Source: Gemmatimonadota bacterium (GTDB lineage: Bacteria; 4572-55; J002). Taken from it: a stretch of DNA of 64,000 bases. The translations under genes and the position numbers were made by a program. This document shows positions 1-64,000 of this stretch, in pieces. How positions within the stretch are numbered: the stretch's first letter is position 1; every line of letters starts with the position of its first letter. The stretch spans positions 1 through 64,000 of the forward strand of contig RFFQ01000146.1 of assembly GCA_003697105.1 (NCBI GenBank), in the 5' to 3' direction. The notes under the pieces are model-generated. The model saw only the letters and a list, made by a program, of their open reading frames with translations. It searched no databases and was not told the origin of the DNA.

Positions 1-146
1 CCTTACATATTATTGACGTTTCGTAGGGGTGACGTAAGGTGGTTTTTTTACCCCTACCGGATGTGGTTTGGGTGTTTAGTTGCTTATTTATCTGTAAGTT
101 TCCTATTGATGGTTTTTTTACCCCATTATTGACAAGGTTGCGGTCG

Positions 147-1532
147 TCAAGATTTATACTGGTCTAATGAGATATTATATTTTTTCATTTTCTGCCAAAA
201 GTTTTTTTTATCAATGCCAGCTTTACGGGCAGCGGCGGTCATGTTTCCCTTGCAAAGGGTTAGTAAATGCGAGATATAACTTCGTTCAAATTGGGAAACT
301 GCCTGTTGTTTTGCCTCCTTAAATGGAAGGGTCGCACTCGCGTCTGGATCATTGGAGAAAATCGAAATGCCGATATCTTCAGGAGAAATAACAGAAGTAC
401 GGGTAATGAGCACCGCTCGTTGGATGACATTTTCTAACTCGCGGATATTCCCGACCCACTCGCCTGCCATCAATTTTTGCATAGCTTCTGCGGAAAATTC
501 CACGACCCCTTTATTAAATTTCTGGGCGTACTTTTCAATGAAATGGCAAGAGAGTAACGGAATATCTTCCCGACGGTCACGCAATGGTGGTACATAGATG
601 TTCATCACGTTCAAACGGTAATAAAGGTCTTCCCGGAATTGTTTTTTTTCGACTTCTTCCCGCAAGTTTTTATTGGTGGCGGCAATAAATCGAACATCTA
701 CTTTAATGGGACGGCTTGACCCGACCCGGCGAATTTCGTTTTCCTGCAATGCACGGAGCAATTTCACCTGTGTGGCTTGGCTCATTTCGGTCACTTCATC
801 TAAAAAGAGGGTCCCGTGGCTAGCTTCCTCAATAATCCCCACCGAATGTCGATCCGCTCCGGTAAATGCGCCGCGCATGTGGCCAAAAAGTTCGCTCTCC
901 AATAATGATTCCGGTAAGGCACCGCAATTGATTGCAATAAATGGGTTGCCCGCACGATTACCAGAATAATGAATCGCACGGGCAACGAGTTCTTTACCCA
1001 CACCGCTCTCACCCTCGATCACAACCGGTACATCCGCATTGGCAACCGTGGCGATCTGTTTGAGAACGTTTTGAATTGCCAGACTCCGTCCGATGATCGA
1101 ATCACTCAAATTTTTATCGCGAACTTGTTTTTGCAATAAATCCACTTGATGCCGTAGCTGTTGCCGGTCAATCAACCGGTTGACACGGACGATCACATCT
1201 TTCAAATTAAACGGTTTTGTGATGTAATCATCAATTCCTTGTTGGAGTAATTCAACTGCATGATCGATTTTGCCATGAGCCGTAATCAACATGGTTGCCG
1301 TATATGGTGAAACCTGGTTTACTTGCCGGAGAATCTCATCCCCAGGGACGTTAGGTAGCATGTAATCTGAAATGACCAGATCGTACACCTCTCTGTTGAT
1401 GAGATCCATGCCTTCTTGACCATCACCTATTTGGGTGACATCATATCCGATGGATGCAAATCCCGCTTTCAGTACCCGTCCGACAGAGGCTTCATCTTCA
1501 ATGATTAAAATTTTTGCAGGTGCTATTTCCAT
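147..1532 (-). CDS. Sigma-54-dependent response regulator, NtrC family (receiver-AAA+-Fis HTH)
   Basis: Receiver with DLVISDYMLP phospho-site; Walker A GESGVGKE; GAFTGA loop (GHMRGAFTGADRH); C-terminal Fis-like HTH. Confidence 0.95.
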   Translation of the reverse strand: MEIAPAKILIIEDEASVGRVLKAGFASIGYDVTQIGDGQEGMDLINREVYDLVISDYMLPNVPGDEILRQVNQVSPYTATMLITAHGKIDHAVELLQQGIDDYITKPFNLKDVIVRVNRLIDRQQLRHQVDLLQKQVRDKNLSDSIIGRSLAIQNVLKQIATVANADVPVVIEGESGVGKELVARAIHYSGNRAGNPFIAINCGALPESLLESELFGHMRGAFTGADRHSVGIIEEASHGTLFLDEVTEMSQATQVKLLRALQENEIRRVGSSRPIKVDVRFIAATNKNLREEVEKKQFREDLYYRLNVMNIYVPPLRDRREDIPLLSCHFIEKYAQKFNKGVVEFSAEAMQKLMAGEWVGNIRELENVIQRAVLITRTSVISPEDIGISIFSNDPDASATLPFKEAKQQAVSQFERSYISHLLTLCKGNMTAAARKAGIDKKNFWQKMKKYNISLDQYKS

Positions 1533-1600
1533 AGTGAAATGCCTATCTCCTTACGGTGATCTATCCGTAAACTTTATCTGAAAAAACATGGCTTTGTATC

Positions 1601-1671
1601 GGATAATGTTGAAGCTGTGCGGCACAAACGAAGCGCGCATAGTTTGCACCCAAACGAGTGCCTTGTTAGCC
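1601..1671 (-). other. attC-like integron recombination site (imperfect R')
   Basis: Minus strand GGCTAAC-AAGGCACTCGTTTGGGTGCAAACTATGCGCGCTTCGTTTGTGCCGCACAGCTTCAAC-ATTATCC, about 71 bp. R'' GGCTAAC is perfectly complementary to GTTAGCC at the other cassette boundary (2044-2050). Internal imperfect palindrome; ORF stop codon lies inside R''. Confidence 0.6.
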
Positions 1672-2025
1672 ACAGCCATCATTAGCGCTTTTGTTCTCAT
1701 TTTCCAATGATTCGATTATTGCGATGTAATGCTTTTCTCGTGAAATTATTGCAAAACCATATAACACTACTATCGCGATGATAAAAAATATAAACAACAC
1801 CACGATAGGCAACAAAAGAACACTTGTTGTCATTAATGACGCATGGAGCGAGTTTGTTTTTAACGCCTCGGCAACATACACTGGATTTACCAAATATGGA
1901 ACTTTTATAAACATGAAAACGATCATTGAAGCTAGAAAAATAAGCATTATTACCGCCACTGAACTCCACAGAGAAATTAGATGCTTTCTCTTTCTAATAA
2001 ATTCATGATCTCGTTTATCAAGCAT
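1666..2025 (-). CDS. Small hypothetical membrane protein, probable integron gene-cassette ORF
   Basis: 119 aa with two hydrophobic segments; visibly AT-rich against its neighbours; ends in an attC-like element. Confidence 0.65.
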   Translation of the reverse strand: MLDKRDHEFIRKRKHLISLWSSVAVIMLIFLASMIVFMFIKVPYLVNPVYVAEALKTNSLHASLMTTSVLLLPIVVLFIFFIIAIVVLYGFAIISREKHYIAIIESLENENKSANDGCG

Positions 2026-2128
2026 GTAGAAATATATTTTTATGGCTAACGCAGATTTCAGTTGGGAACAAAACCTGTGAATCGGAGACTTTATATCTGG
2101 GTGGTGTCCTGTACTCTAAAGATGACAT

Positions 2129-4279
2129 TTAGAGTTCCAGACGTTTTAATTCCTTAAGGATAATTTCGGGGGTTAATATTTCCGGCAATAGGACCGGCGC
2201 TTCACCCGGTTTTCCGGTGGAAAACACATAAACGGGTACGCTATTCCGTCCGAATTTGGCAATCTCCTCACCAATGACCGGGTCTCGGGATGTCCAATCG
2301 GCTTCGAGAGTCACCACGCCCAATTCGGCGAATTTTTTCTCCACTTTAGCCGAGTGGAGCGCTACCTTTTTGTTGACTTGGCAACTGAGGCACCATTTGG
2401 CGGTAAAATCAATGAAATACGGGGTGCCCGCTGCTTTTAATTCTGCGACGCGTTCCGGAGAAAAGGGTTCCCAGACCACGCCGTGTTGGCTGGTAGCTTC
2501 CAGTGGTGCGGCTTCAACGGGGGCTTCTGCGAACTTTGTTCCACTAAACGAAAACAGAATGCCTCCCATCAGTGCCAAAATTGCGACCGTGCGGGCAATG
2601 ATCAGCGGGATCCCGTCTTCTTCACTCCAGCGTCCCCACACCCAAACTCCTAGACCGGCAGTCAATAAGCCAATCAATAAGACCGAGACCGTATTAATGC
2701 CGGTTTGGTGACCTAATGTCCAGACCAACCAGACGACTGTTGCCATTAACAAAAATCCCATAAATTGCTTTAAGGATTCCATCCAACGCCCCGGTTTGGG
2801 AACGTACTTTAACAATGCCGGGCTGGAGGTGAGTACCACATACGGAAATGCCATCCCGAGACCCAATGCTGTAAAAACCATGATCGAAATCCAAGCCGGT
2901 TGAACCAAGGCAAACCCGAGTGCCGCACCCATAAATGGTGCTGTGCAAGGGGTGGCGACAATCGTTGCTAAAATTCCGCTAAAAAATGATCCGGCAAAGC
3001 CACCTTTGTTTTGCTGGCTTGCGCCAACACCGGTTAGAGATTCCCCAATTTCAAACACTCCAAACATATTTAACCCCATTAAAAACATTAACAACGAAAG
3101 AGCAATTAAAAATGGGGGAGATTGTAGTTGAAAGCCCCAACCGAGCTGCTCTCCACCTGCCCGTAATATTAAAAGTACGCCGGCAAGCGCCCAAAAGGAG
3201 ATGAGTACCCCCAATGTGAAGACTAAACCGTGCACCCACGGGGAGGTATGAGATTCATTGGCTTGTTTGACAAAACCTAGAATTTTAAGTGATAATACAG
3301 GTAATACGCAAGGCATTAGGTTTAGAATCATGCCGCCTAGGAATGCGGAGAGGAACATCAACAAAATTTGACCGGCTGCGACGCCCGGTGTGGGGGCGGA
3401 TTGCGAGACCGTAGTCTCCGAAAACGATGATTTTAGCGGTGTATCCACATTTAGGGCTTTTTCTGAACCCGGACCTCGCCAGCCCACCGAGGAAACTAGG
3501 ACACCGCTGATTTTTTCCGGGATTTCCTCAGCGTATTCATCTAACCGAACTTTCAGATGGTACTGATTGCCGTTCTTTGTAAGATACTGTTTCGCATTAT
3601 GGTTGACCACCATTTCCTGACGGCAGAAAAATTCAACATCCGTTAATTCGGCATCAAACCACTCGGGTGGGGTAATTTGAAAAATCACGAAGGAATCGGT
3701 TTTAGCGGCTTCTACCTGCCAGTCCTTTAGTTCAAGGGGGAGCAACGTGCGAGTGTGCGCGAATGCTTCTTGCCATTTAGGGTTAATCGAAGGGGTTTCG
3801 GCGCGAACCGGTAAAGTTAAGCTTAAATCGACGGATTCTGGGATACAGATGTCCTTACATACGAGCCAATTGGCGGTAGCTTTAATTTCCACCGGGTCCT
3901 CATTCAGGGTTTCTGGCGCGGTGACCTCTGAAATGAGGAAAATTTCGCCACCGAAACCATAATTTGTGACGCCTTCCACAGAAATGCGGTGGGGATAGGG
4001 CCACTTAATTTCACCAACTTTAAATCCATCCGGTAATTTCCACTCAATTTCCGGGGGGAGTCCTGCATCGCCGGGATTTTCCCAGTAAACGTGCCACTCT
4101 TTTTGCATTTTTAAGCGGAGCGCGACCTCAAAGGTTTGTCCGGGTTGGATGGATTCTAAAGGGGTCACCAATTCGGCTTCAACATGATCGGTTTTGACGG
4201 ATTTTGCGGAAACAAGGGTGCTCCACAGAAAACTCGATGTGATTAATAGGGTAATTAGAGATAATAATCTTCGGTTCAT
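2129..4279 (-). CDS. dsbD: Protein-disulfide reductase DsbD / thiol:disulfide interchange protein
   Basis: N-terminal DsbD-like beta domain, multi-TM core (MPCVLPVLSLK, TPCTAPFMGAALGFA), C-terminal thioredoxin domain with TAKWCLSCQ. Confidence 0.9.
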   Translation of the reverse strand: MNRRLLSLITLLITSSFLWSTLVSAKSVKTDHVEAELVTPLESIQPGQTFEVALRLKMQKEWHVYWENPGDAGLPPEIEWKLPDGFKVGEIKWPYPHRISVEGVTNYGFGGEIFLISEVTAPETLNEDPVEIKATANWLVCKDICIPESVDLSLTLPVRAETPSINPKWQEAFAHTRTLLPLELKDWQVEAAKTDSFVIFQITPPEWFDAELTDVEFFCRQEMVVNHNAKQYLTKNGNQYHLKVRLDEYAEEIPEKISGVLVSSVGWRGPGSEKALNVDTPLKSSFSETTVSQSAPTPGVAAGQILLMFLSAFLGGMILNLMPCVLPVLSLKILGFVKQANESHTSPWVHGLVFTLGVLISFWALAGVLLILRAGGEQLGWGFQLQSPPFLIALSLLMFLMGLNMFGVFEIGESLTGVGASQQNKGGFAGSFFSGILATIVATPCTAPFMGAALGFALVQPAWISIMVFTALGLGMAFPYVVLTSSPALLKYVPKPGRWMESLKQFMGFLLMATVVWLVWTLGHQTGINTVSVLLIGLLTAGLGVWVWGRWSEEDGIPLIIARTVAILALMGGILFSFSGTKFAEAPVEAAPLEATSQHGVVWEPFSPERVAELKAAGTPYFIDFTAKWCLSCQVNKKVALHSAKVEKKFAELGVVTLEADWTSRDPVIGEEIAKFGRNSVPVYVFSTGKPGEAPVLLPEILTPEIILKELKRLEL

Positions 4280-4345
4280 GAGTGATAACTTTCTCGAATG
4301 ATGTTTGGTAATAATGAGTTTGCAGAGATTCCCGATGTATTTTGT

Positions 4346-6352
4346 TTATAATGATTTTTCAAGCAGTTCTACGACATCTACGGTTTGGACGGTTTCGGTC
4401 TTGTCGTGGGTGCGGATTCCATCCGTGAGCATGGTCATACAGAAGGGGCAAGCAGATGCCACGGTTTTAGCACCGGTGTCAAGGGCTTCTTTTGCTCGAT
4501 TTTCATTGATGCGGGTTCCTTCCGTTTCTTCCATCCACATGCGAGCACCCCCGGCACCACAGCAGAACCCGTTTGCTTTGGAACGTTCCATTTCGATTAT
4601 TTGGCTACCGGGGATAGCCTTCAAAATGTCACGTTGAGGCTGGTACACATTATTGTGACGCCCCAGATAACACGAATCATGATACGTGATGGTATCTGGC
4701 AGAGCTTTGCTGGGTTTGAGTTTGCCCTGTTGGATCAAATCCGCTACCAATTCCGTGTGGTGAACAACCTCATAATTTCCTCCGAACTGCGGATATTCGT
4801 TTTTCAAGGTATGGTAGCAATGCGGGCAGGCGGTGACAATCTTTTTCACCTGATAACCCTCCAGCGTCTCAATGTTCATCTGGGCTTGCATCTGGAAGAG
4901 GTACTCATTCCCCATTCGCCGAGCAGAGTCCCCGGTACAACTTTCTTCTTCGCCCAAAATACTGAAGCTAACACCCGCGTGTTGCAGCACTTTCACCAAT
5001 GATTGGGAGACCTTTTGGTTGCGGGCATCAAAAGCACCGGCACAGCCAACCCAAAATAGATATTCCACATCCGCGTTTTCCGCCATAGTGGTGACATTCA
5101 GTCCTTCTGCCCATTCGGTACGGCGGGCTTGTCCAATCCCCCACGGATCGCCTTGATTTTCGATGCCGCGCAGGGCAGTTTGTGCCTCTTCGGGGAACTC
5201 GCTCTCCATCAGCATCAAACTCTGGCGCAAGCCGATCAATTTGGGCACATGTTCAATGTAAAATGGGCAACGATTCATGCAGGCGCCGCAGGTGGTGCAA
5301 TCCCAGATTTCGGCAGGGGTGAGGGTCTCTCCCACAATCAGCGGTAAATCGATTTCCGTTGTGGAATCCTGTCCGTTGCCGTTTTTTCCCTTTTGATTTG
5401 CCAGAATGGTTTCCGATTGGTCGAGCAAATGGTTGCGCAGGTCGATAATCAATTTTTTGGGGTCTAGTGCTTTTTCGGTGGTGTAGGTGGGGCAGTATGT
5501 TCGGCAACGTCCACATTCCACGCAAGAATAGAGGTCAAGGAGTTGTTTCCAGGAATAATCGGTGATCTGGGTCACACCAAATTTTTCCGCGTCTTCATCT
5601 TCCAAATCAAGGGGCGTAATGGTCGCCGGGGATTCTAGGTTGCGGAAATACTCGTTAAAGGGGCACGCGATCAAATGAAAATGTTTGGAGTACGGAATGT
5701 AAACTAAAAAGCTAAGGATCAACACCATATGCGCCCACCAAAAGCTGTGGTATGCCAAATCATTGGCGCCGCCTACCGCGTGCAGCGTCGTCCCGATAGG
5801 TGATAAGGGATGTTCTGAGGGCTGGAATGCTACCATACCCAAATATGTTACCATTAACCCAAAGATCAAGCCGCCCACAATCAGGGATTCCGCGTGGTGA
5901 TGTTGAATTTCACCGCCAACTACCGTGGTATAGGAAAGTTCTTTGGGTTTGAAGACATAACGCCGGATAATGAGTGCAATGATGCCAATCGAGACTAGGA
6001 TGGCAAATATATCGACGAGAAAGATATAGCCAATTTCGAGTGGCTGTAAAAACCCGATGAAAAAAGTGAACCGGTCGGAGATCAAGCCGCGCCCGATTTC
6101 CGTCAGAGTAGTGAGAGAAAAGGCGACGAATCCCCAGAAGACAAACGCATGCATCAGCCCGGAAAATCGCTCTTCAATGACCCGTTTTTGCAAGAAGACG
6201 TTAATTAAGGTAACGGTCAATCGCTCGCCGGGACGATCAAAACGGTTTTCATCTGTACCGGCTTTTAGGAGGGCGATGCGCTCCCGAATTTTTCGGACAA
6301 ATAAAACGATGGCAACAACAAGGATAACCAAAAATAAGATACGGCTGATCAT
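4346..6352 (-). CDS. Membrane-bound HdrD/DsrK-like (Fe-S)-binding protein with NarI-like TM region
   Basis: N-terminal TM helices; two 4Fe-4S motifs (CVECGRCRTYCP, CTTCGACMNRCP); CCG-domain cysteines (CPHCYHTLKNEYP, CCGAGGARMWME, CPFCMTML). Confidence 0.9.
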   Translation of the reverse strand: MISRILFLVILVVAIVLFVRKIRERIALLKAGTDENRFDRPGERLTVTLINVFLQKRVIEERFSGLMHAFVFWGFVAFSLTTLTEIGRGLISDRFTFFIGFLQPLEIGYIFLVDIFAILVSIGIIALIIRRYVFKPKELSYTTVVGGEIQHHHAESLIVGGLIFGLMVTYLGMVAFQPSEHPLSPIGTTLHAVGGANDLAYHSFWWAHMVLILSFLVYIPYSKHFHLIACPFNEYFRNLESPATITPLDLEDEDAEKFGVTQITDYSWKQLLDLYSCVECGRCRTYCPTYTTEKALDPKKLIIDLRNHLLDQSETILANQKGKNGNGQDSTTEIDLPLIVGETLTPAEIWDCTTCGACMNRCPFYIEHVPKLIGLRQSLMLMESEFPEEAQTALRGIENQGDPWGIGQARRTEWAEGLNVTTMAENADVEYLFWVGCAGAFDARNQKVSQSLVKVLQHAGVSFSILGEEESCTGDSARRMGNEYLFQMQAQMNIETLEGYQVKKIVTACPHCYHTLKNEYPQFGGNYEVVHHTELVADLIQQGKLKPSKALPDTITYHDSCYLGRHNNVYQPQRDILKAIPGSQIIEMERSKANGFCCGAGGARMWMEETEGTRINENRAKEALDTGAKTVASACPFCMTMLTDGIRTHDKTETVQTVDVVELLEKSL

Positions 6353-6537
6353 CGGGCAACCTCTCTCGGAATAATGGATATTAAGACAAGGTGTTCTGGG
6401 GGCTCAATATAACCGGATTGCTAGATGAGATCAAGCCAAATATCGACCTCTATTTATGGAAGAGATTTGTTACCAGATAATCACAAAATCCTATATTTTC
6501 AGATATTTTTTCTTGCCAAATTTCTGCTTTTATGCTA

Positions 6538-6565
6538 TTGTGAGGTTGCCGTTTCCCGCTATACT
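6538..6565 (+). promoter_or_regulatory. Candidate sigma70-type promoter for the rsb-like operon
   Basis: TTGTGA-16 nt-TATACT upstream of the STAS gene; pattern match only. Confidence 0.3.
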
Positions 6566-6622
6566 CTTCAAGTGTACACAACGAATTTGACATTATTTTT
6601 TCGGAACTGTTAAGGACGCGCT

Positions 6623-6988
6623 ATGGAACGAATCCCAATTATCAAAATCGAAGGTATGTTGGTTATTTCGGTTCAGACAGACCTGCACGACAAACTCGCA
6701 CTTCAACTTCAAGAGGATATTCTCAACCACATTCAAGATACAGGTGCACGCGGTATCCTCATTGACCTGAGTGCTATTGATATTGTGGATAGTTTTATGG
6801 GGCGAGTACTCAGTGATACGGCACATATGGCACGGATTTTAGGCGCAACTACGGTTATTGTTGGGATTCAGCCGGAAGTAGCGATTACGCTGGTGGAATT
6901 AGGACTAGATTTGCAAGGTGTTCATGTGGCACTTAATGCCGATCGCGGGATGGATTTGCTCCGGCAGTTACAACGAGAGGGGTTTTAA
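6623..6988 (+). CDS. STAS-domain protein, RsbS-like
   Basis: LLIDLSAIDIVDSFMGRVL-type phospho-serine region and VVGIQPEVAITLVELG, characteristic of RsbS. Confidence 0.88.
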   Translation: MERIPIIKIEGMLVISVQTDLHDKLALQLQEDILNHIQDTGARGILIDLSAIDIVDSFMGRVLSDTAHMARILGATTVIVGIQPEVAITLVELGLDLQGVHVALNADRGMDLLRQLQREGF

Positions 6989-6990
6989 CG

Positions 6991-7398
6991 GTGTCAGTAA
7001 CCCAAACAGAAACAGTGCGCGTCACCTCCGAACCCGATATTGTGACCGCGCGGCAAAAAGCCCGCCAAGTGGCGAAACAGATTGGCTTCTCCATGGTTAA
7101 TCAGATTAAGATTGCTACGGGGGTTTCGGAGCTAGCGCGGAATATCATCAAATATGGCGGTTCCGATGGTCAAGTGGAAATCAGTGTTCGTGAAGAGAAT
7201 GGTAAAAAAGGCATTTTGATCGTCTGTTCGGATCAGGGTCCCGGCATTGAGGATATTGATCAGGCGATGCAGGACGGTTACACAACTGCCGGCGGCTTGG
7301 GGGCGGGCTTACCCGGCACAAAACGATTAATGGATGAATTCAAGGTTGAAAGTACCGTAGGGGAAGGGACAACGGTTACGTGTTGTAAGTGGTTGTGA
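6991..7398 (+). CDS. Anti-sigma regulatory kinase, RsbT-like
   Basis: GHKL motifs ELARNIIKYGG and DQGPGIEDIDQAMQDGYTTAGGLGAGLPGTKRLMDEF. Confidence 0.9.
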   Translation: MSVTQTETVRVTSEPDIVTARQKARQVAKQIGFSMVNQIKIATGVSELARNIIKYGGSDGQVEISVREENGKKGILIVCSDQGPGIEDIDQAMQDGYTTAGGLGAGLPGTKRLMDEFKVESTVGEGTTVTCCKWL

Positions 7399-7443
7399 AT
7401 AAATGCTTTGACCTCCTCTATTTGTCGGGGATGACGCATCGGC

Positions 7444-7845
7444 ATGGATGATCTTATCATCGAGATAAACGCCGATGCCGATGTGATGATTGCTCAAATT
7501 CGTGCGCGCAAATTCGCATCGGCGCTGGGGTTTTCCAAACCGGAAGCTACGGCGGTGGCAATTGTAGTTTCGGAACTCAGTCAAAATATTGTCACGTATG
7601 GTCACGGTGGACAGATCACTATTTCTTCACTTCACACATCTGGCGTTGGCTTACAGATTGTCGCTACCGATCACGGCCCGGGCATCCACAATATCGAACA
7701 AGCCTTGAAAGATGGGTTTACGACGGGTAAAAGTTTAGGCATCGGTCTGCCGGCAGTAAAACGGTTGATGGATGAATTTGAAATCAAAACAGGGCTCGAT
7801 CAGGGCACCACAATTACTGTAAAAAAATGGATCAAAACTACATAA
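7444..7845 (+). CDS. Second RsbT-like GHKL ATP-binding protein
   Basis: ELSQNIVTYGHGG and DHGPGIHNIEQALKDGFTTGKSLGIGLPAVKRLMDEF; paralogue of the upstream gene. Confidence 0.88.
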   Translation: MDDLIIEINADADVMIAQIRARKFASALGFSKPEATAVAIVVSELSQNIVTYGHGGQITISSLHTSGVGLQIVATDHGPGIHNIEQALKDGFTTGKSLGIGLPAVKRLMDEFEIKTGLDQGTTITVKKWIKTT

Positions 7846-8411
7846 CTGTAGGGGTATCATCCCGGCCGCATCCCAAAGAGACCCTGAACGGCGACGGCTA
7901 TTTTTTTGAGTACTATCCAGACCGGTTTGTCGCGGCGGTCATTGATGGTCTAGGTCACGGTCGTGGTGCAAACCTTGCCACCACGGCGGCGCTGGAATAC
8001 CTTCAGACTCACGGAAGTGAACCCGTGACACGGTTATTAGAAGGAATGCATCAGGCGCTACGCCCCACGCGAGGGGCAGTGGTCGCCGTCATGCACTTTG
8101 ATTATCCCCAAAAACGATTGACGTTTGCCGGTATCGGCAATATTACCGTACGAACCATCTATCCAGATGGAATGAAATTTTTTTCATTGAATGGTATCAT
8201 TGGGCAAAATTTGCGAAAAGTGCGAGAAATTGTGCTACCGTGTGAAAGCCCCTTCTGTTTTGTCTTACATTCCGATGGTATCCAGAGTAAATTTGATCAT
8301 CGTGTTGTGGATACAACCCAGAATTTGGATGATGTGGCTCGGATGATTGTCGCGGAATTTTCGCGACCCAATGATGATGCAACGGTAATGATCCTGAAGG
8401 GACAACTTTAG
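7827..8411 (+). CDS. SpoIIE/PP2C-type phosphatase, RsbX-like
   Basis: GDGYFFEYYPDRFVAAVIDGLGHGRGA and the terminal PNDDATVMILK motif. Confidence 0.85.
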   Translation: MDQNYITVGVSSRPHPKETLNGDGYFFEYYPDRFVAAVIDGLGHGRGANLATTAALEYLQTHGSEPVTRLLEGMHQALRPTRGAVVAVMHFDYPQKRLTFAGIGNITVRTIYPDGMKFFSLNGIIGQNLRKVREIVLPCESPFCFVLHSDGIQSKFDHRVVDTTQNLDDVARMIVAEFSRPNDDATVMILKGQL

Positions 8412-8437
8412 CGGATCCAACGGGATGAGGTAACACC

Positions 8438-9274
8438 ATGCTAAACTTTCAAAAAATGTTGATTGATGCGTTCACAACGGAATTGGAGACCGCATTTATC
8501 CGTACCTATGGGGACTTAAAACGAGATTTTAGCTCTTTTTTTGCTTGGGCGGGTCGGCTAGCCCTTGAAAATATCTGCAACTCGGATTTGCTATACCATA
8601 ATGTGGACCATACCATGCTTGTTGCCTTGGCGGGTCAAGAGATTTTGATTGGAAAACATCTAAGTGAAGGCGGAGTTTCTCCGGGGGATTGGACCCATGT
8701 TTTGCTCGCCTTACTTTGCCACGATATTGGATATGTCCGGGGTGTTTGCCAGAATGATGGCAACGGAAAATATGCGACGGGGGTTGGTTCCGAGGTGGTC
8801 GAACTCCCCGCCGGGGGTGCCGATGCGGCATTAGCCCCGTATCATGTGGATCGAAGTAAACTGTTTATTCGAGAACGGTTTGGGGGGCGCTTAATGATCG
8901 ACCTAGACCCAGACAGAGTTGAGTCATACATTGAAATGACGCGGTTCCCACCCCCGGATGATGCCTTCTATAAGGATACTACCGGTTATGGCGGGTTGGT
9001 CCGGGCGGCAGATTTTATCGGGCAACTTGGTGACCCAAACTACCTCCGCAAGATTCCGGCATTGTTTTATGAATTTGAAGAAATCGGTCTGAATGAAAAA
9101 AGCGGGTATAAAAATCCGCAAGATATGCGGCAAAACTACGCCAAATTTTATTGGGATGTCGTCAGCCCGTACATTCAACCGGCGTTGAAATATTTACGGA
9201 TTACACAGGAAGGTAAACAGTGGATTGCAAATTTGTATGCGAATGTGTTCTCGGTGGAGCACAATCAAGGATAA
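8438..9274 (+). CDS. HD-domain metal-dependent phosphohydrolase
   Basis: YHNVDHTMLVALAGQEIL...LLCHDIGYVRG; H...HD...D pattern. Confidence 0.75.
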   Translation: MLNFQKMLIDAFTTELETAFIRTYGDLKRDFSSFFAWAGRLALENICNSDLLYHNVDHTMLVALAGQEILIGKHLSEGGVSPGDWTHVLLALLCHDIGYVRGVCQNDGNGKYATGVGSEVVELPAGGADAALAPYHVDRSKLFIRERFGGRLMIDLDPDRVESYIEMTRFPPPDDAFYKDTTGYGGLVRAADFIGQLGDPNYLRKIPALFYEFEEIGLNEKSGYKNPQDMRQNYAKFYWDVVSPYIQPALKYLRITQEGKQWIANLYANVFSVEHNQG

Positions 9275-9275
9275 G

Positions 9276-11219
9276 TCAGGCTTTTTTCAGAATAAAATAG
9301 AAGATACTACCCTCTCCTTTCTTACTTTCAACCCCAACGCGTCCTCCCAGTTTTTCCACAATCCGTTGAACAATGGATAAACCGAGTCCTTGTCCTTGGG
9401 CACGCACCTGATGCAAGCGGGTAAACTCCGTAAACAAGCGTTGTTGATCGGCAATTGAAAGCCCCTCGCCGTTATCTTTCACCCAAAATTTAATCTCGTC
9501 ATTTTCGAGTTCAGTAAAGCCCAGTTCCACCCGCGGGGGCTCACCCCCGTATTTTAAAGCATTGCTGATGTAATTTGCCAATACTTCCTCAATCCACGGT
9601 TCGTAACCCATGGCAGGGGGCCAGGACTCTGGTTCAAGGATGTCCGCCTGATGCTTTTTGATCATGTAATCGAGCCGGTGTTTTACCTCCGAGACCACTC
9701 GGTGGATATCCATGGGCACCTGATTTACTTCTTGCTTGCGCACACTGGCGAGAAGAAGTAATTCATTGATAATATTTTTCATCCGGCGGGCATTGACATT
9801 GATGTCCCGAACACAATCTTTCCGGTTCTCGTCCGTCATACTGTCGTAAAAGGAGTCTAGCATTTGTGCAAATCCCATCAAGCCGGTTAAGGGGCTTTTT
9901 AGGTCGTGAGCGACCGTATGGGCAAACGCATCGAGTTCTTCGTTCCGTTTCTTCAGTTCTTCTTCGGCGAGCTTTCGTTCGGTGATGTCCCGAATAATCA
10001 CCAGTAAATCATCCACAATGTTGACGGCGGCAATCCGGGCTTCATAAAAGCGAAGTTGACCATTTGTAATTTGATCATATTCAACCACGTCAATTTCATT
10101 GGATTCCAAAAAATCTTTGGCGGAATGTATGACATGATGAGCAATTTCGGCGGGTAATATGGTATCAATGGTTTTTCCCACAAATTCATTACTGGAGGTC
10201 TCCTTGTCCGCTTGACGCCCGATTTTGTAATCCACAATGATACCTTCTTTGGTGATCTGGAACATTGAATCGGGGATCGCATTGAGAAGGGCTTGGTATT
10301 GAGCTTCACTTTTGTGAAGGGCGCGTTCGGCGAGTTTTTGATCCGTAATATCCCGGGCAATCCCACAAATTCCGGTAATTTCACCAAAAATATTACGCAT
10401 GGGGGCTTTGACCGAGCGGAACGTAATCGGAATACCCCGCACCGTATTGATATGTTCTTCTTCGATGGTGTTACCTTCCAGTACCGCGATATCCGGTTTT
10501 TCGGTATTTTGACCCGCTTCTTCACCGAAAATTTCCCGGTCTGTTTTGCCCAATAGTTCAGACGCGGGTAACCCAAAAAGGCGCTCGGTTGCGGGATTCA
10601 CCAAACGGTACGCTAAATTCTGATCTTTAATAAAAATGGCATCTTTTGCCGTATCCACAATGGCAGTCAGTTGTTCTTCCGTGCGCTTGCGGGCTTCTTC
10701 CGCTAGCCGGTGTTCGGTAATATCCCGCGCAATACCGCAGATACCGATAATTTTCCCGTAGGCATCGCGGAGCGGGTTTTTAACGGTATGAAACGTTGCC
10801 GTGAACCCCCGCACTTCGGATTGATGCTCTTCTTCTATGGTTCGTCCTGCCAGTACCCCTTGTTCCACACGGCGACTCAACCGCGCATTTTCATCGTCAC
10901 CAAAAATTTCTTCGTCAGTTCGACCCAGTATTTCATCACTGGTTTTTCCCAGCAACTTTTCCATGGCGGGATTTACCAAAGCGTACCGTAGCTGATGATC
11001 TTTGATGAAAATGGCATCCGGAGCGGTGTTGATGATTGCCATCAGTTGGTCATTTTGTTGCTTAAACTGCTCAAAATAACGCTGGTAACGCTGGATTTCT
11101 GCCTGTCGCTCCCGATTGGCATTGCTCAACATTTCTTCGATCTGTTTCAATCGAGCCACTTCTTGTTGGAGGTGCTCGATTTTGTCTTGTAGCGAACTGG
11201 TATTGGTGTCGGTGATCAT
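9276..11219 (-). CDS. Multi-PAS sensor histidine kinase
   Basis: Three PAS regions each ending in (A)RDIT, H-box AHTVAHDLKSPLTGLMGF, G-boxes DNGEGLS and GQGLGLSIV. Confidence 0.95.
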   Translation of the reverse strand: MITDTNTSSLQDKIEHLQQEVARLKQIEEMLSNANRERQAEIQRYQRYFEQFKQQNDQLMAIINTAPDAIFIKDHQLRYALVNPAMEKLLGKTSDEILGRTDEEIFGDDENARLSRRVEQGVLAGRTIEEEHQSEVRGFTATFHTVKNPLRDAYGKIIGICGIARDITEHRLAEEARKRTEEQLTAIVDTAKDAIFIKDQNLAYRLVNPATERLFGLPASELLGKTDREIFGEEAGQNTEKPDIAVLEGNTIEEEHINTVRGIPITFRSVKAPMRNIFGEITGICGIARDITDQKLAERALHKSEAQYQALLNAIPDSMFQITKEGIIVDYKIGRQADKETSSNEFVGKTIDTILPAEIAHHVIHSAKDFLESNEIDVVEYDQITNGQLRFYEARIAAVNIVDDLLVIIRDITERKLAEEELKKRNEELDAFAHTVAHDLKSPLTGLMGFAQMLDSFYDSMTDENRKDCVRDINVNARRMKNIINELLLLASVRKQEVNQVPMDIHRVVSEVKHRLDYMIKKHQADILEPESWPPAMGYEPWIEEVLANYISNALKYGGEPPRVELGFTELENDEIKFWVKDNGEGLSIADQQRLFTEFTRLHQVRAQGQGLGLSIVQRIVEKLGGRVGVESKKGEGSIFYFILKKA

Positions 11220-11294
11220 ATCCTTGTACGCCTCTTTCCTTCAGTTATCCCTTCATCATTTTTGTTTGGGAAGGATGAAACCTGAGGTCTCCAT

Positions 11295-11693
11295 TTATTT
11301 ATCCTGCGTGGCAATCATTACTTTTTCGGCTCCGGCAGTTTTAGCCGCGTCAATGAGTTCTACAGCACTTTGCAAACTGACCTCTGCATCGGCTTTGACG
11401 ATCACAACCTGGTCCGGTTTGGCGCTAATCAGCCATTCCAAATAGTTGACCAATTCGCTTTTAACGACCGGTTTGTCGTTCACATAAATGGTACGGTCTT
11501 GTGTCAAAGTGATTGTGATTGACTGATCGATATTATCCGCCTCGGTCGCGGCTTCTGGAAGATTTACTTTAATGCCCGGTTGCATCACGAATGAGGCGGA
11601 GAGGAGGAAAAAAATCAACAGTAAAAAGATAATGTCCGTCAGGGCAATACCGCCAACGGTGGAAAGTTGTTTTTGATGGGTTTCAAATTTCAT
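11295..11693 (-). CDS. ExbD/TolR-family biopolymer transport protein
   Basis: MKFETHQKQLSTVGGIALTDIIFLLLIFFLLSASFVMQPGIKVNLPEA; ORF track extends to 11741 but start at MKFETH is more likely. Confidence 0.88.
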   Translation of the reverse strand: MKFETHQKQLSTVGGIALTDIIFLLLIFFLLSASFVMQPGIKVNLPEAATEADNIDQSITITLTQDRTIYVNDKPVVKSELVNYLEWLISAKPDQVVIVKADAEVSLQSAVELIDAAKTAGAEKVMIATQDK

Positions 11694-13101
11694 TGAGATT
11701 CTCCTGGCGTTGGTTGAACCGGTTTCGAGCTGTGTGGGCAAGGCTTAAAATGGATTGGGCAAATTCCGTTGTGGATTGGTGTAAGGGTTGGGGGATGTTA
11801 TCCGCATAAACCACGGTTAACCCGCGTTCGATGCCGATCCGTGTAACGACATCAATGGCGGCGGCTTTGACCTCCACCAGCAGAGTATCGATGGTTTCTT
11901 GTGCCAAAAGGCGATCCATTTCCATTCGTAATTTGGGTCGATTGGACAGTGAATGAGACCGCCCCACCACCTGACAGTTATAGGTTTCTTCCAGATAATT
12001 CGAGAGGATGGCTCCCATCTTTTCGGGGGCGGTGGTGGCGTATAAAACACGTTTATTTTCAATTGGTTGCAAAGGTCGGGGTCGAAAGATGGTTTGGAGG
12101 AGGGTTGCTTGTGGATTAAGCCGGCGGATATATGTTGTCATGTTGGCAATCATTTCGGGAGTTGCCACCGGTTCTTCACACAACGTCAACACAATGGCGT
12201 CTGCCTTGCGGACGCGGTAGGGTCCCATGTAACCGCTAACGTACTCCAATGGTTGGTGAGCACCGACACAAAGTAACCACGCATCGACTCGAATCGGGGG
12301 TATAGAAGCCCCGCTACCCTCAAAAATGACAAAATTATGATCCAGTTGATTGGCGATTTCCGTACCTTGGGGGACGGTAGAAGTGTAAACGACACCAGCA
12401 AACCCGCCACCACAGCGCCGGCAACCGATAGTGGTCAACCGGGATAAAAGTGCATCTTCATAATGATCGGAGGCGGCGTGTTTACCCTGTTTTGCGGCGT
12501 GGTAGAAAAATTCCGGGGTCATTTGCAAGGTTTCCCCATGCAGAACTTCTGGTACTGCCGGACCCCCTCGTCCCATAGTGACAATGCAGGGATGAAAATC
12601 CGTTTCAAAACCTTCCTGCCCGCTGATCAAACGCCCGGTATATGCCCCGAAGGCAGTTTTACCGATGCGCTTGCCGGTACCCACAATTGAGAGGGCAGGT
12701 TTCTGGCAGTTATTGACAAATTCCGGTGGTGTAAAACAAAAATCGGCTCCTTCGTAGATCACATCTGCTGCTAAAATCAAGTTTGCCATCTCAAAGCGCT
12801 CGTGGTAGCCGGCAACCGGTTCATCGCTCAGATCAACCATGGTGTCGGGGTGGTAAAGCTCTATTGCGTTTTGGATGGCATTCAGCGGCTTTTCGGCATA
12901 GACCACCGGAACCCCTAAGTCGTTCAGGTCATCCATCGTGCCGATTTTTTCCGTACCGCCAATAAATACGGTAGCGACGACGTCGTAATGTTTCACGGTG
13001 CGGAGGTGTTCCAGAGCGGCTTTGTTGACGGGAAGATAATGTTCGCCATCGATGAGGGCGATCGCTCTCATACGGTCTCCGGTACTAAAATTTGAGATCA
13101 T
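11683..13101 (-). CDS. Cyclic 2,3-diphosphoglycerate synthetase family protein
   Basis: IALIDGEHYLPV N-terminus, IVGTGKRIGKTAFGAY P-loop region, TMGRGGPAVPEV; adjacent to 2-phosphoglycerate kinase. Alternative start MRAIAL at 13071 has a GGAG upstream. Confidence 0.82.
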   Translation of the reverse strand: MISNFSTGDRMRAIALIDGEHYLPVNKAALEHLRTVKHYDVVATVFIGGTEKIGTMDDLNDLGVPVVYAEKPLNAIQNAIELYHPDTMVDLSDEPVAGYHERFEMANLILAADVIYEGADFCFTPPEFVNNCQKPALSIVGTGKRIGKTAFGAYTGRLISGQEGFETDFHPCIVTMGRGGPAVPEVLHGETLQMTPEFFYHAAKQGKHAASDHYEDALLSRLTTIGCRRCGGGFAGVVYTSTVPQGTEIANQLDHNFVIFEGSGASIPPIRVDAWLLCVGAHQPLEYVSGYMGPYRVRKADAIVLTLCEEPVATPEMIANMTTYIRRLNPQATLLQTIFRPRPLQPIENKRVLYATTAPEKMGAILSNYLEETYNCQVVGRSHSLSNRPKLRMEMDRLLAQETIDTLLVEVKAAAIDVVTRIGIERGLTVVYADNIPQPLHQSTTEFAQSILSLAHTARNRFNQRQENLNEI

Positions 13102-14294
13102 GTGCTTTTTTCCTGGGTAATTTGGGCTAAATGATCCATCACCAGATGGGTGGCTTGGCGAATCGCCTCGTCCAAATTTTCATTATCCACTAACGGAACA
13201 TCATACTTTTTGGCTTGGTTGATCAAATACTGCTGAATCTGGCGGATACTTCCCAGATTTTTCAGATAGGTCTCGGCACGGCGCTGGCGGGCTTCGTTTT
13301 CGCGATGGATAAAATGGCTACGGTGTGCCGTTTCATCTTGGGTAATTACCGCGAACGAAAAGACATTGGGGTGATGGATATACTTCCGGTCGAGCATTCC
13401 CGGTACCACATGGACACCCTCTACAATAATGTCCAGATTTTCGCGCAAAGCGCGTTCTACCAGCGCATTGATCCCGACCATCACTTGGCGGGCTTGCTCC
13501 CGAAATGCTGTAATTATTTTTTCCGGGACCGTGTCTCCCGGAGTCGGTACCTCCCGGTATGCCACATAAGATGAATGGTGGAGGTACGGGGCGATTTTGT
13601 CGGTGAAAATGGTACGCATGACCTCCCGAATAATATCTGTGGAGACGAAACGACCGATTTCAAAACGGGATGCCAATTTTCGGGCAAGCGTGGATTTTCC
13701 GGAACCGGTTGCGCCGCCAATCAGGAGAATAATTGGCGATGTATTTGTTTTAACCTCCTGATAGTCCATGTATTGTTTGGAATACGTGTACCCAAATGAA
13801 TGTGCCAAATAGGTAGAGACAAATTCTTGCAATTGTTTCTGGGTAATGTCAGTAAAGCCTTGATTCAGCAGGCTTTGTTCGATGTCTCTTGCCGTTGTGA
13901 TGGCGTCTGTGGGTTCTAAACCGATATTTTTAAGTCCTTGTGCCAATATCCAGCGGGAATAAGGGACACTCGAGTTGCCCGTCCGAACCATCACCCGCCG
14001 TTTGGGTATGCTGGTGTGTAAGTGGTAGTACTCTGCAACATCGTGCAAGCCTTCTTCACGCAGGACATGATAAACCATTTGCTTGAGGTCGGCAAGTTGG
14101 AGGTATGGTTGCTCTTTTTTCCTCAACTGGGTACCGACAATCCGGGCAACTTCATAAGCGGCTTCAATCTCTAATCCGTTATTTGTGAGGGATTTCGCTA
14201 AAATGCCTTTGGAAAAGGGGAAGTACGAAATGCCGTCAAAAATGTAAATAATTCGTTCCTGACGTTTTTCGTATTCGTGGTTTATCTCGGTCAT
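13098..14294 (-). CDS. 2-phosphoglycerate kinase with tandem ATP-cone-like domains
   Basis: Two ATP-cone-like repeats, then kinase [24 protein letters not shown]...[10 protein letters not shown]...[11 protein letters not shown]. Confidence 0.85.
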
Positions 14295-15160
14295 GCCGCA
14301 ACCTGTTGTTGGTATCCCACATACGCACGTGCCACTTTACGGGCAAGGTTGCGTACTCGTCCAATAAAGCGTACTCGTTCTGTCACACTAATGGCACCCC
14401 GTGCATCTAATAAATTAAAGAGATGAGAGCATTTCATGGTCATTTCATAAGCCGGATGTATCAGCGGATGCTCCTGCTCTAACGCAAGCAAGCGCTGGGT
14501 TTCGCGCTCATACATATCAAACAGGTTGAAGAGCATTGCCGTGTCGGCTACTTCAAAATTATAAGTGGAGTGTTCGTATTCTGGATCGAAATACACATCA
14601 CCGTAGGTGAAATTACCGACCCACTTAATCTTTTTGAAATCGTCCACATTTTGGATGTACATCGCAATTCGTTCCAGACCGTAGGTCAATTCGACGGAAA
14701 TCGGATTGAGGTCAAACCCGGCAACTTGCTGAAAATAAGTAAACTGGGAGATCTCGATCCCATCAAGCCAAACCTGCCACCCAAGCCCCCAAGCTCCGAG
14801 TGTCGGAGATTCCCAATCATCCTCAATGAAGCGGACATCATGTTTATCCACCTCGACCCCTAACTCCCGCAAGCTGTTGAGGTACAAGTCTTGAATATCA
14901 TCTGGGGAGGGTTTTAACAGCACTTGGTACTGAAAAAAGTGTTGCATCCGGTTGGGATTTTCGCCGTACCGACCGTCTTTGGGGCGGCGGGAGGGCTGAA
15001 CATAAGCGGTTTTCCACTCTTTTTCACCGAGTGCCCACAGAAATGTGGCTGGGTGAAACGTACCGGCGCCCATTTCCAGATCATACGGCTGGCGGATGAT
15101 ACAACCATAATCTGCCCAATATTGTTGTAAGTTGAAAATGATTGATTGAAAGTCCATCAA
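14291..15160 (-). CDS. glyQ: Glycine--tRNA ligase alpha subunit
   Basis: [44 protein letters not shown]...[17 protein letters not shown]. Confidence 0.97.
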
Positions 15161-15197
15161 AAATGCTCCTTATTTTATATGTACACGGTACTAAAAT

Positions 15198-17633
15198 TTA
15201 CATCCGGTATAATTCGATATATTTCCAATAATTATTCATCACGATTTTGACATAATTCCGAGTTTCACTGAATTTAATATCTTCCACAAATTCATCAATA
15301 TCGCCACTCGTGTTACTACTCAGCCAGTGTGCGGCGTTCCCCGGACCCCCATTGTATGCCGCCAAAGCCACTTCGGGTTGGTTGTCAAAGCGGTGTAATT
15401 GCTGGCTAAAATAGTATGTCCCAAAATGGATACTATTTTCCGGCAGGTACAAGTCCTCGATCTCAAATTGTGGAATATCCAATTCGCGGACAATCTGGCG
15501 GGCGGTGGGAGGGATGATTTGCATCAAACCACGGGCGTTCGCCGGACTGGTCGCTCGTGGGTTATAGGCGCTTTCCTGCCGGATCAACGCACAAATTAAC
15601 AACGGGTCCACCTTACGCAATCGAGCTTCTCGTTGCACAATGGGAGCGTAACATATCGGCAGACGTAGCCGTTCGATTCCCCGGGGAATATCCCGTTTAA
15701 GCTGGCGGGCAATATCCTCTGCACAGCGCCGGGCGTGGTCATGAAACTGAATCTCATCATAAGCTTTGGCTAAAGCATACAAAAAGTGGAGGTTATTGCC
15801 GGATTCATCCTCCACGGTTTGGAATTCGGTATATGCTTCTTCGTACAAACCTAAATCCAGTAAAAGTTCCCCTTTTTGCAGATGCACATTGGACGCCCGA
15901 ATCTCATCTATCCTGAGAACAGGTGAAATAAGGGATAACCGCTCTTGTGTTGTGCTGTCTTCCGCAGTTTTTGCTTGTTCATCCAGATACGGTATTTCCA
16001 TATCTACAAATTGGTTCCAATCCACTTGACCCAGTTGGGCTTGTGCCCGCCGGGCGTAATACGTATCGGGATAATCCTCGATAACCTTTTGAAATGCCTC
16101 ACTGGCAGCAAATTGATTCCCCATTTTTTGGTAATTTTTGCCGATCCAGTATGTTGCCTGTGCCGCGTAATTTTCGCCCCGATAGTTGCGAATCATCCGT
16201 TGGCAGGCTTGGATGGAGTTTGCATAATCTCCCAATTTGTAGTAACCCATGACCATGCGCCACAACGCTAACGAACCGTACTTTCGTCCGGGATTACGTT
16301 TATAGAGGGTTTCATAGGTGCGGATTGCCGGTTTCAACTGGTGTTGCCGCTCGTAAATTCGTCCGATCTCATAATAGGCGTCGTTCACATTCCGCCAATG
16401 CCCCGGATGATTTTTGATGAAGTGTTGGTAATGTTCTAGGGCAAGATCATCCTCACCCATTTTCCGGTAACATTCGCAGATTCGTTTTTCGGCATAGGGG
16501 CGCCACTTACTGCGGGGGTGTTGCCGGATCAATTCACGATAAACCGTGATTGCGCTGGCTTCTAAGTCCATTCGTTCATAGGTGCGACCGATCTGGTAGT
16601 AAATTTTGTCATTTTCGGGATGGTGGGGATTTTCGGCTAAAAGATGTTCATAGATGGCAATCGCCTGTTTCCAAAAGCCTTGATTGGAGATGATTTCCGC
16701 CCGTAACAGTTGATCGGTGTATGTTTCGGTCACGTTTAGTTTTTGCAACCGCTGGGTGGCGCGATAGGCGGCGGTGGTTTGGGGGTAACGTTTCGCAATT
16801 AATTGGTAGTTTTTGATGGCGCGGGAGGTGTTGCCTTGCTGTTCGTAAATTTCACTGATGCGATAGTGGTATTCTGCTTTACGGTATTTGTCTTTTTCAG
16901 CGTTGAGTAACCGGCGATATTGGGTTAATGCCGGATCATAGGCTTCCATTTGGTAGTAACATTCTGCTAGTTGTTCCCGGACCTGCCAGTTGAGCACGCT
17001 CTCGGGATACATTTCGTCGATATGTTTCAGATGCGTTTCGGCATGTTCATATTCTCCCCGGGCGATTTGGCACTGGGCGATGAAGAACTCGATGTAATCC
17101 ACAAGGAGGGGAAGATGTGGCTGTGCCCGGCGATAATACGTCACGGCGCGCTCATACAATTTTAATTGCTGACAAGCATAGCCCAGTTGGAACAGGCTGA
17201 CCGGCGTTCGTGGGTCTTCGGGGAATTGCGTAATGACATATTGTAATTTATCGACGGCGTGCCCGTATTTTTTTGCCCGAAACAGTGCATTTGCCAACCG
17301 AAAATGCACGTTTTGAGAAAGCACAAAATTTTGGTAGGAGGTCACCAGGGTGTTCAACTTATCCGACGCTTGATCATAATCTCCCAGATATTCATAGCAG
17401 CCGGCAATTTGGGACAATCCCCACACCGCGACCGCCGCATTGTCAATTCGTTGCAAAATATAATTGTACTGCTCTATTGCCTCCGAATACCGCCCCTCTA
17501 AATAGAGTTGATCGGCGAGAGCCAATTCGTCTTCCGGGAAATAGTCCCCGGAGACCGATTCGCTCACGAAGATCGACTCCAGATGAATTACGGTGATAAG
17601 GATCAACAATATCGGAACGAATGGTGGGCGCAT
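15198..17633 (-). CDS. TPR-containing lytic murein transglycosylase (SLT domain)
   Basis: Signal peptide, many TPR repeats, SLT motif ALIRQESAYNPRATSPANARGLMQIIPPTA and VALAAYNGGPGNA. Confidence 0.93.
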   Translation of the reverse strand: MRPPFVPILLILITVIHLESIFVSESVSGDYFPEDELALADQLYLEGRYSEAIEQYNYILQRIDNAAVAVWGLSQIAGCYEYLGDYDQASDKLNTLVTSYQNFVLSQNVHFRLANALFRAKKYGHAVDKLQYVITQFPEDPRTPVSLFQLGYACQQLKLYERAVTYYRRAQPHLPLLVDYIEFFIAQCQIARGEYEHAETHLKHIDEMYPESVLNWQVREQLAECYYQMEAYDPALTQYRRLLNAEKDKYRKAEYHYRISEIYEQQGNTSRAIKNYQLIAKRYPQTTAAYRATQRLQKLNVTETYTDQLLRAEIISNQGFWKQAIAIYEHLLAENPHHPENDKIYYQIGRTYERMDLEASAITVYRELIRQHPRSKWRPYAEKRICECYRKMGEDDLALEHYQHFIKNHPGHWRNVNDAYYEIGRIYERQHQLKPAIRTYETLYKRNPGRKYGSLALWRMVMGYYKLGDYANSIQACQRMIRNYRGENYAAQATYWIGKNYQKMGNQFAASEAFQKVIEDYPDTYYARRAQAQLGQVDWNQFVDMEIPYLDEQAKTAEDSTTQERLSLISPVLRIDEIRASNVHLQKGELLLDLGLYEEAYTEFQTVEDESGNNLHFLYALAKAYDEIQFHDHARRCAEDIARQLKRDIPRGIERLRLPICYAPIVQREARLRKVDPLLICALIRQESAYNPRATSPANARGLMQIIPPTARQIVRELDIPQFEIEDLYLPENSIHFGTYYFSQQLHRFDNQPEVALAAYNGGPGNAAHWLSSNTSGDIDEFVEDIKFSETRNYVKIVMNNYWKYIELYRM

Positions 17634-17670
17634 ATCGTTTTCTCCGACATAAGATGAGGTTACAAGTGAA

Positions 17671-19029
17671 TTATGTTCGCCAAGCTACTGCATTTTGAAT
17701 GCCATCGTACCGGGATTTCCACGGGGAATGGTATGTGCCGAGCACTTGCTGGCACATTCGTTCCATATCTTTTTCCCCTAACTGGACTTCCGTGCGGGCT
17801 TTCTGTTGAAATGCCTCCAAAGAAATATTGTCCAAAAAGAGTCCATCATGGTTCACGACGTTTGCCGGTAATAGGATGAGGTCTCCCGGTGGAGACGCTT
17901 TAACGGCGTTCAGAATATCGCGGGCGATCAATAGTCCGCTCACGGTGACATCCTCACCCCAAAATTCATTTTCCACAACGACCATCTGAACTGACAAATT
18001 TTCAATCCGGTTAAAGCATTGAACCACATCCGCGATGAACGTTGCCGGCATCACGGCGGTGACAAAGGTCACTTGACGCGGGGATTCAATCCGGGAAGGC
18101 AAGGTATGCTGAACGGCAGCAAAATCATCGATAAAGAGCCGTGCCATGCCCACACCATCCTCGATCTGGCTTAGATCATCGTAATAGTCACTTTCGGGGA
18201 AGGGCTGGCCGGCTTTCAGGAAAAATTCATCCGCCAGATAGATAAATCCGGTGCCGAATTCCTTCCGAAACCGCTGTTGCCAGGCGAACCCTTGCGTGAT
18301 GAGCTGTTGGGCAAATTCTGGAGTGACGGGGTTGATCTTCCGCAAGCGTCGTTCGTGACGGTATTTGGTGAGTCCGACCGGCACGACTGCTATCGAGCTT
18401 ACATGGGGATAAAATCGGGCTAAATCTTCTACCGTTTTTTCCAGATGCTCTCCGTCGTTGATACCCGGACAAAGAACGATCTGGGTATGCATTTCAATCC
18501 GGTTTTCGGCGAAAAATTGCAGATGCTCCAAAATCTTATCCGCATCCCGGTGAGCAATCATGCGCCGCCGCAGTTTAGGGTTTGTGGTATGGACGGAAAT
18601 ATAGATGGGGCTGAGGCGTTGCTCAACAATCCGCTCAAAATCCGCCGGTGTCATATTGGTCAGCGTGATATAATTGCCGTGCGAGAAGGACAGTCGGTAG
18701 TCATCGTCCTCAAAATAGAGTTCGGGGCGCATTCCGGCGGGCTGCTGGTGCACAAAGCAGAAGACACATTTATTTTTGCACTGTTCGTAAGTGGGTTCGA
18801 CAAAATCCACTCCGAGGGGTTCGTCATACTCTTTTTCGAGGACGTATTCGATGTGCTGTCCGGTTGCTTTCTGGCGCACCAAAAGGGTGATCTCTTCATC
18901 GGTGAACCAAAATTGGAAATCCAACGGATCCCGAATCAGTCGTCCGTTCACTTGTAAGATGGCATCACCGGGGGCAAGTTCGAGTTCTTCACCAAGACTA
19001 TTCGGGTGAACTTGTTTGATTTCCAGCAT
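17671..19029 (-). CDS. DUF512-type radical SAM protein with N-terminal PDZ-like domain
   Basis: CKNKCVFCFVHQQPAGMRPELYFEDDDYRLSF; HTTNPKLRRRM; N-terminal PDZ-like region. Confidence 0.9.
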   Translation of the reverse strand: MLEIKQVHPNSLGEELELAPGDAILQVNGRLIRDPLDFQFWFTDEEITLLVRQKATGQHIEYVLEKEYDEPLGVDFVEPTYEQCKNKCVFCFVHQQPAGMRPELYFEDDDYRLSFSHGNYITLTNMTPADFERIVEQRLSPIYISVHTTNPKLRRRMIAHRDADKILEHLQFFAENRIEMHTQIVLCPGINDGEHLEKTVEDLARFYPHVSSIAVVPVGLTKYRHERRLRKINPVTPEFAQQLITQGFAWQQRFRKEFGTGFIYLADEFFLKAGQPFPESDYYDDLSQIEDGVGMARLFIDDFAAVQHTLPSRIESPRQVTFVTAVMPATFIADVVQCFNRIENLSVQMVVVENEFWGEDVTVSGLLIARDILNAVKASPPGDLILLPANVVNHDGLFLDNISLEAFQQKARTEVQLGEKDMERMCQQVLGTYHSPWKSRYDGIQNAVAWRT

Positions 19030-19088
19030 TGATGTTGTGCTCTTGTGGATGATAAAAATGGAAGAAAATACCGTTGCGGAGTGTCCGA

Positions 19089-19117
19089 ATGATAGCCGAT
19101 AACCCAGATTGTGTCAA
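19089..19117 (-). promoter_or_regulatory. Sigma70-type promoter for the DUF512-slt-glyQ-2PGK-cDPGS-exbD operon
   Basis: Minus strand TTGACA-17 nt-TATCAT, about 55 nt before the start codon. Confidence 0.55.
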
Positions 19118-19213
19118 GCATTATTCAGGGTGACACTGTTCGGGCATAAAAGATGCAATTTAGCGGAGGTACAGCACTGAAAAGAAAAATTATTTATCTA
19201 CAGGGGGTTTACA

Positions 19214-19594
19214 ATGGCTTTTGAAGGTAAAATTCTTGTCGCGGATGATGACCCGATGGTGCGGTCGCTTGCCGGTAAGGTTCTGAAACAAGAAGGATTT
19301 GATGTGGTTTTTGCTGAAGATGGACAACAGGCGGTAGAAGCCGCCCGGGACCCCATGATTAAACTAATTGTCATGGATGCGATGATGCCCAACTTGGATG
19401 GGCTTCGTGCGAGCGAACAGATCAAAGGGACAATCAATCCCGATGTGTTAATCCTTTTGCTAACGGCGGTGTACCGCATGACACCATTAAAATACCGCAA
19501 AAAAGGACATGAGGTAGTGGATTCGTTTATGGCAAAACCCTTTGATCTCTTTAGTTTTTTGACCGAAATCAAACGGATGTTGAACGTCAGCTAA
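19214..19594 (+). CDS. Single-domain response regulator (CheY-like)
   Basis: ILVADDDPMVRSLAG...LIVMDAMMPNLDGL...MAKPFD. Confidence 0.93.
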   Translation: MAFEGKILVADDDPMVRSLAGKVLKQEGFDVVFAEDGQQAVEAARDPMIKLIVMDAMMPNLDGLRASEQIKGTINPDVLILLLTAVYRMTPLKYRKKGHEVVDSFMAKPFDLFSFLTEIKRMLNVS

Positions 19595-19634
19595 ACGGTC
19601 TTCCGCCTTGATGGTGTCACCTTAATTTTAATGG

Positions 19635-19666
19635 AAAACCCGATCCGAACCGGATCGGGTTTTTCT
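19635..19666. terminator. Bidirectional Rho-independent terminator
   Basis: AAAACCCGATCCG-AAC-CGGATCGGGTTTTT between convergent genes. Confidence 0.85.
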
Positions 19667-19687
19667 GTTCATAGCGGCGAGTGGCGA

Positions 19688-20743
19688 TCACCCCACCGCC
19701 CAGTGATACGGATCCGGGTAATTAAGATATTTCTTTTGACCCAGTTGATGTGCCGCATGAATCGCCCAGTAGGGGTCGCGTAACATCTCTCGCCCTAATA
19801 GAACGAGGTCTGCCTGACCCAAGCGAATGATCTGATCCGCTTGGCGGGGTTCGGTGATAATGCCCACAGCGGCAGTCGGTATCGCCGCTTCCCGCCGAAT
19901 TCGTTCCGCAAATGGGACTTGAAATCCAGACCCCACCGGATAGTGGGCATCGATCACGGCGCCCCCGGAGCTACAATCGATTAGGTCTATCCCTTCCCTT
20001 TTCAATATGTGGGAAAGCTCGACAGATTCTTCAATGGTCCAGCCACCTTCCACCCAATCCGTACAGGAAAGACGGACGGTAAAAGGCTTATTTTCGGGCC
20101 AGACCTCACGCATCAGCCGGACGGTTTCAATGGTAAACCGAATCCGATTCTCAAAACTGCCCCCATAAGCATCTGTACGGTGGTTGGATAAAGGGGAGTG
20201 GAAACTATGTACCAAGTAGCCATGGGCACCATGGAGTTCCAACCAGTCGTAGCCGGCATCCACTGCCCGGCGGGTTGCTTCCCGAAAGGCGTGTTGTACA
20301 GTCTGAATATCATCGCGGGTCATCTCTTGTGGAATCCAACTGGCATTGCCACCAAAAGCAATCGGGCTGGGGGCAATCTGTTGCCAATCGCCCCATACCC
20401 CATTCCAGCGGCGGGGTGTACCGGCTTTTCGCCCGGCGTGCCCCAACTGGATACCCGGTACTGCCCCCCACCTCTTGATAAAACGGGTGATGGGGATCAT
20501 GGGTTCAATCTGATCATCATTCCAAAGTCCCACATCGTTGGGGGAAATTTGTCCGCGATATTCTACGGCGGTCGCTTCTGCGATGACCAGCGCGGCACCA
20601 CCAACTGCCCGTGACCCCAAATGCACCAGATGCCAGTCGTTCATCATTCCCCCTTCACTACTGTATTGGCACATGGGCGATACCCCAATCCGGTTACGAA
20701 GCGTGACCGCTTTTATCCTAAATTCATCAAATAAATGTGACAT
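19688..20743 (-). CDS. NADH:flavin oxidoreductase, old yellow enzyme (YqjM/NamA-like)
   Basis: NRIGVSPMCQYSSEGGMMNDWHLVHLGSRA...ELHGAHGYLVHSFHSPLSNHRTDAYGGSFENR; start MSHLF has AGGAA upstream. Confidence 0.95.
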   Translation of the reverse strand: MSHLFDEFRIKAVTLRNRIGVSPMCQYSSEGGMMNDWHLVHLGSRAVGGAALVIAEATAVEYRGQISPNDVGLWNDDQIEPMIPITRFIKRWGAVPGIQLGHAGRKAGTPRRWNGVWGDWQQIAPSPIAFGGNASWIPQEMTRDDIQTVQHAFREATRRAVDAGYDWLELHGAHGYLVHSFHSPLSNHRTDAYGGSFENRIRFTIETVRLMREVWPENKPFTVRLSCTDWVEGGWTIEESVELSHILKREGIDLIDCSSGGAVIDAHYPVGSGFQVPFAERIRREAAIPTAAVGIITEPRQADQIIRLGQADLVLLGREMLRDPYWAIHAAHQLGQKKYLNYPDPYHWAVG

Positions 20744-20836
20744 GATTCCTCTTTCCAAAAAATGAACATGAGTGTGCTTTCTTGAGGGACGCGGATTGAA
20801 TACACAATTCTGCCACGATTGTCAAAGGGTTATTGT

Positions 20837-20865
20837 TTGCCTGAATGCGGCGTTTGTGTTATATT
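20837..20865 (+). promoter_or_regulatory. Sigma70-type promoter
   Basis: TTGCCT-17 nt-TATATT upstream of the frameshifted small ORF. Confidence 0.45.
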
Positions 20866-20916
20866 CTGCGCAGTCCAAATGTATCGAATTTTTACAACCA
20901 CTTGCTTATAATGAGG

Positions 20917-21194
20917 ATGTTGCTTGTGACTTTTGAAAAAAGGTTCGTATTCACTCTACCGACCCCGATCTGGAGTCGATCAACGGCGAGTTGGGGGTGA
21001 TTCTCGGAATGGGCACGGATGCCGAACCGGTTGTATATGGTGTATTCATTTACCGTGATGAAACGGTTTGGTCGTTAGAGGCAGTACACTTGCCATCTAC
21101 TGGTGAATTTGCTCGCTGGGAACATCTTTATGAGGATGCCACCGTGATTCGAGTGCAAGTAGATGAAAGTGGGCGCGGTATTTTAGCCGAATAA
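20917..21194 (+). CDS. Small hypothetical protein, apparently frameshifted at an A6 run
   Basis: ATG at 20917 reads MLLVTFEK, then a -1 shift at AAAAAAGG (20936-20943) gives KVRIHSTDPDLESINGELGVILGMGTDAEP...RGILAE. ORF track sees only the TTG-start part (20991-21194). Confidence 0.45.
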
Positions 21195-21202
21195 GAGAGT
21201 CC

Positions 21203-22018
21203 TTGTCCCGTTCCGAATGGATGCCCTGTCTGACCTTCATACCCCCATCCCCACAGCGGGTCAATCACATGATTCCTACCTGGCAAAATAGTTTGCACAG
21301 TGATGGTACATCGCTATTTTTATCGCCCAACTATCCCCAGTTGGGGGAGGATGTCACCGTCAAACTCCGGGTGTTTAAAACAAACCCGATCTGGAGGATT
21401 TGGGTGCGAACGATCCCCGATGGCGAACCGCTCTTTTACGACATGACGTGTCTAGCAACAGATGCTATTTTTGAATGGTGGCAAACCGAGATACGCCTCG
21501 ATGCTCCCCTTGTGAACTACCGGTTTTTGCTGGAAGATGACCAACACCAGCGTTGGCACTACAATCAAGCGGGCTGTTGGGCACACGAACCTCCCGATGA
21601 TGCCGATTTTAAGATTATCGCCGGTTACCATCCACCGGCGTGGCTTCACGACCGAATTTTTTACCAGATTTTTCCGGATCGGTTCTGTGATGGTGACCCG
21701 GCGAAGAACGTCCGGGAGGGGGAATATACCTATTTGGGTTACACGACCTCTACCCGAAACTGGGGTGACCCTCCCCCAAAATGGGCAACTCACGGAAATT
21801 TGGACTTTTTCGGAGGTGACCTCGCGGGGATTCAACAGCAGATTTGCTATTTGCAGGAGTTAGGGGTCAATGCACTCTATCTCAATCCCATTTTTGAAGC
21901 GCGGAGCAACCATAAATATGACCCTGTGGATTATTTCAAAATTGATGCGCACTTCGGGACAAATGCAGGCTTTGCCCGTCTGATTTACAGGTATTCTTTG
22001 CCTGAAGGTTTCGTTTAG
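21203..22018 (+). pseudogene. C-terminally truncated GH13 alpha-amylase family gene (maltodextrin glucosidase/neopullulanase-like)
   Basis: CBM34-like N-terminus, then DRIFYQIFPDRFCDGD and ALYLNPIFEARSNHKYDPVDYFKIDAHFGT; stops before the conserved catalytic regions. A more plausible start is ATG 21269. Confidence 0.75.
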
Positions 22019-22089
22019 AAAATCATTTGACATCTGTCTTGTTTCACCCTACTTTCTGTGCCGAAATCAGCGTCGATTCGGGTTTTTTG

Positions 22090-22119
22090 TTGACGTAAAC
22101 GTGAAAGTTCAGCTATAAT
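22090..22119 (+). promoter_or_regulatory. Strong sigma70-type promoter
   Basis: TTGACG-18 nt-TATAAT immediately upstream of the glycosyltransferase. Confidence 0.6.
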
Positions 22120-22130
22120 TACTAGGATTC

Positions 22131-23024
22131 GTGATGATGTCTGTACCGCGTACGGTCATGGTTTCCGCATCGATTGTGACGTGGAATAGTGCCGCTTACA
22201 TTCGGGATTGTTTACGCTCTTTACTGGATTCTGGACCTCGCATTCAATTGGAGATCACGGTTGTTGATAATGCCTCATCTGATGAGACGGTGAGCGTGAT
22301 TCAGCGTGAGTTTCCTCATATCCGGCTTATTCAAAATGAGACAAATCTGGGTTATACGCGGGCGATGAATCAAGGTATTGCTGGTGCGCAGGGGGATTTT
22401 ATTTTGCAACTCAATCCCGACACCATCTTGTTTCCGGGGGCACTGGAGACGATGGTTGATTTTTTGCAGATGCACCCAGAAGTAGGCTTGGTGGGACCGC
22501 AATTACTTGACCCCGATGGAACGGTACAACCCTCCTGTCGCGAATTCCCAACATTTCGGACGCTTGTGTATGAAATGTTCGGTTTATCATGGCTTTTTCC
22601 GCGCAGTCCCCGATTTGGACATTGGCGAATGGGGTATTTTGATCACCTCACGTCACGAGTTGTTGACCAGCCGATGGGCGCTTGTGTGTTGATCCGCAAG
22701 GATGTGATGGCGCAGATCGGGCAGTTGGATGAGCGATTTTTCATGTTTTACAGTGATGTGGATTTGTGCGTACAAGTTCAGCGTTTGGGTTATCAAAATT
22801 ATTTTTTAGTGGATGCACAAGTAACCCATTATAAAGGGGTTAGTGTTAAGCGTCGCCGTCCGGCGATGATTTACTCTGCCCACCAAAGCATGTATGCCTT
22901 TTTGAAGAAATATTACGCAAATCAGCCGTTGAAACTTGCTTTAAGCAAAGCGATATTATTTATCGGTAGCGGGTTGCGTATCAGTTGGGATTATTCAACC
23001 GTATGGCTTCACGCAAAATCTTAA
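22131..23024 (+). CDS. Family 2 glycosyltransferase (rhamnosyltransferase-like)
   Basis: SIVTWNSAAYIRDCLRSLL...VVDNASSDETV...NLGYTRAMNQGI...LNPDT...FFMFYSDVDLCVQVQRLG. Confidence 0.93.
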   Translation: MMMSVPRTVMVSASIVTWNSAAYIRDCLRSLLDSGPRIQLEITVVDNASSDETVSVIQREFPHIRLIQNETNLGYTRAMNQGIAGAQGDFILQLNPDTILFPGALETMVDFLQMHPEVGLVGPQLLDPDGTVQPSCREFPTFRTLVYEMFGLSWLFPRSPRFGHWRMGYFDHLTSRVVDQPMGACVLIRKDVMAQIGQLDERFFMFYSDVDLCVQVQRLGYQNYFLVDAQVTHYKGVSVKRRRPAMIYSAHQSMYAFLKKYYANQPLKLALSKAILFIGSGLRISWDYSTVWLHAKS

Positions 23025-24064
23025 CCGTCGCTTTAATGACCTTGATCTTGATTAGCAGTTTCCCGGTAATGAGCCGGGGACAGGTGACCGCTTTTCGGGA
23101 AACGCCCCGTGCCGGAGGAATGGGTCGCGCCTTCATTGCCGTTGCCGAAGGGGTCGATGCCGTCTTCCATAACCCATCTGGGTTGGCACGAAATACGCGA
23201 TTTCCCAAAATTTTCTATAGCGGTATTGACGAATTCAGTTATGATTGGACACGGGAAGGTCTCTCGCAGAAATTTCAGGATCGAGGGGGATATTTCACGA
23301 CAGTTGAATATTCGGCATCACTCACCGGACGAATGCGGCAGGTGACCGGACTTCCGCCGGATAACATAAGTGATGAATCGTGGTCATATCGCGAATATCA
23401 TCTTGAAATTTCCTCTGCCGAGCCTACTTCCGAGCAGTTGTTGGTTGGGCTTAGCGGTTATTACACCTACCAAACCAGCGCGGATTGGAAATTTTCCCGG
23501 CAACATAGTTTTGGAGGAGACCTCTCGCTCTTATTCAGCCCCCAAAAATATGTGCAACTGGGGTTGGTCACCCATAACTTGCTAAAAACAAAATCGAATA
23601 CCGTTTATTTTGATTACTTTGGACGCGGGATTGTGACCCGCGATGCCCCGCGTGACTTCAGTGTGGGGGTTTGTTTCCGCTTAGGCAGAGGGTTTTTGCT
23701 CGCCGGCGATATTCATAACGTGTTGGAACGGACAATCCATACCGCCACATTTGAAAATGAGATTGAACTCCGCCGGAGCTACCATCTCGGTCTGGAAATA
23801 GACCTGTTCCAAACCATTCAAGTCCGAAGCGGTGTGAGTACGTCCTATCAGATTGTCGATTTTTACGATGAAACCGATGACGGTGATTTTAGTTACACCG
23901 CTACAAGTAGTTTTTCCGTTGGACTGGGAGCGCGCTATCGTCACATGAGTATGGATACCGCATTTATTTTAGATAAGCGCCGGGATAAAATGAAAAATTT
24001 TGAAGATGTTACCATCAAACGGGACCCGTATCACCTGATGTTTTCGTTGGTATGGGCATTATAA
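23003..24064 (+). CDS. PorV/UPF0164-like outer-membrane beta-barrel protein
   Basis: Signal peptide; RETPRAGGMGRAFIAVAEGVDAVFHNPSGLA; beta-strand-rich remainder. Confidence 0.75.
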   Translation: MASRKILTVALMTLILISSFPVMSRGQVTAFRETPRAGGMGRAFIAVAEGVDAVFHNPSGLARNTRFPKIFYSGIDEFSYDWTREGLSQKFQDRGGYFTTVEYSASLTGRMRQVTGLPPDNISDESWSYREYHLEISSAEPTSEQLLVGLSGYYTYQTSADWKFSRQHSFGGDLSLLFSPQKYVQLGLVTHNLLKTKSNTVYFDYFGRGIVTRDAPRDFSVGVCFRLGRGFLLAGDIHNVLERTIHTATFENEIELRRSYHLGLEIDLFQTIQVRSGVSTSYQIVDFYDETDDGDFSYTATSSFSVGLGARYRHMSMDTAFILDKRRDKMKNFEDVTIKRDPYHLMFSLVWAL

Positions 24065-24151
24065 GTGGATTAAGTATGCCCCATTTCCGTCATCAATGCG
24101 CCCGTTGGTGATGATTACCGTTCTGTTTTTTGATCCAAGCAGGAGAGACCT

Positions 24152-25333
24152 ATGAATCGTCCTTCCGATGGCACCATGCCGGATTTGCCATTGCTGATCA
24201 TCACCCTCATCTTAGTGGGAATCGGCACCGTGATGGTATATAGCTCCAGTGTTGCGGTTGCCGCACGTGAGTTTGGGGGTGCGGAGTTTTTTCTTAAGCG
24301 ACAAATTGCCCGGGCAGTGATTGCCGTCATTATTATGACACTCTTTTTGATGTTTGATTACCGCCTTTACCAGCAGATGGCTAAAGTGCTTTTTGCTGTT
24401 TGCTTAGGGTTATTGTTGATTGTGCTTTTGCCGCAGGTCGGGGGGCGTGTCGTTGCGGAAACCAACGTTCGCCGTTGGCTCTCATTTGGTTCGCTTACGT
24501 TTCAGCCGGTGGAGTTTGTCAAAATTGGGTTAATTATTTATCTTGCGGCGGCCTTAGTGCGCAAGCGCGAGGTGATCACCTCCTTCACCCAAGGGTATCT
24601 CCCCTTACTGCTGGTGGTTGCCATCACCTTCACCTTAATTGTCTCCCAGCCGGCATTTGGCTATGCGTTGCTGATTGGGATGATTTCCATGGTGATGCTG
24701 TTTGTCGGGGGAGTCAAAATCTCGCATCTGGTTTTAACGGCGATTTCCGCACTGCCATTTTTATACCTGATTGTCCTGCGTGCCGATTACCGGTTACAAC
24801 GGGTGCTGACCTTTTTAAACCCGGAAAGCGACCCGTTAGATAAAGGATACCAACTGCATCAGTCTTTAATTGCCATTGGTTCGGGGCAGATTATGGGCGT
24901 CGGGTTGGGGCAAGGACGCCAAAAGTTCGGTTTTTTGCCGGAAGCCTCAACCGACTTTATTTTTTCCATTATTGGGGAAGAAACCGGTTTTATCGGGGCT
25001 GTGATTGTTATCAGCCTGTTTTTAGCGATTGTCTGGCGCGGGGTGCAGATCGCTCGTCACGCATCTGACCTGTTTGGATTCTATCTGGCAATCGGTATCA
25101 CGGCGATGATTTTCCTTTCGGCTTGTATTAATATGGCAATGGTCACGGGATTGATTCCGATTACGGGATTACCGTTACCATTCATCAGTTACGGCGGGTC
25201 GTCCTTGGTGTTTACCCTTGGGGCTGTCGGCATCTTGCTCAACATTTCGCGCTATGCCTCCCCAGAGCGAAAGAAAGGGTTAGTCACCAAACATCCCTCG
25301 TTTATGGACAAAATGCGCTATGCCCAAAATTAA
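24152..25333 (+). CDS. ftsW: FtsW/RodA/SpoVE-family peptidoglycan polymerase, FtsW-like
   Basis: FGFLPEASTDFIFSIIGEETGFIG; TGLIPITGLPLPFISYGGSSL; adjacent to murG. Confidence 0.88.
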   Translation: MNRPSDGTMPDLPLLIITLILVGIGTVMVYSSSVAVAAREFGGAEFFLKRQIARAVIAVIIMTLFLMFDYRLYQQMAKVLFAVCLGLLLIVLLPQVGGRVVAETNVRRWLSFGSLTFQPVEFVKIGLIIYLAAALVRKREVITSFTQGYLPLLLVVAITFTLIVSQPAFGYALLIGMISMVMLFVGGVKISHLVLTAISALPFLYLIVLRADYRLQRVLTFLNPESDPLDKGYQLHQSLIAIGSGQIMGVGLGQGRQKFGFLPEASTDFIFSIIGEETGFIGAVIVISLFLAIVWRGVQIARHASDLFGFYLAIGITAMIFLSACINMAMVTGLIPITGLPLPFISYGGSSLVFTLGAVGILLNISRYASPERKKGLVTKHPSFMDKMRYAQN

Positions 25334-26417
25334 GATTGTGATTGCGGGAGGTGGGACTGGCGGGCATGTCTATCCGGGCATTGCAATTGCGCAGGAATTA
25401 AAACGGCTGCAACCGGATTGCGAAATCACCTTTGTCGGGACAAAACACCGGATTGAAAGCCGGATTGTACCGAAAGAGGGTTTTCCGTTTAAGTCTATTT
25501 GGGTTCTCCCCTTTTCACGACGCTTCCACTGGCGCACGGTGCTGTTTGTTCCTGTTTTGTTGGTGGGTATCATTCAATCCTTTTTTTTTCTACGGCGCTA
25601 CCGCCCGGCGGTCGTGGTTGGCACCGGTGGCTTTGTGAGTGGCCCGGTGTTGGTGGCGGCTCATGGACTCGGTATCCCGACACTGATTCAAGAGCAGAAT
25701 AGTTTACCCGGCATTACCAACAAGCTGTTTGCCAAATATGCGAGTGAAATTCATGTCAGTTTTGAGCAATCCCGGCGTTATTTTAAGCGGGCGGGTGTTT
25801 TTATGACCGGAAATCCGGTACGAAGTGCTCCCCCCAACATGACACCGGTACGGGCAAAAACCATTTTCCAACTAGACCCGCAACGTCCCGTGCTGTTAGT
25901 GGTGGGAGGGAGTCAGGGTGCTCATGCGATTAATCAGGTTGTCGGGCAGGCATTAGCGCATCTTGACCCGAATCTTCAACTGATTTGGCAGACGGGTCGT
26001 GCTGATTACGAGTGGGTACGCTCCGTTGCGGAACCGTTTGCCGGACGGGTTATCGTGCGCGACTTTATCTACAATATGGAAGAAGCTTATCTGGCGGCGG
26101 ATGTCGCACTTTGCCGGGCAGGTGCCACGACCATCGCAGAATTGATGTTGTATGGCTGCCCAGCGATTTTAGTACCGTTTCCTCAAGCGGCGGAAAATCA
26201 TCAGGAACTTAATGCCCAAAGTTTGGTTGAAGAAGGCGCGGCGGTGCTTTTGCGCCAATCGGAACTGACACCGGAAACCTTACTCTCTCAATTACAACAC
26301 TTACTGGATCATCCCCGTCAATTGGAGGAGATGTCTTTTCATCTCCGGCATCTCAGCCGACCTGATGCCGCTAACCAGATTGCCAAGCGCATTTTGTACT
26401 ATGCCGGGGAATTTTAA
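25320..26417 (+). CDS. murG: UDP-GlcNAc:undecaprenyl-PP-MurNAc-pentapeptide GlcNAc transferase
   Basis: VIAGGGTGGHVYPGIAIAQEL; TGNPVR; GGSQGA; CRAGATTIAEL. Confidence 0.97.
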   Translation: MPKIKIVIAGGGTGGHVYPGIAIAQELKRLQPDCEITFVGTKHRIESRIVPKEGFPFKSIWVLPFSRRFHWRTVLFVPVLLVGIIQSFFFLRRYRPAVVVGTGGFVSGPVLVAAHGLGIPTLIQEQNSLPGITNKLFAKYASEIHVSFEQSRRYFKRAGVFMTGNPVRSAPPNMTPVRAKTIFQLDPQRPVLLVVGGSQGAHAINQVVGQALAHLDPNLQLIWQTGRADYEWVRSVAEPFAGRVIVRDFIYNMEEAYLAADVALCRAGATTIAELMLYGCPAILVPFPQAAENHQELNAQSLVEEGAAVLLRQSELTPETLLSQLQHLLDHPRQLEEMSFHLRHLSRPDAANQIAKRILYYAGEF

Positions 26418-26432
26418 GGAGATTCTCCCTTT

Positions 26433-27245
26433 ATGTTAGAACAATTCTGGGGCTTGTCCTCTAAACCGTTTTTGAATACCCCTTCGTTGGATTTTCTGTT
26501 TGAATCGTCCGAATTTTCAGAATCTTACGCGCGGTTGTGGTACAATATGCAGGATTTACGGGGGGGTATCTGTGTCGTGACCGGTGAGATCGGCACGGGT
26601 AAAACCATGCTTAGCCGGGCATTATTGAACAAATTGAATGGAGATGACCGGTTTTCCACCGCATTGGTATTGAACCCCCAATTAACCCCCAATCAGTTGA
26701 TCAAGCTGATTCTGACTGAGTTTGGGGCAGTCAAAAAGCCCGCACGTTCAAAATATCAATTGCTGGAACAACTCAATGGTTTTTTGCTGGAAGAATATGA
26801 GCAGGGGCGAACACCAGTTGTGCTGATTGACGAAGCCCAAATGCTGAAAAAACCGCTCTTGGAAGAATTGCGGCTGATGACCAATTTTGAGACCAACACC
26901 ACCAAGCTGATTCAGGTGGTGTTGTTCGGACAACCGGAGTTGAATAAGATCATTAACCGGATTCCACAATTTAAGCAACGGATTGCGATCCGGTATCATA
27001 TTGAACCGCTTGATCTCGACGAGACGACGGCGTATATTAAGCACCGCTTACAGTGTGCCGGTGTATCGCTTGAGAGCGTTTTCTCCGCGGATTCTCTCGA
27101 AAAAGTGTTTCAATATACCGGGGGTATTCCTCGTGTTATTAACACGTTATGTATGAATGCGTTGATGGCTGGATTTATTCGCCACACCCGCCCTATTACC
27201 GCTGAACTGGTTCAGGATGTATGGGCGGATTTAGAAGGACGCTAA
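26433..27245 (+). CDS. ExeA-like AAA ATPase
   Basis: FWGLSSKPFLNTPSLDFLFES; VTGEIGTGKTMLSRALL; VVLIDEAQ; FGQPELNKII. Confidence 0.9.
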   Translation: MLEQFWGLSSKPFLNTPSLDFLFESSEFSESYARLWYNMQDLRGGICVVTGEIGTGKTMLSRALLNKLNGDDRFSTALVLNPQLTPNQLIKLILTEFGAVKKPARSKYQLLEQLNGFLLEEYEQGRTPVVLIDEAQMLKKPLLEELRLMTNFETNTTKLIQVVLFGQPELNKIINRIPQFKQRIAIRYHIEPLDLDETTAYIKHRLQCAGVSLESVFSADSLEKVFQYTGGIPRVINTLCMNALMAGFIRHTRPITAELVQDVWADLEGR

Positions 27246-27248
27246 CTT

Positions 27249-28034
27249 ATGGCAAAAAAGAAAATTAGTTACGCCAAATTGCTGGATTCGGAAAAACCGG
27301 TGAACCCGAAAGAACCGGTCGCCAATGTTCCACTATCAACACCGGAAGCCAAACCCAAACCGGAGGTGAACCCGAAAACGGCATCCAAACCGGCAGGAGT
27401 TCCGCCCCCACCACCGGAGAAACCACTCTCCAAACCCCCGGTGAAGCCAGACCGAACTCCGCCTGCTCCAGAAGGTAAATTGCACCCATCAGTGGAACAC
27501 GTGCTCCAAAATTCACCTCCAACGGAAGCGCCGCCCCCTCCAGCAACACCTCAAGAGGAGGCAGACCTTTCCGGCAAAATATATGGGCAGATGATCTGTT
27601 TCCGGCTAGGAGATGAAGAATTTTGTATCCCGATTACACAGGTCAAAGAGATTCATCCGTCAGTCGATATTATCACCTTGCCCAATCTACCCGAGTTTAT
27701 CGCCGGGATTATCCGCCTACGGGATATGGTTATTCCGGTAGTGGATTTGGGACAACGATTCCAGTTTCGCAATAAACTGTTGCCGGGTTACGGTACACTG
27801 ATTGTATCCGCGCTGAAAAATAATGAAGTGCTCGGCTTGCTGGTTGATTCGATTTCCAATGTGGAATATGCCACCCAAGAGAACGTCAAACCCTTACCTC
27901 CCATGTTTGACCCTGTGGAAAGTGAATATATGCCGGGAGTAATCAAGCTGGATACCCGCCTGATCGTGATTTTAGATATTGATAATCTTCTAAAAAATGA
28001 AGAAGTTGAAGAGCTTTCCGGAATGGGTCATTGA
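27249..28034 (+). CDS. CheW-domain protein with proline-rich N-terminal extension
   Basis: Pro/Lys-rich first 110 aa, then CFRLGDEEFCIPITQVKEI...NLPEFIAGIIRLRDMVIPVVDLGQRF. Confidence 0.9.
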   Translation: MAKKKISYAKLLDSEKPVNPKEPVANVPLSTPEAKPKPEVNPKTASKPAGVPPPPPEKPLSKPPVKPDRTPPAPEGKLHPSVEHVLQNSPPTEAPPPPATPQEEADLSGKIYGQMICFRLGDEEFCIPITQVKEIHPSVDIITLPNLPEFIAGIIRLRDMVIPVVDLGQRFQFRNKLLPGYGTLIVSALKNNEVLGLLVDSISNVEYATQENVKPLPPMFDPVESEYMPGVIKLDTRLIVILDIDNLLKNEEVEELSGMGH

Positions 28035-29062
28035 TGCACATCTCTGATTTTGATTATCATCTGCCGGAAGACCGGATTGCGCAAGAGCCTCTCCCCGAAC
28101 GGGATGCTTGCCGGTTGTTGGTCTGCGACCGCGCCCGCCAGCGGTTTGAAGACCGGATTTTTCGGGATGTGGGTGATTATCTGCATCCCGGGGATGTGCT
28201 CGTGCTGAATGAAACGCGGGTAATTCCGGCGCGGCTCTTCGGCCGCCTCGCTACCGGCCGGGAGATAGAAGTATTTTTGGTACATGAAGTCGAACCGGAT
28301 CAATGGCACGTGTTGCTGAAACCCGCTTTGAAAGCGAAAATCGGTAAAACAATCACATTTGATAAGGTCCCTCTCACCGCCACGGTGACCGATTATGCCG
28401 GACGGGGGCAACGCATCTTGAAATTTGAGTATGAGGGTGATTTTAAAACATTGATCGAGTCGATTGGAAATGTACCGTTGCCTCCCTACATTCATCGTCC
28501 GCCGGTTGCTCAGGATCGGGAACAGTATCAAACGGTGTATGCCCGCCAAGATGGTGCTGTAGCGGCACCTACGGCGGGATTGCATTTTACCCCGCACTTG
28601 TTAGACCGGTTAAAACAAAAAGGGGTCATCATCACCTCACTGGTGTTGCATGTGGGCATCGGTACGTTTCGTCCGGTAACCGTGACCGACCCGCGAGAAC
28701 ATCAGATGGATAAAGAGTGGTACTCCATTGGAACCGACGCGGCGGAGACGATCAACACCGCCAGAGCGAATGGGGGACGGATTATCGCCGTAGGCACGAC
28801 GGTAGTACGAACGTTGGAATCAGTGGCGGATGCAGGGGGCGTCGTTCAGGCACAAACGGGCTGGACGGATATCTTTATCTATCCTCCGTACCGCTTCAAA
28901 TGTGTTGACGGCTTGATCACAAACTTCCATTTACCCAAATCAACATTGTTGATGCTCGTATCGGCGTTTGCCGGTCATGAATTCACGGTAAAAGCCTATC
29001 ACCATGCCGTAAATCAGCAATACCGGTTTTACAGCTATGGTGATGCCATGCTAATTTTCTAA
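28034..29062 (+). CDS. queA: S-adenosylmethionine:tRNA ribosyltransferase-isomerase
   Basis: ISDFDYHLPEDRIAQEPLPERDACRLL...AAPTAGLHFT...GLITNFHLPKSTLLMLVSAFAG. Confidence 0.96.
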   Translation: MHISDFDYHLPEDRIAQEPLPERDACRLLVCDRARQRFEDRIFRDVGDYLHPGDVLVLNETRVIPARLFGRLATGREIEVFLVHEVEPDQWHVLLKPALKAKIGKTITFDKVPLTATVTDYAGRGQRILKFEYEGDFKTLIESIGNVPLPPYIHRPPVAQDREQYQTVYARQDGAVAAPTAGLHFTPHLLDRLKQKGVIITSLVLHVGIGTFRPVTVTDPREHQMDKEWYSIGTDAAETINTARANGGRIIAVGTTVVRTLESVADAGGVVQAQTGWTDIFIYPPYRFKCVDGLITNFHLPKSTLLMLVSAFAGHEFTVKAYHHAVNQQYRFYSYGDAMLIF

Positions 29063-29075
29063 CGTAGGTACAGCC

Positions 29076-30500
29076 ATGACGGATTACAGCGGTTCCAAAA
29101 TTTTGATAGTTGATGATGAGCAGAGCATCTGCGAATTTATGTCGATTATGCTGCGTAAAGAGGGCTATGAGGTCGTTGATACCACGAGTTCGGTAAAGGC
29201 GATTGATTTGATTGAATCGGAGCCGTTTGATGTGGTGATAACGGATATCAAGATGCCTGAAAAATCCGGAATTGAGGTATTACGGGTAGCAAAACAGGTA
29301 AATCCGCAGATGCCGGTGATCATTATGACTGCTTATGCCACATTGGATACGGCAATTGAAGCGGTTAATCAGGGCGCATTTTATTATTTGATCAAAAAAG
29401 CACGAAACGAAGAGATCAAGCAGATCGTGCGGAATGCGTTAGAGGTCAACCGGTTACGGGCAGAAAACCGGCGGCTAAAGCGGGAATTAAAATCCCGTTC
29501 TGAGTGGAGCGGGATTATCGGCGATAGCCCCGCGATTCAAGACGTTTTGGAATTGGTGCGCAAAGTAGCGGCTTCGGAAAGCACGGTGCTGATCCGGGGT
29601 GAAAGTGGCACCGGTAAAGAACTCATTGCACAAGCAATCCATTACAACAGTGCTCGCGCCGACGGTCCCTTTGTGACGATCAATTGTGCCGCACTGCCGG
29701 AAACCTTGCTCGAAAGTGAACTGTTTGGGCATGTAAAAGGCTCGTTTACCGGTGCGATTCGGGACAAAGAAGGGTTGTTTAGTGTTGCCCGAAATGGCAC
29801 TTTTTTTCTTGATGAAATTGGGGATACACCGCCGTCAATTCAGGTGAAGTTGTTGCGGGTTTTGCAAGAGCGGGAAATTGTGCCGGTGGGGGGCACCAAG
29901 CCCCTCAAAGTGGATGTTCGGGTCATTGCCGCGACAAATGTCGATCTGGAAGAAGAGGTGCGGCGGGGTAGCTTTCGGGCAGACCTCTTTTATCGCTTGA
30001 ATGTCATTCCCATCCACATTCCGCCCCTCCGGCATCGCCGCGGGGACATCAGAGCATTGGCAGAATATTTCCTGCGGAAATACTGCAATGACAATCAGTT
30101 AGAGCCTAAAAAGATTGCAAAAGACGCCATGACGGCATTGGAAAATTACAGGTGGCCCGGCAATGTGCGCGAATTACAGAACATCATTGAACGGGCGGTA
30201 ATTTTGCAAAAAGGGAGTGTTATTCAGAAGTCCGATTTACCACCACAAATACGGGGTGACCTGACAGAAGATGAGGAAACCATGTTAACCATTGATGAAC
30301 GTCCCACATTGGAGGATTTGGAGCGTGAATATATCCTGCGGGTACTGACTGAGACCGATTGGAAGCTCAAAGATACCGCGGAAATATTGAAAATTGACCC
30401 GTCCACGCTCCACCGGAAGATTAAAAAGTACGATCTGAAAAAGCAATCATCGCTCATTGATCTGCTCTCCAGCCGGATCAAGCGGCAAAAGGGAAAATAA
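29076..30500 (+). CDS. Sigma-54-dependent response regulator, NtrC family
   Basis: Receiver, GESGTGKE Walker A, GSFTGA loop variant, DIA-type arginine region, Fis HTH. Confidence 0.95.
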   Translation: MTDYSGSKILIVDDEQSICEFMSIMLRKEGYEVVDTTSSVKAIDLIESEPFDVVITDIKMPEKSGIEVLRVAKQVNPQMPVIIMTAYATLDTAIEAVNQGAFYYLIKKARNEEIKQIVRNALEVNRLRAENRRLKRELKSRSEWSGIIGDSPAIQDVLELVRKVAASESTVLIRGESGTGKELIAQAIHYNSARADGPFVTINCAALPETLLESELFGHVKGSFTGAIRDKEGLFSVARNGTFFLDEIGDTPPSIQVKLLRVLQEREIVPVGGTKPLKVDVRVIAATNVDLEEEVRRGSFRADLFYRLNVIPIHIPPLRHRRGDIRALAEYFLRKYCNDNQLEPKKIAKDAMTALENYRWPGNVRELQNIIERAVILQKGSVIQKSDLPPQIRGDLTEDEETMLTIDERPTLEDLEREYILRVLTETDWKLKDTAEILKIDPSTLHRKIKKYDLKKQSSLIDLLSSRIKRQKGK

Positions 30501-30535
30501 TCTACTACTTAAACATTATGAAGGAGAAGGTTTCA

Positions 30536-33289
30536 ATGGAGTATAAACAGACCATCAATCTACCCAAGACATCGTTCGGGATGAAAGCGAATTTACCCCA
30601 GCGCGAACCCGAACGGTTGAAAAAGTGGGATGAGATGAAAATTTACGAAGCTATTCTGGAAAATCGGAAAGGTGCCCCCAAATATATCTTGCATGATGGA
30701 CCCCCCTATGCCAATGGCAACATCCATTTGGGGCATGCGCTGAACAAAATCTTGAAAGATTTTGTCGTCAAATACAAGGCAATGTCTGGGTTTTATGCGC
30801 CCTATGTACCCGGTTGGGATTGTCATGGTTTGCCTATCGAGCATGAGGTCAGTAAAAAGTTGGGCAAAGAAAAACTGGCACAGATGGAAAAAATTCACGT
30901 CCGGCAGGAATGCCGCCGGTACGCGAATAAGTTTATCGACAAACAACGAAAAAGCTTTATCCGGTTGGGAGTATTTGGGGATTGGTTCAACCCGTACGTG
31001 ACCATGAGCAACATCTATGAAGCTCGGATTGTACAGGCATTTGCGGAATTTGTCCGTAAGGGTTTGGTTTACAAGGGGTTGCGTCCGGTACATTGGTGTC
31101 CGCACTGCCGTACCGCGTTGGCAGATGCCGAAGTTGAATATCAGAAACATACTTCACCTTCCGTGTTTGTCAAGTTTCCGGTGGTGAATCAGGATTATTC
31201 CATGTTGATCTGGACGACCACTCCGTGGACCCTGCCGGCAAATGTAGCGGTCTGCCTTCATCCCGATTTCAACTATCGCTTTGTAAAGGTGGGGGATGAA
31301 AAATATCTTCTTTCGGAAGACCGTATTGAGGGAGCAATGGAAGAGTTGGGCATCACGGATTACGAAATTGTCGGCGAACCGGTGCGCGGTGCCGAATTTG
31401 AACATTTAGTGTGTGAACACCCCTTTAAATATCGTCATTCAAAAGTGATTTTGGGTACTCACGTAACCAATGAGGCGGGTACAGGTTGTGTTCATACCGC
31501 TCCTGGACACGGTGCGGAGGACTTCCACATTGGACAACACTACGGTTTACCGGTGGTCAATCCGGTGGATGATGCCGGCTGTTTTATGGTCGAAGTGGCA
31601 GAATTCCAGGGACAATATGTGCAAGATGCAAATCGCGGGATTGTGGATAAATTGGTCCGCGAGGGTGTGATTATTCACCATACCTCGTTTGAGCATTCTT
31701 ACCCCCATTGCTGGCGCTGCCATACACCGGTTATTTTTCGGGCAACGGAGCAATGGTTTATCCGGGTGAGCGAAAAAGCATTTCTGAATACCGTCTTGGA
31801 AGAGATCAAAGCGACAGAGTGGGTGCCCAAATGGGGTGAAGAGCGCATCCGGTTGATGGTTCAAGACCGTCCCGATTGGTGTGTGTCGCGCCAACGGTCG
31901 TGGGGAGTTCCCATTCCGGTAGTGAATTGCCAGCAATGTGGCGAAGCCCATCTGGATGTGCGCGTGATCGATAAATTTGCCGAGCTCTCATTGGAAGAAG
32001 GGAATGATTGCTGGTTCTCCCATCCGGTGGAAGACTTTCTACCCGAAGGATTTGCCTGTGCCTGTGGTTCGACGGATTTCAGTGCCGGACAAGATATTCT
32101 GGATGTCTGGTTTGATAGTGGTGTCAGCCATTATGCCGTGCTGGAGACCCGCGAGGATCATCATTGGCCCGCCGATATGTATCTGGAAGGTCAAGACCAA
32201 TACCGGGGATGGTTCCAAACCTCCTTGTTAGCCGCGGTAGGTCTTCGCAATTCTGCCCCTTACAAAACGGTGTTAACTCATGGCTTTACAGTCGATGAGT
32301 TTGGACGTGCCATGTCAAAATCAAAGGAGAACGGTGTCGATCCCCAAGACATTATCAAACAATACGGCGCCGATATTTTGCGCATGTGGGTTGCCTCCAC
32401 CGATTATCGTACAGAGATGGTGTTCTCTGAGGGTATTCTCAAGCAAAATATTGATGTGTACCGGCGTATCCGCAATACCGCACGTTTCCTGTTAGGGAAT
32501 TTGTCCGATTTTGACCCCCAACAGCACTGGGTGGATTATGCCGACCTGACTGAAATCGATCAATGGGCACTTGCCCGCTTGCAATGGCTGATTGCCCGTA
32601 TCGATAAAGCGTACGAAACCTATGAATTTCACCGCGTATATCACACCTTGCATAATTACTGTGCCAATGATTTGGGTGGATTTTATCTGGATGTGATGAA
32701 AGACCGGCTTTATTGTGATGGCACGGATTGGCAGACGCGGCGGGGCACACAAACGGTGCTCTATGAAATTGTCACCGTGTTGGCACGCCTGATGGCGCCG
32801 ATTTTGGTCTTTACCGCAGAGGAAATTTGGGAGAACATCCCCAATCGGGACGATTCGTCCGCAAGTGTGCATCTGACCCGTTTGCCGGAACCGAATGATG
32901 AAATGTATGATAACGCGCTACTGGATCGCTGGTCTGAAGTGATGAAAATCCGTTCCGAAGTGCTCAAACCGCTGGAAAAACTACGGCAGGAAAAGACCAT
33001 CGGCTCCAGCTTGGAGGCGAATGTCACGCTTTATGTAGGTAGTGAACGTCTGCGTAACCTGTTGGCTGATTTGGATTTGAATCAATTGTTGATCGTCTCT
33101 CATGCCGCGGTTGAACCGTTTGACGCCCAAGATGGTATCTGGCTGAGTGAGGAAATCAATGATTTTGGTGTCCAGATCACCAAAGCTACCGGTGAAAAGT
33201 GCGAACGTTGCTGGAATTATCGTGATTCTGTCGGGCAGAGTGAAGCACACCCCACATTGTGTGACCGTTGTGAAAAAGCTGTGAGTTGA
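30536..33289 (+). CDS. ileS: Isoleucine--tRNA ligase
   Basis: DGPPYANGNIHLGHALNK (HIGH region), KMSKS-like AMSKSKENGVDP, C-terminal Zn site CERCWNY...CDRC. Confidence 0.97.
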   Translation: MEYKQTINLPKTSFGMKANLPQREPERLKKWDEMKIYEAILENRKGAPKYILHDGPPYANGNIHLGHALNKILKDFVVKYKAMSGFYAPYVPGWDCHGLPIEHEVSKKLGKEKLAQMEKIHVRQECRRYANKFIDKQRKSFIRLGVFGDWFNPYVTMSNIYEARIVQAFAEFVRKGLVYKGLRPVHWCPHCRTALADAEVEYQKHTSPSVFVKFPVVNQDYSMLIWTTTPWTLPANVAVCLHPDFNYRFVKVGDEKYLLSEDRIEGAMEELGITDYEIVGEPVRGAEFEHLVCEHPFKYRHSKVILGTHVTNEAGTGCVHTAPGHGAEDFHIGQHYGLPVVNPVDDAGCFMVEVAEFQGQYVQDANRGIVDKLVREGVIIHHTSFEHSYPHCWRCHTPVIFRATEQWFIRVSEKAFLNTVLEEIKATEWVPKWGEERIRLMVQDRPDWCVSRQRSWGVPIPVVNCQQCGEAHLDVRVIDKFAELSLEEGNDCWFSHPVEDFLPEGFACACGSTDFSAGQDILDVWFDSGVSHYAVLETREDHHWPADMYLEGQDQYRGWFQTSLLAAVGLRNSAPYKTVLTHGFTVDEFGRAMSKSKENGVDPQDIIKQYGADILRMWVASTDYRTEMVFSEGILKQNIDVYRRIRNTARFLLGNLSDFDPQQHWVDYADLTEIDQWALARLQWLIARIDKAYETYEFHRVYHTLHNYCANDLGGFYLDVMKDRLYCDGTDWQTRRGTQTVLYEIVTVLARLMAPILVFTAEEIWENIPNRDDSSASVHLTRLPEPNDEMYDNALLDRWSEVMKIRSEVLKPLEKLRQEKTIGSSLEANVTLYVGSERLRNLLADLDLNQLLIVSHAAVEPFDAQDGIWLSEEINDFGVQITKATGEKCERCWNYRDSVGQSEAHPTLCDRCEKAVS

Positions 33290-33304
33290 TCGATCTTCCG
33301 TTCC

Positions 33305-33332
33305 GAAGGCGAGGATTCAAATCCTCGCCTTC
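33305..33332. terminator. Perfect inverted repeat, probable terminator stem
   Basis: GAAGGCGAGGATT-CA-AATCCTCGCCTTC; no T tract. Confidence 0.55.
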
Positions 33333-33557
33333 CATGTTCGTATTTTCGGCGATTTTCAGGGTAGCTCTGCGGGCAACGCGCTCTTTGAGACAAACTGGAG
33401 GTGTACGCCAAAAGCCGCATCCCGGAAATTTGGATTGTGAAGCCCAAAGATAAAAGCACCCCGAAATTTATACTCACCGCTAGCATTATCAAGGTTACAA
33501 TAACGCCGTTTAATCTCCAGCATTCCCAGATGTGAACCGAACCCTAAAAGCAAATCC

Positions 33558-34307
33558 TTGGTTAATTTTTCTGCTATTCCCCATCTGAAATGTGCATTTT
33601 CGACCCGGAGCGATGGTAATTTATCTCCTTTAAGAGGTGCTGACCGTAGCACGGCGTTGCCACGGGCACGTTTATTTTTGCAACGCCACCAAATTGATCC
33701 CCACCGGACGGTCAAATGCCGTTTATCGCATGGGACAAGGATCACTCCGGTATCGCTATCTGATGGCGGTCGGGGGATCATTGAGGGTCGTGAACCGATT
33801 GATGCTACGGATGGGCTAATTACGTCTCATCCGGGTCTGTTTTTGTATCTGATCACGGCGGATTGCCTACCGGTTTTGGTGGTGGACCCGGTTCAAAGGG
33901 TTGTCGGGATCGCCCATGCCGGCTGGCGAGGTACGGCGGCGGATATTGCCGGGAAGTTGATTCGCCAGATGCAGATGGCTTATCACGTTGACCCGGCGCA
34001 TATCCACGTGCTTATCGGTCCCGCGATTTGCAGTCAATGTTACGAAGTCGGGCAAGATGTACGAGATGTGTTTCAACAGCAATTTGCGTTCGATCCGAAG
34101 TTGATTTTTAGCTCCAAACTCAATGGTAAATTTGATTTGGATTTAATCCGGGCAAACCGGTTACAGTTGCAGGCGGCGGGGGTTCCGGCGGCTCAGATTT
34201 TTGAGACCGGCATCTGCACTAAAGAATATTCTGACCGGTATTATAGTGTCCGAGCGGAAGGCTTGGAAACCGGGCGGTTTGCTAGTGTGATTGGCTTCAC
34301 CGCTTGA
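33558..34307 (+). CDS. pgeF: Laccase-domain purine nucleoside phosphorylase (YfiH/PgeF family)
   Basis: IPHLKCAFSTR; ITADCLPVLVVDP; GIAHAGWRGTAADI; start codon TTG. Confidence 0.92.
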   Translation: MVNFSAIPHLKCAFSTRSDGNLSPLRGADRSTALPRARLFLQRHQIDPHRTVKCRLSHGTRITPVSLSDGGRGIIEGREPIDATDGLITSHPGLFLYLITADCLPVLVVDPVQRVVGIAHAGWRGTAADIAGKLIRQMQMAYHVDPAHIHVLIGPAICSQCYEVGQDVRDVFQQQFAFDPKLIFSSKLNGKFDLDLIRANRLQLQAAGVPAAQIFETGICTKEYSDRYYSVRAEGLETGRFASVIGFTA

Positions 34308-34404
34308 GTTTGGTATTGACTTCATTTGATAAATCATGTATATACAGCCGGAATTTGTGCGGCAACATTCCCTTAATTTTCTTCAGCGTAGGAGGTGCTA
34401 ACTC

Positions 34405-34698
34405 ATGGCATATATCATTACAGAACCGTGTGTCGGTGTGAAAGATAAAGCGTGTGTAGCGGTCTGTCCGGTGGATTGTATTTATGAAATTGAGGATATG
34501 CTTTTTATCCATACTGATGAATGCGTGGATTGCTCTGCCTGTGAGCCGGAATGTCCGGTGGAAGCTATTTTTGAAGAAGATGAAGTCCCGGAAAAATGGG
34601 CGGCATATACAAAGTTAAATTATGATTTATCAGCGATGCAAGATGAAGGAAATACGGATATGGCAACCGTAAAAGGTATGGATTTGCTGGGTAAATAA
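34405..34698 (+). CDS. 7Fe/8Fe ferredoxin
   Basis: CVGVKDKACVAVCPVDCIYE...CVDCSACEPECPVEAIFEE. Confidence 0.95.
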   Translation: MAYIITEPCVGVKDKACVAVCPVDCIYEIEDMLFIHTDECVDCSACEPECPVEAIFEEDEVPEKWAAYTKLNYDLSAMQDEGNTDMATVKGMDLLGK

Positions 34699-34719
34699 TA
34701 TCGGTTAGCATTTCATTAC

Positions 34720-34762
34720 AAAAAAACCGCACCGGTTACTCCCAAAGCCGGTGCGGTTTTTT
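34720..34762. terminator. Bidirectional Rho-independent terminator
   Basis: AAAAAAACCGCACCGG-N-CCGGTGCGGTTTTTT between convergent genes. Confidence 0.85.
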
Positions 34763-34784
34763 GTATGTGGCGGCATTTTTCGGG

Positions 34785-37700
34785 TTATTCACGTTTACGC
34801 AAATCGATAATCGGTTGGGCGTTTGCCGTTACTTGTAAGGTATCCATTTGTTTGTTGCAGAGGGTACCGGTGTCATCTTCTACGGTTAATGTAACGGTGT
34901 ACACCCCCGGTTTTTCATACTCATGGGTTACTTCCACGCCTTTGCCTGTATGGCCGTCCCCAAAATTCCAATAATAACTTAGATTGTCCCCATCAATATC
35001 GTAAGATTGGCTGCCATCAAAGGTCAGAGCACAGTTTGCGGTTTTCACACACGTGACCCGATCGTCACCGGCAATAGCAACCGGTGGGGTATTGGCTTTA
35101 ATCGTTTTTGTGACGATGGTGGTGTTACATGCGCCGGTGGTGTTATCCGTCACACGCAAGGTCACAGTATAATGCCCTGCTTTGGCGAAAGTATGGGTCG
35201 CGGTTTTGCCTGAAACTTCCGGCGATCCATCCCCAAAATCCCAAAAGTAGCCGGTGATTTGCCCGTCGGAATCGGTGGAGGCGGCGGCATTCACTTCAAA
35301 CGAGCTACCCGGACAGACGGAGGAAGGTGCGTCAATCTTCGCCAATGGCGGATTGTTGATGGAGACCTGCTTGACGTCTGTTGCCCGTCCAGAAGACAAG
35401 CCCGAATTATCGGTAACGGTCAAAATCACTTGATATACCCCCGGTTGCTTATAGGTATGCGTTGGTGCTACACCGGTTTGAGTCGGTGACCCGTCCCCAA
35501 AATTCCATTCGTATAAAATGATTGTCCCGTCGGGATCCACCGACTGGGAGCCGTCAAATTGCACCGTCAAATCGCAGAGGCCATCAATATCCGGACCCGC
35601 ATCCGCGACGGGTGGGGCATTGACTGTCACGGTGAGTTGATCGATTGCCATGCTGCAATCCAGACCGGAATTATCTTCAACGGAAAGTGTTACCGTGTAT
35701 CGCCCCGGTTCGCCATATTTATGGGTCGTACTTACCCCTTCGACCGGTTTGGAGCCATCCCCGAAATCCCAGCGGTACACCTTGATGTACCCGTCCCTAT
35801 CAAAAGATTGCCCGCCGTTGACCGCAATTTCCTGATTCGGATTGACCAATTTATCATCTCCGGCAACAGCAACGGGTAAATCATTGACCAGAACAGTCTT
35901 AGAGATGTTACTCTTCGAGCAGGGCAACCCTCGTCCATCATCCACGGTGACAATGACTTTATAACGTCCCGGGGATTGGTAAATATGGGTCGTGGATAAG
36001 CCGGTACCCGTGTTTCCGTCGCCAAAATCCCATGTAGCTGTTAGGGGATCACCATCTGCATCAGTGGAGGCGGTGGCATCAAAGGAAGTGATTGCACCCA
36101 CGCAAGTGTACTGCAACCGTTCGCCAATGTTCGGCGTGGGGGGTGCATTGATGGTTACTTGAGTTTTTGCAAAGGATTGGTTCATTTTTGTGTCGGAATT
36201 ATCGGTAACGATCAGCGTTACGTCATATGTGCCGGGTTGTTCATACAAATGGACGACTTTTGCACCTTTGCCGGTTTGCCCGTCGCCGAAATCCCACTGA
36301 TAATCCATGATCATGCCGTCAGGGTCACTGGACCCGGAGGCGTTCAATTCTACCCGCCCGCTACAGACTACCTGTGACGGGTTCACCTTAGCCACCGGTG
36401 GATAGTTGATTACCACGAGCATTGTATCCCGGTCAAACCCTTCCGGTAGCCCGCTATCATCTCGCACGGTTAAAATTGCCTGATATTGCCCGGATTCTGC
36501 ATACGGGTGGGTGACGATTTTCCCCGTTTCCACCGGTGAGCCATCCCCAAAATCCCACTCGTAACTCACGATGTTGCCATCTCGATCCGAGGAAGAGGAG
36601 CCATCAAACGTGATCTCTTGTCCGACGTGTCCGATTTGCATTCCTTCGGTCAGGGCTTCCGGGGGATAGTTGACGGTCACTGTGAGTTCGTCGGTGTCGT
36701 TACTGCACGGACCTAACGCCGTATTTTTTACGGAAAGTGTGACCTGATATTGCCCCGGTTTGCGATAGATGTGTGTTGCTGTCATGCCTTCCACCGGATC
36801 GGAAAGGTCGCCAAATGTCCATTTGTAGGTCAATGGGTATTGATTCGGGTCTTGAGACCGTTCACCGCTAAAATGAACTTCTTGTCCTACACTGACCAAG
36901 CGGTCTTCACCGGCATCGGCGGTGGGGGCGCTCTCTACGGTGATCGTTGCGGTATCGGTATCAATGGCGCAAGGTGTTTCGGAATTATCTTGAACCGTCA
37001 ACACCACGTGGTAAACGCCGGGCGCAGCATAGGTGTAGGTGGGTGAAAGTTCTTCCACGGGCGCTGTTCCATCGCCGAAATCCCAAATATAGTTGAAGAG
37101 TTCCCCGTCTGGGTCAAAAGAGCCGCTGGCATCAAAAAAGATAGATTGACCAAGGCAGACCGTTCGATCCGGACCGGCTTCTGCCACGGGGGAGGAATTG
37201 ATCCCGACGGTAATCTCCGCAAAATGGGTATTGCATTCGGACGGCGAATCATCCAACACCACCAGTTTGACCTTATAAACACCGGGTTGTTCATAGGTGT
37301 GTGTGGGTTGGGGTCCTTTACCGACGGCACCATCGCCAAAATACCAGAGATACTCCATGATGACTCCGTCTGGATCGATTGATTGGCGCCCGTCAAATCG
37401 AACGGTTTTCTCACAAGAGACGATATTTTCACCGGCGTTGGCTACCGGCGGTTCGTTGACAAACACGACCATGCCATCAGTATTGGTGTTACATTCGGTA
37501 TCGGAATTATCGGTAACAACTAGCCGTACATTATACGAGCCGGATTTTTCATAAGTATGTTCCACAATCGCACCTTCTGCCGAGTTTCCATCACCAAAAT
37601 ACCACATGTATTGGGTGATAGTGCCATCGCGGTCATAGGACTTCGTGCCGTCAAAGCGGATCGTTTCGCCGACGCAGGAATAACGGGATGTACCGGCTTC

Positions 37701-39311
37701 GGCGACAGGTGGCTCATTGATGATGATGGTCAAGGCGTCGGTGTCGGTATCATTTGCCGCACCGGAATTATCTTGCACGGAAACCGTCACGACATAGGAA
37801 CCGGGTTCGCGGTAGGTGTGTACCACGCGCGCACCTTGGAGCTGTGTTCCATCGCCCATATCCCAGAAGAAACTAAGCAGATTGCCGTCGGGGTCCTGGG
37901 AGCGGGAGGCATCCAGTACCACCGTATTGCAAAAGGGGAGCACATCCTCGCCGGGAACAAGCCCTTCATAAACTTGGCTACCATGAACTAACAACGTTTC
38001 ATCCGGCAACACCGACCCCGCTTTGAGAGTCAAATCTTCTCGTAAGATGAGCGCTTCCTCCAATGTGACATCCCGATCCAAAACCGTCTGTGCTGGGATA
38101 CGTTCTCCACCTCGCACCCGAATATCCTGTGGAATTTCGGTGCCCTTGGCGAGGGTTGTCCCTTTGGGTAAGACGGAACCCGCCCGAAGTTCCACATCAG
38201 ACTGCACCACATGGCTTTGGTCGAATAAAATATCTTCGTCCAGCTCAAATAATTCGGGAGAAAAGGTCTCGTCTTGTAGCGTGAGGGGCTTGCCAGAACG
38301 AGGCTGGACGGTGGAATACATGGGAAGGGGTTGGTAGTTCTGGTCGGTGACATAGATCACCACATCATTATTACGGAAGGTTCCTTTTTGAATTTCAAAC
38401 GTCCAGGGCGACTCGTAATCTTCTTCTAAAATATTATACGTGGTAGAAAACCACCGTTTGACATCATCTTGGGGGGGAATCGGCGGATGTTCATCATCCA
38501 CACCGAGATCATATTTGGTCACTGCCCAGACGTTATTTCCGGCGGTGTAGGCGGGTATTCCGGGTCGCGTTGGTGTGTTAAGATACATCACGCTATCATT
38601 ATCAAAGTCCCAAATATGGTGAATGAGGTAAGTGACATCTCGCATAACCATAAACGGGAATGTATGCAATACCACCCCTTTTTCATTGGGCATCCGGAAC
38701 GACCATTCATAGGCAAAGACTTGAATCTCGGTTGGGGTGGTTGGTCGATCGGGGAAAATGGAGCAATCTACGCGGTATAGATTCCCGTCATCGCCCTGAA
38801 TGCCTTCTACAATTAGTTTGAAGATAAAATCCCCGTCGGCATATTCCCCTTGCGCCGGATTCACGGTGGCAAGCACAATCCATTTTCCATCCGTTTCGAG
38901 CTGCTCGGCAAATGTTGTGTCCGCCAAAAGAGTCCCCGAGCGGTAATCTCCGGTAGGATTGACGCCGCGGGCATCAGCAACTGTATAGGCACCTTCTCCT
39001 CCGTAAAGCGAAAATCGTGTTTGGGTGTCCCACATCCCTTGTGGCTCATCAACTTGGCCGCCCGCTTCCGGATCATAAATACGGATATATAATGAATCCA
39101 CAATTTCTTCCGGAATAGCGAAAAAGACGGTCTGTGAAAAATCGTCATCACCCCAATCTGGGGCACTTTGATTACCAAACGTACACAAATAGGGAATATT
39201 TAAACTGGGATGGGGGACTTCATCCGCTTCTTGGTAGGATGGTGTTCCGATGATAAAAAGGATTCCCAAAAACAGGGTTACGAGGACGTTACGGAACATC
39301 GGTGTAAACAT
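34785..39311 (-). CDS. Secreted protein with about 12 tandem PKD domains
   Basis: Twelve W-x-[FM]-GD signatures (FFWDMGDGTQ ... YYWNFGDGHT); signal peptide at MFTPMFRNVLVTLFLGILF with GGAGGAAGG RBS; ORF track start 39380. Confidence 0.9.
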   Translation of the reverse strand: MFTPMFRNVLVTLFLGILFIIGTPSYQEADEVPHPSLNIPYLCTFGNQSAPDWGDDDFSQTVFFAIPEEIVDSLYIRIYDPEAGGQVDEPQGMWDTQTRFSLYGGEGAYTVADARGVNPTGDYRSGTLLADTTFAEQLETDGKWIVLATVNPAQGEYADGDFIFKLIVEGIQGDDGNLYRVDCSIFPDRPTTPTEIQVFAYEWSFRMPNEKGVVLHTFPFMVMRDVTYLIHHIWDFDNDSVMYLNTPTRPGIPAYTAGNNVWAVTKYDLGVDDEHPPIPPQDDVKRWFSTTYNILEEDYESPWTFEIQKGTFRNNDVVIYVTDQNYQPLPMYSTVQPRSGKPLTLQDETFSPELFELDEDILFDQSHVVQSDVELRAGSVLPKGTTLAKGTEIPQDIRVRGGERIPAQTVLDRDVTLEEALILREDLTLKAGSVLPDETLLVHGSQVYEGLVPGEDVLPFCNTVVLDASRSQDPDGNLLSFFWDMGDGTQLQGARVVHTYREPGSYVVTVSVQDNSGAANDTDTDALTIIINEPPVAEAGTSRYSCVGETIRFDGTKSYDRDGTITQYMWYFGDGNSAEGAIVEHTYEKSGSYNVRLVVTDNSDTECNTNTDGMVVFVNEPPVANAGENIVSCEKTVRFDGRQSIDPDGVIMEYLWYFGDGAVGKGPQPTHTYEQPGVYKVKLVVLDDSPSECNTHFAEITVGINSSPVAEAGPDRTVCLGQSIFFDASGSFDPDGELFNYIWDFGDGTAPVEELSPTYTYAAPGVYHVVLTVQDNSETPCAIDTDTATITVESAPTADAGEDRLVSVGQEVHFSGERSQDPNQYPLTYKWTFGDLSDPVEGMTATHIYRKPGQYQVTLSVKNTALGPCSNDTDELTVTVNYPPEALTEGMQIGHVGQEITFDGSSSSDRDGNIVSYEWDFGDGSPVETGKIVTHPYAESGQYQAILTVRDDSGLPEGFDRDTMLVVINYPPVAKVNPSQVVCSGRVELNASGSSDPDGMIMDYQWDFGDGQTGKGAKVVHLYEQPGTYDVTLIVTDNSDTKMNQSFAKTQVTINAPPTPNIGERLQYTCVGAITSFDATASTDADGDPLTATWDFGDGNTGTGLSTTHIYQSPGRYKVIVTVDDGRGLPCSKSNISKTVLVNDLPVAVAGDDKLVNPNQEIAVNGGQSFDRDGYIKVYRWDFGDGSKPVEGVSTTHKYGEPGRYTVTLSVEDNSGLDCSMAIDQLTVTVNAPPVADAGPDIDGLCDLTVQFDGSQSVDPDGTIILYEWNFGDGSPTQTGVAPTHTYKQPGVYQVILTVTDNSGLSSGRATDVKQVSINNPPLAKIDAPSSVCPGSSFEVNAAASTDSDGQITGYFWDFGDGSPEVSGKTATHTFAKAGHYTVTLRVTDNTTGACNTTIVTKTIKANTPPVAIAGDDRVTCVKTANCALTFDGSQSYDIDGDNLSYYWNFGDGHTGKGVEVTHEYEKPGVYTVTLTVEDDTGTLCNKQMDTLQVTANAQPIIDLRKRE

Positions 39312-39500
39312 TGGGATTGATCCTTCCTCCTTAAAATTTTGCTTGAAATATGCGCGGGCATGGTCTATAATTAGAAACAATTGCGGATTGTTGTACAGAT
39401 TCCGTCCAGCTTAACATAATCTCCCCCGATTGTCAATAATTTTTCGGGATGATTTACTCCGGTTTATCATCCGGTGTAACTTGTTGATAATTAAATAGTT

Positions 39501-42500
39501 GTGGATGGCATTGATACCTTATTTAGCTCTAGAAAAGCGAAACGTATGACCACCTATAACCCGTACCTTTCTGAGGCTGTTGACACGCCTTCTTTTTTTT
39601 ATGGGCGCTCGGAAACAATTCGTTTTATACTCAACCAACTGCAAGAACCTCAGGCTCACCCGATCATCTTGTTTGGACAGCGGAAAGCGGGTAAAACCGC
39701 CGTTTTTCGCCATCTACTGCACCTCAAACCGGAGGGGTTTGTGTGGGTCTATTTTGATTTGCAAGGGTATGTACATGCGCCGTTAGCGGAAACCCTGTTC
39801 CATTTGGCAGAAGCCATTGCGCACCAACTGGATATTGCCATTCCCACCAAAAAAACCTTTTTGAAAGATGACCATTTCTTTGAAACCAAATTTCTGAATC
39901 AAATTCGGAGTGCACTCAAAGACCGTCACCCGGATCAGCCTCCGGCAATGGTGTTGTTGCTGGATGAATTTCATCTACCGCGCGGAGCAGATGTTGCCCG
40001 CGACGACACTATTGTGACCTTTTTTCCCTTCCTCTACCAGTTATTACAAAAGGATGCACCGCTACGGCTGGTGCTCACTTTTGGACCGGAATTAGCCATT
40101 TCCTACCGGAACAATCCACAGGCATATCAATTATTGACCCAAATTTTATCATCTCCACTGCTCCACGAGGGCGTGTCACATCATGTTACCTCTCTTTCCG
40201 TTGAAGACGCCCTAAAACTGATCAAAGAACCGGTTGGAAATCAATTGGTGTACAACCCGGAAGCCCTAGACCGCATTTTGAGCCTTGCTAGTACGTGTCC
40301 CTTTTTGATCCGCCAACTCTGCGGTCTTATCTATGAGAAAAAACAACCGGCTGACTCCGAACCGGTGGCGATCTATTCCACAGATGTGGAAGCGGTGAAA
40401 ACCGAATTTATCCGCCGCTTGCACTCCCATTTTGATGCCCTCTGGGACGATCTGCCCCTCGTGCAAAAAGTGATTTTCTGGCTTATTGCCAAACACCGGG
40501 ATTCTCAGGGTGCCGTTCCCCGGCAGAAATTGGTTTCTCTATTGGAACGCCAGCATATCAAATTGCCCAAAGGTTTATTCCAAAACCACGAGTTAGTAGC
40601 AGAAGAGAACCATGTTGTCCGGTTTCGCATCGGCGGTTTTGGGGATTGGCTGGTGGATCAGGATGTCGAAAATGATTTGATGATCGATTTTGGGCATGCC
40701 GAGAACTCCAACAAAGATGGGAGTAGTGCCCATTTTGCCGGTGAATTTGAACGGGCGCTGGAGTATTACCGGGAGGCGGTGGCTATCAATCCTTACCACC
40801 TAGATGCCCAGCTTGGTATCGCCGAAGTCCTGAGCCAATTGGGACGCACCGAAGAAAGCATTGAGGAGTACGAAAAAGCGTACCAATTAGACCCGTTTTT
40901 TGTGGCAGATGATCTGGTCAATGCCCGCTTAAAGTATGCCGGAGAATTGGAACAAGCCGGCGATAAAAATGGCGCCATTCTGCAATACAGCCGTATCTTG
41001 GAAATCTCACCCAACCATATGCGAGCCCAAGAGCTGTGGGCGGAGTTGGTACTGGAAAAAGGACAAAACTTGTGTGAACAGGAAAATTGGGACGACGCGA
41101 TCTATTGGTACCAGCAACTCTTGAACGTGGCACCAGCCTTGACCGTGGCACGATGTGCCCTCGCCGAAGTATATCTGCGGAAGGGAGAGTACGAAGCGGC
41201 GGTGAATGAATATGAAAAAGCCCACAATATCGACCGCAGTGAATCTGTGGCACACGGTTTGGCAAAGGCACGCCTCAAATGGGGTGAAGAACTCAAAGAA
41301 GAGGGGATGACCCCAGAAGCAATTGCCAATTATAAGCGAGTTCTTCTCACCGAACCGGATGAGGAAACCCGGGAAACGACCATCGCCAATTTGGTTAAAT
41401 TGATGCTCCGCCGGGCGGATCAAAGTGCTCAAGCCGGTGACCTGTTAAAAGCTCGGGAGGAATATCGCCGCGTGATCGAGATGGACGGTAATTGCTTAGA
41501 AGCCATGATCAAAGAAGCCGGTGTTGTCTATGCCATGGGTGATTATGACGAAGCGATTCGCCTGTTTGAAGCCGCCTGTGAAATCAATGAGGACATCGCT
41601 AAACCCGCCATGATTGCCACTCAACTCAATTATGCCGATCGATTAGCCACAAATGGCGCTTGGGACACCGCCATGGAGGTGTGCGACACCGTTCTTGCGC
41701 TCGACCCGGAAAATGTGTTGGCACAGGATAAACGCCGGCAATTTGAAGACCGCCGGAATCAGACTCCACCGGTGGCAGATGCCGGCACCACTGGTGAACC
41801 GGTTTCGACCGCTGATCCAGACCCCGTTACCGCGGATTCCGAGCAGGATACTGTTGACCTCGACCGGGAATACCAGCAGGCGATGGCATATCTGGAAAAT
41901 AAACAGTGGGATGAGGCGTTGGAATCCCTCAATCATATTTTTGAACAGGACCCAGACTACCGGGATGCGGATCAAACCCCGATACCGGTCTGGATTAGCC
42001 GTGCCTTTTTGGCCCGTGTCGGGCTTGCCGAAGACCTCCTGCCCCAACGCATACAGCAGTTGGAAGCGGAACTTGCTGCCCTAAAAGACGCTCATGCGGT
42101 GGAATTAGAAACCTTGCGCACGGCGGAAACTGAGGCAAGTTGGCAGTTAGAGTCGCTGGAAACCGAACGAGACCAGTTGCAGATAGAACTGAAAACCGTC
42201 CAGCGCCAATTAGCGGATGCCGAGGCAAAAGTCAAACAGATGGAGGCAGAAAACCTGATCCGGAATGCAGAAGTGGCTGCCCATTCACAAGACCTTTCGG
42301 TACACGTCACATCTGCCGACCAAACTATCGATGAAATGAACGACTTGATCGCGCAACTGAATTTAGAAAAACAAGCCCTTAAACATGAAGTGGCGCAGTT
42401 GCGAGACCAATTACTGGAACAAGCCGATCTGTTTGACCACTCGGAGGATACTCCCCAAGAGACCCTCTTGGCAGAGACGGAACAACTCCAGCACGAAAAC

Positions 42501-45443
42501 GACCAACTCCGTAAAACGAACGAGATGCTTGCCGCCCAACTCCAACGCTTACAAGAGGAAATAGAAGCCTCCGCCCCACCGGCTGAAACCGGAGCACCTG
42601 CGGCGGATCGCATTGCGGAACTTGAAGCCCAGCTTGCCACGCTAAAAACAGAACGTAATGAGTTACAAACCGTACTGGATCAGGTACAGTCCGATGCGGC
42701 GGAGCTTAAACAGGAATTCACAAGCCTACGCGAACAGCACCAGCATGACGCCGAGACCGTTAAAGCGCTGGAACAAGCAAATCGACAACTCCAAGAAGAA
42801 ATCGTTGCCTTGGAACAGGATGCGATTGACCCGCAGGAATTGAAACAAGCGGAAGAAACCATTGCCCAATTGACCCGTGAACGAGATCAATTGCAACTGG
42901 ATTTGCAGGTCGCAAATGAAAAACTGAAAACCTTACAAAATTCGATCCAAAATACGCCGGATCGATCCGCTGAAATTAGGGCATTGGAAAACGAAATTGA
43001 CATCCTCACAGAACGTTTAGAACACGCCACCGGTAAGGAAAACAAGCTGATCCAGAAAAACGTCAAGATGATGGACATCAACACCCGGTTGCTCAAACAG
43101 ATTTCCGAATTGCAGACCGAAGTAGAGAATGCCCAATCCCGGCTAAATGAAACAACTCAGCGTTATGAAAAGACCGAAATTCCCGCCTACAGGCTCAAAC
43201 TTGAAAATCTGAAACGGGAGTTGGAACAGCAGACGGCGGATTATGACCAATTACACGCTGAAGTGGAGCATCTTCGGGCAGAAAATCAGCAATTACACGA
43301 TCAGATTGCGCAACTGGAAGACCGAACCTCTGAACTCGACCTCAACCTGAAAAGTTATGAAACAGACCAACTGCGACCGTTGGAACAGGAGGCGAATACA
43401 CTCCGCCAACAATTGCACGAACGGGATCAGCAGATAAATGAACTCCAGAAAACCATTACCCGCTTGGAAACTCAATTGGACAACTTGAAGGCGGATTTGG
43501 CAGAGCAACAACGTCGCTATGAGGAAGTTGAAATCCCAAAACGAGAAGATGCCATCCGGGCATTGGAAGCCCAACAGCAAGAACAGACGGCGGCTCAGAC
43601 TGCACTGGAGGAACAACTCCAACGCACACAAGCCGAGCTAGATGACGCACGCCAACAATGGCGAGATATTGAGCACGATTATAAAACACTTCAAACGACG
43701 AACCAAGACCTCCAGCACCGAGTTGAAGACCTGCAACACCAATTGGAGACCATTCAACACGAACGAGACCAACTCCAACAAGAAATCACCGGTTTGCAGC
43801 AGAAATTAGAAGCAGAACAATTCCGACATCAGGAAGAACGAAAGTCGTTAAAAAGCGAAATTGAAACGTTAGCCACGGAAGCCGAACAGTACGCCCTCCA
43901 GACGGATGAACTGCGACAATTGCTCACCCAGCAACAAGCCACCGCCGAGAAACTGCGGGCAGAATATGACCACTTAGAAGAGCAATACGAACAGGTGCGC
44001 CTGCCAGAGCTAAACGAAAAAATTCAGACATTGCAAGAGAACGTCACTCATCTGGAAGCGCGACAGGTAGAACTGGAAAATCTGCTGGATAAAGCCGAAC
44101 GCGATTTAGCCTACCGTCAGGAACGGCTGAACCAATTACAGCAACGATATGATACGGAAACGGCATCCTTGCGGCGACAAATTGAGAACCTCTCCCAAGC
44201 GCTCGAGGCAAAATCCGACAATGAACAAAATCTATTGGAAAACAACACGGCGCTGACGCGTGCCAATACGGATTTGTTGCGACAGTTGTCGCAGTTAAAA
44301 GATGAACTGAATGAGGCTCAAAGACAACAAGCCCAATTTGAACAGATCGAACGCCTCCAGTTACAAAATGAAATCGATAAACTCAAGCGAACCTTAGCCA
44401 CCGAGGAACACCAGCGAGAACACTTGGAAAGCGAACTGGAAACGGCGACGCAGGCGCTGGAAGATGCGCATCAACGGGCAATAACTCTACAACAGGATTA
44501 TGAAGAAAATGTGATTGCCCCCCTCCAACAAGAGGTGGATGACTTGCGCCGGACCGTGAATGAAGCTAAAACACATGAAGAGATTTTACAACGCCGGTTG
44601 CGTGAAATGGAGCAGGAAAATCATCAATTGGTACGTGATCTGGAAGCATTGCGCGAAGAATATCAAACCGAACGCTTGCCCCAATTAGAGCGACAACTCA
44701 AAGACCAACAGGAAGAAACGGCGGCTAAAGCCAACCGCATTCGTGAACTGGAGACCCAACTCCACATTAAGGACCAAGAGATGGCGGCGTTGCGGACAGA
44801 ACTTCAGCAGATGCAAACACACTATGAACAGGAACGCTTGGCTCCGTTAGAGCAGCGTCTGGCACAACTGGAAACGCAACTGTTTGAAGCCGAAGGTAAC
44901 CTCAGTGATGCCCGGGCACATGCCACCTCCCTGCAAGACCAAATTGATGATTTACAGCAACAGTTGGAAGAACAACAAATTCGGTATGAAGTTCAGCAGA
45001 TTAAGCCGCTGCAACACCAGATCGACCTTCTTCAACAAAAAGTAACCGCCGCGGAACGTACCGAAAATCAATTGAAGGCAAAAGCGGAAGATGCTGAATC
45101 CGCCCACCAGTATGCGTTGCAACAGATTGAAGTTTTGCAGGATGAAATCGATCTCCTGCGGGAAAAAGCCGATCACGTTCGCCAACAGTACGAACACGAG
45201 CGCATTCCCGCCTTGCAACGAAAGATCGAGCGCCTCACCCAATCCAACCATGAAAAAAGTGAAAATATTGAACGGCTGAACCGGCTTCTTGCCGAAAAAT
45301 TGGAAGAAGAAGAAGAATTGCTCCGCCACAATACGGAAATGAGTGATAGCAATACCCGTTTGTTAAAGAAAATCAATGAGTTGCAGCGAGAAATTGTCTC
45401 ATTACGCCAACCGTTACCCAACGCTGATACGGAAGAGTCATGA
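39501..45443 (+). CDS. Giant STAND-like AAA ATPase + TPR + coiled-coil repeat protein
   Basis: FYGRSE, ILFGQRKAGKTAVF (Walker A), VLLLDEFH (Walker B), TPR units from about aa 415, then more than 1,100 aa of coiled coil. Alternative start MTTYNPY at 39546. Confidence 0.88.
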   Translation: MDGIDTLFSSRKAKRMTTYNPYLSEAVDTPSFFYGRSETIRFILNQLQEPQAHPIILFGQRKAGKTAVFRHLLHLKPEGFVWVYFDLQGYVHAPLAETLFHLAEAIAHQLDIAIPTKKTFLKDDHFFETKFLNQIRSALKDRHPDQPPAMVLLLDEFHLPRGADVARDDTIVTFFPFLYQLLQKDAPLRLVLTFGPELAISYRNNPQAYQLLTQILSSPLLHEGVSHHVTSLSVEDALKLIKEPVGNQLVYNPEALDRILSLASTCPFLIRQLCGLIYEKKQPADSEPVAIYSTDVEAVKTEFIRRLHSHFDALWDDLPLVQKVIFWLIAKHRDSQGAVPRQKLVSLLERQHIKLPKGLFQNHELVAEENHVVRFRIGGFGDWLVDQDVENDLMIDFGHAENSNKDGSSAHFAGEFERALEYYREAVAINPYHLDAQLGIAEVLSQLGRTEESIEEYEKAYQLDPFFVADDLVNARLKYAGELEQAGDKNGAILQYSRILEISPNHMRAQELWAELVLEKGQNLCEQENWDDAIYWYQQLLNVAPALTVARCALAEVYLRKGEYEAAVNEYEKAHNIDRSESVAHGLAKARLKWGEELKEEGMTPEAIANYKRVLLTEPDEETRETTIANLVKLMLRRADQSAQAGDLLKAREEYRRVIEMDGNCLEAMIKEAGVVYAMGDYDEAIRLFEAACEINEDIAKPAMIATQLNYADRLATNGAWDTAMEVCDTVLALDPENVLAQDKRRQFEDRRNQTPPVADAGTTGEPVSTADPDPVTADSEQDTVDLDREYQQAMAYLENKQWDEALESLNHIFEQDPDYRDADQTPIPVWISRAFLARVGLAEDLLPQRIQQLEAELAALKDAHAVELETLRTAETEASWQLESLETERDQLQIELKTVQRQLADAEAKVKQMEAENLIRNAEVAAHSQDLSVHVTSADQTIDEMNDLIAQLNLEKQALKHEVAQLRDQLLEQADLFDHSEDTPQETLLAETEQLQHENDQLRKTNEMLAAQLQRLQEEIEASAPPAETGAPAADRIAELEAQLATLKTERNELQTVLDQVQSDAAELKQEFTSLREQHQHDAETVKALEQANRQLQEEIVALEQDAIDPQELKQAEETIAQLTRERDQLQLDLQVANEKLKTLQNSIQNTPDRSAEIRALENEIDILTERLEHATGKENKLIQKNVKMMDINTRLLKQISELQTEVENAQSRLNETTQRYEKTEIPAYRLKLENLKRELEQQTADYDQLHAEVEHLRAENQQLHDQIAQLEDRTSELDLNLKSYETDQLRPLEQEANTLRQQLHERDQQINELQKTITRLETQLDNLKADLAEQQRRYEEVEIPKREDAIRALEAQQQEQTAAQTALEEQLQRTQAELDDARQQWRDIEHDYKTLQTTNQDLQHRVEDLQHQLETIQHERDQLQQEITGLQQKLEAEQFRHQEERKSLKSEIETLATEAEQYALQTDELRQLLTQQQATAEKLRAEYDHLEEQYEQVRLPELNEKIQTLQENVTHLEARQVELENLLDKAERDLAYRQERLNQLQQRYDTETASLRRQIENLSQALEAKSDNEQNLLENNTALTRANTDLLRQLSQLKDELNEAQRQQAQFEQIERLQLQNEIDKLKRTLATEEHQREHLESELETATQALEDAHQRAITLQQDYEENVIAPLQQEVDDLRRTVNEAKTHEEILQRRLREMEQENHQLVRDLEALREEYQTERLPQLERQLKDQQEETAAKANRIRELETQLHIKDQEMAALRTELQQMQTHYEQERLAPLEQRLAQLETQLFEAEGNLSDARAHATSLQDQIDDLQQQLEEQQIRYEVQQIKPLQHQIDLLQQKVTAAERTENQLKAKAEDAESAHQYALQQIEVLQDEIDLLREKADHVRQQYEHERIPALQRKIERLTQSNHEKSENIERLNRLLAEKLEEEEELLRHNTEMSDSNTRLLKKINELQREIVSLRQPLPNADTEES
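43164..45209 (+). repeat. Tandem 54-residue (162 bp) coiled-coil protein repeat
   Basis: Anchor Y-E-x3-[IL]-[PAR]-x-L... recurs 13 times (two degenerate); counted intervals 64,54,54,48,54,54,63,54,54,54,54,68 aa, summing to the 675 aa measured from DNA coordinates. Confidence 0.85.
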
Positions 45444-48400
45444 TGGACAAAAACCGGTACGAACAGGAGATTGAGGATTTACGGCGCGAGATTGATAGCC
45501 TAAATCGTGTTTTGCGGGAAAAATCCGCCTACGAAGACCGTCTGCAAACCAAAAATAAACGGTTGATGGAACGCAACAACCAACTGTTTAAGCAGGTTGC
45601 CGAATTGCAAGGAGACGTCGCCCGTCTGCACCAGCAGGTGTTCGCGCTCAATAAATCACCGGAAAGCTACCAAACGGCGGTCTTGCAGGCTGAATTAGAC
45701 CAGTTGCAATCGGTGGTGAACGAGTTGCAATCTCGTGAAACATCGCTCCTCGCCGAGAATCAGCGCTTAAAAACGGATTTGAATCATTGGCGATCTGCCA
45801 CGGCGCAGGATTCGCATGAGACGGTGCGTAAAACGGCTGAAATAGAGCAACTCAAACGGGCACGGCAAGAGGCCGAAGAACGCCTTTCCCGCAAAACCGC
45901 CGAATTTCTGGAACTGAGCGAACGCATTGGAGAACTGGATCGCATCTACGAAAAAACCATTGCGGAAGTCAAACGGTTACGCGAACAATTGACCGCGACG
46001 AAAGCGGAAAATCAGGACAAAACAGCCCGGCTGGCAAAGCTCCATGCTGAACAAGAAGACTTACAAGCACAATTGGTATCCCAGCAGTCCCGTGCGGCGG
46101 AGATGCAGGCGCAGTTGGCAGAGACTCGCTCTAAATTGAATCTGGCAGAGAAAAATATCCAACAGTTGACCGAAACTCTGCAAAAATATGAGCATCACCA
46201 AATACCGGTATTGCGCTCCCAACTGGATGATCTGAACCGCCAAATATCTGAAAAAGATAAAGAAATAAATATCTTACGCAAAAAAAATGAAGCCTTGGGG
46301 TCGGCAACCTCCGGTGCGGAGGCCTCCGCGGATGATGATGACACACGCCACCGGGAACTTCAACAGGAGGTGGAGCGTCTCAACAACGTGATCTCCCAAA
46401 AAGAGCGGGAACTGGAAATTTTAGCGCAGGATAAGCAAAAACTGGTCGATCAACAACTTCATTTTCAGCAAAGTTTGCAAGCGGAACTTGCCGCGAAAAT
46501 TGAACTGGAATTTCAACAGCGTGAACTCAACACCAAACTGGCCGCCGCCCAGCAAGAAATCGAGACGTTAAGAGCAGAACTTGCCGCTCGACCCGAACTG
46601 GCTACTGGCACGGATGGGCTTGAAACCGACCTCCAAAACTTGCAGGCACTGCTGGAGGAGCGGGATGCGACCATCGCCTCATTGAATGCCCAACTTTCTG
46701 AGATGGCAGACCCACTCGTCGCGGCTAAAGCTGAAAGTTTGCAACAGGAGTTGGATACCGCCCGGCGAAAAATTTCCGATTTGCGCACGGAAAATTCGTC
46801 TTTACAGCAGCAGTTGAACGACTTGAAAACCGCATTGGAGCATCGTCACTCCATCGAAGCAGAGATTACCAGTCTATCTGCCACCATTGACCGGCTTAAC
46901 CAATCGTTGGAAGCATCTGCGGCGGAAAAAGCCGATTTGAAGCGTGCCTATGATTCTCTGCGGCACGAGTGGGCAACACTTTACGAGCGTTTAAACCAAC
47001 CCGAACCTGTGTCTTCCAAAAAGAAATATCCGGCGTTTTGGTTGTGGTCGGTCTTCTTTTTACTTCTGGCGGTGCTGTTGCTCTTTTTACCGGAAACCCT
47101 TGACCAAACCAAATCGGTGTTTCCCCTCTCCAACCCACCGGTTATAACCCGTTTGGGTGCTCCTGACTCGATGACCTCCAATGTCACCCCGGCACCTCCG
47201 GTTCCGAGTGCAGATTCAACAACGGTAATCGCGGAAATGCCGCCGGAAAGCTCATCTCCGGCAGCTATAACCCCCGGCATCACTCCGGCTTCTGATTCAA
47301 CAACGGTAATCGCGGAAATGCCGCCGGAAAGCTCATCTCCGGCAGCTATAACCCCGCCTGCATCCGCACCGGAATCTGGAACGGTGGGTGCTGAACCGGC
47401 GCCGGAAACCGCTCCCCGCATGACGGTAGAACCCGAAACGACACCGGTTGCCGGCACGCCCGCTTCCGCATCATCCCCGACGTTTACCTTACCGGCTACC
47501 GTTGATTTGAGTGTGGATGTCAGTGGTGGAGAAGCTCCCTTAAAAACCACGTTCCACGCCCCGTTGCCAGAACCCACACCGGATAATCTCAACTTTTTGT
47601 GGGATTTTGGGGATGGGGTAACCAGCCGTCAGGCATCCCCCACCCATACCTATGTCCAGCCGGGTATTTACACCACCCGTCTGAACTTGCAATACGGTCA
47701 GGATTCCAAAACGGTTGGACAAGTCACGATTCAAGTGGATGCCCCCCCGCCCCCGCCAATTGCAGAAGCCTCGCTCGGCGAAGGGGATGCTAACCAAGGA
47801 AAACTCAAAACTGCTCCGCTGGCAACCCCAACCCCTAAACCCCGGTTGCAAGTCTCTACTACCGAAGGACGCGCCCCATTGGAAGTCCGTTTTTCATTAA
47901 GCGGGCTTGAAGGGATGCCGCATCTCTCCTATTTGTGGGATTTTGGGGATGGCAGTACCAGCAGTACCCAAGCGAATCCAACCCATATCTACCAAATGGC
48001 AGGAAATTATCGGGCTGTGGGTGTTGTCAAGCAGGGGAATCAAATTGTGGCGGAAGTCTCGCAGACGATTCGCGTGGTGCCGGATCAGCGCAATGTACGG
48101 ATTCAACAGTTGCATGCCATAGAAGAGATGGTTTTGATTCCGGCTGGAAATTTCCACATGGGTGATTTTCGAGGTGAACCGGATGCACAACCGCAAATTA
48201 TTGTCTTCTTAGATACCTATTATATTGATAAATACGAAGTTACCAATGCCCAATATGCGGAGTTTCTGAATCGTATCAATTATACACCAACAGATGATAA
48301 ATTCATTGAAATTTCGCACCCGGATTGTAAAATTTACTACGACTCGGATCAGGGATTTAAAGTTGAACCGGGTTATGAGTATTATCCCGTGGTTTGTGTC

Positions 48401-48841
48401 AGTTGGTACGGGGCAGATGCGTATGCCAAGGCACTGAATAAGCGATTACCCACCGAAGCGGAGTGGGAAAAAGCGGCACGGGGCGAACAAGATGTGCGCA
48501 GTTACCCTTGGGGAAATCAGTGGATCCCCAATATTGCCAACACCCGGGAACTCTCTTTGGGCAGTGGACCAACCAAAGTGGGGCGATTTCCTGCCGGTGA
48601 AAGCCCTTACGGGGTGGTTGATCTCATCGGGAATGTCTCTGAATGGTGTGCCGATTGGTATCAAGAAGATTTTTATCAGCGGCATTCTGGTAAGAATCCG
48701 GCGGGTCCCGTTTCGGGTACGATGCGCGTTTATCGCGGCGGGTCTTACAGCGATCTGGGTGCGCATGCCCGCGTGTTTGATCGCGCCGCGGCAAGCCCAG
48801 ATGCCAAGCATCCAACCCGAGGGTTTCGCTGTGCCCGGTAG
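45440..48841 (+). CDS. Coiled-coil + transmembrane + Pro/Ser/Thr linker + 2 PKD + FGE/SUMF1-fold protein
   Basis: N-terminal coiled coil, TM FWLWSVFFLLLAVLLLFLP, two WDFGDG PKD domains, then MVLIPAGNFHMGD...RLPTEAEWEKAARG...GNVSEWCADWY...YRGGSY...RGFRCA. Confidence 0.9.
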   Translation: MMDKNRYEQEIEDLRREIDSLNRVLREKSAYEDRLQTKNKRLMERNNQLFKQVAELQGDVARLHQQVFALNKSPESYQTAVLQAELDQLQSVVNELQSRETSLLAENQRLKTDLNHWRSATAQDSHETVRKTAEIEQLKRARQEAEERLSRKTAEFLELSERIGELDRIYEKTIAEVKRLREQLTATKAENQDKTARLAKLHAEQEDLQAQLVSQQSRAAEMQAQLAETRSKLNLAEKNIQQLTETLQKYEHHQIPVLRSQLDDLNRQISEKDKEINILRKKNEALGSATSGAEASADDDDTRHRELQQEVERLNNVISQKERELEILAQDKQKLVDQQLHFQQSLQAELAAKIELEFQQRELNTKLAAAQQEIETLRAELAARPELATGTDGLETDLQNLQALLEERDATIASLNAQLSEMADPLVAAKAESLQQELDTARRKISDLRTENSSLQQQLNDLKTALEHRHSIEAEITSLSATIDRLNQSLEASAAEKADLKRAYDSLRHEWATLYERLNQPEPVSSKKKYPAFWLWSVFFLLLAVLLLFLPETLDQTKSVFPLSNPPVITRLGAPDSMTSNVTPAPPVPSADSTTVIAEMPPESSSPAAITPGITPASDSTTVIAEMPPESSSPAAITPPASAPESGTVGAEPAPETAPRMTVEPETTPVAGTPASASSPTFTLPATVDLSVDVSGGEAPLKTTFHAPLPEPTPDNLNFLWDFGDGVTSRQASPTHTYVQPGIYTTRLNLQYGQDSKTVGQVTIQVDAPPPPPIAEASLGEGDANQGKLKTAPLATPTPKPRLQVSTTEGRAPLEVRFSLSGLEGMPHLSYLWDFGDGSTSSTQANPTHIYQMAGNYRAVGVVKQGNQIVAEVSQTIRVVPDQRNVRIQQLHAIEEMVLIPAGNFHMGDFRGEPDAQPQIIVFLDTYYIDKYEVTNAQYAEFLNRINYTPTDDKFIEISHPDCKIYYDSDQGFKVEPGYEYYPVVCVSWYGADAYAKALNKRLPTEAEWEKAARGEQDVRSYPWGNQWIPNIANTRELSLGSGPTKVGRFPAGESPYGVVDLIGNVSEWCADWYQEDFYQRHSGKNPAGPVSGTMRVYRGGSYSDLGAHARVFDRAAASPDAKHPTRGFRCAR
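47213..47355 (+). repeat. Two exact 62-bp copies, 81-bp period, in the extracytoplasmic linker
   Basis: gattcaacaacggtaatcgcggaaatgccgccggaaagctcatctccggcagctataacccc at 47213-47274 and 47294-47355. Confidence 0.95.
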
Positions 48842-48930
48842 CCTTTCGTGATTTAGGGCGAACGGGGTTAGCTGGGTGCATCCATTCTTCCTTTTTTGTC
48901 TTCACTTCACCCGCTCGTTAAAGAGGTAGC

Positions 48931-51006
48931 ATGACGGCAGTAACCACACCTAAATATACGGATTTGCACGATCCGAGTCTCTATTTCAATCGCGAACTCA
49001 GTTGGATTCAGTTTAACGAGCGCGTACTCCGGGAAGCTCTAGACCCCGATAATTGGCCCCTATTGGAGCGACTCAAATTTCTCTCCATTTTTAGCACCAA
49101 TTTGGATGAATTTTTTATGATTCGGGTTGCCGGTCTTAAACAGCAGATCGGTGCGGAGATTCACAAAAAATCTCCGGATGGCCTCACGCCAGAAGAGCAA
49201 CTCAAATTAATTTCAGAGCAAGTTCACCGGCAAGTTGACGCCCAGATAACGTGCTTCATGGAGGATATCTTGCCCAAACTGGAAACTGCCGGTATTTATT
49301 TTCATCACTACCGTGACTTAAATCCGGCGCATCGGAAATTCTTAGATAAACTCTTTAAAAAAGATATTTTTCCGGTATTGACTCCGTTGGGCTTTGACCC
49401 CGGACGACCGTTTCCCCATTTGCTGAATATCAGTATTTACATTGCTTTTTTTGTTAGAGATGCGAATCAGCACGAGGAAGAACCCAAATTTGCCATTGTA
49501 CAAATGCCCTCTACATTGCCTCGCTTAATTCCCCTCCCGTACAAGCGAGGCACACATTTTGCCCTGTTGGAAGATGTTATCAGTGCAAATGCGCATCGCC
49601 TTTTTTTGGGATATGATGTCCTCGAATGCTATCCTTTTCAGGTCACCCGAGATGCGGACTTGGAAATTGCCGAAGATGAAGCGGATGACCTGCTGGAAAC
49701 GGTAGAACGCGAGGTCAATAAGCGGCGGTGGGGTAAAGCTGTTCGTCTGGCGATTGATCACTGTATGCCGGATAAGATTCGGGGTATCCTCGCGGACTCC
49801 CTCAATTTGCACCCGCAGGATGTGTACGAAGTGAAGGGTCCCTTGAATCTCTCTGATTTTATGCAACTGTATAAACTGGATCGACCGGATTTGAAAGATA
49901 AGCCGTTCACGCCCCGTTCCGTCCCCGATGTGCAAGGTTATAATACCATTTTTGATGCGATTCAGGAGAAAGATATTCTCCTTCACCACCCGTATGAATC
50001 TTTTAATAGTGTCATTGATTTTGTGCGAACCGCCGCAGAAGACCCCAACGTACTTGCCATTAAAATGACGCTTTACCGCACGGGAGTGGACTCGCCGATT
50101 CTGCGGGCACTCTCTACCGCCGTGGAAAATGGAAAACAAGTAGCGGTTCTGGTGGAGTTGAAAGCGCGGTTTGATGAAGAAAATAACATCGTTTGGGCAC
50201 GGTTACTGGCAAAATCCGGGGTTCATGTGGTGTATGGCTTGTTAGGCTTAAAGACCCACTGTAAAGTTGCTTTAGTTGTCCGGCGTGAGGGTAATCTCAT
50301 CCGGCGGTATGTTCACTTGGCTACCGGCAATTACAATCCCACAACGGCTAAAATCTACACCGACTTGGGCTTGATGACGTGTCACCCAGATTTTGGCGAA
50401 GATGTATCCCACCTGTTTAATTATCTGACGGGTTATTCTCGCCGCCAAAAATGGCGAAAATTACTGGTTTCACCCCTCAATTTACGGCAAGAATTGATTC
50501 GCTTGGTGCGGGATGAGATCATTATCCATGAAAAAAGCGGCAACGGCTGGATTATCCTCAAAATGAATTCCTTGCTCGATGCCGAAATGATCCGCTATTT
50601 GTACCAAGCGTCACAAGCCGGTGTCCGGGTTGATCTGCTGATCCGGGGGATTTGCTCGTTGCGTCCCGGCGTGCCGGGGATTAGCGATAACATTCGGGTC
50701 AAGAGTATTGTGGGGCGGTTTTTGGAACACAGCCGGATTTTTTACTTTCGGAATGGTGGTGATGAACGTGTCTATTTAGGCAGTGCGGATTGGATGCCCC
50801 GCAACCTCGACCGGCGCGTAGAAACCGTTTTCCCTGTGGAAGACCCGCGCTTGAAGCGTCGCATCACGGATGAGATTTTGATAACCACCTTGAAAGACAA
50901 TGTGAAATCATACGAACTAAAAAGTGATGGTACGTATGAAAAGATTCCGCACTCCCCTGAAAATGCAGTGAATTGCCAAGAAATATTTCTCAATGAATAC
51001 GACTAA
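48931..51006 (+). CDS. ppk1: Polyphosphate kinase
   Basis: YFNRELSWIQFNERVLREA...FSTNLDEFFMIRVAGL...HHPYESFNSVIDFV...GLKTHCK...HLATGNYN. Confidence 0.97.
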   Translation: MTAVTTPKYTDLHDPSLYFNRELSWIQFNERVLREALDPDNWPLLERLKFLSIFSTNLDEFFMIRVAGLKQQIGAEIHKKSPDGLTPEEQLKLISEQVHRQVDAQITCFMEDILPKLETAGIYFHHYRDLNPAHRKFLDKLFKKDIFPVLTPLGFDPGRPFPHLLNISIYIAFFVRDANQHEEEPKFAIVQMPSTLPRLIPLPYKRGTHFALLEDVISANAHRLFLGYDVLECYPFQVTRDADLEIAEDEADDLLETVEREVNKRRWGKAVRLAIDHCMPDKIRGILADSLNLHPQDVYEVKGPLNLSDFMQLYKLDRPDLKDKPFTPRSVPDVQGYNTIFDAIQEKDILLHHPYESFNSVIDFVRTAAEDPNVLAIKMTLYRTGVDSPILRALSTAVENGKQVAVLVELKARFDEENNIVWARLLAKSGVHVVYGLLGLKTHCKVALVVRREGNLIRRYVHLATGNYNPTTAKIYTDLGLMTCHPDFGEDVSHLFNYLTGYSRRQKWRKLLVSPLNLRQELIRLVRDEIIIHEKSGNGWIILKMNSLLDAEMIRYLYQASQAGVRVDLLIRGICSLRPGVPGISDNIRVKSIVGRFLEHSRIFYFRNGGDERVYLGSADWMPRNLDRRVETVFPVEDPRLKRRITDEILITTLKDNVKSYELKSDGTYEKIPHSPENAVNCQEIFLNEYD

Positions 51007-52951
51007 AACGATTCTTCTAATTGATGATGACCCCCATATTCGTCACCTGATTGGGTTGTTTTTACGGCGGACGGATTACCACCTGATTAGTGCCGGTGAT
51101 GGGGAATCCGGTTTACGCTTGATCCGAGAAAAAAAACCGGCGGCGATTCTGCTAGACCGGATGTTACCGGGACTCTCCGGTGACGAGGTTCTGCGCCGGT
51201 TGCGGCATGACCCAGCCTACCGGGAAGTCGCCCAGACACCGGTGATTGTGCTAACCGCACTTTCCGGGCGGGAAGTTCGTCAAAAAACACTCGAATTAGG
51301 CGCCAACGCTTATCTCACCAAGCCCGTCACCTTTGATATGTTGACCAACCAATTGGAAAGTGTCCTTTACCACTATTCTCTAGCTCTTCCAGCGGAGCCG
51401 TCCCTTACCAGTGATATTTACGAATTGTTGGTGGAAAATATCCATGATCTGGTTTTTGTTCTCTCGGCTTCGGGACAGGTGATGTATATCAATCCCCGCG
51501 TGCAGGATATGCTCGGCTACCCCCAAACGGAGATGTCCCAACGGTATTTCTCTGATTTTGTTTATCCCGATGATGTGGCCGTGGTTCAAGGCGTACTTAG
51601 CCACATTGTGGAAACCGGCGAACTGCATCAATTGGAAATCCGAATGCTCCACAAGGATAACAGCTTGCGGTATATGGAATTGACCGGAAAGCGGGTTGCT
51701 CGGAAAGATCAATACTTGATCATGGGTTCGGCGCGGGATGTGACGGTTGAGAATGACCTGCGGCAATCCGTGCGGCATTATGCCGAAAATTTGCAAGAGA
51801 TGGTCGAACGCCGGACGTACGAATTAGAGTTGGCAAAAAGTGAGATTACCTATCTGTTTCAGACCATCTCTCAGGTAATTGCACAATCGTCGATTGCGCG
51901 TAAAATCGAGGTGATTTGTGAGGCACTCGTCCGGGATCGATTTTACCAACAAGTGGTGATTGAAATTTACAACACCGATAATGTGCTTACGCACCGCACA
52001 GAACGGGGTCACATTGATGCGAATATCAGCCCGCAGCGCTATCGCTACCCGTTTTACCGGCAGGATGAAACTGTTTTGGGGTATCTGGAGGTGTACAACC
52101 CGCTGATTGAACTCTCGGACGAAGTGCAACGCATGATCAATTTATTTGTCAATGTCATTGCTCTTTCCATTGAGCGAGCCGAATTAGAGAGCGAAAATGA
52201 GGCAATCCATAAAGAATTGGTGGTGAAGAAGCTGGAGGCGGATGAACTGAGTATCCTCAAGTCGGAATTTATGAATAATGTCGGGCATGAATTTCGAACC
52301 CCGCTGGCAATTATTATCGGCTATCTGGATGTATTAACTCGGGGTATTGGGGGCAAGTTAAACGCGCGACAAGCCCAAATGGTGCAAGTCATGCGGGAAA
52401 ATGCGGATAAACTCCATCGATTAATTCAAGATATTCTGGATTTTTCACAGATTCAACTGAATGGGTTATCGGTTGCTTACGAACCCTGTGCCGTTCCCCA
52501 ACTGATCCTTTCTGCCACCGCCCGGGTGACCAATATGGCTAAGCAAAAAAATATTGCGCTCACCTATGTGTATCCGCATGATTTACCGGAAATTTTGCTT
52601 GACCCAAGCAAAACGGCACGTATTCTCCATGTGTTATTGGATAATGCCGTGAAATTTACGGACCCCGGTGGGACGGTGACGCTGGAAGCTGTGCATAACC
52701 AACATGAGATTCGGTTTCGGGTCAAAGATAGCGGTCATGGCATTGCCGAAGCAGACCGGGAGAAGATTTTTGAACCGTTCCGCCAAGGGGATGGCTCAAC
52801 GATTCGGGAACATGGCGGCACCGGGTTAGGGTTGAGTTTTGCCAAACATCTAACCGAATTATTGGAGGGGGAATTATCTTTCACCAGTGTGGTGGGGCAG
52901 GGTACAACGTTTGAAGTGGCGTTTCCCTTACGCTATGCGGAATGTTCGTAG
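50993..52951 (+). CDS. Receiver-PAS-GAF-like hybrid histidine kinase
   Basis: Receiver ILLDRMLPGLSGDE; PAS region; H-box NNVGHEFRTPLAIIIGYL; GTGLGLSFAK. Confidence 0.93.
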   Translation: MNTTKTILLIDDDPHIRHLIGLFLRRTDYHLISAGDGESGLRLIREKKPAAILLDRMLPGLSGDEVLRRLRHDPAYREVAQTPVIVLTALSGREVRQKTLELGANAYLTKPVTFDMLTNQLESVLYHYSLALPAEPSLTSDIYELLVENIHDLVFVLSASGQVMYINPRVQDMLGYPQTEMSQRYFSDFVYPDDVAVVQGVLSHIVETGELHQLEIRMLHKDNSLRYMELTGKRVARKDQYLIMGSARDVTVENDLRQSVRHYAENLQEMVERRTYELELAKSEITYLFQTISQVIAQSSIARKIEVICEALVRDRFYQQVVIEIYNTDNVLTHRTERGHIDANISPQRYRYPFYRQDETVLGYLEVYNPLIELSDEVQRMINLFVNVIALSIERAELESENEAIHKELVVKKLEADELSILKSEFMNNVGHEFRTPLAIIIGYLDVLTRGIGGKLNARQAQMVQVMRENADKLHRLIQDILDFSQIQLNGLSVAYEPCAVPQLILSATARVTNMAKQKNIALTYVYPHDLPEILLDPSKTARILHVLLDNAVKFTDPGGTVTLEAVHNQHEIRFRVKDSGHGIAEADREKIFEPFRQGDGSTIREHGGTGLGLSFAKHLTELLEGELSFTSVVGQGTTFEVAFPLRYAECS

Positions 52952-52983
52952 GGGATTCCCCAAAAGTGCCTTTCGATCACGCC

Positions 52984-53655
52984 TCACGTTAACCGGCGCA
53001 ATGCCATATACGTCAAACCCACCACAATTAGGACGATACTCGTGAGGAATACCCCCCAGTGATAATCAACCATACCATATAGGACAAAAGACCCGATAAG
53101 AATCCCACCGAGAAGCATTCGGGCTTGCCGCGTCGTTTTGGCGAGTGCCGAAATCGAGATTGCCCCTAAGCCGAACAGGGTGGGTATGACCCAGATTACA
53201 AGCCCCCAGACCAACACATCCCCCCACGAAACCCCTCCCAGAAAAAAGACCACCGCAAAAAACGGAAGTGCCAATAGTGCCAACATCATAACACTCACCA
53301 GAGAGCCGTACAATTTGCCAAAAAGTAACTCCCGGGGGTTAAGGGGAGTTAACGCTAAGGCATCGAAGGTCTGTTTTTCCCGTTCACCGGCAATCTCCAT
53401 CAGATTCACCCCAATGCTGTTGATACTCAAAAAAAACGTGAGCAATCCAGCCAAACTTTGAAAAAAATGACGCCCGACTTGGGATAAATTCGATTGGGCA
53501 ACACCGGCACTCAACCATACTCCCAGAAAAAAAAGTGTCATGACCAGCATGGTGAGTAAAAATACAAATTGATTCCGAAATACTCGCTTTGCCCGGATGT
53601 AACGGCGCCAGTTGCTCCGGGTGAGGGGGTTGATTTCGTATTGCCCGTCACTCAT
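52984..53655 (-). CDS. ABC-2-type transporter permease
   Basis: Multi-TM; EIAGEREKQTFDALALTPLNPRELLFGKLYGSL signature; start MSDGQYEINPLTR preferred over 53706. Confidence 0.8.
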   Translation of the reverse strand: MSDGQYEINPLTRSNWRRYIRAKRVFRNQFVFLLTMLVMTLFFLGVWLSAGVAQSNLSQVGRHFFQSLAGLLTFFLSINSIGVNLMEIAGEREKQTFDALALTPLNPRELLFGKLYGSLVSVMMLALLALPFFAVVFFLGGVSWGDVLVWGLVIWVIPTLFGLGAISISALAKTTRQARMLLGGILIGSFVLYGMVDYHWGVFLTSIVLIVVGLTYMALRRLT

Positions 53656-53739
53656 GGGTGTTGTGAGGCTGACAAACGTGAATATATAGGCAACGATCGG
53701 GGGCATGAATCCCTCTAACTGGGGTACAGGTGAATTGTC

Positions 53740-53774
53740 AAAAAAACCTCGTTCAAGCGATGCCTGAACGAGGT
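53740..53774 (-). terminator. Rho-independent terminator for the subtilase gene
   Basis: Minus strand ACCTCGTTCA-loop-TGAACGAGGT followed by TTTTTT. Confidence 0.75.
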
Positions 53775-53833
53775 GTATTTGGTGCGGTGAACGCCAAAAG
53801 TCAAGTTTTTATTTTGGGTTGGGAAAATTTTCC

Positions 53834-56587
53834 TTATTTGAGGAGCACCATACTTCGGGTGTGTTCATAATCGCCAGCGACCAACCGGTAGTAATAAATT
53901 CCACTAAAGGCACGCTCCCCGTTTTCGAGCCGGCCGTCCCACTCAATGGCATATGATCCGGCAGGTTGTTCTTGAGCTACTAAGGTGCGAACTAATTGCC
54001 CCTGATTGGTGTAGATTGCCAGCGAAACCGTGCTTGCTACGGGTAATTCATAGCGGATTGTGGTTTTTGGATTGAATGGGTTGGGGTAATTTGGATTCAA
54101 CCGGTAGTGTGCTGGTGTGTGTATTGACGTATTCACCCGATCATCTTCAACCGAAATATAAAAATCCGTTGCCCCATAGATGGCAAAATTATCAAAGAAC
54201 CAACCGGGGTCTGAATTGTTGGTGGAGCCAAACCGGAATCGGAATTTTACCCGTTGGTTAAGATAATCCAATAGAGGAAATTCCACGCGTTGCCAGCCCT
54301 CACTTTCGCCGGTAAAGCCGGGTTGTCCGCCGAGACCGACGATGGAATTATCGGGATAGCCTCCCTCTGGGGGCAATATGAGCCACGTTTCGCCATTATC
54401 CGTAGAAATCTGCACCAGGCCGCCATCCCACCCCTCGTCCATGTCATACCACGTATAAAAGACCAATCGTGGGTCTTCGGTAATACCGATATTGAACGAG
54501 CGGGTTTCAAGGGAGTACCGGCGGTTGGGTTCGTACATGCCGTCTAAATCAGTGCCCCACACATGGTCTCCACTGTAGGCAAAGGCGGGTCCATAACCGG
54601 CTTGAGGTGTTCCCCATTCCCACTCATTAAACCCGCTTGCCGGTATAAAATCTCCATTGTTCTCTTCAAAACTTTGAACAAAGGTCAAGGTGAGGTTCAT
54701 TTCGGTTTCCTCACCGGCAGGGATGTCTAAACTCACTTCTTGCGGGTCGTGATGGGGGGCATCTACCCAGAAGGTATATGTATAATCTCCCGCCAAATCG
54801 ATTGAAAATTGGCCGTCTTCACCGGTATAAAATGGGTCGACCGGCACACCGAGCGGTGTAATTTCGGCGTTTGCCAGCCCGTAACCGTGCGAACTGGCAA
54901 TCATCCCGCTCAAGTGACCCTGAGGCCGGGCTTCTAACTCAATATCCACGACGAGCGTTTCTTGCGAGGCGATGGTATATTCTGCTTCGGAAACAAAATC
55001 ATAATATCCGAAACGGGTTGCCTGAAGGGTGTATGTTCCCGGTTGGGCAGAAAGATGATAAAATCCATTTTCATCGGAAAGCGTTTCAAAGCGGGTATTG
55101 GCGATGAACACGCGGGTTTCACGCAAGACTTCCCCACTTCCGGCATCGGTTACAGTTCCCTGAAAAGCGGACATGCGGGCGTAAACTTCCATTACGGCGG
55201 CGTAGGCATCGATGAACCCATGCCCGTAATCATTATCTTCGCCGGCGGGTCCCAGATCAATGGCGGTAAGCATCAGAATTTCTTTAATTTCATTGACCTC
55301 AATATTGGGGTCTGCTTGCCGCATCAGCGCCACCACGCCGGCGACGTGCGGCGCCGACATTGACGTGCCGCTGAGTTCTGAGTAACTACTGCCGTATGCG
55401 GAGCGGACATCCACCCCTGGGGCGCTCACTTCCGGCTTGATTTCCAGTCCCGGCTCGGCTTCGCAATCGGTGGGACCGCCCAAACTGAAGCTGGCAATGG
55501 TGAAGGGCGGTGTTGTGGTTGTGGCGCCAACACAAAAGCCGGTGAAGGGTGTTTCCGCCCGGTCTTTGGGTTGGGGGACAATGGTAATTCCACTGCGGGC
55601 ATTGCCGGATGACCAAACGAGTACGACACCGGCGGCTTCGCAAATATCCATCGCCTCATAATAGGGGAATCCGGCGGGGCAGTTCCCGGCGTACAAGCTC
55701 CATGAATTATTGGAGACATCCGGAACATCATCAATGGTCTCGGGGTTACCATCTGGATCGGCGATCCATTCGAGGGCAGGAATCGCCGAGCTACTTTCCG
55801 CTGCAATCCACAGGGCGGCGGGGGCAACCCCGATGGTGTCCGCCGTTGCCGGATCAAGACCGCAGATCGTTCCCATGGTATGGGTACCGTGCCCATTATT
55901 ATCAGAGGGGGTGCTGCCGGCACCATACCAGCATTCATTTGCTGGATGTCCAAAATTGCCACGCCAGCGGGCATTTAGTGCCGGATGGTTCAAATTCACA
56001 CCGGTATCCACATTGCTTACCAGCCGTCCTTCGCCCCGCAGACCGAGTTCATTCCAGACCCGGGGCGCATTGATGCCCCGTAATCCGGGTTCGGTGCCGC
56101 CAGGAGTCCGCAGATGGGAGGCTGGGCGGATACTGACCGGTTCATCGGGCACAATTTCCGGCTGATTCCATAATATCCCCACGCCGGGTTGTGCGGCTAA
56201 ATCTGCGATGGATTGCTTCTGAATTTCGACGTAAATCGCGTTGGTAATCCAATAACTTTCATAGGTTGCTACGACGCCTTGCGCCTGCAAATCTGCCAGA
56301 TAAGCACGTAGGGGGGGTTGAGTTCGTTCTGCCAATTCCTGAGCGGCTGTGATGACCACGCGATGGCGTTCCGCTCGCGTTGCGCGTTGGGCAGTTAATT
56401 CATCACTAAGATATTGCACATCCAAACGCTCTTGCATACTGACCAACACCGGCACAAAATCATCATCTGCAAAACCGGGTAAAATCTCTTGTAAACCGGT
56501 GGAAATTTCCCCAGCGAAAAGTATGCGGCACGGAATAAGCACGATCCATAAACTTAAACTTATTCCAAGTTGTTGACGTATAGTCAT
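53834..56587 (-). CDS. S8 subtilisin-like serine protease with carboxypeptidase-regulatory-like domains and FlgD/Por-type C-terminal domain
   Basis: Catalytic VSNVDTGVN, NGHGTHTMGT, SGTSMSAPHVAGV; C-terminus YPNPFNPKTTIRYELP...SGIYYYRLVAG...SMVLLK; ORF track start 56617. Confidence 0.93.
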   Translation of the reverse strand: MTIRQQLGISLSLWIVLIPCRILFAGEISTGLQEILPGFADDDFVPVLVSMQERLDVQYLSDELTAQRATRAERHRVVITAAQELAERTQPPLRAYLADLQAQGVVATYESYWITNAIYVEIQKQSIADLAAQPGVGILWNQPEIVPDEPVSIRPASHLRTPGGTEPGLRGINAPRVWNELGLRGEGRLVSNVDTGVNLNHPALNARWRGNFGHPANECWYGAGSTPSDNNGHGTHTMGTICGLDPATADTIGVAPAALWIAAESSSAIPALEWIADPDGNPETIDDVPDVSNNSWSLYAGNCPAGFPYYEAMDICEAAGVVLVWSSGNARSGITIVPQPKDRAETPFTGFCVGATTTTPPFTIASFSLGGPTDCEAEPGLEIKPEVSAPGVDVRSAYGSSYSELSGTSMSAPHVAGVVALMRQADPNIEVNEIKEILMLTAIDLGPAGEDNDYGHGFIDAYAAVMEVYARMSAFQGTVTDAGSGEVLRETRVFIANTRFETLSDENGFYHLSAQPGTYTLQATRFGYYDFVSEAEYTIASQETLVVDIELEARPQGHLSGMIASSHGYGLANAEITPLGVPVDPFYTGEDGQFSIDLAGDYTYTFWVDAPHHDPQEVSLDIPAGEETEMNLTLTFVQSFEENNGDFIPASGFNEWEWGTPQAGYGPAFAYSGDHVWGTDLDGMYEPNRRYSLETRSFNIGITEDPRLVFYTWYDMDEGWDGGLVQISTDNGETWLILPPEGGYPDNSIVGLGGQPGFTGESEGWQRVEFPLLDYLNQRVKFRFRFGSTNNSDPGWFFDNFAIYGATDFYISVEDDRVNTSIHTPAHYRLNPNYPNPFNPKTTIRYELPVASTVSLAIYTNQGQLVRTLVAQEQPAGSYAIEWDGRLENGERAFSGIYYYRLVAGDYEHTRSMVLLK

Positions 56588-56749
56588 TGAAAAATGCTCC
56601 TTATTTGAGAGATACATATTTGGGAGATATACATTAAGGGAATTGAAATGTAGCCGGAAATTGGGGAAAACGGGGTGGGGTTTCCTTTACGTTTGTTGGA
56701 AATTAAAGCTCTACGGATGTTTGGTCAATATTTTTGTCTCATTCCAGGG

Positions 56750-56778
56750 TTGACTTTTTAGGGGTTTTCATCTAAATA
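56750..56778 (+). promoter_or_regulatory. Sigma70-type promoter abutting a start codon
   Basis: TTGACT-17 nt-TAAATA ending 8 nt before ATG 56786. Confidence 0.45.
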
Positions 56779-56785
56779 GCGACTT

Positions 56786-58216
56786 ATGCTCCGATTGAAA
56801 GAGGATACCGCCGTAAAATCACCAGAGTTTTCGCCCTTATTGGATCATCGTGCGTTGCTGGTCTATTTGGGGTTGGGTGCCATGATTTTGGCATTACTCT
56901 TCATGCTGTTGACCAACCTTTTGGTGCGCGAGCTCGACACCGAAAACCGCAAAATCTCAGAAGCCTTAACGCGCTTTTTGCTCCATTTGCCAACGACACT
57001 CGATGAAAATACCACGCGTCTTGTCAGCCAGATCGTCATGGACGATATTGTGAAACATCTGACGTTCCCCTATATTCTGACCGATGCCGAAGGCAATCCC
57101 CAAATTTGGGTGCGCTTGACTCCCCAACAGACGGTTGAAGTATGGGTGCGTGTCAGGCAAAAAGAGGCGTTTCAGGAATTAGAAGGGTATGCTGCCCTCA
57201 CGGATTCCATCTTTTGGGTGCGAAATAATGCGGTTATTTTAGACCACACGGAGGAGATTCAGCACGAATTGGAACGGGCGATTCGGAAGATGGATAGCCA
57301 TTATCCGCCTTTACCCATCTATCTCAATTTTGAGTTAGAGGATATTCAGTTTCGCCAACGGAAAACGGAAGATGAAATTTTACTAGGGTATTTGCATTAT
57401 GGGGAAACCCCCGTTATGCAAAAGCTCCGCTGGATGCCTATTGTTCAAACCCTTATTTTTCTGCTGTTTATGTTGTCTGGCTTGATTGGCTACCGTATGC
57501 TAAAGGCATCGGAGCAACGCTCTATTTGGGCAGGTATGGCAAAAGAGACGGCTCACCAGTTGGGTACACCGATCACCAGCTTGATGGGTTGGTTGGAACT
57601 ACTCACCGACCCTGATTTTGTCGATACGCCCGAATTAAACCGGCAGATGATCGTCGAATCCATGCGGAAAGATATTGAACGCCTCGATAAAGTGGCTTCC
57701 CGGTTTGGTAAAATTGGTTCTATGCCGGATTTAGCCCCGTTAGACCTCAATGAGGTGGTGCAGGGTATTGTCGATTACTACCGCCAACGGTTGCCACAAG
57801 TGGGGCGTAAATGTGTCATCCGGGTGCAAACTCAGCCGGTGCCGGTGGTTTACGCCAATCGGGAATTATTGGAATGGGTCATCGAAAATTTAATTAAAAA
57901 TGCCCTCGATGCGCTCGAAAAAGGGAATAGTTTTATCGACGTACAAACCCGTCTGGATGCCGCACATGGGATGGTAGAAATTATCGTAGGGGATAATGGC
58001 AAAGGTATCCCATTGAACCTTCAGTCATCTATTTTTTTGCCGGGGTTTACTACCAAAAAGCGGGGTTGGGGGTTGGGGTTAACCCTCGCCCGCCGGATTA
58101 TGGAAGATTACCACCGCGGCAAAATCCGCTTAATTCGCAGTTCACCGGGGGAAGGAAGTTGGTTTAGTGTGATGTTACCCGTGGCTCGTGTAAATGATTC
58201 GCATCTAACGAATTAG
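56786..58216 (+). CDS. Membrane sensor histidine kinase
   Basis: Two TM segments; H-box AKETAHQLGTPITSLMGWLELL; GDNGKGIP; GWGLGLTLARRIMEDY. Confidence 0.92.
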   Translation: MLRLKEDTAVKSPEFSPLLDHRALLVYLGLGAMILALLFMLLTNLLVRELDTENRKISEALTRFLLHLPTTLDENTTRLVSQIVMDDIVKHLTFPYILTDAEGNPQIWVRLTPQQTVEVWVRVRQKEAFQELEGYAALTDSIFWVRNNAVILDHTEEIQHELERAIRKMDSHYPPLPIYLNFELEDIQFRQRKTEDEILLGYLHYGETPVMQKLRWMPIVQTLIFLLFMLSGLIGYRMLKASEQRSIWAGMAKETAHQLGTPITSLMGWLELLTDPDFVDTPELNRQMIVESMRKDIERLDKVASRFGKIGSMPDLAPLDLNEVVQGIVDYYRQRLPQVGRKCVIRVQTQPVPVVYANRELLEWVIENLIKNALDALEKGNSFIDVQTRLDAAHGMVEIIVGDNGKGIPLNLQSSIFLPGFTTKKRGWGLGLTLARRIMEDYHRGKIRLIRSSPGEGSWFSVMLPVARVNDSHLTN

Positions 58217-58327
58217 ATTAGAATTCCAATTAAAAATAGCTTGACTTTTGTCATCAGGTGTGATACCGTTGAAGATGATTTGAACCGATTTACCTGATTT
58301 TCAAGGCGTTTAAGGAGCCTTTGGTTT

Positions 58328-60115
58328 ATGTCCGAAACCGCTAAAAAACGAACTGTTTTGCTTGTTGATGATGATGCTTTTATCCGCGATTTTCTCAAGA
58401 TGCTCTTGGAGTATCTGGAGTTTGAAGTGGAAATGGCGGAAAACGGTCAAGAAGGGGTGGATAAAGCCCAAAAAACGCCGTTTGATCTGATCGTCTCGGA
58501 TATTGATATGCCCGTGATGAATGGCTTGGAACTGATCTCTGCGATCCGGCGTTTCAATGAAGATGTGCCCATTGTGATCCTCACCGGCAATGATGATGTC
58601 TCCACGGCAATTGAGGCGATGCGGAAAGGTGCTTTTGATTACATATTTAAAGATGATAACATTCAGGAAGCGTTGCCGATTGCCGTCGATAAAGCACTGG
58701 AAAAGCGACGGTTAGAGGAAGAAAATAAACGATTACTCATCGACCTGCAGCAGAAAAACGCCGATCTAGAAGAGACCAATCGGATGAACGTCCAGTTGTT
58801 AGAACGGATTCAGGCATTTAATGAAGAGTTGCAAGAGAAAATTGCGGCGGCAACTTCGGAATTACGAGTGACAAACCAACTGCTAAACTTGAAAGTAGAA
58901 GAGCTTAATGCGTTACATGCCGTGGGGCAAGCGATCAGTTCCATCGTGCCGATGGATAAACTGCTCAATTTGATTATGGAGCGCAGTAAATTTTTGATGA
59001 AAGCAGAAGCAAGTTCACTGGCGATTATCAACCCTGACACCAATGAGTTGGAATTCCAAGTGGCGCAGGGCGATGCGGGTGACATCATGCGGAAAATTCG
59101 AGTGCCGGTTGATGAGAATAGCATTGCCGGCTGGGTGGCAAAACATCAAAAACCTTTAGTGATAGAAGACGCTTACACTGACAAACGGTTTAACCCAGAA
59201 TACGATAAAAAAACCGGTTTTCGCACCAAATCAATCATGTGCGTACCCCTGTTAGCCAAAAATAAAGTGATCGGCATTGTGCAGGTTATCAATAAGTTGA
59301 ATGATTCCACGTTCAATGAGGTGGATTTAGAAGTATTTGATACCTTCTCGCACCAAGCATCCATCGCCATTGAAAATGCCCGTCTCTATGAAGCCTTGGA
59401 AAAAAAGGCGAATGAATTACGGGAAACACTTGAGCGCGAGCGCCGGATCGCCATCGAAAAAGAGAAAATGGGGAAATTTATTCCGAAAACGGTACTGGAT
59501 GAAATCCGTAAGAGCCGGGAGGAACATCTTGCGCTTGGTGGACGGCCGGTCACGGCTACCGTACTATTTTCCGACATCGCCGGCTTTACCCGTATCTCGG
59601 AAACACAGAAACCGGAAGTGATTGTCTCCTATCTGAATCATTACATGACCGCCATGACCCATATTATTGAATCCCATCAAGGAATTGTCGATAAATTCAT
59701 GGGTGATGGTATCATGGCGGTATTCTCTCCAACAGATGGGGATGACCATCATGCCGATCATGCCGTGCAAGCCAGTATTGAAATGCAACAGGCCTCCCGC
59801 CAACTTTCCAAAGAATGGGTGAAATCCGGGTTGGGAGCGCTATCGATGCGAATTGGGTTGAATACGGGCAACATGGTTGCCGGGAATATCGGCTCAGAAA
59901 CCCGTATGGATTATACTGTGATCGGGGATAATGTCAATTTGGCATCCCGGCTGGAAACCGCTTGCCCTCCGGGAGGCGTGCTGATGAGTGAAACCACATT
60001 TGCGCATCTAACCCAGACGTTCCCGACGAAAAAAATCGATCCCATTCATGTTAAAAATCGAGTGCAACCGGTGCAACCGTATTTGATCCCAAGCGAAACG
60101 ATTGAGAGTTTGTAG
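58328..60115 (+). CDS. Receiver-GAF-class III adenylate/guanylate cyclase
   Basis: Receiver DLIVSDIDMPVMNGL; GAF region; cyclase motifs VLFSDIAGFT, DKFMGDGIMAVF, YTVIGDNVNLASRLE. Confidence 0.95.
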   Translation: MSETAKKRTVLLVDDDAFIRDFLKMLLEYLEFEVEMAENGQEGVDKAQKTPFDLIVSDIDMPVMNGLELISAIRRFNEDVPIVILTGNDDVSTAIEAMRKGAFDYIFKDDNIQEALPIAVDKALEKRRLEEENKRLLIDLQQKNADLEETNRMNVQLLERIQAFNEELQEKIAAATSELRVTNQLLNLKVEELNALHAVGQAISSIVPMDKLLNLIMERSKFLMKAEASSLAIINPDTNELEFQVAQGDAGDIMRKIRVPVDENSIAGWVAKHQKPLVIEDAYTDKRFNPEYDKKTGFRTKSIMCVPLLAKNKVIGIVQVINKLNDSTFNEVDLEVFDTFSHQASIAIENARLYEALEKKANELRETLERERRIAIEKEKMGKFIPKTVLDEIRKSREEHLALGGRPVTATVLFSDIAGFTRISETQKPEVIVSYLNHYMTAMTHIIESHQGIVDKFMGDGIMAVFSPTDGDDHHADHAVQASIEMQQASRQLSKEWVKSGLGALSMRIGLNTGNMVAGNIGSETRMDYTVIGDNVNLASRLETACPPGGVLMSETTFAHLTQTFPTKKIDPIHVKNRVQPVQPYLIPSETIESL

Positions 60116-60119
60116 TGAT

Positions 60120-61121
60120 ATGCCCTCGCCTGCTGCCGGAATCCGTCTTGATGCCAAAAATATCAGTTGGAAAGCGGGATCAACCCTCATTTTATCCCAT
60201 ATTTCGCTCTCCTTTTTCCCCGCGGAATGTGTCGGGTTGCTCGGTCCCAGTGGGGCGGGCAAATCGACCTTGCTCAAGACCCTCTGCGGGATTCTCACGC
60301 CGTCCGAAGGTCAAGTACGGGTTAATGGTGATGACTTCCGCCATCATCGAGACCGGTTGCGGTATTTTTTGGGGTATGTGCCACAAGATGATATTGTTCA
60401 CCGCACCTTAACAGTTTACAACGCGTTGCATTATGCCGCCCTACTCCGTTTCCCCCCCGGTACACCTTCTGCTACGATAACCTCCAAAGTTGATACGTTG
60501 ATCCGCCAATTGGGGCTAGCTGAACGCCGCCGCACTCGAATTTCCCGGCTTAGCGGCGGACAACGAAAGCGGGTGAGTGTGGGTGTGGAACTGCTAACAG
60601 AGCCGTGGCTCCTCTTTTTGGATGAACCCACCTCTGGACTCGACCCCGGAACGGAAGAAAAAATGATGAAACTATTCCGGGGCTTGGCAGATGAAGGACG
60701 TACCGTGATTTTAACCACACATGTGATGGAATCCCTCCATCTCCTGGATTTGGTGGTGATTTTGGTGAAAGGGGTGCTGGCATTTTGTGGCCCCCCAGCC
60801 GCCGCGTTGCCCTATTTTCGGGTTGATGATTTTGCCGATATTTATAAGGCTCTTGATAAACAATCTCCGCGCGCCTGGGCAGACCGGTTTCGCCGTTCGG
60901 ATTTGTATCAGGAGTACGTTGCCGACCGGCTACAACAGCCATGCTCACTCCCCTTACCGGAAATCCCGCAAGTCCCGGCAGTGACAACTTCCGCCAGGAA
61001 ACCGCCGCGAACCGTGCAAGAACCAGCAACCCCGTCGTCTTCTCCACAACCACCCTCAACCGGAATCTCGTCGGTTGAGAGCGAGTTGGAACGGCTCAAA
61101 CGCGAATTAGGTCAGAAGTAA
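60120..61121 (+). CDS. ABC transporter ATP-binding protein (ABCG-like) with Pro-rich C-terminal tail
   Basis: GLLGPSGAGKSTLLKTL; SGGQRKRVSVGVELLTEPWLLFLDEPTSGLDPGTE. Confidence 0.93.
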   Translation: MPSPAAGIRLDAKNISWKAGSTLILSHISLSFFPAECVGLLGPSGAGKSTLLKTLCGILTPSEGQVRVNGDDFRHHRDRLRYFLGYVPQDDIVHRTLTVYNALHYAALLRFPPGTPSATITSKVDTLIRQLGLAERRRTRISRLSGGQRKRVSVGVELLTEPWLLFLDEPTSGLDPGTEEKMMKLFRGLADEGRTVILTTHVMESLHLLDLVVILVKGVLAFCGPPAAALPYFRVDDFADIYKALDKQSPRAWADRFRRSDLYQEYVADRLQQPCSLPLPEIPQVPAVTTSARKPPRTVQEPATPSSSPQPPSTGISSVESELERLKRELGQK

Positions 61122-61135
61122 AATGAGGTGTATTC

Positions 61136-62098
61136 ATGACAACTGAACGTGGAAAAGCGATTTTAGGTGCTACCGGTATTCATCTCGTCCTATTGGTGAT
61201 TATTTTCTTCCAGACGATTTCGATAGAACAACCCCCCCCCAAGCTGATCGAAGTTGATCTGGCAATGGCAGGTGTGTTGGAGGGTACGAGTCCCAAACCG
61301 GACGAACCGGTAGCTTCTCCGTTGGAATCGATGCCGCCAGAAGCGTCACCGGAAACCCCAGCGGAAACTCCACCCACCGACCCCACACCGGAACCGGTTG
61401 TTCCGCCGTCACCGGAACGGGTGTCTCCGCCGCCCTCCAAAACCGAGCCCCCGGCGCCTTCCGTGGAATCTATACCCGATGATCCGGTCACATCCGAGGT
61501 AGAAACCCCTGTGCCGGATTCCCCCGCACCCGTTTTACCCCAACGGCGCGGGGTTATCGACCCCAACCGTCCGAAAGTGCCGCAACGAAATTCGGCTTCC
61601 AAATTACCGGTATTTGATCTGCCCACTTCAGATGTACCGGAGGTTATCAATCCCAGTGATAACTACGTGCCGCCACCTCCGCCACCCTCGCCACCAACTT
61701 ATACTGATACGATTGGTATCCCCGAACGAACGGTGAGCGAGAAGGTTACTGGGGCAAATACACCGCCAAAAGGCCGCCCGGAGGGTGAGACCACAGAAAC
61801 CACCCGTGAAGAAGGCGTAACCTTCTCGCTGGAAGGGGTAATTCTCAGGCGAAACGTACTCAAACACGTTATCCCCGATTATCCATCGGGCGCCGCCGGA
61901 AGTCCCGACATCAAATTGAAATTTGAAGTCACCCCGGATGGAGCCGTGACAAATATTATTCCGCTGAGTAAAGGCGGGGATAGCCGGTTTGAGCGGGTGG
62001 CGATTACCGCGCTTCGCCAATGGCGGTTTGGGGCGCTTCAGCACGATTCCGGCGAAAATCAGACCGGGATGATTACCTTTAAATTTCGTACCCGTTAG
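61136..62098 (+). CDS. TonB-family energy-transducer protein
   Basis: N-terminal TM, long Pro/Glu-rich region, TonB_C-like LKFEVTPDGAVTNIIPLSKGGDSRFERVAITALRQWRF. Confidence 0.85.
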   Translation: MTTERGKAILGATGIHLVLLVIIFFQTISIEQPPPKLIEVDLAMAGVLEGTSPKPDEPVASPLESMPPEASPETPAETPPTDPTPEPVVPPSPERVSPPPSKTEPPAPSVESIPDDPVTSEVETPVPDSPAPVLPQRRGVIDPNRPKVPQRNSASKLPVFDLPTSDVPEVINPSDNYVPPPPPPSPPTYTDTIGIPERTVSEKVTGANTPPKGRPEGETTETTREEGVTFSLEGVILRRNVLKHVIPDYPSGAAGSPDIKLKFEVTPDGAVTNIIPLSKGGDSRFERVAITALRQWRFGALQHDSGENQTGMITFKFRTR

Positions 62099-62224
62099 CG
62101 CTATTGAAACTTGGATTACCACTACCTGCGCCCAACATGCGGGGACCGCAATAGTCATTATCTTAGGGAGTAACGATGTGGTAAGGTAGTGGTCGTAAAT
62201 CCCTTTTAATTTTGAGGTCTTTCG

Positions 62225-63583
62225 ATGAAACAACTATGGCTTCTTTTGCTGTGTATGGGCTTCCCAACTGTGGGGCAAAGTGAGACCCTGAGTTTAGCCC
62301 AATGTGTAGAGTTCGCGTTGCACCAAAATACCACCATCCAAACGGCTCAGGATAATGTGACAACCGGGCAGTTACAGGTACGAGAAAATCGGGCAACTAT
62401 TTATTTTCCAACCCTTTCCTTTTCAAGCAGTGCTCGTTACAGTCAAAATCAGGATGAGACGACCTCTGAATTTGAGCAGGAAATACCGGTTGGGGATACA
62501 ACCCGTATTCAAACATTCAAAGAGACCCGCCAAACCGATGGGAACCGGTTTGGTGCAGATGCCAGTTTGACGTTGTCCTACCCGTTGTATAATGGAGGTG
62601 CAAATCGTGCCCTTTTTTCTCAGGCAAAAGCAGACCGTCGTTTGGCGGAAGTTCGCTATACCTTAGCAGAACAAAACTTGATATATACTGTTAAGCAACG
62701 TTATTTTGACCTGCTTCGGGCACAGCGTTTAGCGCAAGTGCGTGCAGAACAAGTTGACCAAAATGAACGGTATTTGGACCGGGCACAAACCCAATTTGAG
62801 CTAGGTTCCGTGACCCAAGGCGATGTTTTCAAGGCAAAAGTGGGTCTGGCAAATGCTCAAATGGATTTTATTAGTGCCCAAAATGCCGTTCGTATTGCAA
62901 AAGCAAACTTAGCACATACCATCGGTTTACCGCTCTCTCACGATTTTGAGGTCATTGACATCGTCGAATCCCAACCGTTGGAGGTCGATTTGGAACAGGT
63001 GACTCAAATCGCCCTCGCACAGCGTCCGGAACTCTCGGAAAATGAGGCGTTGATTGAACGATCTGAAACGGGGGTGGCGTTGGCGCGCAGTAACCACTGG
63101 AGCCGTCCTCGAATCAACCTCAATAGCAGTTATTTTTACAACCAGAGTGAAAGTTTTGTGCTGGGAACAAATCAGGAATCTACTTCATGGGGTTGGAGTA
63201 TTGGGGCATCGGCTAATCTCACCTTGTTTGATGGCGGCGCCACGCGGGCGGCAGTTCAACAGGCGAAAATCAATCACCGCATTGCTGAACGAGATTATGA
63301 ACAAAAAAAACGAGATATTGCGTTGGAAGTGCAAGAAGCGTATCTTAACTTGATAGAAGCTCGGGAACGGATTCGAGTGAGCACCGAAGCCGTCCGTTCC
63401 GCTGAGGAAGACCTGCGGCTGGCAGAAGAAAAATATGATTTGGGTGCCGGAACATTTATTGAAGTGACCGATGCACAAGTTGCTGTTACCGATGCCAAAC
63501 GCTCACAGGTCAATGCGATTTATGACTATGAACTGGCTAAAGCCGCCCTCGAAAAAGCGATGGGCACGATTGATTCACCATAA
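62225..63583 (+). CDS. TolC-family outer-membrane efflux protein
   Basis: Signal peptide; LSLAQCVEFALHQNTTIQ; RAQTQFELGSVTQGDVFKAKV; LAEEKYDLGAGTFIEVTDAQ. Confidence 0.93.
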   Translation: MKQLWLLLLCMGFPTVGQSETLSLAQCVEFALHQNTTIQTAQDNVTTGQLQVRENRATIYFPTLSFSSSARYSQNQDETTSEFEQEIPVGDTTRIQTFKETRQTDGNRFGADASLTLSYPLYNGGANRALFSQAKADRRLAEVRYTLAEQNLIYTVKQRYFDLLRAQRLAQVRAEQVDQNERYLDRAQTQFELGSVTQGDVFKAKVGLANAQMDFISAQNAVRIAKANLAHTIGLPLSHDFEVIDIVESQPLEVDLEQVTQIALAQRPELSENEALIERSETGVALARSNHWSRPRINLNSSYFYNQSESFVLGTNQESTSWGWSIGASANLTLFDGGATRAAVQQAKINHRIAERDYEQKKRDIALEVQEAYLNLIEARERIRVSTEAVRSAEEDLRLAEEKYDLGAGTFIEVTDAQVAVTDAKRSQVNAIYDYELAKAALEKAMGTIDSP

Positions 63584-63597
63584 GGAGAAGTACACCG

Positions 63598-64000
63598 ATG
63601 AACGAAGAATTCCAACACACAACGGATGCCATCCACCTAGAAACGGCGAAAAAACAACGTAAACCCAAAAGTAAATTTCGGGAGTATGTGGAGGCGATTC
63701 TCATTGCCGTAATTGTTGCCACGTTGATCCGCACGAGCGTCGTTGAAGCTTACCGGATCCCTTCTGGGTCCATGGAAGATACCTTGCTGGTGGGCGATTT
63801 TCTGTTTGTCAATAAATTTATTTACGGCGCGCGGCTACCCTTTATCGATAAACCCATTTTACCAGCAATCCGCGACCCCCAACCGGGGGATATTCTGGTG
63901 TTTAAATATCCAGAAGACCTCAAACGGAATTTCATTAAACGGTGTATTGCCGTGGAAGGGCAGACGGTAGAAATTCGCAATAAAGTGGTTTATGTGGATG
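63598..64000 (+). CDS. lepB: Signal peptidase I, truncated by window end
   Basis: MNEEFQHTTD...RIPSGSMEDTLLVGDFLFVNKF...GDILVFKYPED...NFIKRCIAVEGQTVEI; Shine-Dalgarno AAGGAGA. Confidence 0.93.
   Translation, partial: MNEEFQHTTDAIHLETAKKQRKPKSKFREYVEAILIAVIVATLIRTSVVEAYRIPSGSMEDTLLVGDFLFVNKFIYGARLPFIDKPILPAIRDPQPGDILVFKYPEDLKRNFIKRCIAVEGQTVEIRNKVVYVD

Follow-up and report, generated by a model that had tools for sequence, protein, structure and literature searches.

Are STAND-type NTPases confined to detecting invaders inside cells, or can they also sense ligands outside the cell or organise its envelope? This question is raised by two overlapping genes, A and B, in a window of 64,000 nucleotides (the whole stretch of DNA analysed here), which is contig C22 (1–64000) of a 4.18 Mb draft genome that is 97% complete. 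Gene A (39501–45443, + strand) encodes 1980 residues as called from a GTG start, and gene B (45440–48841, + strand) encodes 1133 residues; both are intact and co-oriented, and they overlap by ATGA. Because relatives of A begin a few residues upstream of an NPY motif, ATG 39546 is probably a likelier start for A than GTG 39501. Open reading frames, Pfam matches, and transmembrane (TM) prediction bear out the architecture given in the initial annotation, namely an AAA/STAND-like N-terminus, TPRs, and coiled coil in A, and coiled coil, a single TM helix, a Pro/Ser/Thr linker, two PKD domains, and an FGE/SUMF1-fold domain in B. No NCBIfam model scored over its cut-off for either protein.

A carries a STAND-type NTPase followed by TPRs

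The N-terminal part of A (39546–40700, +) has the features of a STAND-type P-loop NTPase domain with a winged-helix-like end, including an NPY...YGR motif, a Walker A sequence (GQRKAGKT, 39675–39698, +), and a Walker B sequence (LLLDE, 39954–39968, +), and is followed by a TPR array (40713–41966, +; residues ~405 to 822; TPR_2, 1.7e-29 in Pfam). With the full protein as query, the Pfam matches of residues 33–200 to AAA_22 and ATPase_2 were sub-threshold. When the NTPase domain alone was used, AAA_16 scored 44 bits against a cut-off of 32.6, although no nSTAND model matched A's own sequence. Relatives aligned with A matched nSTAND2 (6.6e-38), nSTAND1, AAA_35, and ATPase_2, and in an alignment of seven family members the GK of Walker A and the DE of Walker B were invariant, with an N–P near the start. 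Retention of the Walker motifs in relatives had been set in advance as a test of the locus, and their conservation supports the STAND-like assignment of the A NTPase. A profile of the NTPase family of A matched PDB entry 2fna at 4e-14, and 2fna and 2qen are the nearest solved structures. These COG1672-like, MNS-clade ATPases (ATPase_2) share with A the P-loop core, the DE of Walker B, and the helical and winged-helix-like end, but they are ATPase-only proteins of ~350 residues, whereas A adds TPRs and a rod. Judged by sequence relationship, A is a STAND/MNS-type NTPase that owes the nSTAND label to its relatives rather than to its own score. Upstream of the NPY/ATPase region of A, we found no Pfam domain and no N-terminal effector or EAD. 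Structure prediction without an alignment gave a mean pLDDT of 47 for the ATPase of A and of 31 for the ectodomain of B.

B is predicted to hold an FGE-fold domain outside the membrane

No TM helix was predicted in A and one was predicted in B. In B, a KKK sequence precedes the helix (47018–47092, +, for both; TM residues ~531–551), which is followed by a linker rich in Pro, Ser, Thr, and Ala (47108–47506, +), two Pfam PKD domains (47507–48073, +), and an FGE/SUMF1 (C-type-lectin-like) domain (48122–48838, +) that matches the Pfam FGE-sulfatase model at residues 895–1133 (6e-56). Because KKK precedes the sole TM helix, the positive-inside rule places the N-terminus and rod of B in the cytoplasm and the linker, PKD domains, and FGE domain outside. 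This predicted topology agrees with the proposal of a cytoplasmic NTPase and coiled coil joined through the TM helix of B to extracytoplasmic PKD and FGE domains. The giant part of the A/B pair is thus predicted to be cytoplasmic and not envelope-spanning: of the 'envelope-spanning giant' system first proposed, the TM link between inside and outside stands, but both long rods are placed inside the cell.

The FGE domain of B belongs to the same fold family as the formylglycine-generating enzyme (SUMF1/FGE) and keeps most of its motifs (RLPTEAEWE, GNVxEW, RGGS, and GFR), but it lacks both catalytic, copper-binding cysteines of that enzyme (GGSYSDLGAHAR versus GGSFLCHESYCNR). In an alignment with the solved FGE enzymes 6s07 and 6muj, B has RGGSYSDLGAHAR at the corresponding site. 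The missing Cys pair after GGS rules out B as a true FGE enzyme and suggests that its FGE domain probably serves as a binding fold; four further alignable FGE-fold domains of the source genome likewise lack the pair. B also resembles the GldK/PorK ring lipoprotein of the T9SS in having an extracytoplasmic FGE-fold domain, but it is TM-anchored and carries a rod and PKD domains, and its score of 90.7 bits falls short of the NCBIfam equivalog cut-off of 350.

The rods of A and B share private motifs

The coiled-coil rod of A spans ~1,120 residues (42033–45395, +) with a net charge of −109, and that of B spans ~520 residues (45440–46999, +) from a start that overlaps the stop of A; Cys is absent from both. 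At 0.1485 nm per residue, these rods would be roughly 166 nm (A) and 77 nm (B) long. Hydrophobic periodicity in the heptad range rose to as much as 8.5 SD above shuffles, in many but not all 70-residue windows. Matches to SMC/Rad50, JetC, LmuB, and DruC reflect coiled-coil similarity, and we rejected these identities. For SMC/Rad50, no heads flanking the coiled coil were found, and the matches were far below cut-off and confined to the coiled coil.

Two motifs recur in the rod of A. The motif YE(x4)[IL]xP occurs nine times (residues 1222, 1286, 1340, 1496, 1667, 1721, 1775, 1829, and 1897; +), compared to 0.08 copies expected from shuffles, and three successive spacings of this Pro-containing repeat are exactly 54 residues. 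The NL motif (N-T-x-LLK[KQ]I-x-ELQ) occurs three times (42978–43154, 44166–44342, and a C-terminal copy at 45252–45425, all +). Homologues of both are present in the rod of B, with the NL motif at residues 14–66 (45479–45637, +) and the YE..IP motif at residues 241–282 (46160–46285, +). DNA-level repeats were discarded as the source of the rods, as TRF gave just one short 21-base array.

To avoid circularity, we built motif models from the copies in A only, leaving B out, and searched 1402 targets that included 500 heptad-preserving shuffles of the rod of B. With the YE model, B scored 30.3 bits (E 2e-8) and the best unrelated target 8.4 bits; with the NL model, B scored 33.8 bits (E 2e-9) and the best unrelated target 6.6 bits. 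Neither model found C67, a paralogue of A in the same genome. A repeat profile built from the copies of both A and B matched, among 385 genomes, the source genome only, at 1e-5. Because the A-only models find B far above background and the 384 other genomes searched lack the repeats, the two rods most likely share descent. Together with the ATGA overlap, these private motifs support the link between A and B that the initial annotation had drawn. The rod of A ends with one NL copy and the rod of B begins with one, and the two rods might pair in register or end to end.

Related ATPases are joined to FGE domains and ectodomains elsewhere

We found no orthologue of the A/B pair among the genomes searched; the pair is absent in G001, the sole other genome of the class compared, and a search of contigs with short peptide patterns from A returned a chance TPR match only. 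The ATPase–TPR–FGE combination does occur in one chain in another phylum: P0001 of genome G237 (932 residues) joins an ATPase of A's type, TPRs, and an FGE domain, and aligns with A over 648 residues (E 2e-38). In a lineage alignment, the FGE domain of B was not sister to that of P0001, so ATPase–TPR and FGE modules were joined more than once, and this repeated association supports a functional link rather than orthology of the A/B pair. In a plasmid search with P0001, the best matches listed covered the FGE part only, in cyanobacteria. A G100 locus (L053) with ATPase-like as well as FGE matches consists of separate reading frames and was set aside.

The paralogue C67 has the order ATPase–TPR–coiled coil–acidic tail, with neither an adjoining FGE partner nor the shared rod motifs. 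In the phylum of G046, some ATPases of the A family carry a TM helix and extracytoplasmic PEGA domains (L135 and L136), which suggests that a cytoplasmic STAND protein can be wired to an ectodomain, and ATPases of this family there adjoin a second ATPase bearing a Ser/Thr kinase, CHAT, or TIR domain. Tandem STAND-ATPase pairs (L110, L132, L135, L136, and L137) belong to A's ATPase family and have a sensor wired to the ATPase, in some cases via a TM helix, but A has no adjacent second ATPase and its ectodomain sits on the separate protein B.

The neighbourhood holds signalling genes and a divergent PKD gene

Gene C (34785–39311, − strand) encodes a secreted protein with 12 PKD_4 domains (Pfam) and likely starts at ATG 39311, which has AGGAGG upstream and begins a signal peptide. 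With the starts of A and C corrected, the gap between them is about 190–235 bp, in keeping with the ~190 bp first reported for this 12xPKD gene. Beyond its divergent position and PKD repeats of a generic kind, we found nothing that links C to the A/B pair, and we treat it as a neighbour whose proposed role as a third member of the assembly is unsupported.

A defence island is not supported either: the neighbours of A/B are ppk, histidine kinases, a cyclase, an aminoacyl-tRNA synthetase, and a subtilase. No defence gene adjoins the pair; PADLOC gave generic homologies only over ten neighbours and generic coiled-coil similarity only for A and B themselves. DGR diversification is likewise unsupported, as no RVT_1 (reverse transcriptase) match in the source genome was over cut-off. 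Starting 90 bases downstream of B, a polyphosphate kinase gene overlaps a gene for a receiver–PAS–histidine kinase protein (48931–52951, +). Further along are a subtilase with CarboxypepD_reg, InhA-like MAM, and C-terminal FlgD-Ig-like domains, the last possibly a secretion signal domain (53834–56617, −), and a histidine kinase followed by a receiver–GAF–class III nucleotide cyclase, likely a cyclic-nucleotide signalling module (56786–60115, +).

A/B is probably a split, membrane-anchored variant of a predicted sensor architecture

The closest described kind to A/B is the STAND NTPase-FGS (FGE/CLec) architecture, predicted to act as a counter-invader sensor in conflict systems (PMC8195603) and also described in DGR-diversified form (PMC10907252); as of the latter work, CLec/FGE domains with bacterial STAND proteins had not yet been characterised experimentally. 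Both A/B and this class couple a STAND NTPase of MNS/nSTAND type to an FGE-fold domain at the C-terminus, which is the proposed sensor; A/B does so through overlapping genes with shared rods, and the G237 protein in one chain with helical repeats between NTPase and FGE. A/B differs in its two genes, an FGE domain held outside via a TM helix, two giant coiled coils, and a PKD stalk. Because an effector or EAD at the N-terminus, a DGR (frequent in that class, not universal), and defence neighbours are all missing, we do not file A/B as a member but regard it as a split, membrane-anchored variant: relative to the known class the chain is split, the FGE domain has moved outside, and matched giant rods have been inserted. 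Assignment to a described family is thus possible at the level of architecture only, for a class whose function is predicted rather than demonstrated. We found no description in the literature of a split, rod-linked, membrane-anchored STAND NTPase–FGE form, so the earlier label 'undescribed' holds for this form but not for the principle.

A sensor or scaffold reading and its rivals

We favour, at a probability of about 0.5, the reading that A and B are the two subunits of a single transmembrane sensor or scaffold of STAND type. With the two PKD domains and the flexible Pro/Ser/Thr linker keeping it clear of the membrane, the outer FGE (C-type-lectin-like) domain of B would bind some ligand or a component of the envelope. 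The single TM helix would connect this domain to the cytoplasmic rod of B, which would co-assemble with A's far longer rod through the shared repeats. Binding or clustering outside could then be relayed along the rods to the TPRs and NTPase of A, which would cycle between closed and open or oligomeric states, as STAND NTPases do, and A might recruit downstream partners via its TPRs or coiled coil. Hetero-coiled-coil assembly, ligand sensing, NTP-driven switching, and the identity of the output are all inferred. Found in nature as two subunits, an outer receptor and an inner switch joined by rods with common repeats, such a system would offer a concrete, testable model for STAND NTPase coupling across a membrane. 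We advance more tentatively, as a possibility somewhat below even odds, that A/B is the founding case of a transmembrane STAND apparatus not described before, with a lectin-fold receptor and NTPase on separate proteins and co-evolved giant rods.

Several observations count against a two-subunit sensor or scaffold. C67, the closest paralogue, lacks an FGE partner and the shared rod motifs, which is mildly unfavourable; the non-sister FGE domains of B and P0001 imply that the association arose separately; no effector is recognisable; and rods of ~166 and 77 nm are long for relaying a signal and in keeping with a structural role. The last point leads to a rather doubtful but substantial rival in which A/B is mainly a cytoskeletal or envelope-tethering scaffold, its rods being filaments or tethers under the membrane that the PKD and FGE domains of B would anchor to an outer structure, with the NTPase controlling assembly rather than sensing. 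The Pro-containing repeat common to both very long rods, with its 54-residue spacing three times running, fits this rival, as does the structural use of FGE-fold domains elsewhere, such as GldK/PorK. The relatives of A's ATPase, however, bear GAF, PEGA, TIR, CHAT, and kinase domains, not cytoskeletal ones.

Those same TIR, CHAT, and Ser/Thr-kinase ATPases, a kinase–nSTAND2 pair on contig C40 of the source genome, and the predicted counter-invader role of STAND NTPase-FGS proteins would suit an anti-phage or kin-recognition conflict system, in which an extracellular FGE/CLec receptor triggers STAND-driven death or dormancy through effectors encoded elsewhere. We consider this improbable: A has no N-terminal effector or EAD, the PADLOC and reverse transcriptase searches gave neither defence genes nor a DGR, and the FGE domain of B faces outward, whereas characterised phage-sensing STANDs act inside. 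Far less credible still is that A and B are unrelated neighbours whose motifs came to be alike by convergence or through a recent swap of rod segments. The biased composition of coiled coils and the lack of a partner for C67 would fit this, but B-left-out models of two different motifs strongly beat both background and heptad-preserving shuffles, the stop of A overlaps the start of B, and ATPase, TPRs, and FGE are fused in G237.

Other STAND ATPase and FGE-fold proteins

Adjacent STAND ATPase pairs recur at L011, L105, L109, L110, L132, L133, L134, L135, L136, and L137, one member having TM–PEGA, GAF, TPR, or HEAT-like input and the other a Ser/Thr kinase, CHAT, or TIR domain, which suggests a widespread signalling module in which two ATPases act as sensor and effector. 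A stand-alone A paralogue of the source genome (L010:8490–12932) has ATPase, TPRs, coiled coil, acidic repeats, and a helical C-terminal end. In G001, a protein with a C-terminal FGE domain (L025:7462–9762) has an apparent P-loop N-terminus (GDSDMGKSS, VVFLDGLDED), judged by eye and with no Pfam NTPase match. The source genome itself uses the FGE fold in mixed settings, among them a single protein with a response regulator receiver, Ser/Thr kinase, and FGE domain (L024:6627–8756), a TM–PEGA–FGE protein (L030), and, at a contig end, an acidic repeats–TM–Pro-rich linker–TPR–FGE protein that has a B-like layout without rod or PKD domains (L023:6075–8366).

Follow-up and report, generated by a model that had tools for sequence, protein, structure and literature searches.

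The DNA analysed here, referred to as the window, is a stretch of 64,000 nucleotides from a Gemmatimonadota bacterium (GTDB lineage Bacteria; 4572-55; J002; positions 1 to 64,000 of contig RFFQ01000146.1, forward strand, assembly GCA_003697105.1). It encodes a protein of 1980 residues, hereafter P, whose giant coiled coil appeared in an initial annotation to carry a tyrosine- and proline-bearing motif recurring every 54 residues. We asked whether this period is real and, if so, whether it records the duplication of a DNA unit or marks a structural element of the coil.

Architecture of protein P

P joins an N-terminal P-loop ATPase domain and a set of TPR repeats to a coiled coil of ~1100 residues, which begins at about residue 856 and runs to the end of the protein (Table 1). 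The ATPase domain scores under the curated Pfam cut-off; a profile built with its relatives matches PDB entries 2fna (E 2e-9) and 2qen, and with its Walker A and Walker B motifs the domain is of the ATPase_2/STAND-like type. Hydropathy analysis found no transmembrane stretch in P. Hydrophobic residues (LIVMFY) make up 0.62 of a and 0.65 of d positions in the coils and 0.06–0.10 elsewhere, the distribution of a canonical coiled coil. An SMC/Rad50 identity was considered and rejected, as matches were confined to the coil (103.9 bits against a cut-off of 567 bits) and P has an ATPase of a different type at its N terminus only, not split ABC heads with a hinge. PADLOC returned no match for the N-terminal part of P.

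Table 1 Features of protein P and of the adjacent protein D, in window coordinates.
Feature	Position	Strand	Description
Protein P (1980 aa)	39501..45443	+	ORF; ATPase + TPR + giant coiled coil
P start codon			GTG as called; alternative possible: ATG at codon 16 (MTTYNPY...)
ATPase_2/AAA_22-like P-loop domain of P	39597..40094	+	Walker A GQRKAGKT, Walker B LLLDE; Pfam
TPR repeats of P	40710..41990	+	Pfam TPR families
Coiled coil of P (aa 856-1970)	42066..45410	+	L at d, I/V/N at a; cyclic heptad model
Twin-Asn cassette, copy 1 (P aa 1160-1215)	42978..43145	+	leave-one-out z 7.7
Anchor 1 YEKTEIPAY (aa 1222)	43164..43190	+	register shift -2/+5
Anchor 2 YETDQLRPL (aa 1286)	43356..43382	+	register shift +1 (exception)
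Anchor 3 YEEVEIPKR (aa 1340)	43518..43544	+	register shift -2/+5
Anchor 4 YEQVRLPEL (aa 1496)	43986..44012	+	register shift -2/+5
Twin-Asn cassette, copy 2 (P aa 1555-1610)	44163..44330	+	leave-one-out z 6.0
Anchor 5 YEENVIAPL (aa 1667)	44499..44525	+	register shift -2/+5
Anchor 6 YQTERLPQL (aa 1721)	44661..44687	+	register shift -2/+5; lowest leave-one-out profile score of the nine
Anchor 7 YEQERLAPL (aa 1775)	44823..44849	+	register shift -2/+5
Anchor 8 YEVQQIKPL (aa 1829)	44985..45011	+	register shift -2/+5
Anchor 9 YEHERIPAL (aa 1897)	45189..45215	+	register shift -2/+5
Twin-Asn cassette, copy 3 (P C-terminus, aa 1917-1972)	45249..45416	+	leave-one-out z 6.9
Protein D (1133 aa)	45440..48841	+	N-terminal coil, TM, two PKD domains, FGE-like domain
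Twin-Asn cassette, copy 4 (D N-terminus, aa 12-67)	45473..45640	+	leave-one-out z 6.9
Anchor 10 YEHHQIPVL (D aa 250)	46187..46213	+	register shift +1
Single transmembrane segment of D	47024..47095	+	hydropathy; KKK just before
Two PKD domains of D	47507..48073	+	Pfam
FGE-sulfatase-like domain of D	48122..48838	+	Pfam E 6e-56, 190 bits; without catalytic Cys pair

Nine proline anchors recur along the coil

All 13 anchor strings listed in the initial annotation are present between residues 1222 and 1897 (DNA 43164–45189), and the spacings given for them (64, 54, 54, 48, 54, 54, 63, 54, 54, 54, 54 and 68 residues) are exact. To score each unit independently, we built a 54-column position-specific matrix from all units but one and applied it to the unit left out. 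Eight of the nine Pro-bearing anchors of P scored 10.2 to 33.3 bits; YQTERLP scored −0.5 bits, which about 0.3% of block-shuffled positions attain. The four degenerate strings did not hold up, with FEQIERL at −4.4 bits and YKTLQTT, RHQEERK and YDTETAS ranking 62nd, 55th and 24th among all positions, which is background. The nine Pro-bearing anchors are real, and the count of eight intervals of exactly 54 among 12 shrinks to four among eight once it is limited to them (64, 54, 156, 171, 54, 54, 54 and 68 residues), four or more equal intervals having a probability of 2e-5 under random placement. The strongest single fact is the placement of proline itself: residues 1192–1970 hold nine Pro in 779 residues, and every one lies at Tyr+6 or Tyr+7 (random mean 0.39; matched by none of 200,000 random placements), which bears out the view of Pro as a regular landmark of the period. 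A tenth anchor, YEHHQIP, missing from the original list, lies in protein D, the product of the next gene, and scored 14.1 bits in the leave-one-out test (best non-anchor position, −0.1).

Autocorrelation of residues 1192–1980 confirmed the period, lag 54 giving the highest self-similarity of all lags from 30 to 150 (its mean BLOSUM62 score was 0.227, whereas the null maxima lay at about −0.11 to −0.15). In block shuffles with five block sizes from 1 to 27 residues, 500 each, the z score of lag 54 ranged from 5.2 (27-residue blocks) to 7.3 (single-residue shuffle), and 0 of 500 shuffles reached the observed value. The coil therefore has a non-random 54-residue anchor period, which is absent from its first third (residues 856–1221).

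A recurrent register shift at the anchors

Register prediction around the Pro anchors, a check proposed with the original observation, showed what the period consists of. We trained a cyclic model of seven states on both coils and decoded it by the Viterbi algorithm. Its path jumped by +2 states, the effect of losing two residues or gaining five, between positions +2 and +5 of eight of the nine anchors; all eight +2 jumps in the P coil fall at Pro anchors, and there are no others. A less circular model was trained on residues 856–1190 of P and 1–530 of D, without the P anchors (the D part holds one anchor, whose shift differs, being +1), and was used to compare the 28 residues upstream and downstream of each position. 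Under this model a −2/+5 shift beat continuity by 15.3 to 33.5 bits at residues 1222, 1340, 1496, 1667, 1721, 1775, 1829 and 1897, and it was favoured by 227 bits when summed over the nine anchors. Control positions in P gave continuity in 60 of 90 cases and a stutter in the other 30, and those in D gave no shift in 123 of 125.

Because the −2/+5 shift wins at eight of nine anchors, the intervals resolve into uninterrupted heptads plus a five-residue (equivalently −2) register shift, 54 being 7 × 7 + 5 and 68 being 9 × 7 + 5. The reading of 54 residues as 15 turns at 3.6 residues per turn is numerology, since the pattern is one of seven heptads (49 residues) plus the shift; that of 68 as 54 plus two heptads holds in register but not as whole α-helical turns. 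The anchor lattice is imperfect, in that the anchors at 1286 and at residue 250 of D prefer +1 to −2 and that the intervals 1340–1496 and 1496–1667 contain extra discontinuities. Among the degenerate strings, the register runs on through YKTLQTT, stutters at RHQEERK and at YDTETAS, and shifts by +1 at FEQIERL; none of these is a −2/+5 shift, in agreement with the profile scores, and the strings are not the same element as the anchors.

The anchors could alternatively be short linear motifs that bind a partner, strung along a generic coil, with the register shift as a by-product. The conservation of Tyr-Glu and Pro amid variable neighbours and the presence of one copy in D speak for such sites, but the shift is identical at eight of nine positions, so that a structural role suffices, and we consider the binding-site explanation unlikely.

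Origin of the period

The initial annotation had attributed the period to a 162-bp unit that expanded by duplication. That lag 54 is the best of 30–150 and that four intervals equal 54 residues would fit such a history, but the similarity does not extend beyond the anchors. With the anchor masked, successive units aligned at their true offset have an amino acid identity of 13.8%, no higher than the 17.8% and 14.5% obtained by displacing them one heptad in either direction, and nucleotide identity is 34% against 35% after the same displacement; masked leave-one-out profiles were mostly outscored by non-anchor positions. We found no similarity across whole 54-residue units beyond heptad phase, and TRF and a repeat search detected no DNA tandem array of period 162. 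Lacking both inter-anchor similarity at 54 over 54 ± 7 and a DNA array, the proposed duplication is unsupported and in our judgement improbable. An ancient duplication eroded past detection is possible, and the period may equally be explained by selection on the placement of anchors in the coil.

Probable oligomeric state and shape of the proposed joint

Core Asn occupies a in all 14 cases in P, which has 93 Leu at d, and in all six in D; Leu dominates d in both coils. Asn at a combined with Leu at d indicates parallel dimers; 20 of 20 core Asn at a and the dominance of Leu at d therefore point to a parallel dimeric coil, and the coil of P is probably an otherwise canonical parallel two-stranded one.

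AlphaFold2, given an alignment of 11 units of 54 residues, modelled one unbroken helix through the anchor (pLDDT 98), although a model of one short chain cannot reveal whether a dimer would be kinked. A single-sequence model of residues 1627–1980 (354 residues), weak in that it used no alignment and has a pTM of 0.28, is helical through five anchors, and its only internal turn or loop lies at residues 1800–1807, away from them. The suggestion that the recurrent Pro form regular hinges thus survives as a possible kink; both models are helical at the anchors and give no sign of an open hinge or turn. In the part of the discontinuity theory of Hartmann et al. (PMC4786415) that treats five-residue insertions, these must spread across at least two heptads, giving 19/5. 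From the helical anchors of the models and this theory, we infer that the chain stays helical at the anchor and forms a joint there by unwinding or kinking locally, rather than a loop, β-layer or hairpin.

The coincidence of Pro with a break in register at every anchor could also mark helix-turn-helix points, with the chain folded into antiparallel, spectrin-like bundles of about 49-residue helices and no straight rod, and a Tyr motif does occur in the short interhelix loop of DivIVA-like domains (PMC9858780). The anchors of P, however, have no Gly/Asn/Asp-rich loop; the core continues through them by way of Tyr at a and Ile or Leu at a'; the restriction of Asn to a, with Leu at d, is the pattern of parallel dimers; and the modelled anchors stay helical. 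We regard such bundles as unlikely. Chance pattern-picking in a Gln/Glu/Leu-rich coil, to which the post hoc choice of four degenerate anchors lent some colour, is refuted for the nine Pro anchors by block-shuffle z scores of 5–7 at lag 54 and by the nine of nine Pro at Tyr+6/+7, and its probability is negligible.

Protein D and a shared cassette

The stop codon of P overlaps the start codon of D (ATGA). D has an N-terminal coil of about 525 residues, and the coil side of its transmembrane segment probably faces inside. Its C-terminal domain is similar to FGE/SUMF1 (PDB 6s07, E 3e-31), and where 6s07 has its Cys-bearing stretch FLCHESYC it has YSDLGAH, with no Cys. It therefore lacks the catalytic Cys pair, and we predict that the domain is non-catalytic. 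PADLOC gave weak matches to the coil only.

A 56-residue cassette, in which two Asn at a are separated by one heptad, occurs three times in P and once in D, closing the former and opening the latter. Its copies are 29–36% identical pairwise, with the consensus ...NRxLEEKSxxExxLLxKNTxMMDxNTRLLKQISELQxEV.... This twin-Asn cassette, which does not figure in the initial annotation, is a better repeat than the 54-residue unit. Both cassette and anchor were found nowhere else in a search of the genome, and among 385 other genomes the cassette matched two coils, both marginally (E 3e-4 and 6e-4). Given the ATGA overlap, the shared anchor and the shared cassette (leave-one-out z 6.0–7.7), P is probably coupled to D, the membrane protein encoded next door.

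Distribution among genomes

Genome searches and two scans of GTDB contigs found no orthologue of P, although pattern scans of this kind pick up close relatives only, so that absence from them is weak evidence, and the genomes searched included a single other member of the phylum, which belongs to the same class and lacks P. The ATPase domain had relatives at only 20–27% identity among 97 other genomes, and the two inspected were without such a coil. Weak generic coil matches were obtained for the P coil (59 other genomes), one weak coil match for the D coil region (30 other genomes), and none at 1e-4 for the anchor profile (385 other genomes). Eighty FGE-domain relatives of D (37–48% identity) are without anchors. 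The genome also encodes a paralogue of P with ATPase-TPR-coil architecture (30% identity over residues 15–578), which lacks Pro anchors. A PDB profile search with the 54-residue unit returned generic coils only, and a degenerate DNA pattern for the anchor gave noise across the whole genome, its matches equalling those of the reversed-pattern control. We also rejected the idea of a diversity-generating retroelement target, as the only trace of a reverse transcriptase in this 97% complete genome was a 22-bit fragment with stops.

Comparison with known coiled coils

SF-assemblin, a eukaryotic protein, has a 29-residue repeat made of four heptads plus a skip residue. As described, it resembles P in combining n heptads with a constant register slip; its skip is of one residue, and it is not known to carry a Pro anchor. 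Scy and FilP of Streptomyces, which reportedly have a 51-residue coil repeat, are like P in being long bacterial coiled coils with a regular non-heptad supra-period. Both are cytoskeletal proteins of bacteria whose coiled coil has a variant repeat (Walshaw 2010, cited in PMC6599971). The Scy/FilP family has an N-terminal DivIVA-like RGYDxxEVD motif and is said to contain hendecads (PMC9858780), whereas P has canonical heptads, a period that stems from a Pro-bearing five-residue shift, and a fused ATPase/TPR part. PolyDIV proteins (PMC9858780) share with P several copies of a Tyr motif along one coiled-coil chain; their RGYDxxEVD stands in a loop ahead of a new helix, in two to eight copies arranged in pairs, and the chains are thought to be monomeric, whereas the YExxx[IL]P of P lies inside a predicted helix and has an odd copy number. 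A Pfam scan found no DivIVA match in P, and RGYDxxEVD is absent from the anchors.

Skips, stammers, stutters and β-layers, as treated in the relevant sections of PMC4786415 and PMC5082667, resemble the anchors in that a local insertion alters the register; the discontinuities described there are insertions of 1, 2, 3, 4 or 6 residues, whereas P has a periodic, Pro-marked five-residue (−2) shift, and these sections of the discontinuity literature yielded no described example of such a periodic shift. Golgins and other long tethers, in the account of them within PMC5082667, share with P a very long coil that spaces a membrane-linked part from another end; golgins differ in being eukaryotic and in having no regular period, and the likeness is not one of demonstrated homology.

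A proposed jointed tether

We propose that nine register-resetting Pro anchors punctuate a long parallel coil that would act as a jointed cytoplasmic tether between the ATPase/TPR module and D, a reading to which we give an even chance. The anchor has the form Y(a)-[EQ]-x3-[IL](a')-[P or xP], most often together with L at d'; seven (once nine) full heptads lie between neighbouring regular anchors, and each regular anchor shortens one a-to-a step from seven residues to five. Pro, which cannot donate an amide hydrogen bond to anchor +2/+3, the site of the register jump, could let the helices remain helical yet kink or unwind locally, so that the rod would be able to bend at points spaced about 8 nm apart along a length of about 165 nm if fully extended. 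The rod would join the cytoplasmic module to a membrane protein whose coil starts with the cassette that ends P, its putative role being that of a long jointed cytoplasmic tether from the ATPase/TPR module to the envelope receptor-like D, with its PKD2 and non-catalytic FGE-like parts.

A bolder version, which we hold to be rather doubtful, is that P and D form a spliced cable in which the C-terminal cassette of P pairs in parallel with the N-terminal cassette of D, which would fasten the kinked rod to the envelope protein. The five-residue Pro anchor would then be a novel type of periodic coiled-coil joint through which conformational change is passed on or absorbed.

The regularity is real, quantitatively clean and unusual, but long coiled coils with periodic discontinuities are already known as a class; P represents an uncommon form of a well-known type of protein rather than a novel machine. 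Should the anchors prove to be true joints, they would provide a sequence rule for a jointed rod, n heptads plus Y-E-x3-[IL]-(x)P, and P offers eight natural copies of the five-residue (−2) shift, the discontinuity that theory spreads over two heptads. The gene pair of P and D suggests a coupling of a cytoplasmic ATPase to the envelope across more than 100 nm.

Anchor-like sites and relatives of the coiled-coil proteins

D, the 1133-aa protein whose gene overlaps that of the 1980-aa coiled-coil protein P, contains a second anchor-like site (SYQTAVLQAELD), within which a register jump of -2/+5 falls at aa 82 and from which Pro is absent. A paralogue of P encoded elsewhere in the genome has the same ATPase-TPR-coil arrangement and carries no Pro anchors; in its C-terminal part, an extended acidic region precedes a short domain that looks helical. 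The FGE-like domain of D is missing the catalytic Cys pair, and neither anchors nor a comparable long coil adjoin 80 FGE relatives from other genomes. FGE domains occur at five places in this genome besides D.

Features and coordinates
Feature	Location	Residues
P paralogue	L024:4491-8930 (G000:C67)	
Second anchor-like site in D	window 45665-45700	aa 76-87
FGE-like domain of D	window 48122-48838	
P start region	window 39501-39548	
Promoter-like sequence	window 39343-39371	
PKD protein	window 34785-39380 (-)	1531 aa
Genes after D	window 48931-61121	

Genomic neighbourhood

The start codon of P is uncertain (GTG 39501 or ATG 39546); upstream lies TTGAAA-17-TATAAT, promoter-like by consensus match only. 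Downstream of D are genes for a polyphosphate kinase, sensor kinases, a response-regulator/GAF/guanylate-cyclase protein and an ABC ATPase, with a subtilase encoded on the opposite strand. Immediately upstream of P, in divergent orientation, is a protein containing 12 or more PKD domains, a domain type that it has in common with D.
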